NCBI GenBank assembly: GCA_900317585.1
Contig: ONHG01000023.1
Coordinates: 1 to 59,019 of the forward strand
DNA from: an uncultured Lachnospiraceae bacterium
Lineage (GTDB): Bacteria > Bacillota > Clostridia > Lachnospirales > Lachnospiraceae
Length of the DNA stretch: 59,019 nt
Reading direction: 5' to 3'
A model generated the notes under the pieces. The model ran no database searches. It had not been told where the DNA came from and was given only the letters and a program-made list of their open reading frames with translations. This document shows positions 1 to 59,019 of the stretch, one piece after another (the first letter of the stretch is position 1; every line of letters starts with the position of its first letter). A program made the translations under genes and the position numbers.

Positions 1-156
1 TTACTGATGTAAGATTTATTTTTTCCATACGTCCATTATATCAGAAACAACCACAAATTCATAGCATAAATTGTGCTATTTAATTGCCAAAGTAATATAT
101 TATATATATTATCATAAGTTTTCCGCGTGTAAAATATTTTTTTCTTTATATACGCA

Positions 157-196
157 AAAAGCTCCATGCCGACTTCATTGTCAGCCCGGAGCTTTT
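157..196 (-). terminator. Rho-independent terminator after the small Cys-rich gene
   Basis: An inverted repeat pairs AAAAGCTCC with GGAGCTTTT, with further partial pairing inside. On the minus strand it lies just past the stop of the 58-residue gene and ends in a T-rich run. Confidence 0.7.
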
Positions 197-211
197 AATC
201 TTTAATTTTAA

Positions 212-388
212 CTATGCAAGCCTCTTCCACTGCTTGCTGCACTTATAATAAGAATAGAACATACATCTTTCTGCCTGCTCGCATCTGACCGGTGCACTCT
301 CGATATTGCACTGGCAGTTTACAATAGCATCTGCTTTTCCCTTACATGAACCCTTTATCATTACATCATCTAAAACTTCGTCTGACAT
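212..388 (-). CDS. Small cysteine-rich hypothetical protein (58 aa)
   Basis: I do not recognise this gene. The product starts MSDEVLDDVM and carries Cys residues in C-K-G-K, C-Q-C, C-E-Q, C-M-F and C-S-K contexts, with a basic C-terminus, so it could bind a metal; that is inference. ATG at 388 is chosen because AGGAG stands 7 nt before it; an in-frame GTG at 403 overlaps that ribosome site and is less likely. A terminator follows directly, so the gene is probably its own transcription unit. No signal peptide or membrane segment is visible. Confidence 0.6.
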   Translation of the reverse strand: MSDEVLDDVMIKGSCKGKADAIVNCQCNIESAPVRCEQAERCMFYSYYKCSKQWKRLA

Positions 389-628
389 TCTCTTTCTCCT
401 CACATTTGTTTGATAGTATATTTACCTGTTACAATATTGATATATTTTATTATTTTTCTCTGTACGGGCTATGCTTTACGTACTCTTACCATCGGCTTAA
501 ATACTAACATCTTGTCCGCAACAGTTGTGATTATACTATATATTGTATTTTAAATCCATATGTCATTTCTAACAAAACAAATGATTTTTTATGTCACATT
601 TTTCACTTGACGAATTTCATTTTCATGT

Positions 629-1576
629 TCAAGCCCAAAAATCAAGGATATCCGAGTAAAACTTTTCCAAGGTATCATCATCCGCATTAAATATTTCATG
701 CTTCGAATCAGGATAGACCTTCTTTGTGCCCTGAGGAAGCTTTGCAATAAATTCATCCTCAGCGGTGTTTGATACCAGAGTATCCTTCCCTGCCTGACAT
801 AACAGCACCGGTATTTTAATTTCCTGTACATGCTTCTTTATATATTTGGATGCCTTACGCCCTGCCCTGCACCATCTGTATGTAGCGCCATTTGTACGAT
901 AGCGCTCGTTATCTACCTTACACTTGTATATGTAGTCATAACGTGCCCTTGAAAGACAACAGCTCGACTCAAAATCATACTCATCCGTATACTGTGTCTG
1001 ACTTGGCAGATATTTATCGTTCCAGTTAAGCACTCTTGCAACAAACAGTATCGCCTCCACGGCAAAATGTGAAAAATTGCCATAAAGCATCTCTATCATA
1101 GGACTTGAAAGTACTGCCTTTGCAAATACCTCCGGATGCTTCTCAAGATACAGGGCAGCTATCGCGCCTCCCATAGAGTGACCGTACAGGTAAAGCGGTC
1201 TGCGCCCCTCACGCTTCATCACAATCTCGCGGATAAACATATCAAGATCACCCACATAATCGTCAAAGCTGTTTACAGTGACCATGCTCATATCGGATAC
1301 ACTTCTGTCCGAATAGCCGTGACCGCGATGCTCCACCATATATACTGAGTATCCGGCCTTTGCGAAATAGTAAATCATCTCATAATATTTAGGCATACAC
1401 TCTGTAAATCCATGTGATATGACTATGGCAGCCTTTGGTACAGGTGTCGTCACATAGCCGTAATGTATGCGTGTGCCATCTGCACTCTTCATATAGCCAT
1501 CTTCAAAATTAAGCCTGATAAAAGGTAAAACATATCTTGTTAATTCCTCATTATATTTTTCTTCTGTAATAATCAT
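629..1576 (-). CDS. Alpha/beta hydrolase, monoacylglycerol lipase / lysophospholipase-like
   Basis: The product is a serine hydrolase of the 'serine aminopeptidase S33 / Hydrolase_4' type. Visible motifs (315-aa numbering) are the oxyanion-region HGF near residue 55, HRGHGYSD near 83, the nucleophile elbow GHSMGG with Ser about 134, a late Asp in AGKDTLVS, and the His in SKHEIF. It lacks a signal peptide, so it should act in the cytosol, probably on acylglycerol or lysophospholipid esters. ATG at 1576 is preferred over an in-frame GTG at 1588 because GTGAGG lies at the right distance from the ATG. It follows the PHP phosphatase gene by about 40 bp on the same strand, so the two are probably co-transcribed. 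The substrate cannot be read from the sequence. Confidence 0.85.
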   Translation of the reverse strand: MIITEEKYNEELTRYVLPFIRLNFEDGYMKSADGTRIHYGYVTTPVPKAAIVISHGFTECMPKYYEMIYYFAKAGYSVYMVEHRGHGYSDRSVSDMSMVTVNSFDDYVGDLDMFIREIVMKREGRRPLYLYGHSMGGAIAALYLEKHPEVFAKAVLSSPMIEMLYGNFSHFAVEAILFVARVLNWNDKYLPSQTQYTDEYDFESSCCLSRARYDYIYKCKVDNERYRTNGATYRWCRAGRKASKYIKKHVQEIKIPVLLCQAGKDTLVSNTAEDEFIAKLPQGTKKVYPDSKHEIFNADDDTLEKFYSDILDFWA

Positions 1577-1615
1577 AGCATTCCTCACTTTTGGTATTTG
1601 ATATTTTGTAAGTAA

Positions 1616-2386
1616 CTATATCTCAATCCGGTCAATAAGATTCAGGTCATATTTTCTGACTATATCAAGTGCCTTTTCATAGCTTTCCACATCACATATA
1701 TTGTCCACTGTATGTGCATCAAGCCCCAGTATCACTTTGTTGCCGATGTCATGCGGTATACACCAGAAGCGCTCTGTCGGATAGTGCTTTCCTGCACTGA
1801 TACCAAGCATGTTTATCTCAAGCGGTATGTCAAGCTCCTTAAGTGCCTTGCACATCCTCGTCATCTCCCATTCGTAGACAGAATCAAGTCCCTGATAATT
1901 TATTAAATCAGGATGTGCTAAATAGCTGTACATGCCTGTTTTCATGCCCTCTATAACAGTATCCACATACTCGCGTATACGACTCTCATCATCTGTCGGT
2001 GTGCCTATATACGGGCCTGTCTGCTCTGATTTCATAAAATGCTGGCCCATTATCATGTAATCACAGCCAAGCCTGTCAAACATAGCCTTCTGCTCCTTGA
2101 AAAACTCCGGTATGTACTCCGCCTCAAAGCCAACGTAGAGCTTTATGTCGGATGCATACTCCTTCCCAAGCTCCCTGATGGCATACACATACTCCGGTGC
2201 CTGCTCCATCGTCATCCGGATGCCCGACACATAGCCATCCTTAAAGGGGCACGGCACATGGTCTGAAAAACCAAGCTCTGTGATTCCCATTCTGATTGCT
2301 GCCTCTATATATTCACGCTCACTGCCATATGCATGCTGGCACCTATAGGTGTGCGTATGGTAGTTTGCCTTTAAAAATCCCGTCAT
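1616..2386 (-). CDS. PHP-domain histidinol-phosphatase family protein (HisJ/HisK type)
   Basis: The product is a metal-dependent PHP phosphoesterase. The N-terminus has NYHTHTYRCQHAYG and then GFSDHVP; the middle has the FEAEYIPEF motif; the C-terminal part has EINMLGI and GLDAHT, all as expected for the HisJ branch that dephosphorylates L-histidinol phosphate. Length, 256 aa, fits the family. No other his gene is nearby, so a role on another phosphorylated substrate is possible and I give no symbol. GGAG lies 9 nt before the ATG. The alpha/beta hydrolase gene follows closely downstream. Confidence 0.8.
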   Translation of the reverse strand: MTGFLKANYHTHTYRCQHAYGSEREYIEAAIRMGITELGFSDHVPCPFKDGYVSGIRMTMEQAPEYVYAIRELGKEYASDIKLYVGFEAEYIPEFFKEQKAMFDRLGCDYMIMGQHFMKSEQTGPYIGTPTDDESRIREYVDTVIEGMKTGMYSYLAHPDLINYQGLDSVYEWEMTRMCKALKELDIPLEINMLGISAGKHYPTERFWCIPHDIGNKVILGLDAHTVDNICDVESYEKALDIVRKYDLNLIDRIEI

Positions 2387-2533
2387 TACTTAAAGCTCCA
2401 AAAATCTATCTCTTATATTGCTGTTCAAACAGCTATTCAAATACTACAATTAAAATTAATTTTATCACTTTTTTTACTTTATTACAATCTCATATTTTTG
2501 AGACTTTTTTCTCTATGAAATATATATGCGTTA

Positions 2534-2542
2534 TGTTATAAT
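2534..2542 (+). promoter_or_regulatory. Probable extended -10 promoter element for trkA
   Basis: TGTTATAAT matches an extended -10 (TGn-TATAAT) 119 nt before the trkA start. No good -35 is visible, which extended -10 promoters tolerate. Confidence 0.4.
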
Positions 2543-2591
2543 CCATTGATATATGATAGTCATAATAATTCTGTCCACCACGCAATCATAA

Positions 2592-2621
2592 ATGAGGGGC
2601 AAAATACCTTTTGACCCTCAT
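2592..2621 (+). repeat. Hairpin carrying the ATACCTTTTGACCCT repeat core
   Basis: Two 13-nt arms, 2592-2604 and 2609-2621, pair with one mismatch around a TACC loop. Positions 2604-2618 share a 15-nt core with the repeats near 37.1 and 38.85 kb. It lies in the probable trkA leader, 40 nt before the start codon, so it may be a leader hairpin or a degenerate repeat copy. Confidence 0.6.
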
Positions 2622-2660
2622 ATCATTATATTTTTATATATTTTATATACGGAGGAAATA

Positions 2661-4049
2661 ATGTTCAAAAAAGAAGTAGTTCCCTCCCAGGGACTGAGAA
2701 TTATCATCGTCGGATGCGGCAAGGTAGGCCGTACCCTCGTTGAGCAGCTTGGCAAGGAGGGGCACGACATAACAATTGTTGACAAAAACAGGGAGAGGAT
2801 TTCCCAGGTATCCAATATCTATGATGTAATGGGTATTGTGGGAAACGGCGCCAGCTACAAGATACTGCAGGAAGCCGGTATTGATGATGCCGACTTAATC
2901 ATCGCAGTCACAGGCTCTGATGAGCTGAATCTGCTATGCTGTACCATTGCCACACAGGTCGGCAACTGTGCTGCTATAGCCAGAGTCAGAACGCCTGAAT
3001 ACAGCCAGGAGGCCAAATATCTGCGCGACAAGCTTGGTCTTGCACTCATTATCAACCCTGAGCTTGAGGCAGCTATTGAGATGGCTCATATTCTTTATCT
3101 GCCGTCCAGCCTTGAGGTGACAAACTTTGCTCACGGTCAGGCACAGCTCATCAAATATGAGATTCCCGAGGGAAGCATGCTCGATGGAACAAAGCTCATG
3201 GATTTAGGCACCAGACACCATGCCAACATACTTATCGGTGCAGTCGAGAGAGATGATGAGGTCACTATCCCATCAGGTGATTTTGTGCTCCGCAAAGGCG
3301 ACAAACTGTCATTTGTCGGCGAACGCAGGCATACAAAGGAGTTTTTCAGCCACATCGGAGTCAATACGCACAGCGTAAAAAACACACTGATTATCGGAGG
3401 CGGCAAGGCCGCATATTACCTGTCAAAGCAACTCATCTCACGTGGCATAAAGATCAAAATAATCGAAAATAGCTTCGAGCGCTGTGAAGAACTTTCCATA
3501 CTGCTTCCGGATGCTGTCATCATAAACGGTGACGGAACAGAACAGGCACTCTTAAAGGAAGAGGGCATAGAGACCTGCCAGTCATTTGTACCTCTGACAG
3601 GTATAGACGAGGAAAACATCATGCTTACGCTCTATGCGAAGCAGGTTTCCAATGCAAAGGTCATAACAAAGCTTAATCATATCACTTTTACCAATGTAAT
3701 AAACAGCCTGGACCTTGGCAGTGTAATCTCGCCAAAATACATCACCTCAGAGGCCATAATTGCCTATGTCCGTGCAAAGAAAAACTCTATGAACTGCAAT
3801 ATAGAGACTCTCTACCACATGTACGACTCAAGAGTTGAAGCAATTGAGTTCTTTGTGTCAGAAAACTCAAATGTGACAGACATACCGCTTCGAGACCTAA
3901 AGCTCAAAAAGCATCTGCTCATCTGCTTCATCAACCGAAACGGCAAAATTATTATCCCTACAGGTAATGACTGCATACAAAAAAATGATACTGTCATGAT
4001 TATAACAACTAATACCGGCTTTACGAATCTTCAGGATATTATGGAATAG
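2661..4049 (+). CDS. trkA: Trk/Ktr potassium uptake system NAD-binding subunit TrkA
   Basis: This is the cytosolic gating ring subunit of a K+ uptake system. It is a double-length TrkA of 462 aa with two RCK_N/RCK_C pairs. The first Rossmann fold has GCGKVG at residues 18-23 with an acidic strand end (TIVDKN); the second begins near residue 240 with IIGGGKAAYYL. TrkA_C-type halves follow each (EGSMLDGTKLMDLG and VTDIPLRDLKLKKH). ATG at 2661 has GGAGG directly upstream, whereas the open frame reaches 2592 without a ribosome site. trkH follows after 12 bp, so the two subunits are translated together. ATP/ADP or NAD(H) control is known for the family but cannot be seen here. Confidence 0.95.
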   Translation: MFKKEVVPSQGLRIIIVGCGKVGRTLVEQLGKEGHDITIVDKNRERISQVSNIYDVMGIVGNGASYKILQEAGIDDADLIIAVTGSDELNLLCCTIATQVGNCAAIARVRTPEYSQEAKYLRDKLGLALIINPELEAAIEMAHILYLPSSLEVTNFAHGQAQLIKYEIPEGSMLDGTKLMDLGTRHHANILIGAVERDDEVTIPSGDFVLRKGDKLSFVGERRHTKEFFSHIGVNTHSVKNTLIIGGGKAAYYLSKQLISRGIKIKIIENSFERCEELSILLPDAVIINGDGTEQALLKEEGIETCQSFVPLTGIDEENIMLTLYAKQVSNAKVITKLNHITFTNVINSLDLGSVISPKYITSEAIIAYVRAKKNSMNCNIETLYHMYDSRVEAIEFFVSENSNVTDIPLRDLKLKKHLLICFINRNGKIIIPTGNDCIQKNDTVMIITTNTGFTNLQDIME

Positions 4050-4061
4050 TGGGGGAATGAT

Positions 4062-5561
4062 ATGAACACTTCAGTAATTCGATATCTTCTGGGATATATT
4101 TTAAAGCTTGAAGGCTTTTTGCTGCTTCTGCCATGTATTGTTGCCGGTATTTATTATGAAAAAAGCGGCATCTACTTTTTGATTGTTGCACTCATAAGCA
4201 TAGCTATTGGTTTTATTTTTTCGGCTAAAAAACCGAGGAATACTACCTTTTACCTGAAGGAGGGCTGTGCTACAACCGCACTTGGCTGGATTGTACTGAG
4301 TATATTCGGCTGTCTGCCATTTTACATATCAGGAGAGATTCCAAGCTTTACAGATGCTCTTTTTGAGACCATCTCCGGCTTCACCACAACAGGAGCGAGC
4401 ATCCTGCCTGAGGTAGAATCACTCTCCTATTGCATGAATTTCTGGCGCTGCTTTACGCACTGGATTGGCGGTATGGGTGTGCTTGTATTTCTTCTGGCAA
4501 TCATCCCGCTTTCAGGCGGCAGCAATATAAACCTGATGCGCGCAGAAAGCCCCGGGCCTTCGGTTGGAAAGCTCGTTCCGAAGATGCGGCACACTGCCAG
4601 GCTTTTATACATAATATACTTTGGTCTTACGACTATAGAGATTATTTTCCTGCTTTTGGGAAAAATGCCTCTGTACGATGCCATCTGTACCTCTCTCGGC
4701 ACAGCCGGAACCGGTGGCTTCGGTATCAAAAACGACAGCTTTTGCAGCTACAATGTTTATCTGCAGTGGGTTGTTACCATATTTATGATACTTTTCGGTG
4801 TCAATTTCAACGCTTACTACCTGCTTTTCTTCGGTCACATCCGTGACGCACTTAAGGTGGAGGAGGTCAGATACTATTTCGGTATCATAATAGCCTCCGT
4901 TGTAGTCATAAGCGTGAATATCGCACATATGTGTACCAGTGTGTTTGACGCAGTCACAAAGGCTGCTTTTCAGGTTGGCTCAATCATCACGACAACAGGA
5001 TTCTCGAGCACCGATTTCGACAGATGGCCTGAACTTTCAAAGACACTGCTTGTGCTTTTGATGTTCATCGGCGCATGTGCCGGAAGCACAGGCGGAGGCA
5101 TCAAGGTATCGCGTATTGTCATCGCTGTAAAGACAATAGGCAAGGAGTTAAATGGCTATATTCACCCAAAGAGTGTGAAAAAGCTCACATTCGAGCACAA
5201 GCCTGTAGACCATGATGTTATCAGGTCAATAAATGTTTATTTCATGACGTACGCCGTCATTTTTGTTGTTTCAATGCTGCTTGTTTCCGTTGAAAACCAT
5301 GATTTCACTACCAATTTCACGGCTGTCGCAGCTACATTTAACAATATCGGACCTGGTCTTTCTCTGGTCGGTCCGACATGCAATTTTGGCTTTTTTAATA
5401 ATTTCTCCAAATATGTACTGATGTTTGACATGCTTGCCGGAAGACTCGAGCTGTTTCCACTGCTCATCCTCTTCCACCCGTCAATCTGGAAGGAATTATT
5501 TATTCAAGCAGATAAAAAAGTAAAAGGGAATCGAAAGGAGAAACAAAATGTTCGCATGTAA
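4062..5561 (+). CDS. trkH: Trk/Ktr potassium channel subunit TrkH
   Basis: This is the membrane K+ translocating subunit that assembles with TrkA. At 499 aa it has the fourfold M-P-M plan with selectivity-filter-like segments visible in order: [27 protein letters not shown] and [13 protein letters not shown] precedes the ATG. Its last 14 nt overlap the start of the zinc-ribbon gene, which suggests translational coupling to a protein not normally part of the Trk system. Confidence 0.95.
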
Positions 5562-7188
5562 AAATTGCGGTGGAAATGTGAAGTTCGACATCAAATCAGG
5601 TCAGTTAGCCTGCGATTACTGTCATTCACTTTTCGACCCTTACGCGTACGAGGACAAAACCTCTGACGCAGAAGTCCAGAAGGACTTCGAAGCAACCATT
5701 TTCACATGCCCTCAGTGCGGAGGAGAAATCCTGAGCACAGACGATACCGTAGCCGGCTTCTGCAGCTTCTGCGGTGCATCAACTGTGCTCTACAGCCGCA
5801 TGCAGAAAGAGCACAAGCCGGCTTATATCATACCATTTGCTAAGTCCAAGGATGACTGTAAGCAGGCCTACATGAGCCTCATGAAAAAGGCTATTTTCGC
5901 GCCAAAGGAGCTTAAGGATCCTAAGTTTATCGATGGATTCAGAGGTATCTACATGCCTTACTGGACATATTATGTAACCCAGAAGGCTCCTATTTCACTT
6001 TCGGCGAAAAAATCCCACCGTTCAGGAGATTACATCATTACAGACCATTTCAGGCTCGAGGGAGATCTCGACGCCTACTACAAGGGACTGTCCTACGATG
6101 CATCTTCATCATTTGATGACAGCATCAGCGAAAAACTTGCGCCATATGATGTGAAGAATATGAAGCGCTTTACACCGGCATTCTTAAGTGGTTTTTACGC
6201 TGATACAGCTGATTTACCATCAACGGTTTACTCAAGCGACGCAATGGATGCAGCCTGCACAAACACAGTAAGCGAAATAAATAAAGAGCCTGCCTTTACC
6301 GGCTTGTCAGTCGACAGTGACTCCGCTGCTCTTTCACCTTTAAGTCTTGGCACTACTGTAAAAGAGACAGATTACTCGATGTTTCCGGTATGGTTTTTGT
6401 CGTACCGCAATAAAGATCGTGTGGCATATGCCACAGTAAACGGTCAGACAGGTAAGGTTGTAGCTGATTTACCTATTTCTATCGGCAAATTCCTGCTTGG
6501 CTCACTGATTGCCGCAATTCCGGTATACATACTGCTTTGCATGCTGACTGTTCTAACGCCGGGCATGACACTTACTATTGTCGGTATACTCGCCATCGTT
6601 GCAAATCTCTGCTACTCACAGGAGCTCACTATGATTGCAATAAAAGAAGCCGGAGCTGAAGATAAGGGTCGTATTGCCAAAGAACAGCCCGAAGCGCTTG
6701 GTGCCATCGACAACCGCAGGCGTCTTAAAGCTGCCAAAAAGGCAACAAAAGGCATGAAGAAAAAGACAAACACATCACTTGCAGCATATTTTATACTGTT
6801 TATATTTGTCATTCAGTTTATTCCGGCTCTATTCTCTATAGTTGCCGGTATCAGAAGCGACTTTGGTAATGCAGACGGAAGCTTTATTCTGTTTGCGGTT
6901 CTGACCATCGTATCATTTGTTTTTTCAATCAGAGCATTTAGCAGCTTTGACAGAATGCCCGGTCATAAGGGCATTGCCGGGCTTATATTTGGCATGGTTT
7001 CCATGCTTTTCGGTGATGCTGTGCTCTTTATACAGCCGGTGCTTGATGCATGGTACTATGGTGCCTCATTCATCATCATCGCCTCAGTGCTTATCACACT
7101 GATAAATGTAATCCGCGCGTTCAACGTGCTCACAACACGCAGGCTGCCTCAGTTTGCCACACATAAGGGAGGTGACGACCGTGCATAG
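5548..7188 (+). CDS. Zinc-ribbon membrane protein, function unknown (546 aa)
   Basis: Two zinc ribbons open the protein: Cys4/Cys7 with Cys22/Cys25 and Cys54/Cys57 with Cys72/Cys75 (CPQCGG and CSFCGAS). A soluble mid region follows (about 85-300, with YMPYWTYYV). Hydrophobic segments lie near 310-355, and from about 415 to the C-terminus there are several more around a basic linker. This plan is common in Firmicutes 'TFIIB-type zinc ribbon' membrane proteins with no assigned role. The start overlaps trkH by 14 nt, and GAAAGGAG stands before it. The end overlaps the TPM gene by 8 nt. The four-gene coupling suggests a membrane or envelope function expressed with K+ uptake, which is inference. 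Confidence 0.75.
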   Translation: MFACKNCGGNVKFDIKSGQLACDYCHSLFDPYAYEDKTSDAEVQKDFEATIFTCPQCGGEILSTDDTVAGFCSFCGASTVLYSRMQKEHKPAYIIPFAKSKDDCKQAYMSLMKKAIFAPKELKDPKFIDGFRGIYMPYWTYYVTQKAPISLSAKKSHRSGDYIITDHFRLEGDLDAYYKGLSYDASSSFDDSISEKLAPYDVKNMKRFTPAFLSGFYADTADLPSTVYSSDAMDAACTNTVSEINKEPAFTGLSVDSDSAALSPLSLGTTVKETDYSMFPVWFLSYRNKDRVAYATVNGQTGKVVADLPISIGKFLLGSLIAAIPVYILLCMLTVLTPGMTLTIVGILAIVANLCYSQELTMIAIKEAGAEDKGRIAKEQPEALGAIDNRRRLKAAKKATKGMKKKTNTSLAAYFILFIFVIQFIPALFSIVAGIRSDFGNADGSFILFAVLTIVSFVFSIRAFSSFDRMPGHKGIAGLIFGMVSMLFGDAVLFIQPVLDAWYYGASFIIIASVLITLINVIRAFNVLTTRRLPQFATHKGGDDRA

Positions 7189-8080
7189 AAATATATTTAA
7201 AAGTCATTTATTTCATTGTGTAAAATGCAGATGTTCCGCTTTATTTACATTGTTTTTGCTGGTTACGGTTTTAGTTTTAAGCAGCTCATCAAATGTATAT
7301 GCTACTGATGATTATGATTACGATACATATTCTGATACTGACTCTTCAGACAGCGGCATAACCAACACTGCGCTCACAGGCACCAATAATTCTACAGGCT
7401 ATGAATATATACTCGATGATTCAGCAGACTTTATAGATGACGCGGTGGAGGATAATCTCATTTCCAAACTCAAGGACACCACAAAATACTGTAATGTGGC
7501 CGTTGTTACAACAACCTCACACCCTTACGCAAGCACAGAAACCTTTGCCGTAAAAACCTTTGAAAACTATTTCGGAAATGGTTCTAACGGTGTCATTTTT
7601 GTGATAGACCGAGATTTAAACGAGATTTACCTTGCTTCTGAAGGAAGCACACAGCGAACCATCTCCAACTCAAAATGTGACTCTATCTGTGACAATACAT
7701 ATATATATGCCACATCAAGTCATGATTACGACTATTACACCTGCTGTATGGAGACAATAGACCAGGTGAACACCGTTCTTTCAGGTGGACGTATATCTCA
7801 GCCACTCAGATATATTTCAAGCATATTCATAGCTCTTGCAGTCGGTATTATTTTCTGTTTCATGTACGCAATTGCCCTGTCAAGAGGGCGCAAAGCAAAG
7901 AACAGGGAGCTTATGAATGCGGCCTTTACAAAGGTTGATGTACATAATGCCCGCACACGCTTTGTCAACCAGACAAGAGTTTACAGTCCTCAGAGCTCAG
8001 GCAGCAGTCACAGTGGCGGTGGTCACAGTGGTGGCGGTCACAGCAGTGGCGGTCATAGCGGTGGCGGTCATCACATCTAG
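7181..8080 (+). CDS. TPM-domain (YgcG-like) secreted or membrane protein with Gly/His-rich tail
   Basis: The 299-aa product has an N-terminal signal anchor (LFTLFLLVTVLVLSSSSNVYA), then a Ser/Thr/Asp-rich linker, a TPM domain from about residue 75 to 205 (DDSADFIDD, YGNGSN-like turn FGNGSNGVIFVIDRDLNEIYLASEG), a transmembrane helix near 225-250 and a tail of repeated Ser-Gly-Gly-His units. Such tails are typical of YgcG-like proteins. GTG at 7181 is chosen because GGGAGGTGA stands 5 nt upstream; longer in-frame starts lie inside the preceding gene without a ribosome site. Coupling to the zinc-ribbon gene by overlap suggests they work together. TPM proteins have been linked to membrane quality control and phosphatase activity, but function here is unknown. 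Confidence 0.75.
   Translation: MHRNIFKSHLFHCVKCRCSALFTLFLLVTVLVLSSSSNVYATDDYDYDTYSDTDSSDSGITNTALTGTNNSTGYEYILDDSADFIDDAVEDNLISKLKDTTKYCNVAVVTTTSHPYASTETFAVKTFENYFGNGSNGVIFVIDRDLNEIYLASEGSTQRTISNSKCDSICDNTYIYATSSHDYDYYTCCMETIDQVNTVLSGGRISQPLRYISSIFIALAVGIIFCFMYAIALSRGRKAKNRELMNAAFTKVDVHNARTRFVNQTRVYSPQSSGSSHSGGGHSGGGHSSGGHSGGGHHI
7999..8078 (+). repeat. In-gene Ser-Gly-Gly-His repeat tract
   Basis: About six imperfect 12-15 nt units encode SSHSGGGH-type repeats at the end of the TPM protein. A further, frameshifted copy lies just beyond the stop codon (about 8085-8106). Confidence 0.7.
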
Positions 8081-8189
8081 TTAAAGTGGTGGTAGTCATC
8101 ACATTTTATAATTGTTTTTAGTACGAAAACACTATATAATATATGTGTATGTCTTATAAAACTAAAAACGCATCTGTTGTGGAGTGAAT

Positions 8190-9287
8190 ATGATAAAACG
8201 TAAATACATGAGAACACGACAATTAAAACCCGGCATGGTCATAGACCAGGTCATTAAAGATTCAACCGGCAGAAACCTTGTGGTACAGGGCTCAACCATT
8301 GATGATTACATCATTGAAGCTCTGTTAAAACTCGGCATTATGTCTGTTTATATACGTGATGGTAATTTTGACCCAAATGACCCTGATGCCATCCTCTCTC
8401 CGCGTGCTGCCGCAAAGGTAAAAGAACTTAGAACCGATGATCGCTCGAAAGTTACCTTAAATGACAGTGTGCGGAAACAGGTTTCAGAAGGTGTACAGTT
8501 TATTTTTAACAATACCGACTCTGAGGAATTCACCATGGCAACAAATCAAATTGCGGACTCACTCATGAATGCAATCAACTCCAATGATGCCATGGCTGTG
8601 GATATCAATGCCATAAAAACAAGCGATGAATACACCTTCAAACACAGTGTAGATGTGGCAACTATAGCTATGATACTTGCAAAACAGCTACAGCTTCCCA
8701 CAAATGAAATTCACGATATAGGTGTATCCGGTCTGCTCCATGATATCGGAAAAACAAAGATTCCTCCTGAGATACTGAATAAACCCGGAAAGCTCACAGA
8801 TGATGAATTTGAAATTATGAAAAAACATTCTCTCTATGGCTACCACATGATAAAAGACAGAAAAGACTTAAATAATGCAATTCTTATGGGAGTATTGCAG
8901 CATCACGAGCGTATTGACGGCAGTGGCTACCCTCTTGGCTTCGATACTCCAAAAATTGCCCCATTTGCAAAGATTTTAGCCATCGCAGACGTGTATGATG
9001 CCTTGGTTACCAAAAGATCATACAAAGATGCTTACTCACAGCGAGATGCGGTAGAGCTTCTTATGTCCATGACCGGCCAGCTAGACATCACTGTTATGAG
9101 AGCTTTCATGAGCAGTATGATTCTCTATCCGGTGGATTCAATTGTTCAGCTAAGTAATGGAGAAAGAGCCCGCGTTGTCAAAAACAACGAGCATTATATA
9201 CTTCGTCCGACAGTTGTCGGCGTAGATTCCGGAAGAGTATACAATCTGGGCGATGATTTGAAGTGCGCAAATATTATTATACTTTAG
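8190..9287 (+). CDS. HD-GYP domain protein, probable c-di-GMP phosphodiesterase
   Basis: The product (365 aa) joins an N-terminal domain of about 90 residues (MRTRQLKPGMVIDQVI onward) to a HD-GYP domain. Catalytic features visible are the HSVDVA helix, LLHDIGKTKIP with the HD pair, HH in VLQHHERIDGSGYP (the GYP signature) and ADVYDALVTKRSY. All metal ligands seem to be present, so hydrolysis of c-di-GMP is expected. ATG at 8190 is chosen because GGAG stands 5 nt before it; GTG at 8184 is too close to any ribosome site. The gene stands alone with a terminator after it. It is the natural counterpart of the GGDEF protein at 12964-14862. Confidence 0.9.
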   Translation: MIKRKYMRTRQLKPGMVIDQVIKDSTGRNLVVQGSTIDDYIIEALLKLGIMSVYIRDGNFDPNDPDAILSPRAAAKVKELRTDDRSKVTLNDSVRKQVSEGVQFIFNNTDSEEFTMATNQIADSLMNAINSNDAMAVDINAIKTSDEYTFKHSVDVATIAMILAKQLQLPTNEIHDIGVSGLLHDIGKTKIPPEILNKPGKLTDDEFEIMKKHSLYGYHMIKDRKDLNNAILMGVLQHHERIDGSGYPLGFDTPKIAPFAKILAIADVYDALVTKRSYKDAYSQRDAVELLMSMTGQLDITVMRAFMSSMILYPVDSIVQLSNGERARVVKNNEHYILRPTVVGVDSGRVYNLGDDLKCANIIIL

Positions 9288-9316
9288 ACATAATGATTGG
9301 AGCCACCATGAGAATA

Positions 9317-9359
9317 AAAAAGCTGATGCGTCATGCTTATATGCAGGCATCAGCTTTTT
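9317..9359 (+). terminator. Terminator after the HD-GYP gene
   Basis: A 13-bp perfect stem (AAAAAGCTGATGC with GCATCAGCTTTTT) ends in a T run, 29 nt past the stop codon. Confidence 0.9.
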
Positions 9360-9394
9360 GTTCTCAATGGTTTTATAGTTATTAATAGCTTGCA

Positions 9395-9440
9395 AAAATA
9401 AAAAGCCCCCAGCACTGTGTACTGAGAGCTTTTTATTTTA
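9395..9440 (-). terminator. Terminator after tRNA-Glu
   Basis: AAAATAAAAAGC pairs with GCTTTTTATTTT directly downstream of the tRNA on the minus strand, giving an AT-rich stem with a T-rich 3' side. Confidence 0.65.
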
Positions 9441-9441
9441 G

Positions 9442-9513
9442 CAGTCCGTACGGGAATCGAACCCGTGTTTCCGCCGTGAGAGGGCGGCGTCTTAGCCGCT
9501 TGACCAACGAACC
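9442..9513 (-). tRNA. tRNA-Glu (anticodon CTC)
   Basis: The minus strand folds as a cloverleaf: acceptor GGTTCGT with ACGGACT (two G-T wobbles), D-arm with TGGTCAAGCGG, anticodon stem CCGCC/GGCGG around loop CTCTCAC (anticodon CTC, Glu) and T-arm ACGGG-TTCGATT-CCCGT. The discriminator is G73 and CCA is not encoded. Confidence 0.95.
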
Positions 9514-9586
9514 GTGTATTATAATACCACGGTCTATCTGATAATGCAAGCCTTTTTTGAAAATTTTTTTAAAAAATTTTTATTTG

Positions 9587-10456
9587 TTATTTATCTGCCT
9601 TTTTCTCCTTCTTTACTTTCCTTATACGTTCACCTTTAAAGCGTTCCTTCAGACTCTCTGTAAATGTCTCAAGATACCTGTTCTCCACCTTTGGATTTCT
9701 GAATCCCTGTGCCCTGTTAAGCGCAGATTTCTTTAAAGCACCCATTGAATCGATGACGCGGTCCGCACTGGCTCTGAGACGTTTTCTCTTTCTGCGCTCC
9801 TCGACAGCATACGCAAGCTCCTGTGATCTCTCCTGCGACCTTTCATCTGCCGCCTTCTTACGCTCTTTAACCTCTTCCACAACCTCATCCATATAGGTGT
9901 TGAAATTGTTCTGCAGATTAACGATTGTCCTACTGAAATCTGTAAGCGCTGACACGGTGATTGCAGTGTCTACAGCTAAAAAGCCCATGAGAAGCAGTGA
10001 GAAAAACTCATACCATATAGGTGACATCCAGCCTGTGATGAGCTTCGTAAATGGTGCAATAAAATATACCACTATAAGTCCTGCCACCCCAAAGCCTACA
10101 GAATATGGAAAACACACCCTGCCGTTTATATTGAGCGGCATTCTGCTGTAATCCCACCAGTATGCATGAAACAGCTTCTCAAGCGCCCATGATGTGCCAT
10201 ATTCTAAGACAATGCTTCCAAAAAATGCCACAAGAAATATCTGCCACCATGTAAATGTAGCATCCGTGTGAGCCGAAATGAAATCTGCTATCGCAGTGAT
10301 TGCGACACCTCCGGCTCCGTAAATAGGACAGAGCGGACCATAGAGAAAGCCTCTGTTTTCCCATTTTTTTGCCCTGATGGTACAGTAGATGCTCTCATAT
10401 ATCCAGCCCATACAGCTAAATATAATAAAATACACAAAATATCTTGATAACCACAT
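9587..10456 (-). CDS. CmpB-type putative ABC transporter permease (PF06541-like)
   Basis: A membrane protein of about 289 aa, with an N-terminal helix (FVYFIIFSCMGWIYESIYC), the family-typical NRGFLYGPLCPIYGAGG, further helices to about residue 190, then a long basic cytosolic coiled tail rich in Glu, Arg and Lys (residues 190-289). These match the 'putative ABC-transporter type IV' family, whose function is not established. ATG at 10456 has AAAGGAT upstream and gives the usual family start; an alternative ATG at 10504 also has a plausible AAGGGA site. No ABC ATPase for it is evident apart from the ABC-F gene upstream, which is not a transporter type. Confidence 0.75.
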   Translation of the reverse strand: MWLSRYFVYFIIFSCMGWIYESIYCTIRAKKWENRGFLYGPLCPIYGAGGVAITAIADFISAHTDATFTWWQIFLVAFFGSIVLEYGTSWALEKLFHAYWWDYSRMPLNINGRVCFPYSVGFGVAGLIVVYFIAPFTKLITGWMSPIWYEFFSLLLMGFLAVDTAITVSALTDFSRTIVNLQNNFNTYMDEVVEEVKERKKAADERSQERSQELAYAVEERRKRKRLRASADRVIDSMGALKKSALNRAQGFRNPKVENRYLETFTESLKERFKGERIRKVKKEKKADK

Positions 10457-10525
10457 ATATAATCCTTTCTCCCCGGATAATTTATGATATACAGCAAATG
10501 ACATTGATTCCCTTATGTCTGCAAA

Positions 10526-12613
10526 TTAAAAATCACTCTCCGGATACATCTCATCTAAGTATATATCATACCATTTTGTACACTCATTTGTCCATGAGTC
10601 AGCAGCTTTTTCATATTGCAGTCGCAGCTTATCGACATTTTCCTTAGTCGTATCCGCATTTAATATGTTTTGATTTAATTTTCCACTGAAAATGTCACAA
10701 GATTTGTCTTCTACTGCTAAATTATTTCCGCATGGAATTTTCTCACAGAAATCAGATAAATCACAGCTTCTAAGCATCTCTGCTTTAAGAGCGCTTTCTG
10801 CTTCACATAGCTCCTCATAAACCTTTTCTGCTTCTTCAGCCGCTTTCATCATCGGCTCTGCCGCAAGCGTAAGCTTCCACTCCAGGTACGCCTCATCTGT
10901 TGAAAGCTGTCTGGTCTCATGCCTCTCCCTCTTAGGGACAGCCGCAAGTGCCTCGACCATCGCAGCATCCTTTGCCTGCATGAGCGCCGGCAGATTGCCG
11001 TCCTGTGATGCCTTAAGCCTTGAAATATAATGGTCATAGCCAAACGGATAGTACATCACTTTGTCATTTTCAAAGACCAGTATGGCATCAGCCACCTGCT
11101 TTATGAAATACCTGTCATGCGATACAAAGAGCATGGTGCCGGTATATGCCTTAAATGCCGATTCGAGTGTCTCCTTCGCCGGAATATCCATGTGATTGGT
11201 CGGCTCATCGAGTATCATTAAGTTCGGACGACCTGTCAGAAGCTCTGCGAGCACAAGTCTGGACTTCTCACCGCCTGAGAGCGAGCTGATACGCTTTGAG
11301 GCATTTGCCCCTCCAAACAGATACATGCCAAGCGTTTTACGCAGGTCTTTTTCATTTAACGCCGGAAAAAGCTCGTGAAAATGGTCTCTCACGGTCTTAT
11401 CGCTGTCGATAAGTGCCGACTGCTGGTCAAAATAGCCCACCAGCAGATTGTTGCCGAGCTGGCTTGTGCCCTTTATTGGTGGAATAAGTCCTGCCACTGT
11501 CTTTAGAAATGTTGATTTTCCTATGCCGTTGTCACCTATTACGGCAATCTTCTGACCACGCCTTATACGAAGCGACAGCTCAAGCAGTGCCCTGCCGTCA
11601 TATCCAATTTTTAATTCTTTCGCCTCGTAAACCCATTTACCGCCCGGAAACTGTGGCTCGATATTGCCTGTAAAAATATAAGCTTCGTCTTCAACCGGCT
11701 TTTCTATCAGCTTCATGCGTGCAAGCATGGTCTTGCGCGAGCGTGCAAACGCAGCTTTCTTCGGCTTATGCTTGAATCTATCGATAAGCTCATTATTGTG
11801 CGCAATCTCCGCCTGCTGGCGCTCGTAGGCTTTGCGCTGTATCTGCAGATTTTTAAGCTTCTGCTGCCTGTACTGCGTGTAGTTGCCGGCATATCTGTGC
11901 AATGCTCCGTTTTCAAGCTCATATACACCAGTCGCAACTGCATCAAGAAACGCCCTATCATGCGACACCATGACAACAGCCTTGGGATAGTTAATCAGAT
12001 AATCCTCCAGCCACTCGACAGTTTTCATATCAAGATGATTCGTCGGCTCATCAAGAAGCAGCAAATCCGGCTTTTCAAGCAGCAGCTTTATAAGTGAAAT
12101 CTTAGTCTGTTCACCTCCCGAAAAGCTGCCGAGTGTACGGCTTTTTTCTTCTTTTTCAAATCCAAAGCCTGTAAAAAGCCGGTCGTACTCCATCTCGTAG
12201 TCAAACCTCTCTTTTGAAAAAGTATCTTTATCCGGGCAGCTCTCAAGAAGTATTTCCTCGATTGTCTTGTCCTGATTGGAGGAATCAGCCTGACGGAGTA
12301 TGCCGATTGTGATGTATCGCGAGGTTACGATTCCAAGCGCTGAATTTGTATTTTTATTTTTACGCTTACCACTTTTTACGTTTTTTCTTGCTATATCATT
12401 GCCTTGTTCACCAGAATTTATTGTATCCATACCTCTTCGGTCATCGCGGTCAAGCTGTAGCTCTCCAGCAAGAAGCCGAAGCAGCGTGGTCTTTCCAGCG
12501 CCGTTTTTGCCGACTACAGCTATTTTTTCTTTTTCCTTTATATAAAAATCAATATGGGACAGAATCGTCTGTCCTCCTGCCGAAACTGTCCCATCTTTAA
12601 TCTGGTATAACAT
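10526..12613 (-). CDS. ABC-F family ATPase, ribosome-associated type
   Basis: The protein (695 aa) has two ABC ATPase domains in one chain and no membrane region. Domain 1 has GKNGAGKTT at 35-43, a signature SGGEQTK and LLLDEPTNHLD; domain 2 has GDNGIGKST, SGGEKSR and LILDEPTNHMD. Between them lies a charged linker (KAYERQQAEIAHNNELIDRFKHKP) expected to reach into the ribosomal exit site. Unusual points are a basic Asn/Lys-rich insertion at about residues 55-95, just after the first Walker A, and a C-terminal extension of about 150 residues. ABC-F proteins act in translation or in ribosome protection against antibiotics; which one applies here cannot be told. The 74-aa gene at 12623 lies 9 bp upstream on the same strand. 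Confidence 0.85.
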   Translation of the reverse strand: MLYQIKDGTVSAGGQTILSHIDFYIKEKEKIAVVGKNGAGKTTLLRLLAGELQLDRDDRRGMDTINSGEQGNDIARKNVKSGKRKNKNTNSALGIVTSRYITIGILRQADSSNQDKTIEEILLESCPDKDTFSKERFDYEMEYDRLFTGFGFEKEEKSRTLGSFSGGEQTKISLIKLLLEKPDLLLLDEPTNHLDMKTVEWLEDYLINYPKAVVMVSHDRAFLDAVATGVYELENGALHRYAGNYTQYRQQKLKNLQIQRKAYERQQAEIAHNNELIDRFKHKPKKAAFARSRKTMLARMKLIEKPVEDEAYIFTGNIEPQFPGGKWVYEAKELKIGYDGRALLELSLRIRRGQKIAVIGDNGIGKSTFLKTVAGLIPPIKGTSQLGNNLLVGYFDQQSALIDSDKTVRDHFHELFPALNEKDLRKTLGMYLFGGANASKRISSLSGGEKSRLVLAELLTGRPNLMILDEPTNHMDIPAKETLESAFKAYTGTMLFVSHDRYFIKQVADAILVFENDKVMYYPFGYDHYISRLKASQDGNLPALMQAKDAAMVEALAAVPKRERHETRQLSTDEAYLEWKLTLAAEPMMKAAEEAEKVYEELCEAESALKAEMLRSCDLSDFCEKIPCGNNLAVEDKSCDIFSGKLNQNILNADTTKENVDKLRLQYEKAADSWTNECTKWYDIYLDEMYPESDF

Positions 12614-12622
12614 ATATTACCT

Positions 12623-12847
12623 CTATTTTAAATCGTTAAGACTCTCCAAGAGCTCAAGATCCGACTGTAAAACCCTGATATTGGACGTAACAGGCTCCTG
12701 TCCCGGCTTTGTAACCGTGATTTCAATAACAGAGTCTGCCGGAATGCCGCTGCCGAATGCATACTGTAAAAAGGATACAAACTTTGGGTGGTTTGCTGTA
12801 AATGTATTTTTTGCTTTCATCATTTTCATTATGCTTGCTGGGTTCAT
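12623..12847 (-). CDS. Small conserved-looking hypothetical protein (74 aa)
   Basis: I do not recognise the family with certainty. The product starts MNPASIMKMMKAKNTF and has a compact amphipathic pattern ending in VLQSDLELLESLNDLK, without Cys, signal peptide or membrane helix. GGAG lies 8 nt before the ATG and the ABC-F gene begins 9 bp after its stop, so it is almost certainly translated and co-transcribed with the ATPase. Confidence 0.65.
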   Translation of the reverse strand: MNPASIMKMMKAKNTFTANHPKFVSFLQYAFGSGIPADSVIEITVTKPGQEPVTSNIRVLQSDLELLESLNDLK

Positions 12848-12963
12848 GTATTTTCTCCAATCTTATCTATATGATATCTCTTTTGACGCATATATCTTTA
12901 CTTTCGTTATATTATACCATGAGTCAATTCTATAATCTATCATTTTAGAATTATTTACGTTAT

Positions 12964-14862
12964 TTAATCACGCTGTGCTTTGTGCCTCTTTTTAGCCTGA
13001 TACATGTGCTCATCTGCTTCATTTATGTAATCATCAAGTGATCTGCTATTGTCAACGGCAATTACAAAACCGCTGCTTGCCTCTATGCCGAATGGAAGTT
13101 TCTTAGCTGATGTCATGTCTTTTAAAATCTTGTGAAAACTTTTCTCCATATTCTTTGCCTTTTGCTCATTGCAATCCGGGATAAGCACTACAAATTCATC
13201 TCCTCCATATCTCATGGCAACGGCTTCATGCGGGAAACTTCTCTTTATTGCATCTGCTACACCTCTGATTACGACATTTCCCATATCATGTCCATATTTA
13301 TCATTGACCATTTTCAAATGATCTGCATCAAAAAACATAATTGCAAGCGGCTTATTCTCATCAATACAGCTATTGTAAAGTGGTATTGCAAGCTTATTAT
13401 AAGCCATACGATTGTACAGTCCGGTAAAGGAATCCTGTATATATAACATCGAAAGCTTCTGATTAGCTTTTTCTAACTCAATTTTACCGTAAAAATATTC
13501 AAGTGATTTTGAAAATGATGCAATTATCTCATATAGGAACTGGTTTTCAAACATATAATCGCAGTTTACCAGCACAAAATATCCTATCTCCCTCTCCCTT
13601 ATGTGAAGAGGTACAAAAACTCTTATATCTCCTTTTTTCCTGTTCCAAAGCTTAGGAACCATATCCTTCACGTTCATTTGAACATCCGTGTGTATTTTAC
13701 CGTCCTTGAATGCAATGACAGCTTCCATCTCAGGCGGATATCCTTCTACACGCTGCTCTTCCTCTATCTCATCCATAACCCCACAATTCTGTGCATCGAC
13801 TATGTCCCTGTTCATCATAAGATACATTTCTTTACACCTTAATGCATCGAAACATTTTACCAGTTGCTCTCCCATTTTCTCATATGACTCACATTCAACC
13901 AGTTTACGGTTCATTACCATACTCTCATTGTACAAATCAATCTGTCTTACCTCTGAGAAGATCCGTTCTTTTATATAATCGCTTCTATGCTTATGTTTTA
14001 TGTTATTACAGCCGCAGCTTTCCTGAAACACCGGTTTGGCTTTGGAATATACTATTTTCTGTACATTTTCTCCATTCCATATCCTGTGCAGCACTCCCAT
14101 TGCCTGATATGCAACATCTATCTTGCTATAGCTGATTGTAGTGATACGTGGTTCAAAATATGAAGCCTTATCAAAATCATCAAAACCTGTTATACAGAAG
14201 TCGTCAGGTACTCTGTATCCGGCTTCAAAAGCTCTCTGGCAAAGTCCGACCGCAATATTTTCATTGGCACATACAAATGCATCAGGTATCATACCGATAC
14301 TATTAAAATGATCAAACGCATTTATACCTGTATATACTTCATAATTTTGCTGAAAAATCCTTTTTTGCTCCAGTTTTATTCCGTATTCACGCAGCACATC
14401 TTCATATGCACGCTGTCTGGATTTATTTTCATAGCTTGCAGCCGGACCACCAACATAATTAATCTTCCTGCATCCATGTCTTACTATAAGGTGTTCTACT
14501 ATTTCACGCATCGAACCATAATTATCAATAACTGCACTGTATAGTCCCGGAATTGCCTCAAGGAGAGAAACCGCAGGGACATCTGACTCTATCACTTTCC
14601 TTACAATGCGGTCATATTGGTCTTTCATAATCGTGTTTGTAATCTCAAGTATTATGCCATCATATTTTTTTAAATCCGGCAATTCTATTATGTTATATTC
14701 CCCTATATTGTGTTTATCATCCATATTAAAATTGCCAAAACTTTGGAAAATATCTATTTCAACATCAAGATTTTGTTCCTGTATATAATCCTTGCATCCC
14801 AAAATCCATGAATAATTAACATATCTTTTCCATGCATCTGCTATAATTGCTATCCTCTTCAT
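12964..14862 (-). CDS. Cytosolic periplasmic-binding-fold + GGDEF diguanylate cyclase
   Basis: A 632-aa protein without a signal peptide. Residues 1 to about 290 look like the sugar-binding part of LacI-family regulators (MKRIAIIADAWKRYVNYSW, VSLLEAIPGLYSAVIDNYGS, INYVGGPAASYENKSRQRAY, DAFVCANENIAVGLCQRAFEAGYRVPDDFCITGFDD), but there is no helix-turn-helix before it. A middle region (about 300-455) has a GAF-like look, and the C-terminal GGDEF domain has an intact active site, YGGDEFVVLI, with GGDEF at 553-557. The usual RxxD inhibitory site five residues upstream is not seen. It should turn an intracellular sugar signal into c-di-GMP. It is the last gene of the binding protein-chemoreceptor-cyclase operon, 26 bp after the chemoreceptor gene. 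Confidence 0.85.
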   Translation of the reverse strand: MKRIAIIADAWKRYVNYSWILGCKDYIQEQNLDVEIDIFQSFGNFNMDDKHNIGEYNIIELPDLKKYDGIILEITNTIMKDQYDRIVRKVIESDVPAVSLLEAIPGLYSAVIDNYGSMREIVEHLIVRHGCRKINYVGGPAASYENKSRQRAYEDVLREYGIKLEQKRIFQQNYEVYTGINAFDHFNSIGMIPDAFVCANENIAVGLCQRAFEAGYRVPDDFCITGFDDFDKASYFEPRITTISYSKIDVAYQAMGVLHRIWNGENVQKIVYSKAKPVFQESCGCNNIKHKHRSDYIKERIFSEVRQIDLYNESMVMNRKLVECESYEKMGEQLVKCFDALRCKEMYLMMNRDIVDAQNCGVMDEIEEEQRVEGYPPEMEAVIAFKDGKIHTDVQMNVKDMVPKLWNRKKGDIRVFVPLHIREREIGYFVLVNCDYMFENQFLYEIIASFSKSLEYFYGKIELEKANQKLSMLYIQDSFTGLYNRMAYNKLAIPLYNSCIDENKPLAIMFFDADHLKMVNDKYGHDMGNVVIRGVADAIKRSFPHEAVAMRYGGDEFVVLIPDCNEQKAKNMEKSFHKILKDMTSAKKLPFGIEASSGFVIAVDNSRSLDDYINEADEHMYQAKKRHKAQRD

Positions 14863-14888
14863 ACACCGTTCTGCCTTTCAGCAATCAT

Positions 14889-16622
14889 TTAGTTATTGAA
14901 GTGCTCTGCCTGCGCATTTAGCATATCAGCCACCTTCTTATTCTGTGCTACCTGCTTTGAAATAGTATTTATATCGTTTGAAAGTTCCAATGTGTTGGAT
15001 GCCGCAAGGTTGATACCATCGTAGCCTTCTTTTACCACATTCGTAATATCGCTGATATAGTCCATAATGTGCTCCGTGCTCTGCTTGAGCTCAAACGACA
15101 TCTTATTGAAATTACCTACAATATCATTTATATGTACTGCATCGTTATTGTACTGTTCTCCTGCTTTGACAAAATTATCATAATCCGGCAGGATATTTGA
15201 CTGGATATATTCTACAAGTTCTGCTGCATTATTTATAAGCTCCTGAACCGTTTCTATAACTGTATTGTTGATGTTTTGTATATTTACAGCTGCCTGTCTG
15301 CTGGACTCGGAAAGCTGTCCTATTTCAGATGCCACCACAGCGAAGCCTTTTCCTGCTTCACCGGCTCTTGCAGCCTCAATTGAAGCATTGAGAGCAAGCA
15401 GATTAGTCTGTCCTGCTATACTCAGGATATCATTCGTCAGCTCACTTACCTTTTCCACCTGCTTGCTGTCCTCGATCGTCTGTTGAAGCTTTGCAATGAT
15501 TTCTGAAGCAACTTTACCGGTATTTTCCTTATTTAAAATAGCTTCTTTTTTAAGCTCCTGGGCATTCTTATCCATTGTATCAGAATACTCTAACAGCCCA
15601 TTTGAGTTCTCGGCAAGCTCCTGCGCCTTATTCTCTATTTCCTGCATATTGTCTGTAATGCCTGAAATAGTCTCTGTAACCGACTCCATGGAAGCAGATA
15701 ATTCTTCCATGGCTGATGATATATCATTTGAATTGTCATTAGAAAGACACACCTTATTGTCCACTTCGAGAATAACCCTGTTCATCTCTGCTGCACTATC
15801 TGTAATGCTTGCCATGATATCCTGCAATGTATTGATAAAGGCATTTACGTTCCTTCCAACACTTCCTATCTCATCGCCACCTGTAACCTCAAGTCTCATA
15901 GAAAGATCACCCTTATTTGCCTTGATATCATCGACCATTTTCTGCATTTTTCTGCTGATATACTGCATAGGTGCCACAATGCTTCTGAAACAGGTGATAA
16001 GTGCAAATGCAATAACAAGTATTGATACTACTATAAATACTATAGCCGATGTTATCGCAAAATTGTACTCTTTTTGCTGCTGGCTTAAAGCAGCTTTCAT
16101 CGCAGTCTTTCTCATATTAATAAGGCAATCTATTTTCTTTGTCAAATAGTCCTCTGCCGGCTTCTGCTGTACGTTTATAGCTTCTATTGATTTATCAGCA
16201 TCCCCTTTTGAGCTTGCATCTAAGACAGCATTCATTCCATCACGGTATTTACCAAATTTCTTTTCAAATGCACCAAAATATTCCTGTTCTTTGTCTGTGA
16301 GCGGCTGCTTTTTGTATTCCCCAAAATAGCCCTGCATCTCTTCCATTTTCTCATTTATTGCTGTTGCAAAGTTGTCCTTTGTGATAGTTGTATCCGCATC
16401 ACAATGGCCGTACATATTCTTTCCCATAGACTCAATATCTAGTGACATATCCATAAGAAGCTCTATGCTCTTTGAACAGTCATCAGATATCACAACACCC
16501 GCATCGAGAAGTCTTCTTGAATTGGTAAGGCTTAATACACATGCTAATAAAACTACGATTGCAAGCAAAACTATCGGAATCATTACTTTTATCTTTATGC
16601 TCACGTTATTAAATAATTTCAT
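14889..16622 (-). CDS. Methyl-accepting chemotaxis protein
   Basis: A 577-aa transmembrane chemoreceptor. Helix 1 spans about residues 9-31, an extracytoplasmic four-helix-bundle type sensor (about 150 residues) follows, helix 2 is near 187-212, then HAMP and a signalling domain with the conserved tip [19 protein letters not shown] followed by [16 protein letters not shown] at 16622 is chosen because GGGAGGT stands 8 nt upstream. The sensor lies outside the membrane, where it could read ligand-loaded binding protein. Gene order makes the binding protein at 16642-17991, 19 bp upstream, the obvious partner. Confidence 0.93.
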
Positions 16623-16641
16623 ATTGCCGTACCTCCCTGTA

Positions 16642-17991
16642 CTAGTGTGTAAGCTCCGGATCAAGCGCTTTCATACGAGTGTAGAAATCCTCCATTGCTT
16701 CGTCATACGATATATCACCATCGAAATAAGGATGAAACGCCTTCTGTATCTGCTCATTACAGTCTTTATCATAATCACAGATATTACTCATATCAATCTT
16801 CTTTGCAGCCTCGGCAAAAAGCGCGATATGATTCTGTCCGCCAAGAAAATCCGAGCTATAATCACTGTCCGCGATTTCTTCCATAGCAGTCTGGTTATTT
16901 GTGTAGTCCTGGGTATCCAGTGTGATCTGCTTCATTGTATCTGCTTCACATGTCAGACGATACATCAGGTCGTGAATGAATGGTACATTGTCTGTTCCCT
17001 TTGCAGCACATATCCATGTACCACCCCAGTAATATGCCTGTGGTCCCTCACATACCGCGTAGTCTCCATATATTCCGTTTCCAGCCTCTGCCGGTGCATT
17101 AGAATCAGCAAGCGAATTTCCCATTAGTGTGAAGTTTATTCCCCACGTAGAATAGAAAAATCCAAATACGTTTCCATCCGGTCCCTGATCCACACTCCAC
17201 TGCGGACTCCAGAGCGTTGTTCTATTGTTATAGCCTTTTTCAGAATAATCCTTTGTCTGGTCAATCCATTTCTGTATACTTGGATCTATAACTATTTTTC
17301 CATCCTGTACCCATTTTCCAGATACATTATTTGAAAATGCCCTGTATGAATCATCATAACCGGAGAGCATATAATATCCCGCATCATGCATCTGCGCTGC
17401 CACATTGTCAAAATCACTCCATGTGCCAAGCTTCTTTTGCACTTCATCGGGATCATCTGTTCCTAAAACCTGCTTTGCGATAGATCTGCGATACGCAAAA
17501 AGTCCCGGTGTTGCCTGCCATGTCGTACCTTTAAGTTTGCCATCATCTGATACGATATCCTTTGTATACTGATACTGTGCTGACATATCATCATCAGTCA
17601 GCCCGATATCCTTTTTTACATCCAGTGACACATCTGATTTTACGTATTTTCCCGCATAGTCTGCCTCAATCATAAACAAATCTACTTTATCATCGTCTAT
17701 AGCTTCATCCTGATCCGCAAGTGCCTCATCAAGATTTGTCTGATATGCATTGTTGTCACTTGTTATAATGACAAAATTCACATCTACTCCATGCTGCTTT
17801 GCTATATCCGCCGCATATTTCTCGTAGATTCCCTTAAATTCATCATTCCAGCAATATATATTTACTACACCGCCTTCATTAATTGCAGCGGTGGAATTTT
17901 CTGTATCCGTGTTTGTGGTCATACCACAGCCAGCCAGTAATACCGAGCACAATGTCATCAGACTTGTGAGCTTTATGATTTTCTTTTTCAT
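16642..17991 (-). CDS. ABC sugar-binding lipoprotein 2, linked to the chemoreceptor
   Basis: An extracellular solute-binding lipoprotein of 449 aa with a signal peptide and lipobox LLAGC (Cys22). It is a clear paralogue of the binding protein at 20108-21499: both share VNIYxWNDEF near the mature N-terminus, LDEALxxQ, PGLxxYRRxIAK, GTDDPxE, WGIxFTL, YxWGGxxIxAAxGTDN and SDFLGGQN. It has its own sigma-A promoter and heads an operon with a chemoreceptor and a GGDEF protein, not with permeases. It may deliver ligand to the receptor, to the permeases encoded upstream, or to both. GGAGCACC precedes the ATG. The ligand is inferred from the neighbourhood to be a beta-glucan oligosaccharide. Confidence 0.88.
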
Positions 17992-18027
17992 ATGGTGCTC
18001 CTTTTTCTTCTTTTTTGTTTATTTGTT

Positions 18028-18057
18028 ATTATAATTTGTTAGTTGGTTTTGTGTCAA
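18028..18057 (-). promoter_or_regulatory. Sigma-A promoter of the binding protein-chemoreceptor-GGDEF operon
   Basis: On the minus strand TTGACA (18057-18052) and TATAAT (18033-18028) are separated by 18 nt, 37 nt before the start codon. A small palindrome GTTAG-atg-CTAAC lies upstream at 18083-18095. The shared element of the GH94/GH16/importer promoters is absent here. Confidence 0.75.
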
Positions 18058-18221
18058 GATTTAGCACAAAATAAAATGAGAAGTTAGATGCTAACACTAA
18101 GTTGATTTATTTCCTAAATAAAAAATATGCTATACCTCATATTTCAATATACTCAAGAACAGATGACTCACATAACATGTATGCAAGCCATCTGCTCTGA
18201 TGCTAAAACAAATTAAATTGT

Positions 18222-19067
18222 TTACTCCTTCACGCCTCCAAGTGTGACACCGGCAATAATATATTTTGATAAGAGGAGATATACAACAATAATAGGCACA
18301 ATAGCTACTGTTATCATCATATAGATTTTTCCCATATCGAAATTCATATAGTCCGCTCCTCGAAGTGTGGCAATCAAAATCGGTACTGTCATCTTGTTCT
18401 TTGACTGGATGATCAGGGCCGGTACGAAGTAGTTGTTCCATGAACCTACAAATGTGAAAATTGCCTGTACTGCAATTGCAGGCTTCATGATCGGCAATAC
18501 TATACGGTTGAATGTCCTAAACTCATTCGAACCATCAATTCGTGCAGCTTCTACAAGTGATAGAGGAAGTGATGACTGTAGATAGCTGTACATGAAATAG
18601 AATACCGCCGGCGATGCTATTGATGGAATGATAAGTGGAGCCCACGAATCATACATTCCCATCTTTGTTATTAAACGCAGGAAGCCCATCGCAGTAACCT
18701 GTGTCGGCATAACCAGTATCGCCATTATAAATGTAAATGCAACTTTCTTTAATTTGAAATCGTAAGCATAAAGTCCATATGCTGTAAGCGATGAAAAATA
18801 TGTACATAAAGCTGCACATGAGCCCGATATAATAAGGCTGTTTACTATTCCCCTAAACATAGGGAAGGTTCCGTCATTAGCTACAGATTTCAGATTATCC
18901 AGGAAATGCCCGCCCGGGATAAATGAGAAGCCCTTCTGCAGCTGTGCATGCGACCTTGTCGCATTGATTATAAGTATTACAAAGAAGAACAGGCATAAAA
19001 ATGATAATACTATCAAAACTATATGCGCTATAACACTGCGGACATTAATTTTATGTTTTGGTTTCAT
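18222..19067 (-). CDS. Carbohydrate ABC transporter permease, MalG type
   Basis: A 281-aa inner-membrane permease with about six helices and the EAA loop VEAARIDGSNEFRTFNRIVLP, which contacts the ATPase. It overlaps the partner permease gene by one base (TAATG), so the pair is translationally coupled. It is the last gene of the importer operon. No ATP-binding subunit is encoded in the locus, as is usual for Firmicutes sugar importers that share one MsmK-type ATPase. A weak stem-loop (about 18158-18196) lies downstream. Confidence 0.93.
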   Translation of the reverse strand: MKPKHKINVRSVIAHIVLIVLSFLCLFFFVILIINATRSHAQLQKGFSFIPGGHFLDNLKSVANDGTFPMFRGIVNSLIISGSCAALCTYFSSLTAYGLYAYDFKLKKVAFTFIMAILVMPTQVTAMGFLRLITKMGMYDSWAPLIIPSIASPAVFYFMYSYLQSSLPLSLVEAARIDGSNEFRTFNRIVLPIMKPAIAVQAIFTFVGSWNNYFVPALIIQSKNKMTVPILIATLRGADYMNFDMGKIYMMITVAIVPIIVVYLLLSKYIIAGVTLGGVKE

Positions 19068-20038
19068 TATTTAGCCGCCTCCTTTTTCTTTCTTCTAGCT
19101 TGTTTTGCAGCTTTCTTTGCTGCTGCCTTTGATCCGTCAGGATCGCTGTCATTTGTCATTCTGTATACGATGAAGCACAGAATTGCGCTGACTATAAACA
19201 GATATACCGACAATGTTCCGGCCATACCATAGTTCTTACTCTTTAAGTGGTTGTTCAGGAACATGATAAGTGTCATTGACGTTCTGTCCGGATTTCCCTG
19301 TCCGTTTGTCAGAATCTGAGGTACATCGAACATCTGGAGTCCACCGATGATTGATGTGATGAGTGTATATGCAAGTATTGGTCGTATACTCGGTAAAGTT
19401 ATATAGAAGAATCTCTGCAATGCATTACATCCATCCAGATCTGCCGCCTCAAATACTTCTGTACTGATACCCATAACTGCTGCCATGAGCATAATAGTCG
19501 TATTACCGAACCACATAAGGAAGTTCATGAAGCCGATGAGCGATCTGGTTCCAAATACACTTCCCATAAAGTCGATAGGCTTGCTGATTACTCCCATAGA
19601 CTGCAGGATTGAGTTCACAGGACCACTGTTCGAGAACAGTGTAAAGAACAAAAGTGCAAATGCAGATGCCATAATCAGGTTTGGCAGATAAATTACTACC
19701 TTAAAAAACTGTAATTTGTGAATTTTTAATCTGGCATCAGTGAACCAGTTTGCTAAAACAAGTGCAACCACAATCTGTGGAATAAATCCGATAATCCAGA
19801 GTATAAGAGTATTCTTACCATATGTGACCATATCCGATTTAAGAAGCTCGGCATAGTTAGCCAATCCCACAAAATTCGGTCCTATTTGTTTGATTCCGGA
19901 TCTATAGTATTCATAAAAACTGAACCTTACCGTATCTACTAACGGAATCAGAGAAAAAATTAAATATGTTATGAAAAACGGAAGAATAAAGACATATCCC
20001 CATTTTGCATAGCTTACGCTCTTTCTTTTCTTCTTCAT
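19067..20038 (-). CDS. Carbohydrate ABC transporter permease, MalF type
   Basis: A 323-aa inner-membrane permease with about six helices, the MalF-like start YVFILPFFITYLIFSLIPLVDTVRFSFYE and the EAA loop FEAADLDGCNALQRFFYITLP. The C-terminal tail is strongly basic (KAAAKKAAKQARRKKKEAAK), an unusual end for this family. It lies between the binding protein gene (20108) and the MalG-type gene, the standard importer order. It probably moves beta-glucan oligosaccharides. Confidence 0.93.
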   Translation of the reverse strand: MKKKRKSVSYAKWGYVFILPFFITYLIFSLIPLVDTVRFSFYEYYRSGIKQIGPNFVGLANYAELLKSDMVTYGKNTLILWIIGFIPQIVVALVLANWFTDARLKIHKLQFFKVVIYLPNLIMASAFALLFFTLFSNSGPVNSILQSMGVISKPIDFMGSVFGTRSLIGFMNFLMWFGNTTIMLMAAVMGISTEVFEAADLDGCNALQRFFYITLPSIRPILAYTLITSIIGGLQMFDVPQILTNGQGNPDRTSMTLIMFLNNHLKSKNYGMAGTLSVYLFIVSAILCFIVYRMTNDSDPDGSKAAAKKAAKQARRKKKEAAK

Positions 20039-20063
20039 GAGACAAATTCCTTTCTGCCAGAGT

Positions 20064-20096
20064 CACCTCTGCGAAGCCCAAAGGCTCCGCATGGTG
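20064..20096 (-). other. Intercistronic stem-loop between binding protein and permease
   Basis: GCGAAGCC and GGCTCCGC pair around a CAAA loop, with CACC/GGTG extending the stem. There is no T run, so it is more likely an mRNA-stabilising or processing hairpin that raises binding protein over permease output than a terminator. Confidence 0.55.
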
Positions 20097-20107
20097 TTTT
20101 ATTTATT

Positions 20108-21499
20108 TTATTCTGGCCATGTAACCTTTTTGATATCAGGATAACGTTCTTCAATTGCTGTCTCAAAGTTTGACTTAGCCTTATCATAATCAACATTTCC
20201 CTGTAAGTAATCGCTGAATGAGTTCTGGATGAGCTCTACACATCCCTGATCATATGCTGAAAGAGGTGCAATTTTGATATTCTCAGCTACCGGTGCAAAG
20301 TAAGCAAATGGGTTCTGTCCGCCAAGGAAGTCTGATGCGAATGAATTATCTTTTGCTGCTTCCTGCATTCCTGATTTTGTATTTGTGAAATCAGAGTAAT
20401 CCTTAGAGATCTTGAGTAAGTTGTCTTTATTTGCTGTTAAAGCAAGGATGATATCCTTAACATGCTCAGGGTTATCTGTTCCAGTTGCTGCATGGATGTA
20501 AGATCCGCCCCAGTTGTACTCCTGTGGTGGTGTTGTAACAGCCCATGAGCCTTCTGCTCCATCCCAGTTTGGTGCAAGTGTGAAATCGATTCCCCATGCT
20601 GGGAAAAGGAATGCAAATACCTTTGACTGAGAACCCATTGCTTTGTTCCAGTCATCATTCCACTGGCCTTTAATGTTAGCATCAACATATCCTGCATCAA
20701 GCCAATCTTTTGAATCCTTTATCCAGTTTGTAATCTTCTTATCCACTACAACCTCATCTGCTCCAGGCTGTACCCATGAGTCATCAATTGAGTTTCCATA
20801 TAAACGGAATGTATCAGCGTAAGAAGCGAATGTGTAATATCCCTTTGCCTTAAGCTCCGCTGCTGTAGCCTTTAATGTATCCCAGTCCTTTGTCTTCTCA
20901 CCGATTGCTTCAGGATCATCTGTTCCGAATACATCCTTTGCAATATCGCGACGGTAAACTAAAAGTCCAGGACAGCACTGCCATGTTGAACCTCTCTGTA
21001 CTCCGTCTGAATCAGAAGCTGTTTTTCTTGTAAAATCGTACTGATCAGCAAACTCTTTGTCACAATCAATTCCAAGATCCTTAAGAGGCATTGCTACGTC
21101 TGCATCTTTATCTGTATATTTGAATACGTAATCTGTCTCTGATAAGAAGATATCAATCTTGTCATCATCTGCTGCATCCGCCTGATTTGAAAGAGCTTCA
21201 TCAAGCTTCTGCTGGTAAACACCATCCTGGTTAGGATTTACTATCCAATGAATTTCTGTGCCATCCTTGAGGTATGTAATTGTACCATCTTTAGAAGTTT
21301 CTTTAACCTCCGGGTAAACAGCCTCAACTCTTGTTCTGAACTCGTCGTTCCATGAATAGATATTGATAACCTTTCCCTCTGCTGCATTAGAAGCGCCTGC
21401 TCCGCCTTCTGTTCCGTTTCCTGCTGTTGTTCCACATCCTGCAAGGAGTGTTGCCCCCATAGACAGTAACAGCATTGTGCTAATCACTTTCTGTTTCAT
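20108..21499 (-). CDS. ABC sugar-binding lipoprotein 1 of the importer operon
   Basis: An extracellular solute-binding lipoprotein of 463 aa with lipobox LLAGC (Cys22) after a typical signal peptide. It is a paralogue of the protein at 16642-17991. It heads the importer operon, with the two permease genes downstream. GGGAGG stands before the ATG. The promoter carries the element shared with the GH94 and GH16 promoters, so the importer is co-regulated with the degradative enzymes. The likely ligand is a short beta-1,3 or mixed-linkage gluco-oligosaccharide, inferred from the enzymes in the locus. Confidence 0.93.
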   Translation of the reverse strand: MKQKVISTMLLLSMGATLLAGCGTTAGNGTEGGAGASNAAEGKVINIYSWNDEFRTRVEAVYPEVKETSKDGTITYLKDGTEIHWIVNPNQDGVYQQKLDEALSNQADAADDDKIDIFLSETDYVFKYTDKDADVAMPLKDLGIDCDKEFADQYDFTRKTASDSDGVQRGSTWQCCPGLLVYRRDIAKDVFGTDDPEAIGEKTKDWDTLKATAAELKAKGYYTFASYADTFRLYGNSIDDSWVQPGADEVVVDKKITNWIKDSKDWLDAGYVDANIKGQWNDDWNKAMGSQSKVFAFLFPAWGIDFTLAPNWDGAEGSWAVTTPPQEYNWGGSYIHAATGTDNPEHVKDIILALTANKDNLLKISKDYSDFTNTKSGMQEAAKDNSFASDFLGGQNPFAYFAPVAENIKIAPLSAYDQGCVELIQNSFSDYLQGNVDYDKAKSNFETAIEERYPDIKKVTWPE

Positions 21500-21593
21500 T
21501 TTTCATTTCCTCCCTTGAAACTGTTTTGATATCATCTTATGAATTAATTTGATATCTCGTTTACAGTTGTAATATACTCCTTAACCGTTTTCG

Positions 21594-21634
21594 TTTATAT
21601 TAAATCAATTGTAAAAATATCAGATTCATGTCAT
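21594..21634 (-). promoter_or_regulatory. Shared beta-glucan promoter module, importer copy
   Basis: On the minus strand the element ATGACATGAATCTGATATT (ending at 21616) is followed by 16 nt and then TATAAA (21599-21594). The same arrangement with identical 16-nt spacing occurs at 27860-27900 and 31260-31300. GATATT takes the -35 position, which fits an AraC-type activator replacing or assisting a weak -35. The start codon is 95 nt downstream of the -10. Confidence 0.75.
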
Positions 21635-21646
21635 AATAATAGAAAG

Positions 21647-21667
21647 ATGACATAAATCTAATATTTT
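21647..21667 (+). promoter_or_regulatory. Inverted partner of the shared operator, in front of araC
   Basis: The 21 bases here are the inverted repeat of 21614-21634 (19 of 21 match), separated by 12 nt. It lies 19 nt before the start codon of the divergent AraC gene, a good position for autoregulation. Confidence 0.65.
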
Positions 21668-21686
21668 GTTACAAAGGAGAACCTAT

Positions 21687-22427
21687 ATGGCACTTTCAAA
21701 AGAATGGTATGACGCAGAATATTTTGACAGCGAGAGCGAAACACTGCATCGTTCTCCAAGTATTGAATATAGTTTTTATAACGCAGTCAAAACCGGGGAT
21801 ATGGAATATGTAATAAAAAACTGCAAAGAAGATGCATTTATACACCTTGAAGGAACAGGTGTATTGTCCAGAAATACTTTACAGAATATCAAATATCACT
21901 TTGTTGTCACAACCGCCATGATCACAAGATACTGTATTGATGGAGGACTCGAGCCTGAGCAGGCATACCGCCTGAGTGACTTCTATATACTTAAGATGGA
22001 CAGCTGCTCCACCGTACGCCAGGTTGCTGACCTGCATCACGAGATGGCAAAGGATTTCACAGGTAAGATGGTGCTGCAGAAGAAATCGTCTATCCTCTCA
22101 AAGCCTGTTACCCAGTGTGTTGACTATATATACAGCCATATAAAAGAGCGTATCACAATAGCTGATCTGGCTGCATACACAGGTCTTTCCGAGAGCTATC
22201 TTTCAAGGGTATTCAAGCAGAATCTCGGTGTTTCGATAAGTGATTATATAAGGGAAAAGAAAATAGAAAAAGCGACTCACCTGCTCAAATACTCAGATAA
22301 GCCGATTATAGATATAGCCAACTACCTGTCATTTTCATCACAGAGCCACTTTATCCAGATATTCGAGAGTTTTATGGGACTTACCCCAAAGAAATATCGC
22401 GACAGGTACTACAAATCCATGTGGTAG
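21687..22427 (+). CDS. AraC-family transcriptional regulator, divergent from the importer
   Basis: A 246-aa protein with a C-terminal pair of helix-turn-helix motifs (ITIADLAAYTGLSESYLSRVFKQ; PIIDIANYLSFSSQSHFIQIFESFMGLTPKKYRDRY). The N-terminal 140 residues lack the cupin pattern of ordinary AraC sensors and are unassigned. AAAGGAGA stands before ATG 21687. It is transcribed away from the importer operon, and an inverted pair of the shared operator sits between them, so it is the leading candidate to bind that element. A strong terminator follows. Confidence 0.9.
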   Translation: MALSKEWYDAEYFDSESETLHRSPSIEYSFYNAVKTGDMEYVIKNCKEDAFIHLEGTGVLSRNTLQNIKYHFVVTTAMITRYCIDGGLEPEQAYRLSDFYILKMDSCSTVRQVADLHHEMAKDFTGKMVLQKKSSILSKPVTQCVDYIYSHIKERITIADLAAYTGLSESYLSRVFKQNLGVSISDYIREKKIEKATHLLKYSDKPIIDIANYLSFSSQSHFIQIFESFMGLTPKKYRDRYYKSMW

Positions 22428-22458
22428 CCTGATGCCAAAAGCCTTGTACTGCGCACAA

Positions 22459-22491
22459 AAAATTCCCACACAAACATGCGTGGGAATTTTT
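22459..22491. terminator. Bidirectional terminator between araC and the GH94 pair
   Basis: AAAATTCCCAC pairs with GTGGGAATTTT, flanked by A and T runs on both sides. It can end the plus-strand araC gene and the minus-strand GH94 operon. Confidence 0.9.
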
Positions 22492-22543
22492 ATTTAGCTG
22501 ATACCCAATGATACGATATCAAACGCTATTAATTTATAAACTA

Positions 22544-25246
22544 TCACTCTATGTATATCTCAACCGTATGACATTTGTCTGTAGAAAGCATTTCAATAGC
22601 ATGCTTTGGAATACGCACGCTGTTTCCTGTAACATTTTCCACTTTTACATCATCACAAAGCGCTCTTTTGACCTGCGCATCCCCAGGTTCGAGCTTATCA
22701 GGATTGTGAACTGAGATATTAAATCTATGACCTGCAAATTCTAACGAAACTTTTGCATCACCTTTTTCGTTATACTGCTGTGGCATGAGTGCAGGCTCAA
22801 TAACAAGATCTCCAAGCTCTCCATGGACTCCGTATACAGATGTTATCATAGTAAGCATATACCAGCTTGCGGCACCTGTAAGGTATGAATACAGACCTCT
22901 TCCATCATTATCAAAATACTCCGGTACTCCCGGATACATCCTGCTTCTGTCAAAGTCCATCGCAGTATCAAGAAGCGTCTTTAATACCTTGTAACCCTCT
23001 TTTATAAAGCCCTGTTTGTAGAGCGCATTGGCATACATTACAGCCATATGTGAGAATACAGCACCATTTTCTTTTTCACCATATGCAAATCCAAACATTC
23101 TTCCAAGATCAAACTTTTCTTCCTTAAAATCAGTGTTTAGTCTGTAGCCGCCGGCTTTTTGATCAAACAGATATTTGTCTGCGCTATTACAGATTGCCTT
23201 GATCTGTTCTTTTTTTGCGGTTCCACTCATGATGGCAAATACCTGTCCTGTAAGCATCATGCGTACATCTCCACTCTCACATCTTTCCACCGGTCTGCCG
23301 TTATTGTCATAATATCCGTTGAACCAGCCTCCATCCGTGCCATCTGATATCCATTCGTTTTCGCGAATGTTTTTCATCATCCACTCAGCCTTATGCTCCA
23401 GGTTTTCGCAAATCGCAGCTATTGGGACAAGAGCAGTGCCTCCGCTTGTGCAGTTCTCACATGCCTTTGCATAGCTCATGAGAAGCTCCTGCTTTTTGTC
23501 AGGGCAGTTGTAAAGTACTTCGTCATCAGCAAGCAGCAGCTTAAGCTCCTCTAACACCTCAATCCTGTTTATTCCGCTTATTTTTACCACATTTCTTAAA
23601 CACTTTACTATATCAAGCAGATTTCCGGCATATGCACATGTAAATGCAACACTTTCGCCTTTGTCCCATGCCATATCGAGCGCATCGTTCCAGTCTGCAC
23701 CGTGCAGCTTCATCTCGTTGTGCTCCCCCACATCATAGAAAGCGCACAGATTTTGGATCAGAATATGCTCTAAAATTGTTCCAAAATATATCTGACCGCC
23801 TGCCGTCCTTTGTTTGTTACCATATGTAGTATTCCATGCTTTATCATGGCTTGTGCCTCTCATGGACTGGTAATCCTTAAAGTACGTCGTACGATCAAAA
23901 AGTACATCTATATCACCGGTCTGGTCAATATAAAGCTTGGTGGTTACAAATGGCCAGAATGCGTGATCCATCCATACACGTGTGATGTTATTTCTGTCAG
24001 CGATAAACTCGCCAGGCTCGTTTCCTATAATAGTCGCATTGGTTCCATCAATTCTCACACCACCATAATTGTTTACAATCATCCTGCGGACATCCGAAGG
24101 CTCCATAAGTAAAAGTGCAAGACAGTCCTGCCATAGATCTCTCCAGCCTCTTCCACCTTTTCCATAATCATGATGTGGAAGGAATGAACAGCCGTATATT
24201 CTTCGTAAGATAGGTTGAAAACATATCCATTTAAGATAATTGTCCTCCTTGGCATTTCCTGTCTCAAAATCAATATTTACCTTGTCTATCCAGTGTTTCT
24301 TGACGGTGTTTAGTTCTTCTTTTACTTCAAGTACACTGCGGTACCGTCCGGTAATGGCATTTACGTCATTTCCTTTTTCCGTAAGACCTGCAAGCATGAT
24401 ATAGCTTACCGTCTCCAGCGGTTTTATAATACGGTTTGCAAATTTTATTGCTCCGACTGCTTCTTTTCCCTGAAATTTTTCTCCGGCCTTTGCACCTGCT
24501 TTTTCAGTTCTGACTGCCTCAGGAATAAGGAAAGAGCCTCCCTCTCCTATAAACTGCTCAACGGCAGGATAGAAACTCTCAGGGCTTTCTCCGTTTCCGG
24601 ATGATCCATATACGAAGTAGCTTATATCATTTTTCCGGTGTCCACGCTCATCAAATGAGAGGACAGGTGTAACCTCAATGCCGTATTGTGTGGTTTCTAT
24701 TCTGTGCAAAAGTGATGTCACATGTCTGTGATCCCTGATATTGTCAGCACTTCTGCCATAGATTGGGATTGCCCCGATTGGGACTATCTCCATAGCCTCA
24801 TCTGTCTTGTTAGTGATCTCCACAAGCATGACTTCCATGCTTCCATCAAGTGTGACAAATGATGTCGTGTCGGCCTCTAACCCATATATCTTTGAGGCAC
24901 GGTGCAGCTTCTGCCACATTAAACCTGCCTCAAGCTCACTTTCATCCTGATTACCTGTAAATCTGTCGGCCTCCTGCTGTGCAGATGATCCGCATACTGA
25001 CCAGAAGCCCTTCCCCACAATCCGACACCAGAAATTTCTGGTGCCTTTATTGTTGTGGAGATTTTCTATACTAACAGGTTCCAGAAGAAAGGTATTCTGG
25101 CTTGTTTTACTGTCTCCGCCGAGAGTTGGTGTAATGCTTGATTTAAGCCCTTTTTCCCCTGCAAGCGGCAGATACAGTCCACTGTAGTTTTCGGGATTTT
25201 TGATCCTGAAGGTTCCATATTTGTCTATAAAATCTATATTTTTCAT
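22544..25246 (-). CDS. GH94 family glycoside phosphorylase, laminaribiose phosphorylase-like
   Basis: A 900-aa cytosolic GH94 enzyme that would split a beta-gluco-disaccharide or oligosaccharide with phosphate, giving glucose 1-phosphate. The (alpha/alpha)6 barrel core has GGRGWRDLWQD (the phosphorylase W-R-D-x-x-Q-D motif), DHAFWP and the catalytic-site GADWNDALDMA with DWND at 518-521. The N-terminal beta-sandwich domain and length of about 900 residues resemble laminaribiose phosphorylases more than the roughly 810-aa cellobiose enzymes; substrate is an inference. ATG 25246 is chosen; a TTG 24 nt upstream has no ribosome site, although AGAGGA lies 12 nt before the ATG. It is the second gene of an operon, 90 bp after the other GH94 gene. 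Confidence 0.85.
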   Translation of the reverse strand: MKNIDFIDKYGTFRIKNPENYSGLYLPLAGEKGLKSSITPTLGGDSKTSQNTFLLEPVSIENLHNNKGTRNFWCRIVGKGFWSVCGSSAQQEADRFTGNQDESELEAGLMWQKLHRASKIYGLEADTTSFVTLDGSMEVMLVEITNKTDEAMEIVPIGAIPIYGRSADNIRDHRHVTSLLHRIETTQYGIEVTPVLSFDERGHRKNDISYFVYGSSGNGESPESFYPAVEQFIGEGGSFLIPEAVRTEKAGAKAGEKFQGKEAVGAIKFANRIIKPLETVSYIMLAGLTEKGNDVNAITGRYRSVLEVKEELNTVKKHWIDKVNIDFETGNAKEDNYLKWICFQPILRRIYGCSFLPHHDYGKGGRGWRDLWQDCLALLLMEPSDVRRMIVNNYGGVRIDGTNATIIGNEPGEFIADRNNITRVWMDHAFWPFVTTKLYIDQTGDIDVLFDRTTYFKDYQSMRGTSHDKAWNTTYGNKQRTAGGQIYFGTILEHILIQNLCAFYDVGEHNEMKLHGADWNDALDMAWDKGESVAFTCAYAGNLLDIVKCLRNVVKISGINRIEVLEELKLLLADDEVLYNCPDKKQELLMSYAKACENCTSGGTALVPIAAICENLEHKAEWMMKNIRENEWISDGTDGGWFNGYYDNNGRPVERCESGDVRMMLTGQVFAIMSGTAKKEQIKAICNSADKYLFDQKAGGYRLNTDFKEEKFDLGRMFGFAYGEKENGAVFSHMAVMYANALYKQGFIKEGYKVLKTLLDTAMDFDRSRMYPGVPEYFDNDGRGLYSYLTGAASWYMLTMITSVYGVHGELGDLVIEPALMPQQYNEKGDAKVSLEFAGHRFNISVHNPDKLEPGDAQVKRALCDDVKVENVTGNSVRIPKHAIEMLSTDKCHTVEIYIE

Positions 25247-25336
25247 ATTTTCAATCAATCCTCTATACAATTACAAATCAAATTTTCACGCACCATATAC
25301 AATCCTATGGCAGTCATTATCCCACCTACGGAAAAT

Positions 25337-27748
25337 TTACATGGTAAGCTCAATCTCTGTCTGCTCGCTAAGAAGCTCTTTTGGAATATAGTCTCCCTCA
25401 ACTGCCTGTCCGTTTACAAGAAGGCTCTTGCATCCGCTCTCAACATGATCAGGATTTTTTACAACTATATGAAGATGGCATCCCCTGAAATCCTTCTCTA
25501 TCTCGAATCCATCCCAAGCTTTTGGAATAGACGGAGCAATATGAAGTCCATAGAAATCAGGACGCATACCAAGTATTCCCTCTACACATCCAACCATGAC
25601 TGTTGAAGCAGTTCCTGTGAGCCAGTGTACATGTGAACGTCCAAAGTTTGGACTTGCTTTTCCTTCAGTAAACTGTCCATAGCAGTACGGCTCAAGTCTT
25701 CTTATCTCTGCTCTGTCATTCTGTGCGGCAGGAGCATTTTCAATAAAATACTTAAAAGCTCTGTCTCCATGTCCTTTAAGTGCCTCAGCAAGAATTATCC
25801 AGCCCTGTGACTGTGAGAATATTCCTGCATTCTCTTTAGTTCCCGCATTGTATATCACTGCAAGTGCTCCGTCGAATGCGTGTGCATGATATGGAGGATC
25901 CATAAGAATGGCACCATACTCGGTATTGAGTCTTTCATATACCATTTCAAGAGCCTTATCAGCCTGCTCATCACTTGCAAATCCACTTATAACAGCCCAG
26001 CTCTGTGGGTTGAGCCACATATTTGCCTCAGGATCATCACGCTTTCCGATAACCTGTCCATCCCCTGTAAATCCACGGATAAATCTGTCCTCGTTCCAGC
26101 AAAGCTCCTGAATGATCTTTCCGAGTTTTTCCTGGCTCTCATCAAGATATGCGATATATTCATCATCTTTCTTATAGGCTGCAAACTCTTTTAATATAGT
26201 CATTGCATAGTAGAACTGAAATGCTACGAAGGTTGACTCTCCATCTGCACCAAGCCTCAGGCAGTCATTCCAGTCTGCGTAAAGTCCTGCAGGCATTCCA
26301 TGTTTTCCGAGGTGGTTCATCGAAAAATCAATTGCTCTCTTTAAATGCTCGTAAACCGTTCCCTCATCCTTGTTGGCGAATGGAATGACCTCATCTATAA
26401 ATGCTACATTTCCTGTCTCTGATACATATTTGTATACAGTAGGGAAAAGCCATAATGCATCATCAGCTCTGTAAGCCGGATGTCCTGTCTCCTGTACATA
26501 GGAAGCATCGTCAGGAGTATCCTCATGTCCCGGATTGTGTGTAAACTTGACAAGCGGAAGTCCTCCACCGTTATCAACCTGTGCTGAGAGCATGAATCTG
26601 ATCTTTTCAACAGCCATCTCAGGTGCAAGGTGTATAACACCCTGAATATCCTGGACTGTATCACGGTATCCGTATCCGTTTCTGAGTCCACAGTATGTAA
26701 ATGATGCAGCCCTTGACCAGATAAATGTCATGAAACAGTTATATGCGTTCCATGTATTGATCATTGTGTTGAACTCATCACTTGGTGTATTAATCTGGAA
26801 ATGAGATAACTGTCCATGCCAGTATGCGATAAGCTCCTCAAGTTCTTTGTCGCAGACAGCTTTTGTATCCGTGTAAGAATCAACAATCTTTCCTGCTGTC
26901 TCATTATCTATCATTCCAACTAAGAATGCTATTGTCTTTGTCTCGCCCGGTGCCAGCTCCAATACTGTTGTGATTGCTCCACAGCTATTCTCGTTGTAGT
27001 TGCCGTGGTTGTTAAGCTTTCCGCTCTCTACTCCGACAGGATTGCCATATCTGTGATATTCTCCGAGAAATTCTCCCCTGTCACCGCACCAGCTGTCAAC
27101 AGGTGCTCCTGCAAGTCCGATAAATCTGTTTACCACATCCTTGTTGTCAATTTCCTTGCCATCCTCGATGCGGTCAAGATTGGCATGGATCATCTGACGC
27201 ACTCTGTTCTCCACAAATACTGTCTTTGTAATATACTGTGAATACTGCAGATTCACCTGATCCTGCTCATAGTTGCTGTTATTTGTAAACTCAGCGTAGC
27301 CTGTAATATTAAGGCTTCTTGCCTTATCAGAATTATTCGTCACGCTCAAATTCCACACTTCGTATGTCTTGTTCAGCGGAACGTAATATCTTACTTCTGA
27401 ATGAATACCGCTGTAATCAGCCATCATCTTTGTGTATGCTGTTCCATGATGACACTCACTCTTGTATTCATTCAAATCCTTTCCTACAGGCTGCCACGAA
27501 GCTGACCAGTAATCCTTGCTGCCGTTGTCTCTGATATAAATATATCTGCCAGGCTCATCGAACTGATTAAACACATATCTCAAAAGCCTTCCGTTTGCAC
27601 CTGACTTTGCAAAGCTGTATCCACCTGCATTATTGGAAACAATTGCTCCATACTCCGGTGATCCAAGATAGTTTACCCATGGTGCCGGTGTGTCAGGTCT
27701 TGTAATAACATATTCTTTTTTTGATTCATCAAAATATCCGTATTTCAT
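25337..27748 (-). CDS. GH94 family glycoside phosphorylase, cellobiose phosphorylase-like
   Basis: An 803-aa GH94 enzyme of the length and architecture of cellobiose phosphorylase. Visible motifs are the N-terminal WVNYLGSPEYGAIVSNNAGGYSF, the WSASWQP strand, the YGYRDTVQDIQG phosphorylase motif at about 358-370, ETGHPAYRADDALWL and the catalytic ADWNDCLRLG with DWND at 492-495. It produces glucose 1-phosphate plus glucose without using ATP. TAAGGA precedes the ATG. It is the first gene of the GH94 operon, whose promoter carries the shared element at 27860-27900. A beta-1,4 link preference is likely from family resemblance; with the second GH94 enzyme this suits mixed-linkage beta-glucan breakdown. 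Confidence 0.88.
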   Translation of the reverse strand: MKYGYFDESKKEYVITRPDTPAPWVNYLGSPEYGAIVSNNAGGYSFAKSGANGRLLRYVFNQFDEPGRYIYIRDNGSKDYWSASWQPVGKDLNEYKSECHHGTAYTKMMADYSGIHSEVRYYVPLNKTYEVWNLSVTNNSDKARSLNITGYAEFTNNSNYEQDQVNLQYSQYITKTVFVENRVRQMIHANLDRIEDGKEIDNKDVVNRFIGLAGAPVDSWCGDRGEFLGEYHRYGNPVGVESGKLNNHGNYNENSCGAITTVLELAPGETKTIAFLVGMIDNETAGKIVDSYTDTKAVCDKELEELIAYWHGQLSHFQINTPSDEFNTMINTWNAYNCFMTFIWSRAASFTYCGLRNGYGYRDTVQDIQGVIHLAPEMAVEKIRFMLSAQVDNGGGLPLVKFTHNPGHEDTPDDASYVQETGHPAYRADDALWLFPTVYKYVSETGNVAFIDEVIPFANKDEGTVYEHLKRAIDFSMNHLGKHGMPAGLYADWNDCLRLGADGESTFVAFQFYYAMTILKEFAAYKKDDEYIAYLDESQEKLGKIIQELCWNEDRFIRGFTGDGQVIGKRDDPEANMWLNPQSWAVISGFASDEQADKALEMVYERLNTEYGAILMDPPYHAHAFDGALAVIYNAGTKENAGIFSQSQGWIILAEALKGHGDRAFKYFIENAPAAQNDRAEIRRLEPYCYGQFTEGKASPNFGRSHVHWLTGTASTVMVGCVEGILGMRPDFYGLHIAPSIPKAWDGFEIEKDFRGCHLHIVVKNPDHVESGCKSLLVNGQAVEGDYIPKELLSEQTEIELTM

Positions 27749-27859
27749 ATTCCTTACTCCATTCTCTACTTATTATATGATCTGCGGTTACAACTGCCTC
27801 CAACGTATATTTAGCAGTAAGCCATTTTCGTAATATAATATACATTTTTGCAGTAGTGT

Positions 27860-27900
27860 ATTATACAAAATTATTTCTTAAAATATCAGATTCATGACAT
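27860..27900 (-). promoter_or_regulatory. Shared beta-glucan promoter module, GH94 operon copy
   Basis: The element ATGTCATGAATCTGATATT on the minus strand is followed by 16 nt and TATAAT (27865-27860), the same plan as the importer and GH16 promoters. The element is 132 nt before the start codon. Confidence 0.75.
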
Positions 27901-27929
27901 AACTAAACTTATCTCACAATATATAAAAA

Positions 27930-27951
27930 ACCGGACGCATACGCGCCCGGT
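27930..27951 (-). terminator. Terminator after the GH16 gene
   Basis: ACCGGGCGC and GCGTCCGGT form a stem around GTAT on the minus strand, followed by a run of T. It lies 70 nt past the GH16 stop and just before the GH94 promoter. Confidence 0.85.
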
Positions 27952-28020
27952 CCTTGAAAGGAATATGTATTTTACTAAAACTGTCCGAGATACGGTATAC
28001 GGAGCAGTTAAAGTACGTGG

Positions 28021-31000
28021 TTAGTTATTAGTATTCTTTCTTTTTTTCAGGAATGAAACCGCTAAAATAAGTGCTCCAGCCATAGCACCAAATACATAAG
28101 CCAGAATCGGTGAATTGTCACCTGTTTTTGCTGCTTTTGCAGTTTTTGATTCCTTTACTGCCTGTGTTGTTTTAGCCTTATCTGAATCAGAGGTCTTAAT
28201 TACCGGCGCAGGTACCTTCGGCTGCTCATTTTTTATATCCGTATTGATATCCTGTTTCGGATCGTCTTTTGGATTGTCCTTGATGTCATCTTTCGGGTCG
28301 TCCTTTGGATTGTCCTTGATGTCATCTTTCGGATCATCCTTTACTTCCTCAAGTGATATGTCATCAATGCGTACCTCATGCTGTGTTGTTATCTGGTTAT
28401 CCCCGATTTTACCAAGGCATGCACTGAAAAAGGCTGCTGTGTCTGTATCCTCATTCATTGTAAATGTATCCTCAAAGGTCTGGTACTCATTTGTGAGATC
28501 TACTATATTGTCACTTGAATACACTGACCATCCGCGGTTTTCCTGTCCCTGCATCACAACTCTGATCTGCCTGTCAAGACTTGATTTTGCTTTAAATTTA
28601 AGCTTGTAGGTCTTACCCTTTTCAAGTTTTATATTTTCCTGCTTAATCTGTACTTTCCAATCCGCATCGCCTGTATCTTTTATTGTTACAGCCAGTGCAT
28701 TGTCATCCTTAAGGCTGTCAACTACATATGATGCTTTTGCTGATGAATCTACATATATTGTATAGCCTGTTGTTCCATCATTGAAGGATCCGTTTTTGAC
28801 GAGCGCATTCTCGACAAGGCTTACATTGTCAAGCCAGGTTGTTTTCTGCATTCCAAGTGTTATCGAAATATCATGGTTTACATACTTTGCATCCGAAGGA
28901 AGTTCAACCGCGAAATCTTTTGTCTCTCCTGCTTTGATATCAAATGTGTATACATATCCTCCTATGTTTGCCGTAATAGTATTATCAGCATCTGATGAAG
29001 CGGTAAAGCTGAATTTGTATGGTGTTCCTGTCGCAAATGCCAGTTCTTCCTGAGACATAACTACAGCAGATTTCTCATTTCCGCTCATTGTAACCTTAAG
29101 TCTTCTTCCATCAGAGAATGGAGTGACTGTAACATCTGCATTTTCAGCATTTGATATATTCCAGTATCCTAAATGTTTATCTCCCTCCTGGAAGCTTCCA
29201 TTGTATACATAGTTTCCATTAGCCAGAACCGTTTTCTCCTCTTTCTCATTTGGATCTGCTTCCTTGATCTTCTTTACTGATACATTGCTGATATAGATAT
29301 CTGCTGTAGAGTCTTTTGCTCCCATATTGTACTCAAGGCGTCCGTTTGCATCACTTGCATCACCCATCTTGAATGTATAGGTGTAAGTCTGATTTTTGGT
29401 TGTAAGCTTTACATCCTGATGTGGCATATAGCTCTTGTAACCATAATCCGGTGCCTTTACATCAACTCCCATCTCTCTGTCAGCAGATGCATATGCATCA
29501 AACTGTACCTGATATGTAGCACCTTTCTCAAACGGAAGATCTGCCTGTACAAGCTGTACACTATAGTCTACCGTACCTGCCTTTGTAGTCTTTACAGTCA
29601 TAGTTTTGTTGTCTATAGAAGCTTTTGCATCTCCTTCAAGCGCTGTAATGAATTTCCAGTTTGTTTCATCGGAAAGATCCTCTTTCGCAGAAAAATCTCC
29701 ATTATTGATATAGTTGCCGTCTGCGTCAGGATTGCGAAGTGTAACTTCCTTTACCGGGCGTTTTACATCTTCATTGTAGCTATCCTTCTGGTATACACGG
29801 ACATAATCGATCACATATGGGTTATTCTCAAAGCTTGTCTCATCGTTTGGATTTCCAACCCAGCTTCCACCAACAGCAAGATTTAAGATAATGTAAAATG
29901 GCTGGTCAAATGGTGCCGGATATGTAAGCGTTCCCTGTCCTACTGTTGTTGAGTGCCAGTCGCTCTCCTCGTGGTATTTAACTCCATCCACATACCATGT
30001 GATTTTTCCCGGCTCCCAGTCACAGGTAAATGTGTGGAAATCATCAGAGAAATCGGCTCCATCCGTTATAGTATATGTACCCTGTGACTCTGAATGAGGA
30101 TTTCCGTAATGGATGGTTCCGTAAGCCTTGTTTGTCTCCTGTCCCATTACTTCCATGCAGTCAATCTCGCCGCATCTTGGCCACTGACCATATACATTCT
30201 CATCATTTGCCATAAGCCAGAATGCAGGAAGGTATCCCTGTCCCTTTGGAACCTTTGCACGACATTCAAATCGTCCATATGTGAAGGTCTTCTTATTCTG
30301 TGTTGAAATTCTTCCTGATGTATAGGAAGCTGCTTCTTTTGTTGAGCTGGTATCACCATCAGTCGCATTCATATCAACAAATTTTATAGCAGAAATTGTC
30401 ACGTCTGATGCCGGTGTGTCGGTATCATTGTATTTTCCAAGGGAAATATAGAAGTCTGCAGGTGTGTCCTTTGTCATTGTAAATTCAAAACTGATTTCCT
30501 GCTCCTTATCCTCTTCAAGCTCCGGTTCACATCCTCCGTACCATTCATATGAAGCACTCATCACACCTGTTTTGAATTTACGGGTTGCTGTGGACTTAGC
30601 CTTAAAACTCACTTTATATTTATGTCCGTTTTGCAGTGAAATATTTTGCTGCTTTAACTGGACATTCCAGTCCACTGTTCCCGCGTTTTTAATACTATAG
30701 GTGATCGAACCATCAGCTGTCTTTGCTGAAGCATCCGCTGATCCATCTGCTCCACCCCAGTTTGCTATTGTCTGAGTCCAGCCTTCCATTTCCTCCGAAA
30801 ATTCTGAGTTTTTCAAAAGATTTCCAGCATCCTTATTTTCTGTTTCAGTAACTTTTTTGACCGGATTTATCACTAATTTTCCATCTTTTACCTGAATGTT
30901 TTCATCCGAGTCTACATACTCCTGCAGCTCATTATTTACCCATCCTTTTTCATGTGTCTCCACATTCCAGTCAGCACGGTTTAATGAATCACCATCAAAC

Positions 31001-31149
31001 TCATCGCTCCACACTTTTTTGTAGCCATCATAGCTTAGTTTGCCTGTCTGCTGCGCCGCATCCAACGCTCCCTCTGCAAACGTCTGTGACGGCAAGGCTG
31101 TCATTGCCATAGCTGCCACAAGCATGGCTGATAATACTCTTTTTTTCAT
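28021..31149 (-). CDS. Surface-anchored multimodular GH16 beta-glucanase (laminarinase type)
   Basis: A 1042-aa secreted endo-beta-glucanase. Order: signal peptide (1-25); start of the GH16 fold (40-97, VWSDEFDGDSLNRADWNVE); a CBM4/9-like module nested at about 109-262; the rest of GH16 (275-455) with catalytic EIDCME at Glu328/Asp330/Glu333, the ExDxxE form typical of laminarinases; further CBM4/9-like modules at about 475-627, 645-780 and 783-936; Asp/Lys/Pro repeats (937-970); a Ser/Thr/Lys linker; and a sortase-type end with TGDNSP after Lys1008, a hydrophobic helix and KKRKNTNN. The LPxTG motif is degenerate (AAKTG). It should cut beta-1,3 or mixed-linkage glucan at the cell wall. AAAGGGG precedes the ATG. 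The promoter carries the shared element. Confidence 0.9.
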   Translation of the reverse strand: MKKRVLSAMLVAAMAMTALPSQTFAEGALDAAQQTGKLSYDGYKKVWSDEFDGDSLNRADWNVETHEKGWVNNELQEYVDSDENIQVKDGKLVINPVKKVTETENKDAGNLLKNSEFSEEMEGWTQTIANWGGADGSADASAKTADGSITYSIKNAGTVDWNVQLKQQNISLQNGHKYKVSFKAKSTATRKFKTGVMSASYEWYGGCEPELEEDKEQEISFEFTMTKDTPADFYISLGKYNDTDTPASDVTISAIKFVDMNATDGDTSSTKEAASYTSGRISTQNKKTFTYGRFECRAKVPKGQGYLPAFWLMANDENVYGQWPRCGEIDCMEVMGQETNKAYGTIHYGNPHSESQGTYTITDGADFSDDFHTFTCDWEPGKITWYVDGVKYHEESDWHSTTVGQGTLTYPAPFDQPFYIILNLAVGGSWVGNPNDETSFENNPYVIDYVRVYQKDSYNEDVKRPVKEVTLRNPDADGNYINNGDFSAKEDLSDETNWKFITALEGDAKASIDNKTMTVKTTKAGTVDYSVQLVQADLPFEKGATYQVQFDAYASADREMGVDVKAPDYGYKSYMPHQDVKLTTKNQTYTYTFKMGDASDANGRLEYNMGAKDSTADIYISNVSVKKIKEADPNEKEEKTVLANGNYVYNGSFQEGDKHLGYWNISNAENADVTVTPFSDGRRLKVTMSGNEKSAVVMSQEELAFATGTPYKFSFTASSDADNTITANIGGYVYTFDIKAGETKDFAVELPSDAKYVNHDISITLGMQKTTWLDNVSLVENALVKNGSFNDGTTGYTIYVDSSAKASYVVDSLKDDNALAVTIKDTGDADWKVQIKQENIKLEKGKTYKLKFKAKSSLDRQIRVVMQGQENRGWSVYSSDNIVDLTNEYQTFEDTFTMNEDTDTAAFFSACLGKIGDNQITTQHEVRIDDISLEEVKDDPKDDIKDNPKDDPKDDIKDNPKDDPKQDINTDIKNEQPKVPAPVIKTSDSDKAKTTQAVKESKTAKAAKTGDNSPILAYVFGAMAGALILAVSFLKKRKNTNN
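28259..28342 (-). repeat. 36-nt tandem repeat coding for the Asp/Lys/Pro spacer
   Basis: Units at 28259-28294 and 28295-28330 are nearly identical and a third is partial. They encode 12-residue DDPKDDIKDNPK repeats that would act as a hydrophilic wall-spanning spacer. The number may vary between strains. Confidence 0.85.
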
Positions 31150-31192
31150 AAAGTACCCCTTTCATTTATGGTTATTTTCTATCTCGCATCAT

Positions 31193-31229
31193 GTTACTGC
31201 CCACACCTTTCAGTGTAACCCGTAACCAT
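31193..31229. repeat. Degenerate copy of the GTTACTG palindromic repeat
   Basis: The 37 nt match 28 of 37 positions of the perfect palindrome copy at 39072-39108, without gaps. It lies between the GH16 promoter and its start codon, so it would be in the mRNA leader. Confidence 0.55.
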
Positions 31230-31259
31230 AGCATTACTATAACGATTAAGTACCCTTAA

Positions 31260-31300
31260 AATATACAAAAAAAAACACAAAAACATCAAATTCATGACAT
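31260..31300 (-). promoter_or_regulatory. Shared beta-glucan promoter module, GH16 copy
   Basis: ATGTCATGAATTTGATGTT on the minus strand is followed by 16 nt and TATATT (31265-31260). It is the most divergent of the three copies but keeps the spacing exactly. The element is 131 nt before the GH16 start and directly abuts the end of the second AraC gene. Confidence 0.7.
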
Positions 31301-31301
31301 T

Positions 31302-32132
31302 TTAATTTTCCTGTAATTTCCGCAATTCTCTCGGTGTCATGCCAAACTGCGCCTTAAACATCCGGCTGAACACCTTATAATTCGTAAATCCATTGTGCTC
31401 CAGTATGTCCGTGATGGAATCCTCAGTTGCCAGAAGCTCCTCATGTATGTGATTGATTCTTACCTGATTGACATACTCGAGAAATGTAACTCCCATGCAT
31501 TTTTTGAACATACGGCAGAAATAATCCTGATTGAGTGAGGCTATGTCTGCCGCCTCCTTTAATGCTATTGGCTCCTGATAGTTTTCCGCCACATATCTAA
31601 GGACATCCTTAAGGCGCGCTATCTGTCTGGATTCTTTTCCCGCATCCATCTCTTTATATGAATAATTTGTAAACAAAATATATAAGAATTCGTTCACTTT
31701 TGCCATAAGCCGAAGCTCATAGCCCTTGCCCTTTTTCCGGTATATATGCGCTATCGACTTAAGAAGAGACTTCATCTGCTCATATTTTCTGCTGCCATGC
31801 TCGGTCTCATAGCACTCCCGGAACCTTATATGTCCGTAATCGTATATGTAGCTGTCCAGATATACATACGGTATCTGCACCAGAAGCACCTTGACTCTTT
31901 CATAGCTTTGCGTGCCATGTATCTTATTTGAGTTTATGACAAAAAATTCATTTTCTTGCAATGTATATTCATTTTCACCGCAGTCAACCTGCAGTGAGCC
32001 GGAAACTACATAGATTATCTCTATATGGTCATGCCAGTGCCTCGGTGAAAACTGCCTGTAGTCCTCGTATCTGTCGCAGTAGATTGGAAGATGTGGTATT
32101 GATCTGACGTTTTCGTGTGTGTATTGCTGCAT
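31302..32132 (-). CDS. AraC-family regulator with cupin sensor domain
   Basis: A 276-aa regulator with an N-terminal cupin-like effector domain (SPRHWHDHIEIIYVVSGSLQVDCGENEYTLQENEFFVINSNKIHG) and two C-terminal helix-turn-helix motifs (IALKEAADIASLNQDYFCRMFKKCMG; SITDILEHNGFTNYKVFSRMFKAQFGMTPRELRKL). It lies between the GH16 gene and the divergent GH3 gene and probably controls one or both. AGGGAGAAAA precedes the ATG. It differs in sensor type from the AraC protein at 21687, so two separate signals may be read in the locus. Confidence 0.92.
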   Translation of the reverse strand: MQQYTHENVRSIPHLPIYCDRYEDYRQFSPRHWHDHIEIIYVVSGSLQVDCGENEYTLQENEFFVINSNKIHGTQSYERVKVLLVQIPYVYLDSYIYDYGHIRFRECYETEHGSRKYEQMKSLLKSIAHIYRKKGKGYELRLMAKVNEFLYILFTNYSYKEMDAGKESRQIARLKDVLRYVAENYQEPIALKEAADIASLNQDYFCRMFKKCMGVTFLEYVNQVRINHIHEELLATEDSITDILEHNGFTNYKVFSRMFKAQFGMTPRELRKLQEN

Positions 32133-32294
32133 AATTTTCTCCCTGACTTACTAAATCAAACTTCGTATTTAATGCTATATTAACCTGAGCATATCCAATT
32201 GTTCCGAAAAAACAATATTCATAGTTTGAAATTCTACCTTCAAAATATACTCCTCTCACGCGAAAAGTCAATATCGACCTAAAATAATGTCAGT

Positions 32295-32323
32295 ATCACA
32301 ATTGTATATATCGCTTTTATAAT
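32295..32323 (+). promoter_or_regulatory. Possible sigma-A promoter of the GH3 gene
   Basis: ATCACA and TATAAT (32318-32323) are 17 nt apart, about 95 nt before the GH3 start. The shared beta-glucan element is not seen here. Confidence 0.35.
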
Positions 32324-32416
32324 TTACAATCATCTTATACGAAAAGAACAAGCGCCCGACATATTAATGTATGGGAAGCTCTTTAAATAATAAAAATATA
32401 AGAAAGGTAATCTGCT

Positions 32417-34861
32417 ATGAACAAATGGTCACGATTCAAATTCACTCCTAATCTTCCACTTGGGGCAAATGGTGAAAGAGTTACAGGAAGCAAGGCTCAC
32501 ATAGAGCTTTCAAAGGAAGCTGCCAAGGAAGGCATGGTACTTCTCAAAAACGAAAACAACGTACTCCCTCTTGCAGCGGGTTCTAAGGTAGCCCTGTTTG
32601 GAAAGGGTACTTTCGACTATGTAAAGGGCGGTGGCGGAAGCGGTGATGTAACCGTTGCATATATCCGCAATCTCTACGAAGGACTCAAGCTTCAAAAAGA
32701 GAAAATAAGCATATTTGAGGAGCTGTGCGATTACTACCGCAACGACATTAAAAAGCAGTATGCAGCCGGTGCTGTACCCGGCATGACTATAGAGCCGGAT
32801 GTACCGGCTGAGCTTTTAAGCAAGGCACAGGCATATACCGACACTGCTATCATCTCAATCTGCCGCTACTCCGGAGAAGGCTGGGACAGAAAGAGTGTTA
32901 TTGACCCAAACAACAAGGCTCTCTGGGACTACGAACGCGAGATGACCGAGAAGTCGGCAGAGCTTTTTAAGGATGGTGATTTCTGTCTCTCCGTAAAAGA
33001 AAAGGAGATGATTGACACTGTAAAAGCCAGTTTCAAAAATGTAATCGTGATTTTAAATGTCGGTGGAATGGTTGATACATCTTGGTTTGCTTATGATAAT
33101 CAGATTCAATCAGCACTGCTTGCCTTACAGGGTGGCATGGAAGGCGGTCTCGCTGCCGCTGAGCTTCTCGTAGGAGATGGCAATCCTTCCGGAAAAACTG
33201 TCGATACATTTGCCAAATCACTCGACGACTATCCGTCTACTTACAATTTCCACGAGTCAAGAGACTATGTGGACTATACCGATGATATATATGTCGGATA
33301 CCGCTATTTCGAGACAATTCCGGGAGTTGCCGAGAAGGTTGTATACCCATTTGGCTATGGACTCTCATACACCACATTTGATGTGGAGACCGTTTCTGCC
33401 GGCATTGTGAATTCCAACTGTACGTCTGAGGCCAATAAGCTTTATGCAAAAGTCCGTGTGACAAATACAGGTAAATTCTCCGGAAAAGAGGTTGTTCAGG
33501 TATACATCGCTAAACCACAAGGAAAGCTTGGCAAGCCTGCAAAGGAGCTCGTAGCCTTTGAAAAGACAAGAGAACTGCAGCCGGGTGAATCACAGCTTAT
33601 GATCCTCACATGGGAAATAAACGATATGGCATCATATGATGACCTTGGAAAGGTCAAAAAATCTGCATATGTACTTGAAGCCGGTTCATATGATATATAC
33701 GTTGGAACGAGCGTCCGTGACGTGACAAAAGCTGATTACTCATATATATTAAATCAAGATGTAATTACCGAGCAACTTTCAGCAAAGCTGGTTCCTACAA
33801 GTCTGCCAAAGAGAATGCTCGCTGACGGAAGCTACGAAGCTCTGCCTCAAAGTGAGCCTGTGGACACCGACTACTCAGCTATTGGCAACATTGACCCTTC
33901 CCTGACAGAGGCTGTTGCTCCATGTCAGAGAGCCATCCCATACTTCCGCTTTGCCGATGGCATGGCTAAAAACGGCAGTCACGACATCATGGATGTTGTG
34001 GAAGGACGTATCACGCTTGATGAATTTGTATCAGAGCTTTCCATCGATGAACTCATTCATCTGCTCGGCGGACAGCCAAATACAGGTGTTGCAAATACCT
34101 TCGGTATCGGAAATATGCCTGAATACGGTATTCCTTCTGTCATGACAGCAGATGGTCCTGCAGGAGTGCGCATAGCACCTGAGGTCGGTATATACACCAC
34201 TGCGTTTCCATGCTCCACACTGCTTGCATGCACATGGAACCCGGATGTTTTAGAGGCTGTAGGACGCGCCGGCGGTGAAGAATTAAAGGAAAACAACCTT
34301 GCACTGTGGCTCACCCCTGCCATCTGTATTCACAGAAGTCCTCTCTGCGGACGTAACTTCGAGTACTACTCAGAGGATCCATTCGTCACCGGAAAGCTCG
34401 CAGGTGCCATGGTACGCGGAATCCAGTCAAACAATGTCGGTGCCACACTCAAGCACTTTGCCTTGAACAACAAGGAAACCAACCGCAAAAACAGCGATTC
34501 ACGCGTTTCAGAAAGAGCTGCCAGAGAAATCTATCTGAAGGCATTTGAGATGATTGTAAAGAATGATAATCCATGGGCTATTATGTCCTCTTACAATATG
34601 ATAAACGGCTACAGAGCCTCTGAAAGCGAGGACCTTTTGACAGGAATACTGCGTGATGAGTGGGGCTATGAAGGAATGGTCACAACCGACTGGTGGACCT
34701 GTGGCGAGCATTACAAGGAGACAAAAGCCGGAAATGATCTTAAGATGGGAAATGGATATCCTGATCGTGTAAAGAAGGCTTATGATAAGGGTGCCATCTC
34801 TCGTAGTGAGATGGAGACCTCTGTAAAGCGTATATTAGGATTCATATTAAAGCTTGATTAA
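32417..34861 (+). CDS. GH3 beta-glucosidase with swapped domain order
   Basis: An 814-aa intracellular GH3 enzyme that would remove terminal glucose from beta-gluco-oligosaccharides. The domains are in inverted order: the GH3 C-terminal alpha/beta sandwich comes first (about 28-260, LSKEAAKEGMVLLKNENNVLPL), then the fibronectin-III-like domain (about 330-450, EVVQVYIAKPQ, KPAKELVAFEKTRELQPGES), then the barrel domain (about 550-800, MPSVMTADGPAGVR-type motif, TLKHFALNNKETNR, GMVTTDWW with nucleophile Asp758). This order is known from rumen Clostridia enzymes. No signal peptide. GAAAGGTAATCT precedes the ATG. Confidence 0.92.
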   Translation: MNKWSRFKFTPNLPLGANGERVTGSKAHIELSKEAAKEGMVLLKNENNVLPLAAGSKVALFGKGTFDYVKGGGGSGDVTVAYIRNLYEGLKLQKEKISIFEELCDYYRNDIKKQYAAGAVPGMTIEPDVPAELLSKAQAYTDTAIISICRYSGEGWDRKSVIDPNNKALWDYEREMTEKSAELFKDGDFCLSVKEKEMIDTVKASFKNVIVILNVGGMVDTSWFAYDNQIQSALLALQGGMEGGLAAAELLVGDGNPSGKTVDTFAKSLDDYPSTYNFHESRDYVDYTDDIYVGYRYFETIPGVAEKVVYPFGYGLSYTTFDVETVSAGIVNSNCTSEANKLYAKVRVTNTGKFSGKEVVQVYIAKPQGKLGKPAKELVAFEKTRELQPGESQLMILTWEINDMASYDDLGKVKKSAYVLEAGSYDIYVGTSVRDVTKADYSYILNQDVITEQLSAKLVPTSLPKRMLADGSYEALPQSEPVDTDYSAIGNIDPSLTEAVAPCQRAIPYFRFADGMAKNGSHDIMDVVEGRITLDEFVSELSIDELIHLLGGQPNTGVANTFGIGNMPEYGIPSVMTADGPAGVRIAPEVGIYTTAFPCSTLLACTWNPDVLEAVGRAGGEELKENNLALWLTPAICIHRSPLCGRNFEYYSEDPFVTGKLAGAMVRGIQSNNVGATLKHFALNNKETNRKNSDSRVSERAAREIYLKAFEMIVKNDNPWAIMSSYNMINGYRASESEDLLTGILRDEWGYEGMVTTDWWTCGEHYKETKAGNDLKMGNGYPDRVKKAYDKGAISRSEMETSVKRILGFILKLD

Positions 34862-34926
34862 ATTTTACTCTGCTTTTTGTAAACCTCCCCGGTTCATAAT
34901 ACCCGATACTTATTATACAAAAAACA

Positions 34927-34961
34927 AAAAACGGACATGCAAAACTGTCATGTCCGTTTTT
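34927..34961. terminator. Bidirectional terminator between GH3 and DUF4173 genes
   Basis: AAAAACGGACATG pairs perfectly with CATGTCCGTTTTT, serving both converging genes. Confidence 0.92.
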
Positions 34962-34983
34962 GTATTATATACAATTTAAACTA

Positions 34984-37062
34984 TTACTTTCCATAAATAT
35001 TGTACTCAGGCACATCCACGCCATCTGTTCCGGCATAGTATGACATCTCCACCTCGTTGAGTCCTTTTTTCTTGTCAAGAATCACATTGTACTGGGATGA
35101 ATATATAACATCTCCATTTTTATTAAATCTGTATTCAATATTCACTCCCTCTTTGCCTTTTAATGCCTTTCTTGGAATCTTTGCAAGGAAGATACGCTCA
35201 CTGTCGGAAATCTTCTTCACCTCGACTGCATCCACCCATTTGAAAAATACTGGTGCCGCCACTCTTGTATCATCCATGCTATAACTGTCGTAATCATAGT
35301 TGGCTGTGTCATCATCTTCTGTATCCTTTAACACATGATAGCCCATCTGTATGCTGTCCACGCCATCAAGACCGGTATCATTGTTGTTATAGCTGCCCGA
35401 ATCGTAAGGCGAATATACATATAAAAGGATAAGCTGTGAGCTCTTTACCTCATCTATGCTATCTCTGAATAAATGTGCAGCCTTTATATGAGACACATTG
35501 AGCTGTCTTAAGCTGTCATTTGTCTCACCTGCCAGCTGTCTTGCATACATGGTGACCATACCCTTATTTTCCATAAAGTCTGCATCTGCCGCAAGCGCCG
35601 GGGATGCATCCGTGGAAAGTGACATCAGATATTTGTAGTCTGTATCCTCCATACATACTGTATTGTACCTTGCAACCAGATAATCAGGCCTTGCAAATGC
35701 AAGCACAAGATAACATACCCCGATTACTATTATTCCGTACCGAAATAGCGAAAAAGCAGGCTTACATATAGATAAAATCACTCCCAGCATAAACAGTGCT
35801 ATCACTCCAAGTGCCCAGAACACACAAAGCCTGGTGGCTGTCAACCCGTACTCTGACACATATAGTCCCATACGATATGCGCTTGATGCAATCATGATAT
35901 ATGTGCATAAAGTTATTAAAATTAAAAATGCATTTAATATTTTATTTTTCCTGAACAATCCACTTCCGAGCAATACGATAACCACATTCAGTATACACAC
36001 GAAAAGCAGCTGGAAAAAGCCTTCTCTCGCGTACCTGGCGTAGGTATAGCCACTTGGAAGCTGCATAAGCCCTCCGAACAGATACACAATCTGTATAAAA
36101 CAGAAAAATACATATACCACTGATATAGTTGCAGCTACAGTGATACCGATTGCAGCCGGAAATGCCGGAGTCTCAACCGGTGCATCCGATATACGCTTCT
36201 TGCTCAGATACTTTATACCACAGTACGATGAGAAAAGCGCAAATACAAAAAGAAATACAACCTTGCTCACTGTAAAGAAATTGATATCAGCAAATATTTT
36301 CTTTATTACTGAGGCAAAAACCGCATCCGCAGAGCACAGCAGCACAACTATCAGCACAACCAGAGGAAATGCAATTGCTATTCCGATAAACACATAAAGC
36401 ATTCTGTGTTTTTTCACATGTACCTCTCCGGCAGTTGCATTTGCACTGTCACCGACCACACTTTCACTGCCCATATTGTCACTATCCATGCGCTCATTTC
36501 TCATATAGTCGGCAATATCCATAAACGGCTCAGCTATACACCCAATCGCTCCAAACACTGCCTGAAATGCCGCAGCGATATACTTTATGAGCCCCCACTG
36601 TCTGTCATTGCAGAAATTGTGAAGCAGCATAAAAACAAGAAACACAAGTATCCAGCAAAAATTAAATCCTTGTATAATTTTATTACCGGTCAAGCCTGAT
36701 GATAGGCCTGTGAGTATCATCATCACACTGTACCATACAGTGAGCGGCTTTGCCTCTATATGAAGTATCTTCATACAATACAGGCTGTATACTCCTGTGA
36801 CGATTGCAAACAACGTAACAAGTATTCCACCTGTATTCTCGTACAGGAAAATGGTGTACAGCAGCGCATATATTATCGTAGGTATACATAGCCTGCCAAA
36901 AAAATCCGCGTTTTTCCTGCTTTGCTCACGCCGTCTTTGCTCCGCTTCCTGCTGCATCTTCTGCAGTTCAATACCCGACATCCCCATATGTGGCTGTGAA
37001 GTCTGTGGCGTGTTCTGTGAAAACTGTTGGGGATTCATGCCCCCGATATTATTATTGTCCAT
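34984..37062 (-). CDS. DUF4173-type polytopic membrane protein
   Basis: A 692-aa membrane protein with a Gln/Asn/Pro-rich soluble N-terminus (about 1-40), a short charged stretch QQEAEQRRREQSRKN, and about twelve hydrophobic segments between residues 50 and 470, followed by a large outside or cytosolic C-terminal domain (470-692). The pattern and C-terminus (DAVEVKKISDSERIFLAKIPRKAL) are those of the uncharacterised DUF4173/DUF4153 family. ATG 37062 is chosen because GGAGGAAGCT stands before it. Upstream it carries one copy of the 30-nt repeat (37107-37136) and a triple 13-nt direct repeat. Function unknown. Confidence 0.75.
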   Translation of the reverse strand: MDNNNIGGMNPQQFSQNTPQTSQPHMGMSGIELQKMQQEAEQRRREQSRKNADFFGRLCIPTIIYALLYTIFLYENTGGILVTLFAIVTGVYSLYCMKILHIEAKPLTVWYSVMMILTGLSSGLTGNKIIQGFNFCWILVFLVFMLLHNFCNDRQWGLIKYIAAAFQAVFGAIGCIAEPFMDIADYMRNERMDSDNMGSESVVGDSANATAGEVHVKKHRMLYVFIGIAIAFPLVVLIVVLLCSADAVFASVIKKIFADINFFTVSKVVFLFVFALFSSYCGIKYLSKKRISDAPVETPAFPAAIGITVAATISVVYVFFCFIQIVYLFGGLMQLPSGYTYARYAREGFFQLLFVCILNVVIVLLGSGLFRKNKILNAFLILITLCTYIMIASSAYRMGLYVSEYGLTATRLCVFWALGVIALFMLGVILSICKPAFSLFRYGIIVIGVCYLVLAFARPDYLVARYNTVCMEDTDYKYLMSLSTDASPALAADADFMENKGMVTMYARQLAGETNDSLRQLNVSHIKAAHLFRDSIDEVKSSQLILLYVYSPYDSGSYNNNDTGLDGVDSIQMGYHVLKDTEDDDTANYDYDSYSMDDTRVAAPVFFKWVDAVEVKKISDSERIFLAKIPRKALKGKEGVNIEYRFNKNGDVIYSSQYNVILDKKKGLNEVEMSYYAGTDGVDVPEYNIYGK

Positions 37063-37106
37063 AGCTTCCTCCTTACTCTCGGTAATACATCGAATTGCAT
37101 GCATGT

Positions 37107-37136
37107 ATCGATGATACCTTTTGACCCTTTAATCAT
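37107..37136. repeat. 30-nt intergenic repeat, copy 1
   Basis: Identical over 30 nt to 38841-38870, including the core ATACCTTTTGACCCT, with ATGAT/ATCAT inverted ends. It lies 45 nt upstream of the DUF4173 gene start. Confidence 0.85.
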
Positions 37137-37254
37137 GTATTTATTTTCTCATATTTTTTACTTACCGGCAAGCTAATTGTACTACACCGCTTTTAGTTTT
37201 GCAATAACTTTTTATCGTATCTCGATAAATTAGTTGTAATCGTTATAAATGTAA

Positions 37255-37293
37255 GCTACAATTAAGGGCTACAATTAAGGACTACAATTGATG
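37255..37293. repeat. Three tandem 13-nt direct repeats
   Basis: GCTACAATTAAGG occurs twice in a row, then ACTACAATTGATG. It lies about 190 nt upstream of the DUF4173 gene and may be an operator array. Confidence 0.8.
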
Positions 37294-37345
37294 TGCTAAA
37301 ATGAGATGTTTCGACGATATTTAAAAACTGATAAAAAACAAAAAA

Positions 37346-37374
37346 TCGCAGATACCATATTATGATATCTGCGA
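37346..37374 (-). terminator. Terminator after enolase
   Basis: TCGCAGATA and TATCTGCGA form the stem on the minus strand, followed by a long T run, about 75 nt past the eno stop. Confidence 0.88.
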
Positions 37375-37449
37375 CTATACTTATCTTATTTTCTCCTAAA
37401 GACACTCCAATGGATAATGACTTAATGCAGTCATAGAGTTTTATTTTAA

Positions 37450-38778
<1,329 letters not shown>

Positions 38779-38786
38779 TCAATTTT

Positions 38787-38825
38787 ATCCTACAATACAG
38801 TTTCTCTATGTCATGATTGTAGGAT
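38787..38825 (-). other. Stem-loop in the eno upstream region
   Basis: ATCCTACAAT and ATTGTAGGAT pair perfectly (10 bp, 19-nt loop), 36 nt before the eno start codon. It could be an mRNA leader hairpin or an operator. Confidence 0.5.
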
Positions 38826-38840
38826 TGAATGCAAGCATGC

Positions 38841-38870
38841 ATCGATGATACCTTTTGACCCTTTAATCAT
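38841..38870. repeat. 30-nt intergenic repeat, copy 2
   Basis: Identical over 30 nt to 37107-37136. It lies 90 nt upstream of eno. Confidence 0.85.
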
Positions 38871-38923
38871 AAAAATACATATGTGAAAGCCTGCCGCATA
38901 TGCATATATTTATAAATAAAGAA

Positions 38924-38964
38924 AAATGCTACACAGTTAGTTTAATCTAACTAATGTAGCATTT
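38924..38964 (-). terminator. Terminator after the FAD-dependent dehydrogenase gene
   Basis: AAATGCTACA/TGTAGCATTT plus GTTAG/CTAAC form a two-part stem; the minus-strand 3' side runs into T residues. Confidence 0.75.
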
Positions 38965-39071
38965 CAATAGTTCATAATGATAATATTTCCCAATTATAGA
39001 AATATTATGTTCTAACATATCATTTTAAATCTATACATCCTCAAGCATTGCTTATATATAGCACATCTTTA

Positions 39072-39105
39072 GTTACTGTTCACACTGTTAGGTGTGAACA
39101 GTAAC
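39072..39105. repeat. Perfect 14-bp palindrome (GTTACTG repeat)
   Basis: GTTACTGTTCACAC and GTGTGAACAGTAAC are exact inverse complements around TGTTAG. It lies 16 nt after the stop of the FAD-dependent dehydrogenase gene. A degenerate copy is at 31193-31229. Confidence 0.85.
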
Positions 39106-39120
39106 CATCTTTAACAGCAA

Positions 39121-40554
39121 CTATCTCTCTGCCTCAATCTCACGCGCAACATACACGCCGCTTGCCGACGCATGTGAAAGTGAATGTGTCACACCGCTTC
39201 CGTCTCCGATGATGTAAAGCCCCTTATATTTGCTCTCAAGCTTATCGTTAAGCTCTACCTCCATGTTGTAGAACTTGACCTCTACGCCGTAAAGCAAGGT
39301 ATCGTCATTTGCAGTTCCCGGTGCTATCTTGTCGAGCGCATAAATCATCTCAATGATTCCGTCCAGGATTCTCTTTGGAAGCACAAGGCTTAAGTCTCCC
39401 GGTGTAGCTGAAAGTGTAGGAGTAACGAGTCCTTCCTCAATACGCTTCTCATTGCTTCGACGCCCTCTCACAAGATCACCAAAGCGCTGTACAATTACAC
39501 CTCCACCAAGCATATTTGAAAGGCGCGCGATGCTCTCACCATATCCGTTGCTATCCTTGAATGGCTCTGAAAAATGCTTTGCAACAAGAAGAGCAAAGTT
39601 CGTGTTTTCAGTCTGCTTGTCGGCTCCCTCGTAGCTGTGTCCGTTTACTGTTACGATGCCGTTTGTATTTTCATTTACCACGATGCCATGCGGATTCATG
39701 CAGAAGGTACGCACATTATCCTCAAAAAGCTGTGTCCTGTATACAATCTTGCTCTCATACAGCTCATCTGTCAGATGTGAGAAAATCAGGGCCGGAAGCT
39801 CAACACGCACACCGATATCCACACGGTTTGACTTGGTTGGGATATTAAGGTCATTGCAGACCTTCTCCATCCACTTGCTTCCGCTTCTTCCAACTGAGAT
39901 GATACAGTATCTGCTCTCATATGTGCTATCCGCTGTTTTTACTGCATATCCGGATACATTGTCTGTGTGAGCCTCTTGTGAACTGCAAGCATCGGCACCT
40001 GCTGTATTCTCATCATACAGCACCTCTACCGACTCAACAGGTGTATCGAAATAAAAATCCACCTTATCCTTCAGATGTGCATACATATTTTCCAGAACAA
40101 CATAGTTTATGTCAGTTCCGAGATGTCTGACCGATGCATCCAAAAGCTTGAGCTTGTTCTGCATGCAGACCTTTTTGAGCTTTGTGCCGGCTGTAGAATA
40201 AAGTTTTGTGCCCTCACCGCCGTACTTCATATTAATCTCGTCAACATATTCCATCAGATCAATGGCCGGCTGCTTGCCGATATGCTCGTACAAGGTACCG
40301 CCAAAATCATTCGTAATATTATATTTTCCGTCTGAAAAAGCACCTGCTCCGCCAAAACCGCTCATAATAGAACAGCTCTTGCAGGAAATACAGCTCTTTA
40401 TTTTCTTTCCGTCGATAGGACATTTTCTCTTAGCAAGCTCATGTCCTGCCTCAAAAACCGCTATTTTGCAGTCAGGATTCTTCTCGATAAGCTCATATGC
40501 TCCGAAGATACCTCCCGGTCCCGCTCCAATGATTATCACATCATAATTATTCAT
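39121..40554 (-). CDS. FAD-dependent dehydrogenase, COG2509-like
   Basis: A 477-aa flavoprotein. The N-terminal Rossmann motif is IIIGAGPGGIFGAYEL (about 7-22) with an acidic strand end (VFEAG). A Cys-rich stretch follows at about 45-62 (CPIDGKKIKSCISCKSC), typical of this family and possibly metal or cluster binding. The C-terminal FAD contact is GLYIIGDGSGVTHSLSHASASG. The family is common in anaerobes, but the substrate is unknown. It is followed by the palindrome at 39072 and a terminator. The XRE gene ends 62 bp upstream on the same strand. Confidence 0.85.
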   Translation of the reverse strand: MNNYDVIIIGAGPGGIFGAYELIEKNPDCKIAVFEAGHELAKRKCPIDGKKIKSCISCKSCSIMSGFGGAGAFSDGKYNITNDFGGTLYEHIGKQPAIDLMEYVDEINMKYGGEGTKLYSTAGTKLKKVCMQNKLKLLDASVRHLGTDINYVVLENMYAHLKDKVDFYFDTPVESVEVLYDENTAGADACSSQEAHTDNVSGYAVKTADSTYESRYCIISVGRSGSKWMEKVCNDLNIPTKSNRVDIGVRVELPALIFSHLTDELYESKIVYRTQLFEDNVRTFCMNPHGIVVNENTNGIVTVNGHSYEGADKQTENTNFALLVAKHFSEPFKDSNGYGESIARLSNMLGGGVIVQRFGDLVRGRRSNEKRIEEGLVTPTLSATPGDLSLVLPKRILDGIIEMIYALDKIAPGTANDDTLLYGVEVKFYNMEVELNDKLESKYKGLYIIGDGSGVTHSLSHASASGVYVAREIEAER

Positions 40555-40616
40555 CTGTCAATTGCCTCCCATAATACGTTGCTGTTTGTACGCCCAAGGT
40601 GGCGCACGCCAATCAC

Positions 40617-40859
40617 TTATGATACTATATTTTCTCCTTTATCGCAAGAGTAATCTCTATATTCCAGCAAATCTCCCGGCTGACAGTCAAGTGCTTCACA
40701 TAGCTTTGCAAGCGTGGATACCTTGATTGCCTTTGCCTTGCCGTTTTTTAAAATTGATATATTTGCAATGGTGATTCCCACACGCTGCGACAGCTCCGTG
40801 ACGCTCATCTTTCTCTTTGCAAGCATTACGTCTATGTTAAAAATAATCTCGCCTTCCAT
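40617..40859 (-). CDS. XRE-family (YozG-like) helix-turn-helix regulator
   Basis: An 80-aa protein that is essentially one Cro/CI helix-turn-helix: VMLAKRKMSVTELSQRVGITIANISILKNGKAKAIKVSTLAKLCEALDCQPGDLLEY. GGAGAG stands before ATG 40859. It follows the DUF2975 gene by 37 bp. This pairing of DUF2975 with a small XRE protein is a recurrent cassette, in which the regulator probably controls the membrane partner. Confidence 0.92.
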   Translation of the reverse strand: MEGEIIFNIDVMLAKRKMSVTELSQRVGITIANISILKNGKAKAIKVSTLAKLCEALDCQPGDLLEYRDYSCDKGENIVS

Positions 40860-40896
40860 GTATCTCTCCCGCTCAAATAAAACTGTAGCGCACACG

Positions 40897-41376
40897 CTAT
40901 ATTGTCAAATCACTCTGCTCCTGCAGATCTGCGGCCTTTACCACAAGATGTGACAAAACCGCCGCCACGACCGATGCCACAACACAGGCAAACACTATGA
41001 ACACAAGAGCCAGTATCACCCCCGGATGATTCACATATATCCTCCACATGCAGACATTCACAACAAAAAAATACAATGCATCAAACAGAATTATTTTCGA
41101 TGCCAGCTTTATATGTCTTGCATTCTCTAAGGAAAACGACCTGTCTTTTCCGATATTTACAGCAACCCTCCAGCCCAGATACAATATAACATAGCACGGA
41201 ATTGCACTGATGATAAACAGTACCAGCCATGGTATATACATATCAGAAATCTGCGGATTATGCGCAATAAGCACATGCCCTATCCATGGTATGGCAACCG
41301 CACAGACCACTAATCCGCAAAGTGCTACCGCTATTATTACTATCTTTAACCATTTTTCAAGTTCTTTTTGTCTCAT
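40897..41376 (-). CDS. DUF2975 membrane protein
   Basis: A 159-aa protein with four transmembrane segments (about 10-32, 45-68, 90-112, 120-145) and the family-like junction GKDRSFSLENARHIKLASKI between helices 2 and 3. It is the usual partner of the XRE gene downstream. Its start codon overlaps the stop of a short upstream reading frame as ATGA, suggesting translational coupling. Function is not known. Confidence 0.85.
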   Translation of the reverse strand: MRQKELEKWLKIVIIAVALCGLVVCAVAIPWIGHVLIAHNPQISDMYIPWLVLFIISAIPCYVILYLGWRVAVNIGKDRSFSLENARHIKLASKIILFDALYFFVVNVCMWRIYVNHPGVILALVFIVFACVVASVVAAVLSHLVVKAADLQEQSDLTI

Positions 41377-41456
41377 TTATTCACCTCGCTTCTGTAAGTC
41401 TTTAGAAACTCCTTCAGAATATCATTGTCCATACAATAGTCTATATCCTCCTTCAT
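41373..41456 (-). CDS. Possible 27-aa leader peptide or gene remnant upstream of DUF2975
   Basis: A short frame reads MKEDIDYCMDNDILKEFL then KTYRSEVNK and its TGA overlaps the ATG of the DUF2975 gene. An internal AAGGAGG stands 14 nt before the second Met (41432), so translation may begin there. The charged helix-like sequence looks coding, but it is too short to assign. It could be a leader for coupling or the tail of a deleted gene. Confidence 0.35.
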   Translation of the reverse strand: MKEDIDYCMDNDILKEFLKTYRSEVNK

Positions 41457-41735
41457 TTGAAAACACTAAAGCAGGAAATATCTGTATGGTAAAAGCCCTC
41501 TTATCCTGCTTTAAATAAAATAATGAAACATTTAAAAGCAAGAATTTCAGGGAATATGAAAAATAATTAAGGTATTGAAGACCCTGCACGCCCTTATCGC
41601 CGGACGACATCTCACATATTTACAGAGCATATAGTCATATCTGTAATAAATGTTCCAACGACCGCACAGGTTGCTATAGAAAAACTGCTTTGATTATATT
41701 CTAACATATGTGGATAAAAAAACAACAACAAAAAA

Positions 41736-41759
41736 ACGCAACAGAAAAGTCTGTTACGT
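41736..41759 (-). terminator. Terminator after the phosphopantetheinyl transferase gene
   Basis: AACAGA/TCTGTT with flanking ACG/CGT forms the stem; the minus strand continues into a long T-rich run. The rest of 41457-41735 holds nothing I can identify beyond an imperfect hairpin (41468-41512). Confidence 0.85.
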
Positions 41760-41793
41760 ATATGCTTACAAAAACCAAGATTTTTTCAATTTC

Positions 41794-42423
41794 CTACTCC
41801 GTCACCACTGCAATAAAATAATCCTCAAGCTTACGAAACACTACCCTTTTTTCATAAGCCTCCATCGTCTTATCATCCAGCTCCCCCGAAAAGCCTGTAC
41901 CGACAAGCTTCATTATCGCCTCATACTGCGTCCAGTATTTTGTAAGCTCAATCTGAAATGCATCAGATTCATTCTCAAATCCTTCGAGTCTGTCAAGCTG
42001 CTCCTTTCGCATTATACGCTTTGCCACCTTGAAGCTCATGCGTTTTGTCTGCTCTATGTCCACGCCAACAGGTCTGTCTGATATTGCAAGCACCACATAT
42101 GGGCCGCTGTGTGCCAGATTAAAAAAAGCTGCGCTCTCATTCTTATATCCTGCTGCTATTTCCGGCTTACCATGCTCATTTCTGACAAGCTGTTCATCCG
42201 ATGATATCCCCAGATATTTGTAGAGCATGTATCCCGCCAAAAGCTCCTGATTTGCTGTGCCACACAGCCTGTTGCTGCCTGTTTTTACACCTTTTTTTGA
42301 AATAGTTGTGTATTTATCCACATAATAGGCAGACACATGTGGAATTATCTCCTTCTGCCGGCCTGCGATGGAATCCGTTTTTTCTATAAAAATCTGACAG
42401 TTATTATTTATTTTCCATACCAT
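41794..42423 (-). CDS. 4'-phosphopantetheinyl transferase, Sfp type
   Basis: A 209-aa enzyme that would transfer phosphopantetheine from CoA to carrier proteins. Motifs visible are the P-loop-like NEHGKPEI, FNLAHSGPYVVLAI, the metal site VGVDIEQ (Asp and Glu) and the KYWTQYEAIMKLVGTG motif (family W-x-x-K-E-A-x-x-K, here with Tyr in place of Lys). AAAGGTGA precedes the ATG. No polyketide or non-ribosomal synthetase is in view, so the target carrier protein is elsewhere; the gene sits directly downstream of an ABC exporter pair on the same strand. Confidence 0.88.
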   Translation of the reverse strand: MVWKINNNCQIFIEKTDSIAGRQKEIIPHVSAYYVDKYTTISKKGVKTGSNRLCGTANQELLAGYMLYKYLGISSDEQLVRNEHGKPEIAAGYKNESAAFFNLAHSGPYVVLAISDRPVGVDIEQTKRMSFKVAKRIMRKEQLDRLEGFENESDAFQIELTKYWTQYEAIMKLVGTGFSGELDDKTMEAYEKRVVFRKLEDYFIAVVTE

Positions 42424-42495
42424 CCCAAGTCACCTTTCTATAACTCCAACCTTCCCCTGCCTTCATCAAAATACAACTAATATTATAAATTATCC

Positions 42496-44256
42496 CTACG
42501 ATATCTGCAGCTCATACAGCTTCCTGTATATGCCATCCTGTTCCAGAAGCTCCCTGTGCGTACCGCGCTCACATATACGACCCTTGTGCATGACCATGAT
42601 GCAGTCAGCATGCTGGATAGTGGACAGACGGTGCGCAACCATGATTGTTGTCCTGCCGTCCATGAGCTTTTCAAGCGCCTCCTGTATGAGAATTTCTGTC
42701 TCTGTATCTATGTTGGCGGTTGCCTCGTCCATGACCAGTATGCTCGGATTGTGGGCGAGTGTCCTTGCAAATGACAATAGCTGACGCTCTCCTGCCGAGA
42801 AGGTCGCACCACGCTCAGTGACCGGCTCGTGATAGCCCTGCGGGAGCTTTTCGATAAAGTGTGAGGCATTTACATATTCTGCTGCCGCCTTCACCTGCGC
42901 ATCCGTGATATTGTCATCATTCAGGCGGATATTGTACGCCACATCCCCCTCGAATATAAACACATCCTGCTGCATCTGACCGATTGCACTGCGAAGCTGC
43001 TTTTTGCTAAGCTGTCTGATATCGATGCCATCAATGTAGATATGTCCCTTTTGTATATCATAATACCTGCCTATAAGATTTAAAATGGATGATTTTCCTG
43101 CTCCGGTTGCGCCGACAAAGGCCACCTTCTCGCCCGGATTAATGACAAATGAGACATCCTTAAGCACATAGTTTTCACCGTCATAGGCAAACCAGACATG
43201 GTCAAATTCAATTTTTCCGGTGATTTTATCCGGCTGCTTTTGATTTTCGACCTCAGGAATAAATTCATCCTCATCCATAACCGTAAATATCTTCTCTGCT
43301 GATGCAATTGATGACTGCAGTGTCGAAAACTGCTCTGCAAGTTCCTGTATCGGGTCGAAAAATGACCTGATGTAATTCGAGAAAATATACAGAGTGCCGA
43401 CCGAAATAATCTCATCAAACACATTTCTGCTTCCGAACCACAGCACTATCATCAGCGACAAAATGCTCAGAATATAGATAAGCGGACGAAACACCGCATA
43501 CATAAGCATTTCCCTGTAAAAAGCCTTGTAGAGCTTTGTATTTTTATCATGAAATTCCTCGAACTTGCGCTCCTGTCTGCCAAATATCTGTATAATTTTC
43601 ATTCCCGAAAGATGCTCGGACAAAAATGTATTGATGTCCGTCAGGCGCGTACGGTAAAGCCTGTAAATATTTCTGGCAATTTTCTGGCACAGCACCGTAA
43701 GCCCAATTACAAGCGGCATCAGCACAAATGATATCGCAGCAAGCCTAACATCAAGCACGAGCATAACGCCTGCAAGTCCCACTATTTTTACAATATTTCT
43801 GAAAAGCTGTACGAGAATGCCCGAATACATCTCATTGAGAGCCTCAACATCATTTGTCACACGGGTTACAAGCTTTCCAACCGGCGTAATATCAAAATAC
43901 CTGCTGCCAAGAGACTGGATATGTCTATAGAGGTCTTTTCTCATCTGAAGAATGATATTCTGTCCTGTTTTCTGCAGTATCCAGGTCTGAGCGATGTTGA
44001 ATGTAAAGCTTAAGGCAAGTACAACCGCATATTTGATAGTTGTAGCAATTATTACATCATAATCCCCATTTGCTCCAAAAGTATCAATTGCATCTCCCAC
44101 CAGCATCGGCCTGTAAAGGTCAAAGGCTGTCAGTCCCAGCACCAGCAGAAGGGCAAAAATCACCCAGTGGGCATATGGCTTCATGTAGGCTATGAGGCGC
44201 ATTGTGGAGCTTTTTTTATTCATTTCTTTTTTACTTATATTTTCACTCGAATTCAT
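42496..44256 (-). CDS. Heterodimeric ABC exporter subunit B (canonical Walker B)
   Basis: A 586-aa half-transporter: six-helix type 1 exporter domain (about 25-325) and an ATPase domain with GATGAGKSS, Q-loop MQQDVFIFEGDVAYNI and Walker B ILVMDEATANID with the catalytic Glu. Its signature is degenerate (FSAGERQL). The partner encoded just upstream has the reverse pattern, as in BmrC/D or TM287/288 pairs, so the complex should have one working and one degenerate ATP site. Drug or lipid/peptide export is possible; the substrate is unknown. Confidence 0.92.
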   Translation of the reverse strand: MNSSENISKKEMNKKSSTMRLIAYMKPYAHWVIFALLLVLGLTAFDLYRPMLVGDAIDTFGANGDYDVIIATTIKYAVVLALSFTFNIAQTWILQKTGQNIILQMRKDLYRHIQSLGSRYFDITPVGKLVTRVTNDVEALNEMYSGILVQLFRNIVKIVGLAGVMLVLDVRLAAISFVLMPLVIGLTVLCQKIARNIYRLYRTRLTDINTFLSEHLSGMKIIQIFGRQERKFEEFHDKNTKLYKAFYREMLMYAVFRPLIYILSILSLMIVLWFGSRNVFDEIISVGTLYIFSNYIRSFFDPIQELAEQFSTLQSSIASAEKIFTVMDEDEFIPEVENQKQPDKITGKIEFDHVWFAYDGENYVLKDVSFVINPGEKVAFVGATGAGKSSILNLIGRYYDIQKGHIYIDGIDIRQLSKKQLRSAIGQMQQDVFIFEGDVAYNIRLNDDNITDAQVKAAAEYVNASHFIEKLPQGYHEPVTERGATFSAGERQLLSFARTLAHNPSILVMDEATANIDTETEILIQEALEKLMDGRTTIMVAHRLSTIQHADCIMVMHKGRICERGTHRELLEQDGIYRKLYELQIS

Positions 44257-44333
44257 ACTATAATCTTCTCTGTTATTTCGTAACTATTCATCGTCAAATC
44301 TGCAAATCTGCATAGCAACGCTTTTCAAGCACT

Positions 44334-46163
44334 TTAACTGCCAAGCTCACTCTCAAGCTGCTGCTTATGGCTGATATCAGCGTAAAAACCGCCAAGCTCA
44401 AGCAGCTCTTCAGGAGTGCCATACTCTGTCAGTTTTCCTTCAGAAAGCACTGCCACATGGTCAGCCTTCTGCAGTGTGGAAATCCTGTGGGCAATCACTA
44501 TGGTTGTCTTGCCCTGCCTGGTTTCCATGAGGTTTTCAAGTATCTGCTCCTCAGTATCGGTATCGACAGCAGAAAGTGAATCATCCAGTATGAGGATTGC
44601 AGAATCCTTTAAAAGTGCTCTGGCTATCGAGCTTCGCTGCTTCTGTCCTCCCGAAAGTGTCACTCCGCGCTCTCCAACCATGGTCTTGTACTCATCCGGA
44701 AAGCCCATGATATTATCGTGTATACACGCGTCCTTTGCAGCCTGTTTTACCGCATCAAGAATTGCCGGGTTGTCGGCAATCCTGTCCTCCAGACCAAATG
44801 CTATATTCTCCTCGAGTGTGTCGGAAAACAGGAAATTCTCCTGTGGCACATATGAGATATCACGGTGTAAAACCGCCAGCGGATAGTCTGTTATCGGGCG
44901 GCCATCTAAAAGTATCATGCCGTTTTCACAGTCATATACTCTAAGCAAAAGGTCGGCAAGTGATGATTTTCCGCTTCCGGTACGCCCTAAGATACCAAGC
45001 ATCTCGCCCTGCTTCACATGTATGCTCACGTCTGAAAGCACCGGCTTGGTGCCGTCAGGGTATGTGAAGCTGAGGTGGCTAAGCTGTATATCGCCATGTA
45101 TTTGTATTTTATCATAAATACCCTCAGCTAAATTATCTGTATTTCTGCCTGCCATGCCATCATTTTCTATTACATTTTCCGGTGGCACCATATCGACAAT
45201 ATCAGGTTTTTCCTCGAAAATAGTCCGGATTCTGCCCCATGCCGCAACCGCCTGGGAAAATGTGTTGATGCAGTCGCCTGCCGCAATCATTGGCCAAACA
45301 AGCATATCAATGTATGAGTTGAATGCCACGAACTGGCCTATCGAAACCTGTCCGTCAAGCACCATCCTGCCACCTGCAATGAGTGTCACTATCACGCTTA
45401 TTCCGATTACGGCATCCAACGCCGGGCCAAAGACAGCGCGAAGCTTTACCACGGCAAGATTTTTCTCCCTGCTGTTCTCGCAAGCCTTTTCAAACTGCTT
45501 AAAGTCCTCTTCCTCCTGCGCAAATGCCTTGACCACGCGGATACCGGCAATGCTCTCCTGCACCTTGTCAGACAGATAGGAGAAAGCATCCTGCCTTTTC
45601 ACCTGACGTTTCTTTGACTCTATTCCATAAAAATAGCAGCCGATTGCAATGAAAATAAGTGGGATAAAAGCAAATAATGTCAGCTTAAAATCCACGTATA
45701 CTACCATTTTGACAAGCACCATCACCGTCATGATTACCGCGTCAAACACGGTAATGACAGCCATTCCGGTTCCCATCCTGACAGCCTGTAAATCGTTAGT
45801 GAAATATGCCATAAGGTCTCCTGTCTTGTGGCTGTTGTAATAGCGCGCTGAGAGTGTCTCCATATGCGAAAACATATCATCGCGCAGTCTGTATTCTATT
45901 CCTCTTGATGCTCCTATGATGAAATATCTCCATCCAAAGCGCCCCGCCATGATTATCAGGCCTGTTATCAATATCTTAAATATAATGCCGCCCACGCCCG
46001 CCATATCAAGCTTTCCTGCAGTAATTCCGTCGATTATCTCCCCAATAAACTGCGGAATGTACAGATTTGCAAGGTCTACTGCAAGAAGTACAAAAATGCC
46101 TATCGCATAGTGCCATTTGTATGCAAGCAGATATGGGCGCAGCGAGTACTTTTTATCGTTCAT
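44334..46163 (-). CDS. Heterodimeric ABC exporter subunit A (degenerate Walker B)
   Basis: A 609-aa half-transporter with a six-helix domain (about 15-315), a linker with an extra Asp/Asn-rich stretch, and an ATPase domain: GRTGSGKSSL, VPQENFLFSDTLEENI and the canonical signature LSGGQKQRSSIARAL. The Walker B reads ILILDDSLSAVD, so the catalytic Glu is replaced by Asp. ATG 46163 is chosen because GGAGGAATAAC stands before it. It is followed after 77 bp by the partner gene. Confidence 0.92.
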   Translation of the reverse strand: MNDKKYSLRPYLLAYKWHYAIGIFVLLAVDLANLYIPQFIGEIIDGITAGKLDMAGVGGIIFKILITGLIIMAGRFGWRYFIIGASRGIEYRLRDDMFSHMETLSARYYNSHKTGDLMAYFTNDLQAVRMGTGMAVITVFDAVIMTVMVLVKMVVYVDFKLTLFAFIPLIFIAIGCYFYGIESKKRQVKRQDAFSYLSDKVQESIAGIRVVKAFAQEEEDFKQFEKACENSREKNLAVVKLRAVFGPALDAVIGISVIVTLIAGGRMVLDGQVSIGQFVAFNSYIDMLVWPMIAAGDCINTFSQAVAAWGRIRTIFEEKPDIVDMVPPENVIENDGMAGRNTDNLAEGIYDKIQIHGDIQLSHLSFTYPDGTKPVLSDVSIHVKQGEMLGILGRTGSGKSSLADLLLRVYDCENGMILLDGRPITDYPLAVLHRDISYVPQENFLFSDTLEENIAFGLEDRIADNPAILDAVKQAAKDACIHDNIMGFPDEYKTMVGERGVTLSGGQKQRSSIARALLKDSAILILDDSLSAVDTDTEEQILENLMETRQGKTTIVIAHRISTLQKADHVAVLSEGKLTEYGTPEELLELGGFYADISHKQQLESELGS

Positions 46164-46210
46164 GTTATTCCTCCGTATTTTAAATGCCATTGTATGGCAA
46201 GCATGCGACC

Positions 46211-46466
46211 GCATGGTTAGCCCGGCATGCGGCCATATGCTCTCTAGGAGCTAACGCTACGCTATTAAGAGGCTGTACGAATTATGCTCATAGTTTTTCT
46301 ATGCTCGACGAAACCGGCTTTTATGTGCCGTCCATGGCACATAACGCCTTGCCCCGGCGTCCATGCCGGTGCATTTCTGTATAAACAGGGCATAATTCTA
46401 CAGACTCTAAACAGCTTCGCTAGTCGCTCTACGAGAGCATATGTCCGCCTCCCGGGCTAACCACGC
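46211..46466. repeat. About 256-nt imperfect palindromic element
   Basis: The outer arms (46211-46244 and 46433-46466) match in 28-30 of 34 positions, followed inward by pairing blocks such as AATTATGC/GCATAATT (46280-46287 and 46390-46397) and two inner hairpins: TTATGTGCC/GGCACATAA (46321-46344) and CGCC/GGCG within CCGGC/GCCGG (46314-46369). The whole intergenic gap of 315 nt is this element plus a small hairpin at about 46185-46197. It could be a MITE-like insertion or a structured RNA. Confidence 0.7.
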
Positions 46467-46478
46467 TACATTCCACAT

Positions 46479-47141
46479 CTACCTCCACAAGTCTGCTACG
46501 AAATACGTGAGTGCCGCCCATGTATACACAGAATAGTATATGCCGTGCTCGTCCACTCCATCCTCAAGTATCTTCTTCGCCTGCGCTTTAGTCAGAAGGT
46601 CGAATCCGTCAAAGAGCTCGCCGCCCACTGCGCCCTCCTGTGACATTCCATTAAGGCTATCGCGGTTAAGTACAATCTTTACAAGGGCATTACTTTCATC
46701 GGTCATGCCCGGTGTACTGAAAAGACATGGATTGATTACAGAAACCGTGTCTTCTTCTGTCACTTTAAGGCCTGTTTCCTCATGAAGCTCACGCATGGCA
46801 GTTTTTGTAAGTGACGCTGTATTATCATTATCCCCGGTACAATCCTCCGGATCAATAAGCCCTGCCGGTACGCTGAGCAGGTACTGACCTGTCGGATATC
46901 GGAACTCGCGGTTCATTAACAGACATGGCTCATGACCTGATTTCTCGTCATCATCTGACGGATTCCATATCACCACGCAGCTCACCGCATCCGGAAGCAT
47001 TTTCTTGAACTCCTCTGTGGATTTGGCGGCTACAAGGTCCTCTTCATCTCTCCTTGTGGCATTATAATAATGCCTGCCCTCTTGGTACTGAAGGTCAAAC
47101 ACCTTTATAAATTTTGATTCAAATAAGCTTTTTATTTTCAT
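46479..47141 (-). CDS. Nudix hydrolase, ADP-ribose pyrophosphatase-like
   Basis: A 220-aa cytosolic Nudix protein. The second half of the Nudix box is canonical (AMRELHEETGL), but the first half is stretched: from the Gly of AGLIDPED to the Arg of RELHEE there are 23 positions rather than 14, a 9-residue insertion (Asp/Asn/Thr-rich). A start VFDLQYQEGRHYYNATRRD and REFRYPTGQYLLSVPAGLID match ADP-ribose or nucleotide-sugar pyrophosphatases. The alkylation repair-like gene lies 19 bp upstream on the same strand, so they are probably co-transcribed. Confidence 0.85.
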   Translation of the reverse strand: MKIKSLFESKFIKVFDLQYQEGRHYYNATRRDEEDLVAAKSTEEFKKMLPDAVSCVVIWNPSDDDEKSGHEPCLLMNREFRYPTGQYLLSVPAGLIDPEDCTGDNDNTASLTKTAMRELHEETGLKVTEEDTVSVINPCLFSTPGMTDESNALVKIVLNRDSLNGMSQEGAVGGELFDGFDLLTKAQAKKILEDGVDEHGIYYSVYTWAALTYFVADLWR

Positions 47142-47160
47142 AAATTTTTGTCTCTTTTCA

Positions 47161-47931
47161 TTAAACCTTTAATGTGCTCAGATACTCCTTCTGCTGTGGC
47201 GTGATGCGATAGCTCTCACGCGCCTTTTGTATCGCCTTGTTGTGGCTCCAGCTATCCATGAGCTTTTCCTGCAGTATCGGCAGCACTGCATCATACTGCT
47301 TTGCAAGTGCCGTAGCGATATACCACGCCTTCATCATGTTTACATAATACTCCTCGGAACGGATTTTTGCTACATCTAAAGCATATTTTATATCAAAATC
47401 ATCATCGAGATATAGGCGCATCAAAGTGTCAATGCCATACCTTACAGTGTAGGGCTTATCCGAATCCAGCCACTCATATACATGCAAAAGAAGCTCATTT
47501 TTGTGCTTTTTGAACACAGACGGCACACCACTGTCGCAGGTCGCCCAGTTGTCTATGTATGGCAGGAATGCTTCCAGATAATCCAATGCCGTATCATAAT
47601 CCTTCATCTGCATAATCAGAAACATATGCAGGTTATTTTCCTCATAGTAGTAATGTGGCAGACTGTTTAGAAACTTTTCCACATTGTCACAGTCATTTTC
47701 CTTTACTGTATTACAGCCCAATTTTTCACCTCGAACCGACAAAAAGAGCCTGCTTCCACGAGCAAGCTCCTTTGCGTACTTTCTAAGCACTGGGACTCTT
47801 ATTCCTATTATGCGTTCTTTTTCAATATTGGGCATAAGCCTCGCATGAAATTCCCTGTAATTTTTATCCTGCAGCGCAAACAATTGCGTCCTTATATCCT
47901 CTATAATATCTGTTCTCATCAATTTATTCAT
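47161..47931 (-). CDS. DNA alkylation repair protein, AlkD-like HEAT-repeat glycosylase
   Basis: A 256-aa all-helical protein of the AlkD/AlkC type, which removes alkylated bases. The N-terminal FHARLMPNIEKERIIGIRVPVLRKYAKEL, the YYEENNLHMFLI helix, the IDNWATCDSG stretch (Trp and Asp of the active-site helix region) and the C-terminal SWSHNKAIQKARESYRITPQQKEYL are characteristic. ATG 47931 is chosen because GAGG stands 5-6 nt upstream; it is 7 bp after the stop of the membrane protein gene. Confidence 0.88.
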   Translation of the reverse strand: MNKLMRTDIIEDIRTQLFALQDKNYREFHARLMPNIEKERIIGIRVPVLRKYAKELARGSRLFLSVRGEKLGCNTVKENDCDNVEKFLNSLPHYYYEENNLHMFLIMQMKDYDTALDYLEAFLPYIDNWATCDSGVPSVFKKHKNELLLHVYEWLDSDKPYTVRYGIDTLMRLYLDDDFDIKYALDVAKIRSEEYYVNMMKAWYIATALAKQYDAVLPILQEKLMDSWSHNKAIQKARESYRITPQQKEYLSTLKV

Positions 47932-47938
47932 AAAATCC

Positions 47939-49570
47939 TCACTCGCGTATCTTGAAGGTGCGCGGCGCAATCCTGTACGCAAGTACACATGCCACAACAC
48001 AGTATACCACACTAAATGTAATCATGATACCTCCAAACTTAAGCGTGCTCATCCGAAGCTGAATCGTCATGTAGCATGCTATATATGTGAGTCCTGTTAT
48101 GACCTTATACATACCACTCTTTATCTCAGTCCCTGCATTATACGGCTGAAGCAGATAATAAATGACCAGATAATGCACAGAGAAAAACACGCTTTCTGCT
48201 GGGAAAACAAGAAACAAAATCAGATAATTCAGCGGGTTTTGCGTTCCATGCGAAATAAAAAGCATGGCAGAAAGTCCTGCTCCGAGTATCAGCGCCGGTG
48301 GCAAATTAATCTTTATTATTTCGCGAAGTCTGATGGTAAAAAGCTCAAGCACTGCCTTTGGCTTTCTATAAAACGGATAACACAAAAGACTGTGGTCACA
48401 ATTCATAAAAAGCGCCTGCGTATAGCCCATTCCACGGTTAATCAGATACATCCAAAATGTGGACATCCCCAGATTTTTAAGAAGCAGCTCTGCCGTATCC
48501 TTCCTAAAGCCTGGATCATCCAGATACAGCATCGCACCTATTCCTGCTGCAACAAGCAGAATACATATTGCGCAGACTCTCTTTACCGGTTTCCATAAAA
48601 GCCTTTTGTGTCTGTTTATAAAAACTGCATTAAGATATTCAAAGCCCTTCTTTTTCTCTATCCTGCTATTCTGTTCAAGGCTTTCCTTTTCTGTACTTAT
48701 GAGCTTTCGGTTCTTGTCAACATCCATATTCTGGGCAGACTCTACCATGCTGTCCATATCCTTAAGTATCTGTCCGTAGACTATACGGTATTTGTCAAAC
48801 GTAACAATCCTTCTGCACGAAAATACTCCAATGACAATGACAAAAAGCATAAGAACAAACAGTGCAGAAACCGGCGGACAAAATCCCAGAGCCGGAAGTC
48901 CATAAGCTGCAGTCAGAAATAAAATCACAAGTATCACCTTAAAGGAGCCAAGCCTGTTTTCACTGACATTGATTTTTATTTTACCATGATTATGATTCTC
49001 ATATGACCATAAAATAAAGGCAGATACTGTGAGCTTAGCACAGACCACAAACAATGGTACTATGAGCATTACATACACCGGAACATTGCTTAACAACCCG
49101 AATATTAAGCCAAATACTAAAAATCCAATCAGGATTTTACAAAGCTCATAAGCATAATTAACTATTGCAAACTCTCTCGCATCAATCCTCAGCAAAACAA
49201 CCGCATAGTATTTATCCTTTGACGGGTCAAATATAAAGGTATTTAACAAAGCTCCTATAAACGTGAGGAAAAACAGTATATTTACAAATGCCTCCCTCTG
49301 CGGTGTCTTTGAAAAAAGTGCCGAAACCATAAATATCATAAAAAATATATATATGAATTTACCGATAAATCCTGATATAATTTCCCAGATAACTGAGAGG
49401 ATACTAACAACAAGCTTAAATCCGCCTGCTGCATAAAGACTCTCCGGCAGGATTTTTTTGATAACCGGTATCTGCTTAAAACCATAATATATACTGTTAA
49501 TACGATATGTATTTTTTAATGAAAACGATATGCGAAGCGTTTTCATCATCGAATTTCCCCTTGATTTCAT
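47939..49570 (-). CDS. ABC transporter membrane subunit, polytopic (543 aa)
   Basis: A large membrane protein with about twelve hydrophobic segments, including FIYIFFMIFMVSALF, VPVYVMLIVPLFVV, ILVILFLTAAYGLPAL and FSVVYCVVACVLAY, and a soluble loop in the middle (about 260-330). It begins at ATG 49570 with GGAGG before it and overlaps the ATPase gene by one base (TGATG), so the two form a two-component ABC system. The fold resembles multi-helix permeases of the ABC-2 group, and the substrate is unknown. An unassigned lone domain cannot be ruled out. Confidence 0.75.
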   Translation of the reverse strand: MKSRGNSMMKTLRISFSLKNTYRINSIYYGFKQIPVIKKILPESLYAAGGFKLVVSILSVIWEIISGFIGKFIYIFFMIFMVSALFSKTPQREAFVNILFFLTFIGALLNTFIFDPSKDKYYAVVLLRIDAREFAIVNYAYELCKILIGFLVFGLIFGLLSNVPVYVMLIVPLFVVCAKLTVSAFILWSYENHNHGKIKINVSENRLGSFKVILVILFLTAAYGLPALGFCPPVSALFVLMLFVIVIGVFSCRRIVTFDKYRIVYGQILKDMDSMVESAQNMDVDKNRKLISTEKESLEQNSRIEKKKGFEYLNAVFINRHKRLLWKPVKRVCAICILLVAAGIGAMLYLDDPGFRKDTAELLLKNLGMSTFWMYLINRGMGYTQALFMNCDHSLLCYPFYRKPKAVLELFTIRLREIIKINLPPALILGAGLSAMLFISHGTQNPLNYLILFLVFPAESVFFSVHYLVIYYLLQPYNAGTEIKSGMYKVITGLTYIACYMTIQLRMSTLKFGGIMITFSVVYCVVACVLAYRIAPRTFKIRE

Positions 49571-50307
49571 CACTTCCTCCTGTCAAAGGCCTCAGGTGTC
49601 ACATCATACGCCTCATCCTTCAATGCCGCAATAATCTTTTCCTTAAACTGCTCCTCCCCAAGGTTCTCATTGTCCACAACCTCAAGCTCTCCGTGACTCA
49701 AAAGCACAATAACATCACACAAATCAAGTGCAAGATCCATAATATGCGTAGAAAAAATAGTAATCCTTCCGTCCTTTTTTGCACGCAGAAGCTGCTTCAT
49801 CTCCTCTGCCACTACCACATCAAGAGATGTAAGTGGCTCATCAAGCAGCAAAATATCCGGCTCCGCTATCATGTTTACAAGCATCTGCATCTTGTTTTTC
49901 ATGCCATGTGAATAATCCTTCATCAAGCGATCCCTGTCCTCAGGTTCAATCCTCATCTCATCAAAATATACATCAAGCGGTTTTATTAGTGACATTGTAT
50001 CGCTATTGATATCTATAAAAAACTTAAGGAACTCCCTTGCTGTCAGGAACTCCGGCACAGTCGGCGCCGAGAGCACATATCCCACGTGCTCCGGAATCAC
50101 CTGTTGCTTCTGGCCATTCTTTATCAGATAACACTCACCTGCATCCTTGGTAATATCTGAATTGATGCAATTGAACAGTGTTGTCTTTCCTGCTCCGTTT
50201 CGTCCGAGCAGTCCGTAAATCTTTCCCTCCTCAAACGTAAAATTGATGTCTCTTAGCACCTGCTTTTTCTCAAAGCTCTTTGCCAGATGATCGATTGTAA
50301 ATTCCAT
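49570..50307 (-). CDS. ABC transporter ATP-binding protein
   Basis: A 245-aa ATPase with GRNGAGKTT (Walker A, about 35-43), a shifted signature (DYSHGMKNKMQ rather than LSGGQ) and Walker B ILLLDEPLTSLD; H-loop FSTHIMD follows. GGAGG precedes the ATG. It pairs with the membrane subunit at 47939. The non-canonical signature is like that of CcmA/NatA-type ATPases. Confidence 0.92.
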   Translation of the reverse strand: MEFTIDHLAKSFEKKQVLRDINFTFEEGKIYGLLGRNGAGKTTLFNCINSDITKDAGECYLIKNGQKQQVIPEHVGYVLSAPTVPEFLTAREFLKFFIDINSDTMSLIKPLDVYFDEMRIEPEDRDRLMKDYSHGMKNKMQMLVNMIAEPDILLLDEPLTSLDVVVAEEMKQLLRAKKDGRITIFSTHIMDLALDLCDVIVLLSHGELEVVDNENLGEEQFKEKIIAALKDEAYDVTPEAFDRRK

Positions 50308-50343
50308 AATGCCCTCCTCATAATATTTACTATTTTCTCTATA

Positions 50344-51351
50344 TTAATTCTGCCAACAAATCTTTCCCTCCGTAATAACAGGATATCTGATAAGCAGCTT
50401 CTCATCAAGATTCTCCCTGTTCATGTCTACCGCTGTGATCTGGCTATTGTCATATGTGGTGTAATAGTAGATTCCCTTGTCGCAGTTGCAGCATGAGGTG
50501 TAGAGCGTAATCTCATATTTGCCCTCTGTCACCTCGCACAGGCCTCTCTGCTGGTCTACAGAGCCTAATATGTGGAAGAACTGGCTCACACTTGCATTCT
50601 CACTGTCATCCGATTTGGAGTTTTGCTTTGTGAATGCCACACGTACAAAGCGTGACTGCGATGATAAATCTCCCGGCAGTCCCAGGCCTCCCATTCCGCG
50701 GCTGTATGCACTAAGCTCCACTCCCGGTGCAAATGTATTTTCAGGCTGCTTTGTGGATAAGCCTCTGTAATTATTGAGTGCTGCCATCTGATATGGGAAT
50801 GGCGGATTGTTTGTGAGCACACCTACCGGATTGTCGTAAACATGCATACCGTCTGCCATCGACTCCACCACAATGCACTCATTTTTGTCGGCTATAATCC
50901 AGTGAAGCTGTGCAACCGGAAGCTGACTGCTAAATGGTGTATCTACCAGTAAAATACGATTTAATTTTTCCTTTGCATCCGCTACCGTAGCGCATAGTGA
51001 CAGTATCCACGGTATAAACTCAAACTGTGCCACCTTTGTCTTTGCAATGCTGCATGTGCCATTCTCGCATGAGCTGTTTTCGTCTGCTGCCGCATACGCT
51101 GCATTTCCCACGAAATTCAGTCCTGCCATACCGAGTCCCTTTTCATTTACAGCATCATAGTAAAGAGGATAGTCACCTGCCACATGTGCCATTCCAATGA
51201 TTGCATAATGGTTTTCAAGCTTTCCCGAATGCCTGAAATTAAACACATAGTTTCGCGGTGTTACCGTAATCTCATCTCCATATGAAAATTCGTAGTCGAG
51301 TGTTCTTCCAAAATAGAAATCCTTTGTTTTATAAGCTGCTGCTGTACACAT
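50344..51351 (-). CDS. Bile salt hydrolase (choloylglycine hydrolase)
   Basis: A 335-aa Ntn hydrolase that removes glycine or taurine from conjugated bile acids. Catalytic residues are all in place: Cys2 (exposed after Met removal), Arg16, Asp19, Asn79, Asn181 and Arg234. GLNF, LTNNPPFPYQM, LPGDLSSQSRFVRVAF and the C-terminal YTTYDNSQITAVDMNRENLD match clostridial enzymes strongly. A short Cys-containing insertion (ENSSCENGTC, about 91-100) is unusual. GGAGGT precedes the ATG. It marks an intestinal habitat. It stands alone, with an ABC pair downstream on the same strand. Confidence 0.95.
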   Translation of the reverse strand: MCTAAAYKTKDFYFGRTLDYEFSYGDEITVTPRNYVFNFRHSGKLENHYAIIGMAHVAGDYPLYYDAVNEKGLGMAGLNFVGNAAYAAADENSSCENGTCSIAKTKVAQFEFIPWILSLCATVADAKEKLNRILLVDTPFSSQLPVAQLHWIIADKNECIVVESMADGMHVYDNPVGVLTNNPPFPYQMAALNNYRGLSTKQPENTFAPGVELSAYSRGMGGLGLPGDLSSQSRFVRVAFTKQNSKSDDSENASVSQFFHILGSVDQQRGLCEVTEGKYEITLYTSCCNCDKGIYYYTTYDNSQITAVDMNRENLDEKLLIRYPVITEGKICWQN

Positions 51352-51526
51352 AATTATGACCTCCTTGTTATGCTGCCATACTTAATCAGTATCTCTTATA
51401 TTGTAGAGTACTATACATCATATTTGCAATTATTTCAAGCCACACACACCTTCCTGGGCTACTTCATAGTCAACTTCAATATCACTTCAAACAAATCTGA
51501 TTTTTATTGAAGTATTTGAACAAAAA

Positions 51527-51556
51527 GCAGCAACCGGTCTGATATCCGGCTGCTGC
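51527..51556 (-). terminator. Terminator after the chorismate mutase-shikimate kinase gene
   Basis: GCAGCAGCCGG and CCGGTTGCTGC form the stem on the minus strand, followed by TTTTTG. Confidence 0.88.
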
Positions 51557-51583
51557 CTTAATATGTGCTGTGCTATTCCTGTA

Positions 51584-52387
51584 TTATGCCTGTTTATTGT
51601 CCTGCTTATTATCAAGTGCGATAAGCTTTGCAATGATTTCCTCGCATATCTGTGTAACATTCTTGCCATCTGTAGCAACTGTTACATCTGCCACTGCCTC
51701 ATAGCGCTCCTTTCGCTTTTCCATGAGGCCGCTGATATACTCAACATTCATGTTGCCGTTTAGTATCGGGCGCTCGTCACTATCCTTTACCCGCTCGTAG
51801 ATAGTCTCAGGCTTTGCTGTAAGAAGAACTACACGGCCGTTTTTCTTCATATGATCTGCGTTTTCCTCTCTCATGACAACACCACCACCGCAGGAAACGA
51901 TAGTCTGCTTTCTCTTCTGAAGCTCTATAAGTGTGTTGCTCTCTAAGTTTCTGAAATATGCCTCACCGAACTCATCAAATATTTCTGAGATTGACATGCC
52001 ACGATTCTCAACAATCATCTGATCCATCTCGACACGGTCCATCTCGAGCTTATCCTTTAATTCTCCTGCTACAGTGCTCTTTCCTGCACCCATGAAACCG
52101 ATCAGGAAGATATTGTAATCGAAAAGGCTCTTTGCCTGGATACGACGGCTGTTCTTCATGATATACTTAAAAATATCAAGTATCTCTTCCTCAAATTCAT
52201 TGTCGAAAAGCTTTGCCGCAAGTGCATCTGTCTGCTTTTTCTCCTGCTCCGGCTGTAAGATTGGGATTCCTGTTGCCTTCTTATATGATATAATCTCCTG
52301 AATGTGTGACATTCTGACCGCAAGCTGCTTAATTATTATATCGTCACATTCTCCAATCTTTGCGCGGATTTCCTCGATTTTGTCCAT
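51584..52387 (-). CDS. aroK: Chorismate mutase-shikimate kinase fusion
   Basis: A 267-aa bifunctional protein. Residues 1-85 form a type II chorismate mutase helix bundle (IRAKIGECDDIIIKQLAVRM, YKKATGIPILQPEQEK). Residues 92-267 are a shikimate kinase with Walker A FMGAGKST (98-105), the shikimate-binding DQMIV (family D-x-D replaced by E-M-D-Q), GEAYFRNLE, SCGGGVV and the lid DERPIL. It would make shikimate 3-phosphate and, later in the pathway, prephenate. The gene follows aroD on the same strand after an interval that contains a gene remnant. No chorismate-binding partner is nearby. Confidence 0.92.
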   Translation of the reverse strand: MDKIEEIRAKIGECDDIIIKQLAVRMSHIQEIISYKKATGIPILQPEQEKKQTDALAAKLFDNEFEEEILDIFKYIMKNSRRIQAKSLFDYNIFLIGFMGAGKSTVAGELKDKLEMDRVEMDQMIVENRGMSISEIFDEFGEAYFRNLESNTLIELQKRKQTIVSCGGGVVMREENADHMKKNGRVVLLTAKPETIYERVKDSDERPILNGNMNVEYISGLMEKRKERYEAVADVTVATDGKNVTQICEEIIAKLIALDNKQDNKQA

Positions 52388-52574
52388 GGTGTATCTCCTT
52401 ACTTATGTGTGGTTTTCATATTGGATTGTGATATTTAGCGAAATATCGTCAAATTATAATTATTATAACTTCACATTATAGTATTTTGTATTTTTGATAA
52501 CCACAAATTTCTTAGTCATAGTATAACAAGACTTTACCAATTTATCAAGCAAAATATTTTAATGCTTTAAAGTG

Positions 52575-52697
52575 TTATTGTGTCAGATATGCATCCACAA
52601 TATCAGACGACACATTTTTCTCAATCGATTCATATATAGGCTGACACTCCTTGCGAATCTGCTCATGCACTTCATCGCTTAAAGTAATGGGCGCCAT
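52575..52697 (-). pseudogene. 40-residue remnant, possibly a TRAP transporter DctP C-terminus
   Basis: A short frame reads TLSDEVHEQIRKECQPIY followed by ESIEKNVSSDIVDAYLTQ and a stop. The pattern resembles the end of DctP-type solute-binding proteins (x-W/R-x-A/E-C-x-P-x-Y ... G-x-D-x-V). It has no ribosome site at its Met and no domain start, so it looks like a deletion scar. The rest of 52388-52731 shows nothing else. Confidence 0.4.
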
Positions 52698-52731
52698 TTT
52701 ATTTTATTGCATGGTTTTATACAAGCTTTTC

Positions 52732-53493
52732 TTACATGCTCTTATGAAGTAATCCAAGTACCGTAGACAGATCCTCTACTCCCATCTGTCCGGGTGCAGA
52801 TGCTTTCTTTGCGGCACCGAATGTCATTGAAGATCCGAATACCTCACCGCAGAGACGGCTTATAACACCTGTGCCTGCCATTGACATTGTGATGATTGGT
52901 CTGTCAGCGTAATCTGTAACCATTTCCTCTGTAGCTGAAAGAAGTGTGAGTACGTCTCGCTTATTCTGTGGCATAACTGCAATCTTAGGGATATCAGCTC
53001 CCATATCCTGCATCTTGCGAAGTCTGTAAACAATATCAGACTGTGCAGGAGTCTTGAAGAAGTCATGGTTTGAAGCGATAACTCTTGCACCTGCAGCATG
53101 TACGCCGTCAATGATTTTCTTTACAATCTCATCACCTGTAAAAATCTCTACATCTACAAAATCAACGTATCCTGTCTGTGCAGCCTTGATATTAAGCCTG
53201 GCATAAGCCTCAGGCTCGATTGCTTTCTCTCCGCCCTCTTTTGAAGTACGGAATGTCATAAGGATTGGAATATTTCCGAGAGCATCACGAAGCTCCTTTA
53301 ATACTTCCTCAACCTTGTCAAATTCGAATACATTCTCGAACCAGTCAACACGCCACTCAACCATATCAACAGGGATAGAGTCAAATGTCTTTGCCTCTGC
53401 GATGATGTCGTCTTTTGTAACGCCTACGATAGGAACGATGATTTTAGGTGCGCCCGCACCGATTTCAATATCTCTAACCTTAATGGTGTTCAT
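52732..53493 (-). CDS. aroD: 3-dehydroquinate dehydratase, type I
   Basis: A 253-aa Schiff-base enzyme converting 3-dehydroquinate to 3-dehydroshikimate. The His in VIASNHDF and the Schiff-base Lys in PKIAVMPQNKRDV are visible, as are VDMVEWRVDWFE and the C-terminal GASMTFG-type segment (FGSSMTFGAAKKASAPGQMGVEDL). AGAAAGG precedes the ATG. It lies between the aroK fusion and aroE, with decayed genes on both sides. Confidence 0.96.
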   Translation of the reverse strand: MNTIKVRDIEIGAGAPKIIVPIVGVTKDDIIAEAKTFDSIPVDMVEWRVDWFENVFEFDKVEEVLKELRDALGNIPILMTFRTSKEGGEKAIEPEAYARLNIKAAQTGYVDFVDVEIFTGDEIVKKIIDGVHAAGARVIASNHDFFKTPAQSDIVYRLRKMQDMGADIPKIAVMPQNKRDVLTLLSATEEMVTDYADRPIITMSMAGTGVISRLCGEVFGSSMTFGAAKKASAPGQMGVEDLSTVLGLLHKSM

Positions 53494-53644
53494 GATTTTT
53501 CCTTTCTTACCTTGTATTAGACTGTATGATAATTATACTCCCCAGTATAATTTAATGTACCAAAACATTCCATACATAAAACTATATTTGCCGCGTGGTT
53601 AACTTCATATTTTTTCTGAGGAATACACTGTATGCCAGGCCGGC

Positions 53645-53659
53645 TCCCATAGTATGGGA
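53645..53659 (-). other. Small palindrome after the membrane-protein remnant
   Basis: TCCCATA and TATGGGA pair around a single G. It may be a relic of the terminator of the deleted gene at 53675-53779. Confidence 0.3.
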
Positions 53660-53674
53660 AGTTTGAGTAACGTA

Positions 53675-53779
53675 TTAATCCTCTTTAGACAGCTCTACCA
53701 TCTTAGTATAGCGCAGGTTTACGAATAATCCAAGTACCACGCCGATTGCTGTGAGCACGATGTTCACTTCGTTAAAAAC
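53675..53779 (-). pseudogene. Remnant of a membrane transporter C-terminus
   Basis: The frame reads NEVNIVLTAIGVVLGLFVN followed by LRYTKMVELSKED and a stop: one hydrophobic helix and a charged tail, as at the end of MFS-type transporters. It is open only for 34 codons, lacks a start and is preceded by a stop, so it is a fragment. Identity as MFS is a guess. Confidence 0.45.
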
Positions 53780-53980
53780 TTAACAACCTTTGATAATGAT
53801 ATTATAACGCATTATTTTTGGTACTTCTAATGCTTATTTTGTTATTTTTTAATAGTATTACTGTACTAATCATGTTATAAGATGCACAAATTTAGGCTAT
53901 AACATTTGTAATTCATAGACTATATCTATTATTTTATGGAGATTTATGCATGACACTCAATCAATTAAGTTATTTTTAAT

Positions 53981-54160
53981 ATGAAGGGACAGAAAATCGC
54001 CATCATCGGCGGTGGTGCCGTAGGCCTTGACGTGAAGGAATTATTCACAGAAAGAGGCGCAGAGGTAACAATGGTTGAGATGCTTCCAATGATTGGAAAC
54101 GGACTTGCCCCTGTCACAAAGTGTGACACAAACGTGCCTGCCCGTCACGATTATTTATAA
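53981..54160 (+). pseudogene. Remnant of an FAD/NAD(P)-binding oxidoreductase
   Basis: A 59-residue frame carries KIAIIGGGAVGLDVKELF and RGAEVTMVEMLPMIGNGL, the NAD(P)-binding Rossmann strand-helix of NADH:flavin oxidoreductases of the 2,4-dienoyl-CoA reductase/BaiCD type. The rest of such proteins (over 600 aa) is missing and the frame ends in an unrelated tail. It is on the opposite strand to its neighbours and has no ribosome site. The AT-rich stretch 53780-53980 shows nothing. Confidence 0.6.
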
Positions 54161-54201
54161 ATTCTCCTTTAAAATAATAAACCTATAAAAACTCCTAAAA
54201 A

Positions 54202-54233
54202 ACAACAGCTCGCGGGAAACCGCGAGCTGTTGT
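54202..54233 (-). terminator. Strong terminator after aroE
   Basis: A perfect 14-bp stem, ACAACAGCTCGCGG with its complement, closed by a GAAA tetraloop and flanked by A/T runs. It works in both directions. Confidence 0.93.
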
Positions 54234-54292
54234 TTTATCATATTCCTGTATAACAGGAAGCTATCTAATGATATTGTAATAAGAACTTAAAT

Positions 54293-55162
54293 CTAGCTGA
54301 AGAACAGTTTCTTCACATCATCAACCGGCATATCCTGTCCTGTGTAAAGCTTGAATGCTGCGACACCCTGCCATAATAGCATTCCCTTTCCGCCTACGCA
54401 TGTGCAGCCTGCCTCTTTTGCTTCGCGAAGAAGCTTTGTCTCCTCCGGATTGTAAACTGCATCTGCAACTACAAGCCCCGGTCTGAAAGCTGAAAGATCT
54501 TTTACCACGCTCTGATCATCGAGAGGCTTCATGCCAACGATTGTTGCATTTGCAAAGATATCGCTTGACTGGATTTCCTCTGTCATCTTGGCTGTATCAT
54601 CAATATCGTATACATTTACAACACATTCAGGAACTGCTTTTTTGATCTTCTCTGCAGTCTGTAGTGTACGCTCGAAGAAAGCATCATTTTTGTTGAAAAT
54701 AGTAATCTCACGAGCTCCGTCCAATGCGCACTGCACCTGGATAGCTGTAGCAGCTCCGCCGCCTCCGGCAACTGTGATTTTCTTTCCTTTGATGTCAATT
54801 CCGTGATCCTTTAAGTTGTGTACGAATCCCTCACCATCTGTGATGTGTCCTGTAAGCTTGCCGTTGTCATTTACTATAGTGTTTATGGCTCCGATAATCT
54901 GGGCTGCCGGTGAAAGCTCGTCCATGTACTTTGCAGCCTCTACCTTATCAGGCATGGTCACATTACATCCACGCATGTTGAAGGTCTTCATTGCTGCAAT
55001 AGCATCCTTAACCTTGTCTTCTTTTATATCAAATGCAACGTATGCATAGTCCAGACCGAGTTTTTCAAAACTGTAATTGTACATAGCCGGTGAACCCGAA
55101 TGACCGACCGGTGATCCTATGAGTGCTAATAAGCCTGTATGACCTGAAATACGCTTTTCCAT
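54293..55162 (-). CDS. aroE: Shikimate dehydrogenase
   Basis: A 289-aa NADP(H)-dependent enzyme reducing 3-dehydroshikimate to shikimate. Substrate motif LIGSPVGHSGSPAMYN (12-27), catalytic Lys in GCNVTMPDK (canonical NVTIPHK), the Asn/Asp of AINTIVN and TDGEGFV, the dinucleotide loop VAGGGGAATAIQ (canonical GAGGAA) and C-terminal GGKGMLLWQGVAAFKLYTG are seen. The coenzyme loop GGGGAA and MPDK are variants found in some quinate/shikimate dehydrogenases of the clostridia, so a catabolic role is possible. It is first in the aro group and has its own terminator. Confidence 0.95.
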   Translation of the reverse strand: MEKRISGHTGLLALIGSPVGHSGSPAMYNYSFEKLGLDYAYVAFDIKEDKVKDAIAAMKTFNMRGCNVTMPDKVEAAKYMDELSPAAQIIGAINTIVNDNGKLTGHITDGEGFVHNLKDHGIDIKGKKITVAGGGGAATAIQVQCALDGAREITIFNKNDAFFERTLQTAEKIKKAVPECVVNVYDIDDTAKMTEEIQSSDIFANATIVGMKPLDDQSVVKDLSAFRPGLVVADAVYNPEETKLLREAKEAGCTCVGGKGMLLWQGVAAFKLYTGQDMPVDDVKKLFFS

Positions 55163-55251
55163 TGTAAATCCTCCTAAGTGTTTCGTTTTGTATTATGATA
55201 ACTCTTTTATAAGACATGCGCAAGCACTTTTTCCATTTAAAGCGTTAAAGT

Positions 55252-55335
55252 TTATTTTATTCTTTTCCTCATCTTTATATATTCACGAAATACAGGTCTG
55301 ATTGGCTCAGAAATATCCTCCGGAATATCATCCAC
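55252..55335 (-). CDS. Possible 27-aa small protein after the AAA/PD-(D/E)XK gene
   Basis: GTG 55335 begins VDDIPEDISEPIRPVF then REYIKMRKRIK, with AAAGG 9 nt upstream. It is also in frame with the stop codon of the preceding gene, so a C-terminal extension lost by a nonsense change is an alternative. The acidic-then-basic composition looks coding; length makes it uncertain. Confidence 0.35.
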   Translation of the reverse strand: MDDIPEDISEPIRPVFREYIKMRKRIK

Positions 55336-55350
55336 ATCTTGTGTCCTTTC

Positions 55351-56937
55351 TTATTTTACCAGTTCTTCTATTATACACTCATGCACTTTAGTCTTTTTAT
55401 CATAATTAATACCGACAAGTAAAATATTTCCGGTATACTGTAAAACAGACTGCGGATACTGTCTGTCTTTTATTTGGTTTATAGCAGTTTTTACGTCTTT
55501 ATTCCATTTAAGTTCAACAACCAAAGCCGGATAATCCATGACATATTCCTGTTTAGGAATGAATACAAAATCAGCAAAGCCTCTGCCTGTTGGCATTTCA
55601 CGTACAGGCTTAAAATAATATTTCATGGCCGAAATATATCCTATGGCAAGCACACTACTCAATGAATTTTCATTATGGTACTGTATAGTGGAAGCATACT
55701 CGTTGTGAATTTTATCAATATATTCCGCAACCACTTTTTCTTCCATATCAAGCGTTGCCTCAAGAAGCCGTTCTGACTGGGTTTCAAACTCTATCAGCTC
55801 ATTCCACTTATCATCCTCAACCGCATTCATAAACTCCATACGAATTTCCTCATTCGGAATATATGCCATCTGCCGTTTCTGATCATATGCCAGATATCCA
55901 AGGTGTATAAGCAGCGTCATAACATCATTTTTATTTCTGAATGTAACCATGTCGTTCTGAAATGTAGTAGTTTTAACCTCTGTTTCTGCACCTGAAATCA
56001 TTTCAACTATAGCACTCTTAAGACCATCAAAATCCTTATTTATGAGTGGCTGGATAGAGTCATATGTGCCGGTCTGGCTCCAATAGCTTTGAAAATTCCC
56101 CCATTTAATTACATTACTCACAGCTTTTGGATTATATATATGATATTCACCCAGCAGGTAACCATCATACCATTTCTTCACAAGTTCAAAATCACGTCCG
56201 GACTTTTCGCATAATTTCTTCACTTCATCCTCTGTAAAACCAATATAATACGCAAATCCCCCAGGAGATATCATAGTGAATTCTTCAAAATTATTAAGTG
56301 CCGACTGTGTCTTAAGCTTCTTAATCGGCAAGATTCCGGTCAGATATGCAAGCGCAATATATCTTGTAGCCGATGAACCTTTAAAAAGTCCTCTGAGAAA
56401 ATTAATATACTCCTCCTGTACTGACTGATTATTTGCCTCATCGCGAACCAGAACATCCCACTCATCTATTATCACTATGAATCTTTTTCCTGTCTGTGCA
56501 TTTATTTGTGAAAGCATATCTGAAAGCGTAACTCTCCCTTCAACCTTCACATCCGGAAATGCAAGTTTAAGCTCAGCGACTGTATTCTCTATAATATATG
56601 ATACAACATTTTCCGGGCCTTTTGCCGGTTCTATACACCACTGTATATCCAGATGCAGCACATCATATTTATTAAGATATTTCTCAAAGCTACCCTTCTT
56701 ACTTATATCATATCCCATAAACAGTTCTCTCGAATCACAGCCCATGCTATAATATGCAGCCATCATATCTGCTGTAATAGATTTACCGAATCTGCGCGGT
56801 CTGCTGTTACATATAAATTTTGATGTGGTATTTATCACACTGTTTGTGTAATCCAGCAAACCTGTTTTATCAACATATATCTCAGAGTTAATGACATCCT
56901 GGAATGAACTGTTATCCGGATTTAAAAATCTTCCCAT
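55351..56937 (-). CDS. AAA-ATPase-like / PD-(D/E)XK nuclease superfamily protein (DUF1703 type)
   Basis: A 528-aa protein. The N-terminal ATPase part has YVDKTGLLDY (about 20-29) and the P-loop-like RPRRFGKSITADMM, with IIDEWDVL as Walker B (about 155). The C-terminal domain has the nuclease-like GRGFADFVFIP ... ALVVELKWNKD (D and E-x-K) and QIKDRQYPQ. These genes occur in many copies in gut anaerobes and their role is unknown. ATG 56937 has AAAGGAGA upstream. The frame continues open for 32 codons beyond the stop (see the small gene). Confidence 0.9.
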   Translation of the reverse strand: MGRFLNPDNSSFQDVINSEIYVDKTGLLDYTNSVINTTSKFICNSRPRRFGKSITADMMAAYYSMGCDSRELFMGYDISKKGSFEKYLNKYDVLHLDIQWCIEPAKGPENVVSYIIENTVAELKLAFPDVKVEGRVTLSDMLSQINAQTGKRFIVIIDEWDVLVRDEANNQSVQEEYINFLRGLFKGSSATRYIALAYLTGILPIKKLKTQSALNNFEEFTMISPGGFAYYIGFTEDEVKKLCEKSGRDFELVKKWYDGYLLGEYHIYNPKAVSNVIKWGNFQSYWSQTGTYDSIQPLINKDFDGLKSAIVEMISGAETEVKTTTFQNDMVTFRNKNDVMTLLIHLGYLAYDQKRQMAYIPNEEIRMEFMNAVEDDKWNELIEFETQSERLLEATLDMEEKVVAEYIDKIHNEYASTIQYHNENSLSSVLAIGYISAMKYYFKPVREMPTGRGFADFVFIPKQEYVMDYPALVVELKWNKDVKTAINQIKDRQYPQSVLQYTGNILLVGINYDKKTKVHECIIEELVK

Positions 56938-56968
56938 AGTCTCTCCTTTTAAAATCTCATCAAGCAAA

Positions 56969-57007
56969 AAATCCGCTGTACTATAATACCTATAGTATAG
57001 CGGATTT
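56969..57007 (-). terminator. Terminator after cbpA
   Basis: AAATCCGCT/AGCGGATTT plus TACTATA/TATAGTA form a 16-bp stem, followed on the minus strand by a T run. Confidence 0.9.
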
Positions 57008-57044
57008 CAAATTTGTTTTCCATATATTAAGCACATAAAATTTA

Positions 57045-58100
57045 TCAGCACACAGCCCTGTATTCCTCAAGCGCTTCCTTTGCCCTTGGCGTAAGCCTGC
57101 GTGGAACCGAAATCTCAACAGTCACATACTGGTCTCCCTTTACTGAAGGATTCTTCATACTCGAAATACCCTTGCCCTTGAGACGTATCTTGCTGCCGCC
57201 CTGTGTACCTGCCTTGATGCTGCACTCCACATCTCCATAAAGAGTATGCACCCTCACCTTACCACCGAGAGCCGCTGTCGTAAACGGAACACGGATTGTA
57301 CTGTATACATTCTGACCCTTACGCTCAAACTCCCGGCTCGGTGTCACATTTACCTTGAGAAGCACATCTCCGGCTGCACCACCATTTCTGCCCGGATTGC
57401 CCTGTCCTTTAAGTCTGACTGTCTTGCCAGACTCGATTCCTGCCGGAATATGGATGGACAGATTGGAAACCTTGCCTGTGGTCGGATCCTGTAATGAAAT
57501 AGATTTCTCGCATCCAAAAACAGCCTCGTCAAATGAAATCGTAAGGTCAGCCATAACATCAGAACCCTTGCGACCGGCTGAACTTCTGCCACCTGAGAAA
57601 TTACTCCAGCTACCGCTATTTCCGGTAAATCCACTGTTACCACTTGTACTCCAGCCACTGTGATTACCGCCACCATGTGAAAACATATCTCCGAACATTG
57701 AGAAAATATCATCCATATCCCCGGAACCGTTCTCAAAATGAAATTCCTGATGTGTAAATGGTCCGCCATTTGAGCTGTATGAGCCACTGAAAGAGCCATT
57801 GCCGCCGAAGCCGCCAAAGCCACCGAAGCCACCCTGTGCAGCCTGTCTTGCAGCCTCCTCGGAAAAGCCCTCCTGCAGTCCTGCAAAACCAAACTCATCA
57901 TAGAGCTTACGTTTTTTCTCATCACTGAGGACATTGTATGCCTCCGTGACATTCTTGAACATCTCCTCAGCGTGCGGATTGCCTGCATTTGTATCAGGAT
58001 GATACTTCTTTGCCAGCTTACGATAAGCCCTCTTTATTGCCTCTTTATCCGCGCTCTTGTTCACTCCGAGAGTCTCATAATAATCTCTCTTTGCTGCCAT
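57045..58100 (-). CDS. DnaJ-class co-chaperone, CbpA type
   Basis: A 351-aa J-domain protein: J-domain at 4-70 with the HPD tripeptide in [10 protein letters not shown], a Gly/Phe-rich linker (about 90-175, GGFGGFGG then Ser/Gly-rich) and the two C-terminal beta domains (about 185-345, with [22 protein letters not shown]). The Cys-rich zinc domain of DnaJ is missing, which defines the CbpA class. ATG 58100 is chosen because AGGTGAG stands 4 nt before it. It is downstream of hsp20, separated by a hairpin without T run, and is probably part of the same CIRCE-controlled unit. Confidence 0.9.
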
Positions 58101-58161
58101 TATACTCACCTGCCTTTCTATTTACCTGTAACAATTTATCATCATAATCAAACAATATAGT

Positions 58162-58191
58162 ATAAGCGGACTGCACATGCAGCCCGCTTAT
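58162..58191 (-). other. Hairpin between hsp20 and cbpA
   Basis: ATAAGCGG/CCGCTTAT plus CTGCA/TGCAG pair. There is no T run, so it looks like a partial terminator or mRNA stabiliser that lowers cbpA relative to hsp20. Confidence 0.6.
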
Positions 58192-58207
58192 CATTTGCAA
58201 TATCTGA

Positions 58208-58681
58208 TTATCCCTCGATGGAGATACATTTCTTTTCCTCAACCTGTGGTTTAGGCTGCTTCTTTGGAATATCCAGGCGAAGGATTCCATGCTTGAAGGA
58301 TGCCTTTATGTCATCCTGCTCAATCTCGTCACCCACATAGAAGGTTCTCTGACAGCTTCCTGAGTAGCGCTCTCTGCAGATATACTTCTTGCCCTCTTCC
58401 TCTTTCTGATCTTTCTCTAAGCATTTCTCTGCTGTAATGGTCAGATAACCATTCTCTAAAGAAGCCTTAATCTCATCCTTTTTGAATCCCGGAAGATCCA
58501 TCTCAAGCTCATAGCCTTTATCGCTTTCCTTGATATCGGTGAGCATCATTCTCTTTCCGTTGTGTCCGTATAATTTCTTCTGTGCCTTCTGTACGTCCCT
58601 GTCATCATACCAAGGATCATTGAACCATGGATCACTGAAAAATGTATCAAATAAGTTGTTGTTTGTAGTTGTTAATAACAT
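58208..58681 (-). CDS. Hsp20 family small heat-shock protein
   Basis: A 157-aa ATP-independent chaperone. The N-terminal arm is Trp/Asp-rich (FFSDPWFNDPWYDD) and the alpha-crystallin domain runs from about 45 to 145 (YELEMDLPGFKKDEIKASLENGYLTITAE; the Ser-Gly-Ser-Cys-Gln-Arg-Thr-Phe motif; DDIKASFKHGILRLDIPK). The C-terminal motif is a weak I-x-I (CISIEG). GGAGG precedes the ATG by 8 nt. The promoter contains a perfect CIRCE element. Confidence 0.95.
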   Translation of the reverse strand: MLLTTTNNNLFDTFFSDPWFNDPWYDDRDVQKAQKKLYGHNGKRMMLTDIKESDKGYELEMDLPGFKKDEIKASLENGYLTITAEKCLEKDQKEEEGKKYICRERYSGSCQRTFYVGDEIEQDDIKASFKHGILRLDIPKKQPKPQVEEKKCISIEG

Positions 58682-58748
58682 AGGTCATACCTCCTTATAT
58701 ACCTGTAACTTTCCTTTTGGAAATTTGCTTTCTTTTGTTTACAAGTAT

Positions 58749-58777
58749 GTTATAGCACCATTATTAGCACTCGTCAA
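58749..58777 (-). promoter_or_regulatory. Sigma-A promoter of hsp20-cbpA
   Basis: TTGACG (58777-58772) and TATAAC (58754-58749) are 17 nt apart on the minus strand. The -35 lies inside the CIRCE spacer, so HrcA binding would block the polymerase. Confidence 0.8.
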
Positions 58778-58790
58778 TAGTGAGTGCTAA
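58764..58790. promoter_or_regulatory. CIRCE operator (HrcA binding site)
   Basis: TTAGCACTC, 9-nt spacer, GAGTGCTAA: an exact match to the consensus. It shows HrcA control of hsp20 and probably cbpA. Confidence 0.97.
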
Positions 58791-58874
58791 TAAAAATTAT
58801 AAATTTTTTATTAACCAGTACAACACAACCTTATCTTCTGCGGATAATACTGCAGCACCATATACAGCTTCATC

Positions 58875-59019
58875 TTATCTACCCTGCTCCCATCCGGTCT
58901 GCTTTATCTCATAATTTCCAAGCTTAATAGTGTCATTTTCTGTATATGTGATGACCTTTGGGGATGGATAGCAATGATTCAGATAAACAATCCTTGCCAA
59001 AACAGCAATCATCACAATT
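58875..59019 (-). CDS. Partial C-terminus of an unknown membrane-anchored protein
   Basis: The 47 visible residues include a hydrophobic helix (IVMIAVLARIVYL) and then KVITYTENDTIKLGNYEIK ending TGWEQGR and a TAA stop. The gene runs off the window at its 5' side. The frame stays open for more than 20 codons after the stop, so a nonsense change is possible. The family is not recognised. Confidence 0.5.
   Translation of the reverse strand, partial: IVMIAVLARIVYLNHCYPSPKVITYTENDTIKLGNYEIKQTGWEQGR

Follow-up and report, generated by a model that had tools for sequence, protein, structure and literature searches.

The 59,019-nt stretch analysed here (the window; contig ONHG01000023.1, assembly GCA_900317585.1, from an uncultured Lachnospiraceae bacterium) carries the gene set of a Gram-positive polysaccharide utilization locus (PUL) for mixed-linkage beta-glucan, comprised of a GH16 enzyme with CBM4 domains, an ABC importer, GH94 enzymes and an adjoining regulator. 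The importer is encoded on the minus strand by the genes for the sugar-binding lipoprotein SBP1 (20,108–21,499), a MalF-like permease (19,067–20,038) and a MalG-like permease (18,222–19,067). Divergent from it lies the gene for an AraC-type regulator, AraC1 (21,687–22,427, plus strand), whose ATG at 21,687 follows an AAGGAG. Two GH94 genes are found on the minus strand: GH94b (22,544–25,270), whose closest solved relative is the laminaribiose phosphorylase 6GGY, and GH94a (25,337–27,748), whose closest solved relative, labelled as a chitobiose phosphorylase in the PDB, is BpGH94MLG of Blautia producta (8BOU). In the available part of PMC10318527 this enzyme is described as a phosphorylase of mixed-linkage oligosaccharides that cleaves cellotriose and G4G3G, and neither cellobiose nor laminaribiose. 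The GH16 beta-glucanase (28,021–31,149, minus strand) contains four CBM4_9 stretches, and its closest solved relatives are beta-1,3-glucanases and laminarinases. A second, cupin-type AraC regulator, AraC2 (31,302–32,132, minus strand), is located between the GH16 gene and a GH3 gene (32,417–34,861, plus strand), the product of which displays its Pfam domains in reversed order, with Glyco_hydro_3_C first and Glyco_hydro_3 last.

The importer, GH94 and GH16 units are each preceded, on the minus strand, by the same promoter layout: a 19-bp element (21 bp in its extended form), 16 nt and a TATAwT-like box. Copy 1 (ATGACATGAATCTGATATT, 21,614–21,634), the proposed AraC1 site at the importer promoter, is followed by the −10 box TATAAA (21,594–21,599) and by the genes for SBP1 and the two permeases (18,222–21,499); it contains at its positions 11–16, counted from 0, the −35 hexamer CTGATA (21,618–21,623), which ends 18 nt before the −10 box. 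Copy 2 (ATGTCATGAATCTGATATT, 27,880–27,900) and the box TATAAT (27,860–27,865) precede the GH94a-GH94b unit (22,544–27,748), while copy 3 (ATGTCATGAATTTGATGTT, 31,280–31,300), one base past the araC2 stop codon, and the box TATATT (31,260–31,265) precede the GH16 gene. The first-pass annotation had placed three such promoters at 21,594–21,634, 27,860–27,900 and 31,260–31,300; its coordinates and spacing proved exact, and the importer and GH94 copies do differ, as it stated, at just one base in 21. A search with the 21-bp element at up to three mismatches on the 2.57 Mb assembly (86.6% complete), returned four matches, all at this locus, and none for the reversed pattern. Within the window, the 19-bp element likewise gave four matches at up to three mismatches where 0.38 were expected, a number reached by none of 100 shuffled sequences.

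The fourth match, which the first-pass annotation had missed, is an inverted and weaker copy (21,647–21,667, plus strand; two mismatches over 21 bp) in the araC1 leader. It is also found in the near relative G015 and, judging from its sequence, is a possible second operator. A TATATG stands 16 nt past its 21 bp; since this hexamer overlaps the araC1 start codon, it is unlikely to be the araC1 −10 box. In G015 (L050, G015:C1:2680000-2699999) the importer site runs straight into the final third of the gene for MalG, and neither SBP1 nor MalF was found in the 20 kb of the locus; the GH16 gene is present as fragments only, preceded by an element with two mismatches, and the match to the methyl-accepting chemotaxis protein described below covers 51 residues.

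Two further gene groups of the window lack an element upstream. One is the GH3 gene. The other (12,964–17,991, minus strand) encodes a second sugar-binding lipoprotein of 449 aa, SBP2, without a neighbouring permease; its gene overlaps by 23 nt that of a methyl-accepting chemotaxis protein, and is followed by a gene for a GGDEF protein with a LacI-type sugar-binding sensor domain. This group is possibly a cassette for glucan-sensing chemotaxis and c-di-GMP signalling.

The C-terminal domain of AraC1 contains two helix-turn-helix motifs, with Pfam HTH_18 and HTH_AraC both above cut-off and Foldseek matches to the DNA-binding domains of AraC, MarA, SoxS and YesN. A monomer of the AraC family spans about 20 bp of DNA and touches two successive major grooves, which corresponds to the size of the element. 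The N-terminal domain has no Pfam match to the cupin ligand domain (AraC_binding) of classic AraC, which is absent from many members of the family; it is predicted to be all-helical (pLDDT 86), and no clear or informative structural match to it was found in the PDB.

The distribution of the element within the genus follows that of AraC1. With a stricter, non-circular pattern derived from the window alone, sites at zero or one mismatch were found in eight of 60 genomes (the window's own included), all eight among the 15 that encode an AraC1 of at least 54% identity. A broader element-plus-box pattern, partly circular in that it was written after viewing sites from several of the same genomes, was present in 22 of 24 genomes with AraC1 (at least 52% identity) and in one of 38 without it (Fisher p 1.8e-13, kinship ignored; reversed control 0/62). 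The exceptions are G508 and G513, which have AraC1 and lack the pattern, and G496, whose single match has one mismatch and does not lie near its AraC1 homologue (44% identity). The pattern gave 39 matches in 23 genomes, 30 of them on the same contig as AraC1 and within 10 kb of it. Seven are located on other contigs ahead of GH16, GH94b or importer genes (one of these, on G029:C189, duplicates the site on G029:C133 through overlapping contig ends), and two (G496:C32 and G028:C74) are unexplained. The module includes a −35-like YTGAYA and a TATA box, and could in principle be the mere promoter type of one sigma factor, with no dedicated regulator. We regard this as highly improbable, given that the pattern is missing from 37 of the 38 genus genomes without AraC1, and that the conservation of CATGAAT and of the TTTT following the −35 goes well past what a promoter requires.

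A different protein, either AraC2 or an unlinked regulator, might bind the element, with AraC1 as a chance neighbour. AraC1 is tied to the site only by co-occurrence and position, and AraC2 is encoded directly upstream of copy 3. We nevertheless hold this to be very unlikely. The site tracks AraC1 throughout the genus, whereas a relative of AraC2 with at least 54% identity occurs in three of 60 genomes, two of which (the window's genome and G015) have it at this locus; no AraC2 match longer than 200 aa was found in the other 80 AraC1 loci described below. Because AraC2 is so rare at AraC1 loci, AraC1 alone is most likely, on the present comparisons, the regulator acting on the element; AraC2 is taken not to be its regulator, and may have GH3 as its target. 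The recognition helix points the same way. The AraC1 proteins of G003, G004, G005, G012 and G018 have LSKLF(H/S/R)KEMG as their first recognition helix, where that of the window has LSRVFKQNLG, and the AraC1-adjacent site of all five differs from that of the window, being CATGAAAATGAYATTTT in four of them and CATGATTTTGACATTTT in G003. These changes are suggestive of covariation between helix and site, in a comparison that does not account for kinship.

The analysis was extended beyond the genus with a search based on an AraC1 alignment, from which the best 80 of 565 candidates were retained (AraC1 identity 57–85%), giving 81 loci together with the window. They belong mostly to the Lachnospiraceae, including Blautia, Butyribacter, Roseburia, Mediterraneibacter and Eubacterium plexicaudatum, and a few duplicate records already present among the genus loci (e.g. 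L105 and G026). A matrix built on 65 araC1-adjacent sites (64 distinct), using the element and box positions only, detected 167 sites at a cut-off of at least 12 bits, against zero or one in each of ten Markov shuffles and one with the reversed matrix. At least one site was present in 77 of the 81 loci; a site adjacent to and divergent from araC1 was found in 71 and lacking in ten, and four loci were devoid of any site (L158 among these lies at a contig edge). The sites are divided into 73 araC1-adjacent ones (71 loci) and 94 distal ones (68 loci), the latter being the fairer test because only adjacent sites had been used to train the matrix. According to nearest homologue, the genes after the distal sites encode SBP1/SBP2 (28), GH94b (26), GH94a (16), GH16 (5) and GH3 (1), with 18 unlabelled. 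Over all 167 sites, 35 precede unlabelled genes and two lie inside GH94b genes; for the 152 sites with a reading frame, the median distance to it is 118 nt. Some of the unlabelled downstream proteins resemble, over the first 60 residues compared, sugar-binding lipoproteins or surface proteins. In L129, L134, L155 and others, sites stand ahead of a second lipoprotein type of about 325 aa with a YYAAIESGDYYEGWA-like start, which, from its sequence, is probably a further sugar-binding protein of the regulon.

Good matches were largely confined to these loci. In the 12 genomes of named loci, all 20 matches at zero or one mismatch were inside AraC1 loci (positions compared by eye), while at two mismatches four of ten were inside and six outside, with two for the reversed control. 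Among 13 loci of other families that contain chance pattern matches, two reached at least 12 bits (L009, 23.5; L012, 15.6). A clear box is missing at some GH94b sites. By eye, the GH94b promoters of the L096-L110 group carry, about 20 bp past the first element, a degenerate second one (CATGAATNTGATTTT-like), and some members have a TATGCT-like box further downstream; the double element is perhaps a tandem site.

The YTGAYA-like stretch at element positions 11–16, 18 nt before the TATA box, stands where the −35 of the target promoters belongs, a layout by which AraC1 is most likely an activator of the class II type. The same layout would also suit a repressor, with AraC1 bound to the element, covering the target −35, and keeping the targets off until an inducer releases it. 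The −35 is fairly good by itself: TTGATA, CTGATA, TTGACA or CTGACA is found in 135 of the 167 sites, with an 18-nt spacer to the box. This reading we consider unlikely. The element keeps a fixed phase with the −10 across sites, as for an activator (the matrix required this phase, but the pattern was first seen without the matrix), whereas repressor sites are more variable in position, and sugar regulators of the AraC family are mostly activators.

At the importer, the bases around copy 1 can also be read in the opposite direction: a predicted araC1 −35 (TTGTAA, 21,609–21,614, plus strand) and a predicted −10 (CATAAT, 21,632–21,637, plus strand) are separated by a 17-nt spacer inside the element. 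Comparison of 70 distinct adjacent with 90 distinct distal sites supports this prediction. Element and box are common to both classes, while the ATT directly before the element and bases 22–24 (counted from 0) are conserved mainly where araC1 adjoins; on the araC1 strand these extra bases correspond to a −10 and a −35 with a 17- or 18-nt spacer within the element. The araC1 −10 (at least 5/6) is present at 63 of 70 adjacent versus six of 90 distal sites, and both boxes at 60 of 70 versus three of 90. The −35 alone (at least 4/6) discriminates poorly (63/70 versus 45/90), and the distal sites are also weaker at positions 7–8, for which the araC1 promoter does not account. When sites ahead of the same gene were compared, the araC1 −10 was found at 20 of 20 adjacent versus one of 13 distal GH94a sites and at 22 of 26 versus 0 of 28 importer (SBP) sites; for GH16 alone the difference (5/7 versus 1/5) was not significant, and at the GH94b sites, all distal, the count was 3/25. 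Because the loci are related by descent, p-values overstate their independence. In G032 and G025, where the importer is located on a different contig from araC1, the importer sites match the araC1 −10 at only two and four of six bases, respectively, while a 4/6 match to the −35 persists.

From the sites, their spacing and conservation, the genes that follow them, the co-occurrence with AraC1 and the extra conserved bases beside araC1, we infer AraC1 binding, activation, a ligand and autorepression as follows. In response to a beta-glucan-derived signal, AraC1 would sit over and just upstream of the −35 and recruit RNA polymerase, in a class II-like manner, to the promoters of the importer, GH94a-GH94b and GH16. 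At copy 1 the bound protein would at the same time cover the heart of its own promoter, turning the importer on and araC1 off; this shut-off is expected because the site lies inside the predicted divergent araC1 promoter. On the sequence evidence, we consider this combined scheme of activation and self-shut-off probable. More tentatively, and with somewhat less conviction than would be needed to favour it, we suggest that a single 21-bp AraC1 site acts as a mutually exclusive switch of two interleaved divergent promoters, a design kept through changes of partner (importer, GH94 or GH16) in many Lachnospiraceae. The site would hold the target −35 and at the same time form the −35/−10 spacer of the araC1 promoter, such that polymerase and AraC1 could serve one direction only.

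In E. coli araC-araBAD and similar pairs, the activator gene is divergent from its target, the site is located at the target −35 and autorepression is expected. An AraC regulator beside its targets is a known arrangement, of which the window appears, as far as sequence can tell, to be a well-supported case with an unusually compact divergent promoter. It differs from araC-araBAD in that Pfam matched no cupin in AraC1, whose N-terminal domain is predicted to be all-helical, in that there is usually a single 21-bp site per target, and in that one site serves at once as the −35 region of the target and as the spacer in the predicted promoter of the regulator.

A similar locus, its enzymes and its induction are already known from B. 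producta, which grows on beta-glucan, according to the available part of PMC10318527: its mixed-linkage beta-glucan genes bp1313-bp1318 encode a GH16 enzyme with four CBM4 domains, a GH94 enzyme, an AraC-type protein and an ABC importer, and the window has GH94b and the second AraC in addition. On barley glucan, the GH16 gene was reported to be up 5.2-fold, the GH94 gene 3.9-fold and the importer 4.5- to 5-fold, while the AraC gene, given as '0.76-fold', was not induced (PMC10318527). These data agree with the proposed activation of the targets and shut-off of araC1. Together with the sites that head the importer, GH94 and GH16 units of the window and of its relatives, and with the near confinement of good element matches to AraC1 loci, the induction of the corresponding B. 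producta units on barley beta-glucan lends support to the local beta-glucan regulon that the first-pass annotation had suggested. The word 'promoter' is absent from the main text of PMC10318527, and no binding site or autoregulation was found described in the sections consulted. According to the abstract of that paper, gene deletion has been carried out in B. producta.

In Caldicellulosiruptor bescii, the cbp-cbp2 'new motif 3' also stands upstream of two cellobiose phosphorylase genes, which are induced on cellobiose and cellulose; in the part of PMC8579813 available it is described, unlike the element, as a direct repeat whose regulator is unknown. The Gram-positive PULs of Roseburia and Eubacterium rectale (PMC5320581, available in part) resemble the window in combining an ABC importer with glycoside hydrolases and, in many cases, regulators of the LacI or AraC type, and differ from it in that neither GH94 nor GH16 was found in the main text, nor were binding sites; two strains, neither of them E. 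rectale, were reported there to grow on 1,3-1,4-beta-glucan. We came across no account, in the literature consulted, of the site, of its regulon in the relatives or of the interleaved promoter.

Beta-glucan from cereals ranks among the major dietary fibres, and its sensing by Gram-positive gut bacteria has apparently not been worked out. The present results supply a likely regulator together with a precisely defined candidate site for its binding, a short target list and a proposed feedback design that is found again in many Lachnospiraceae, and the matrix can be used to find more beta-glucan genes in unannotated genomes.
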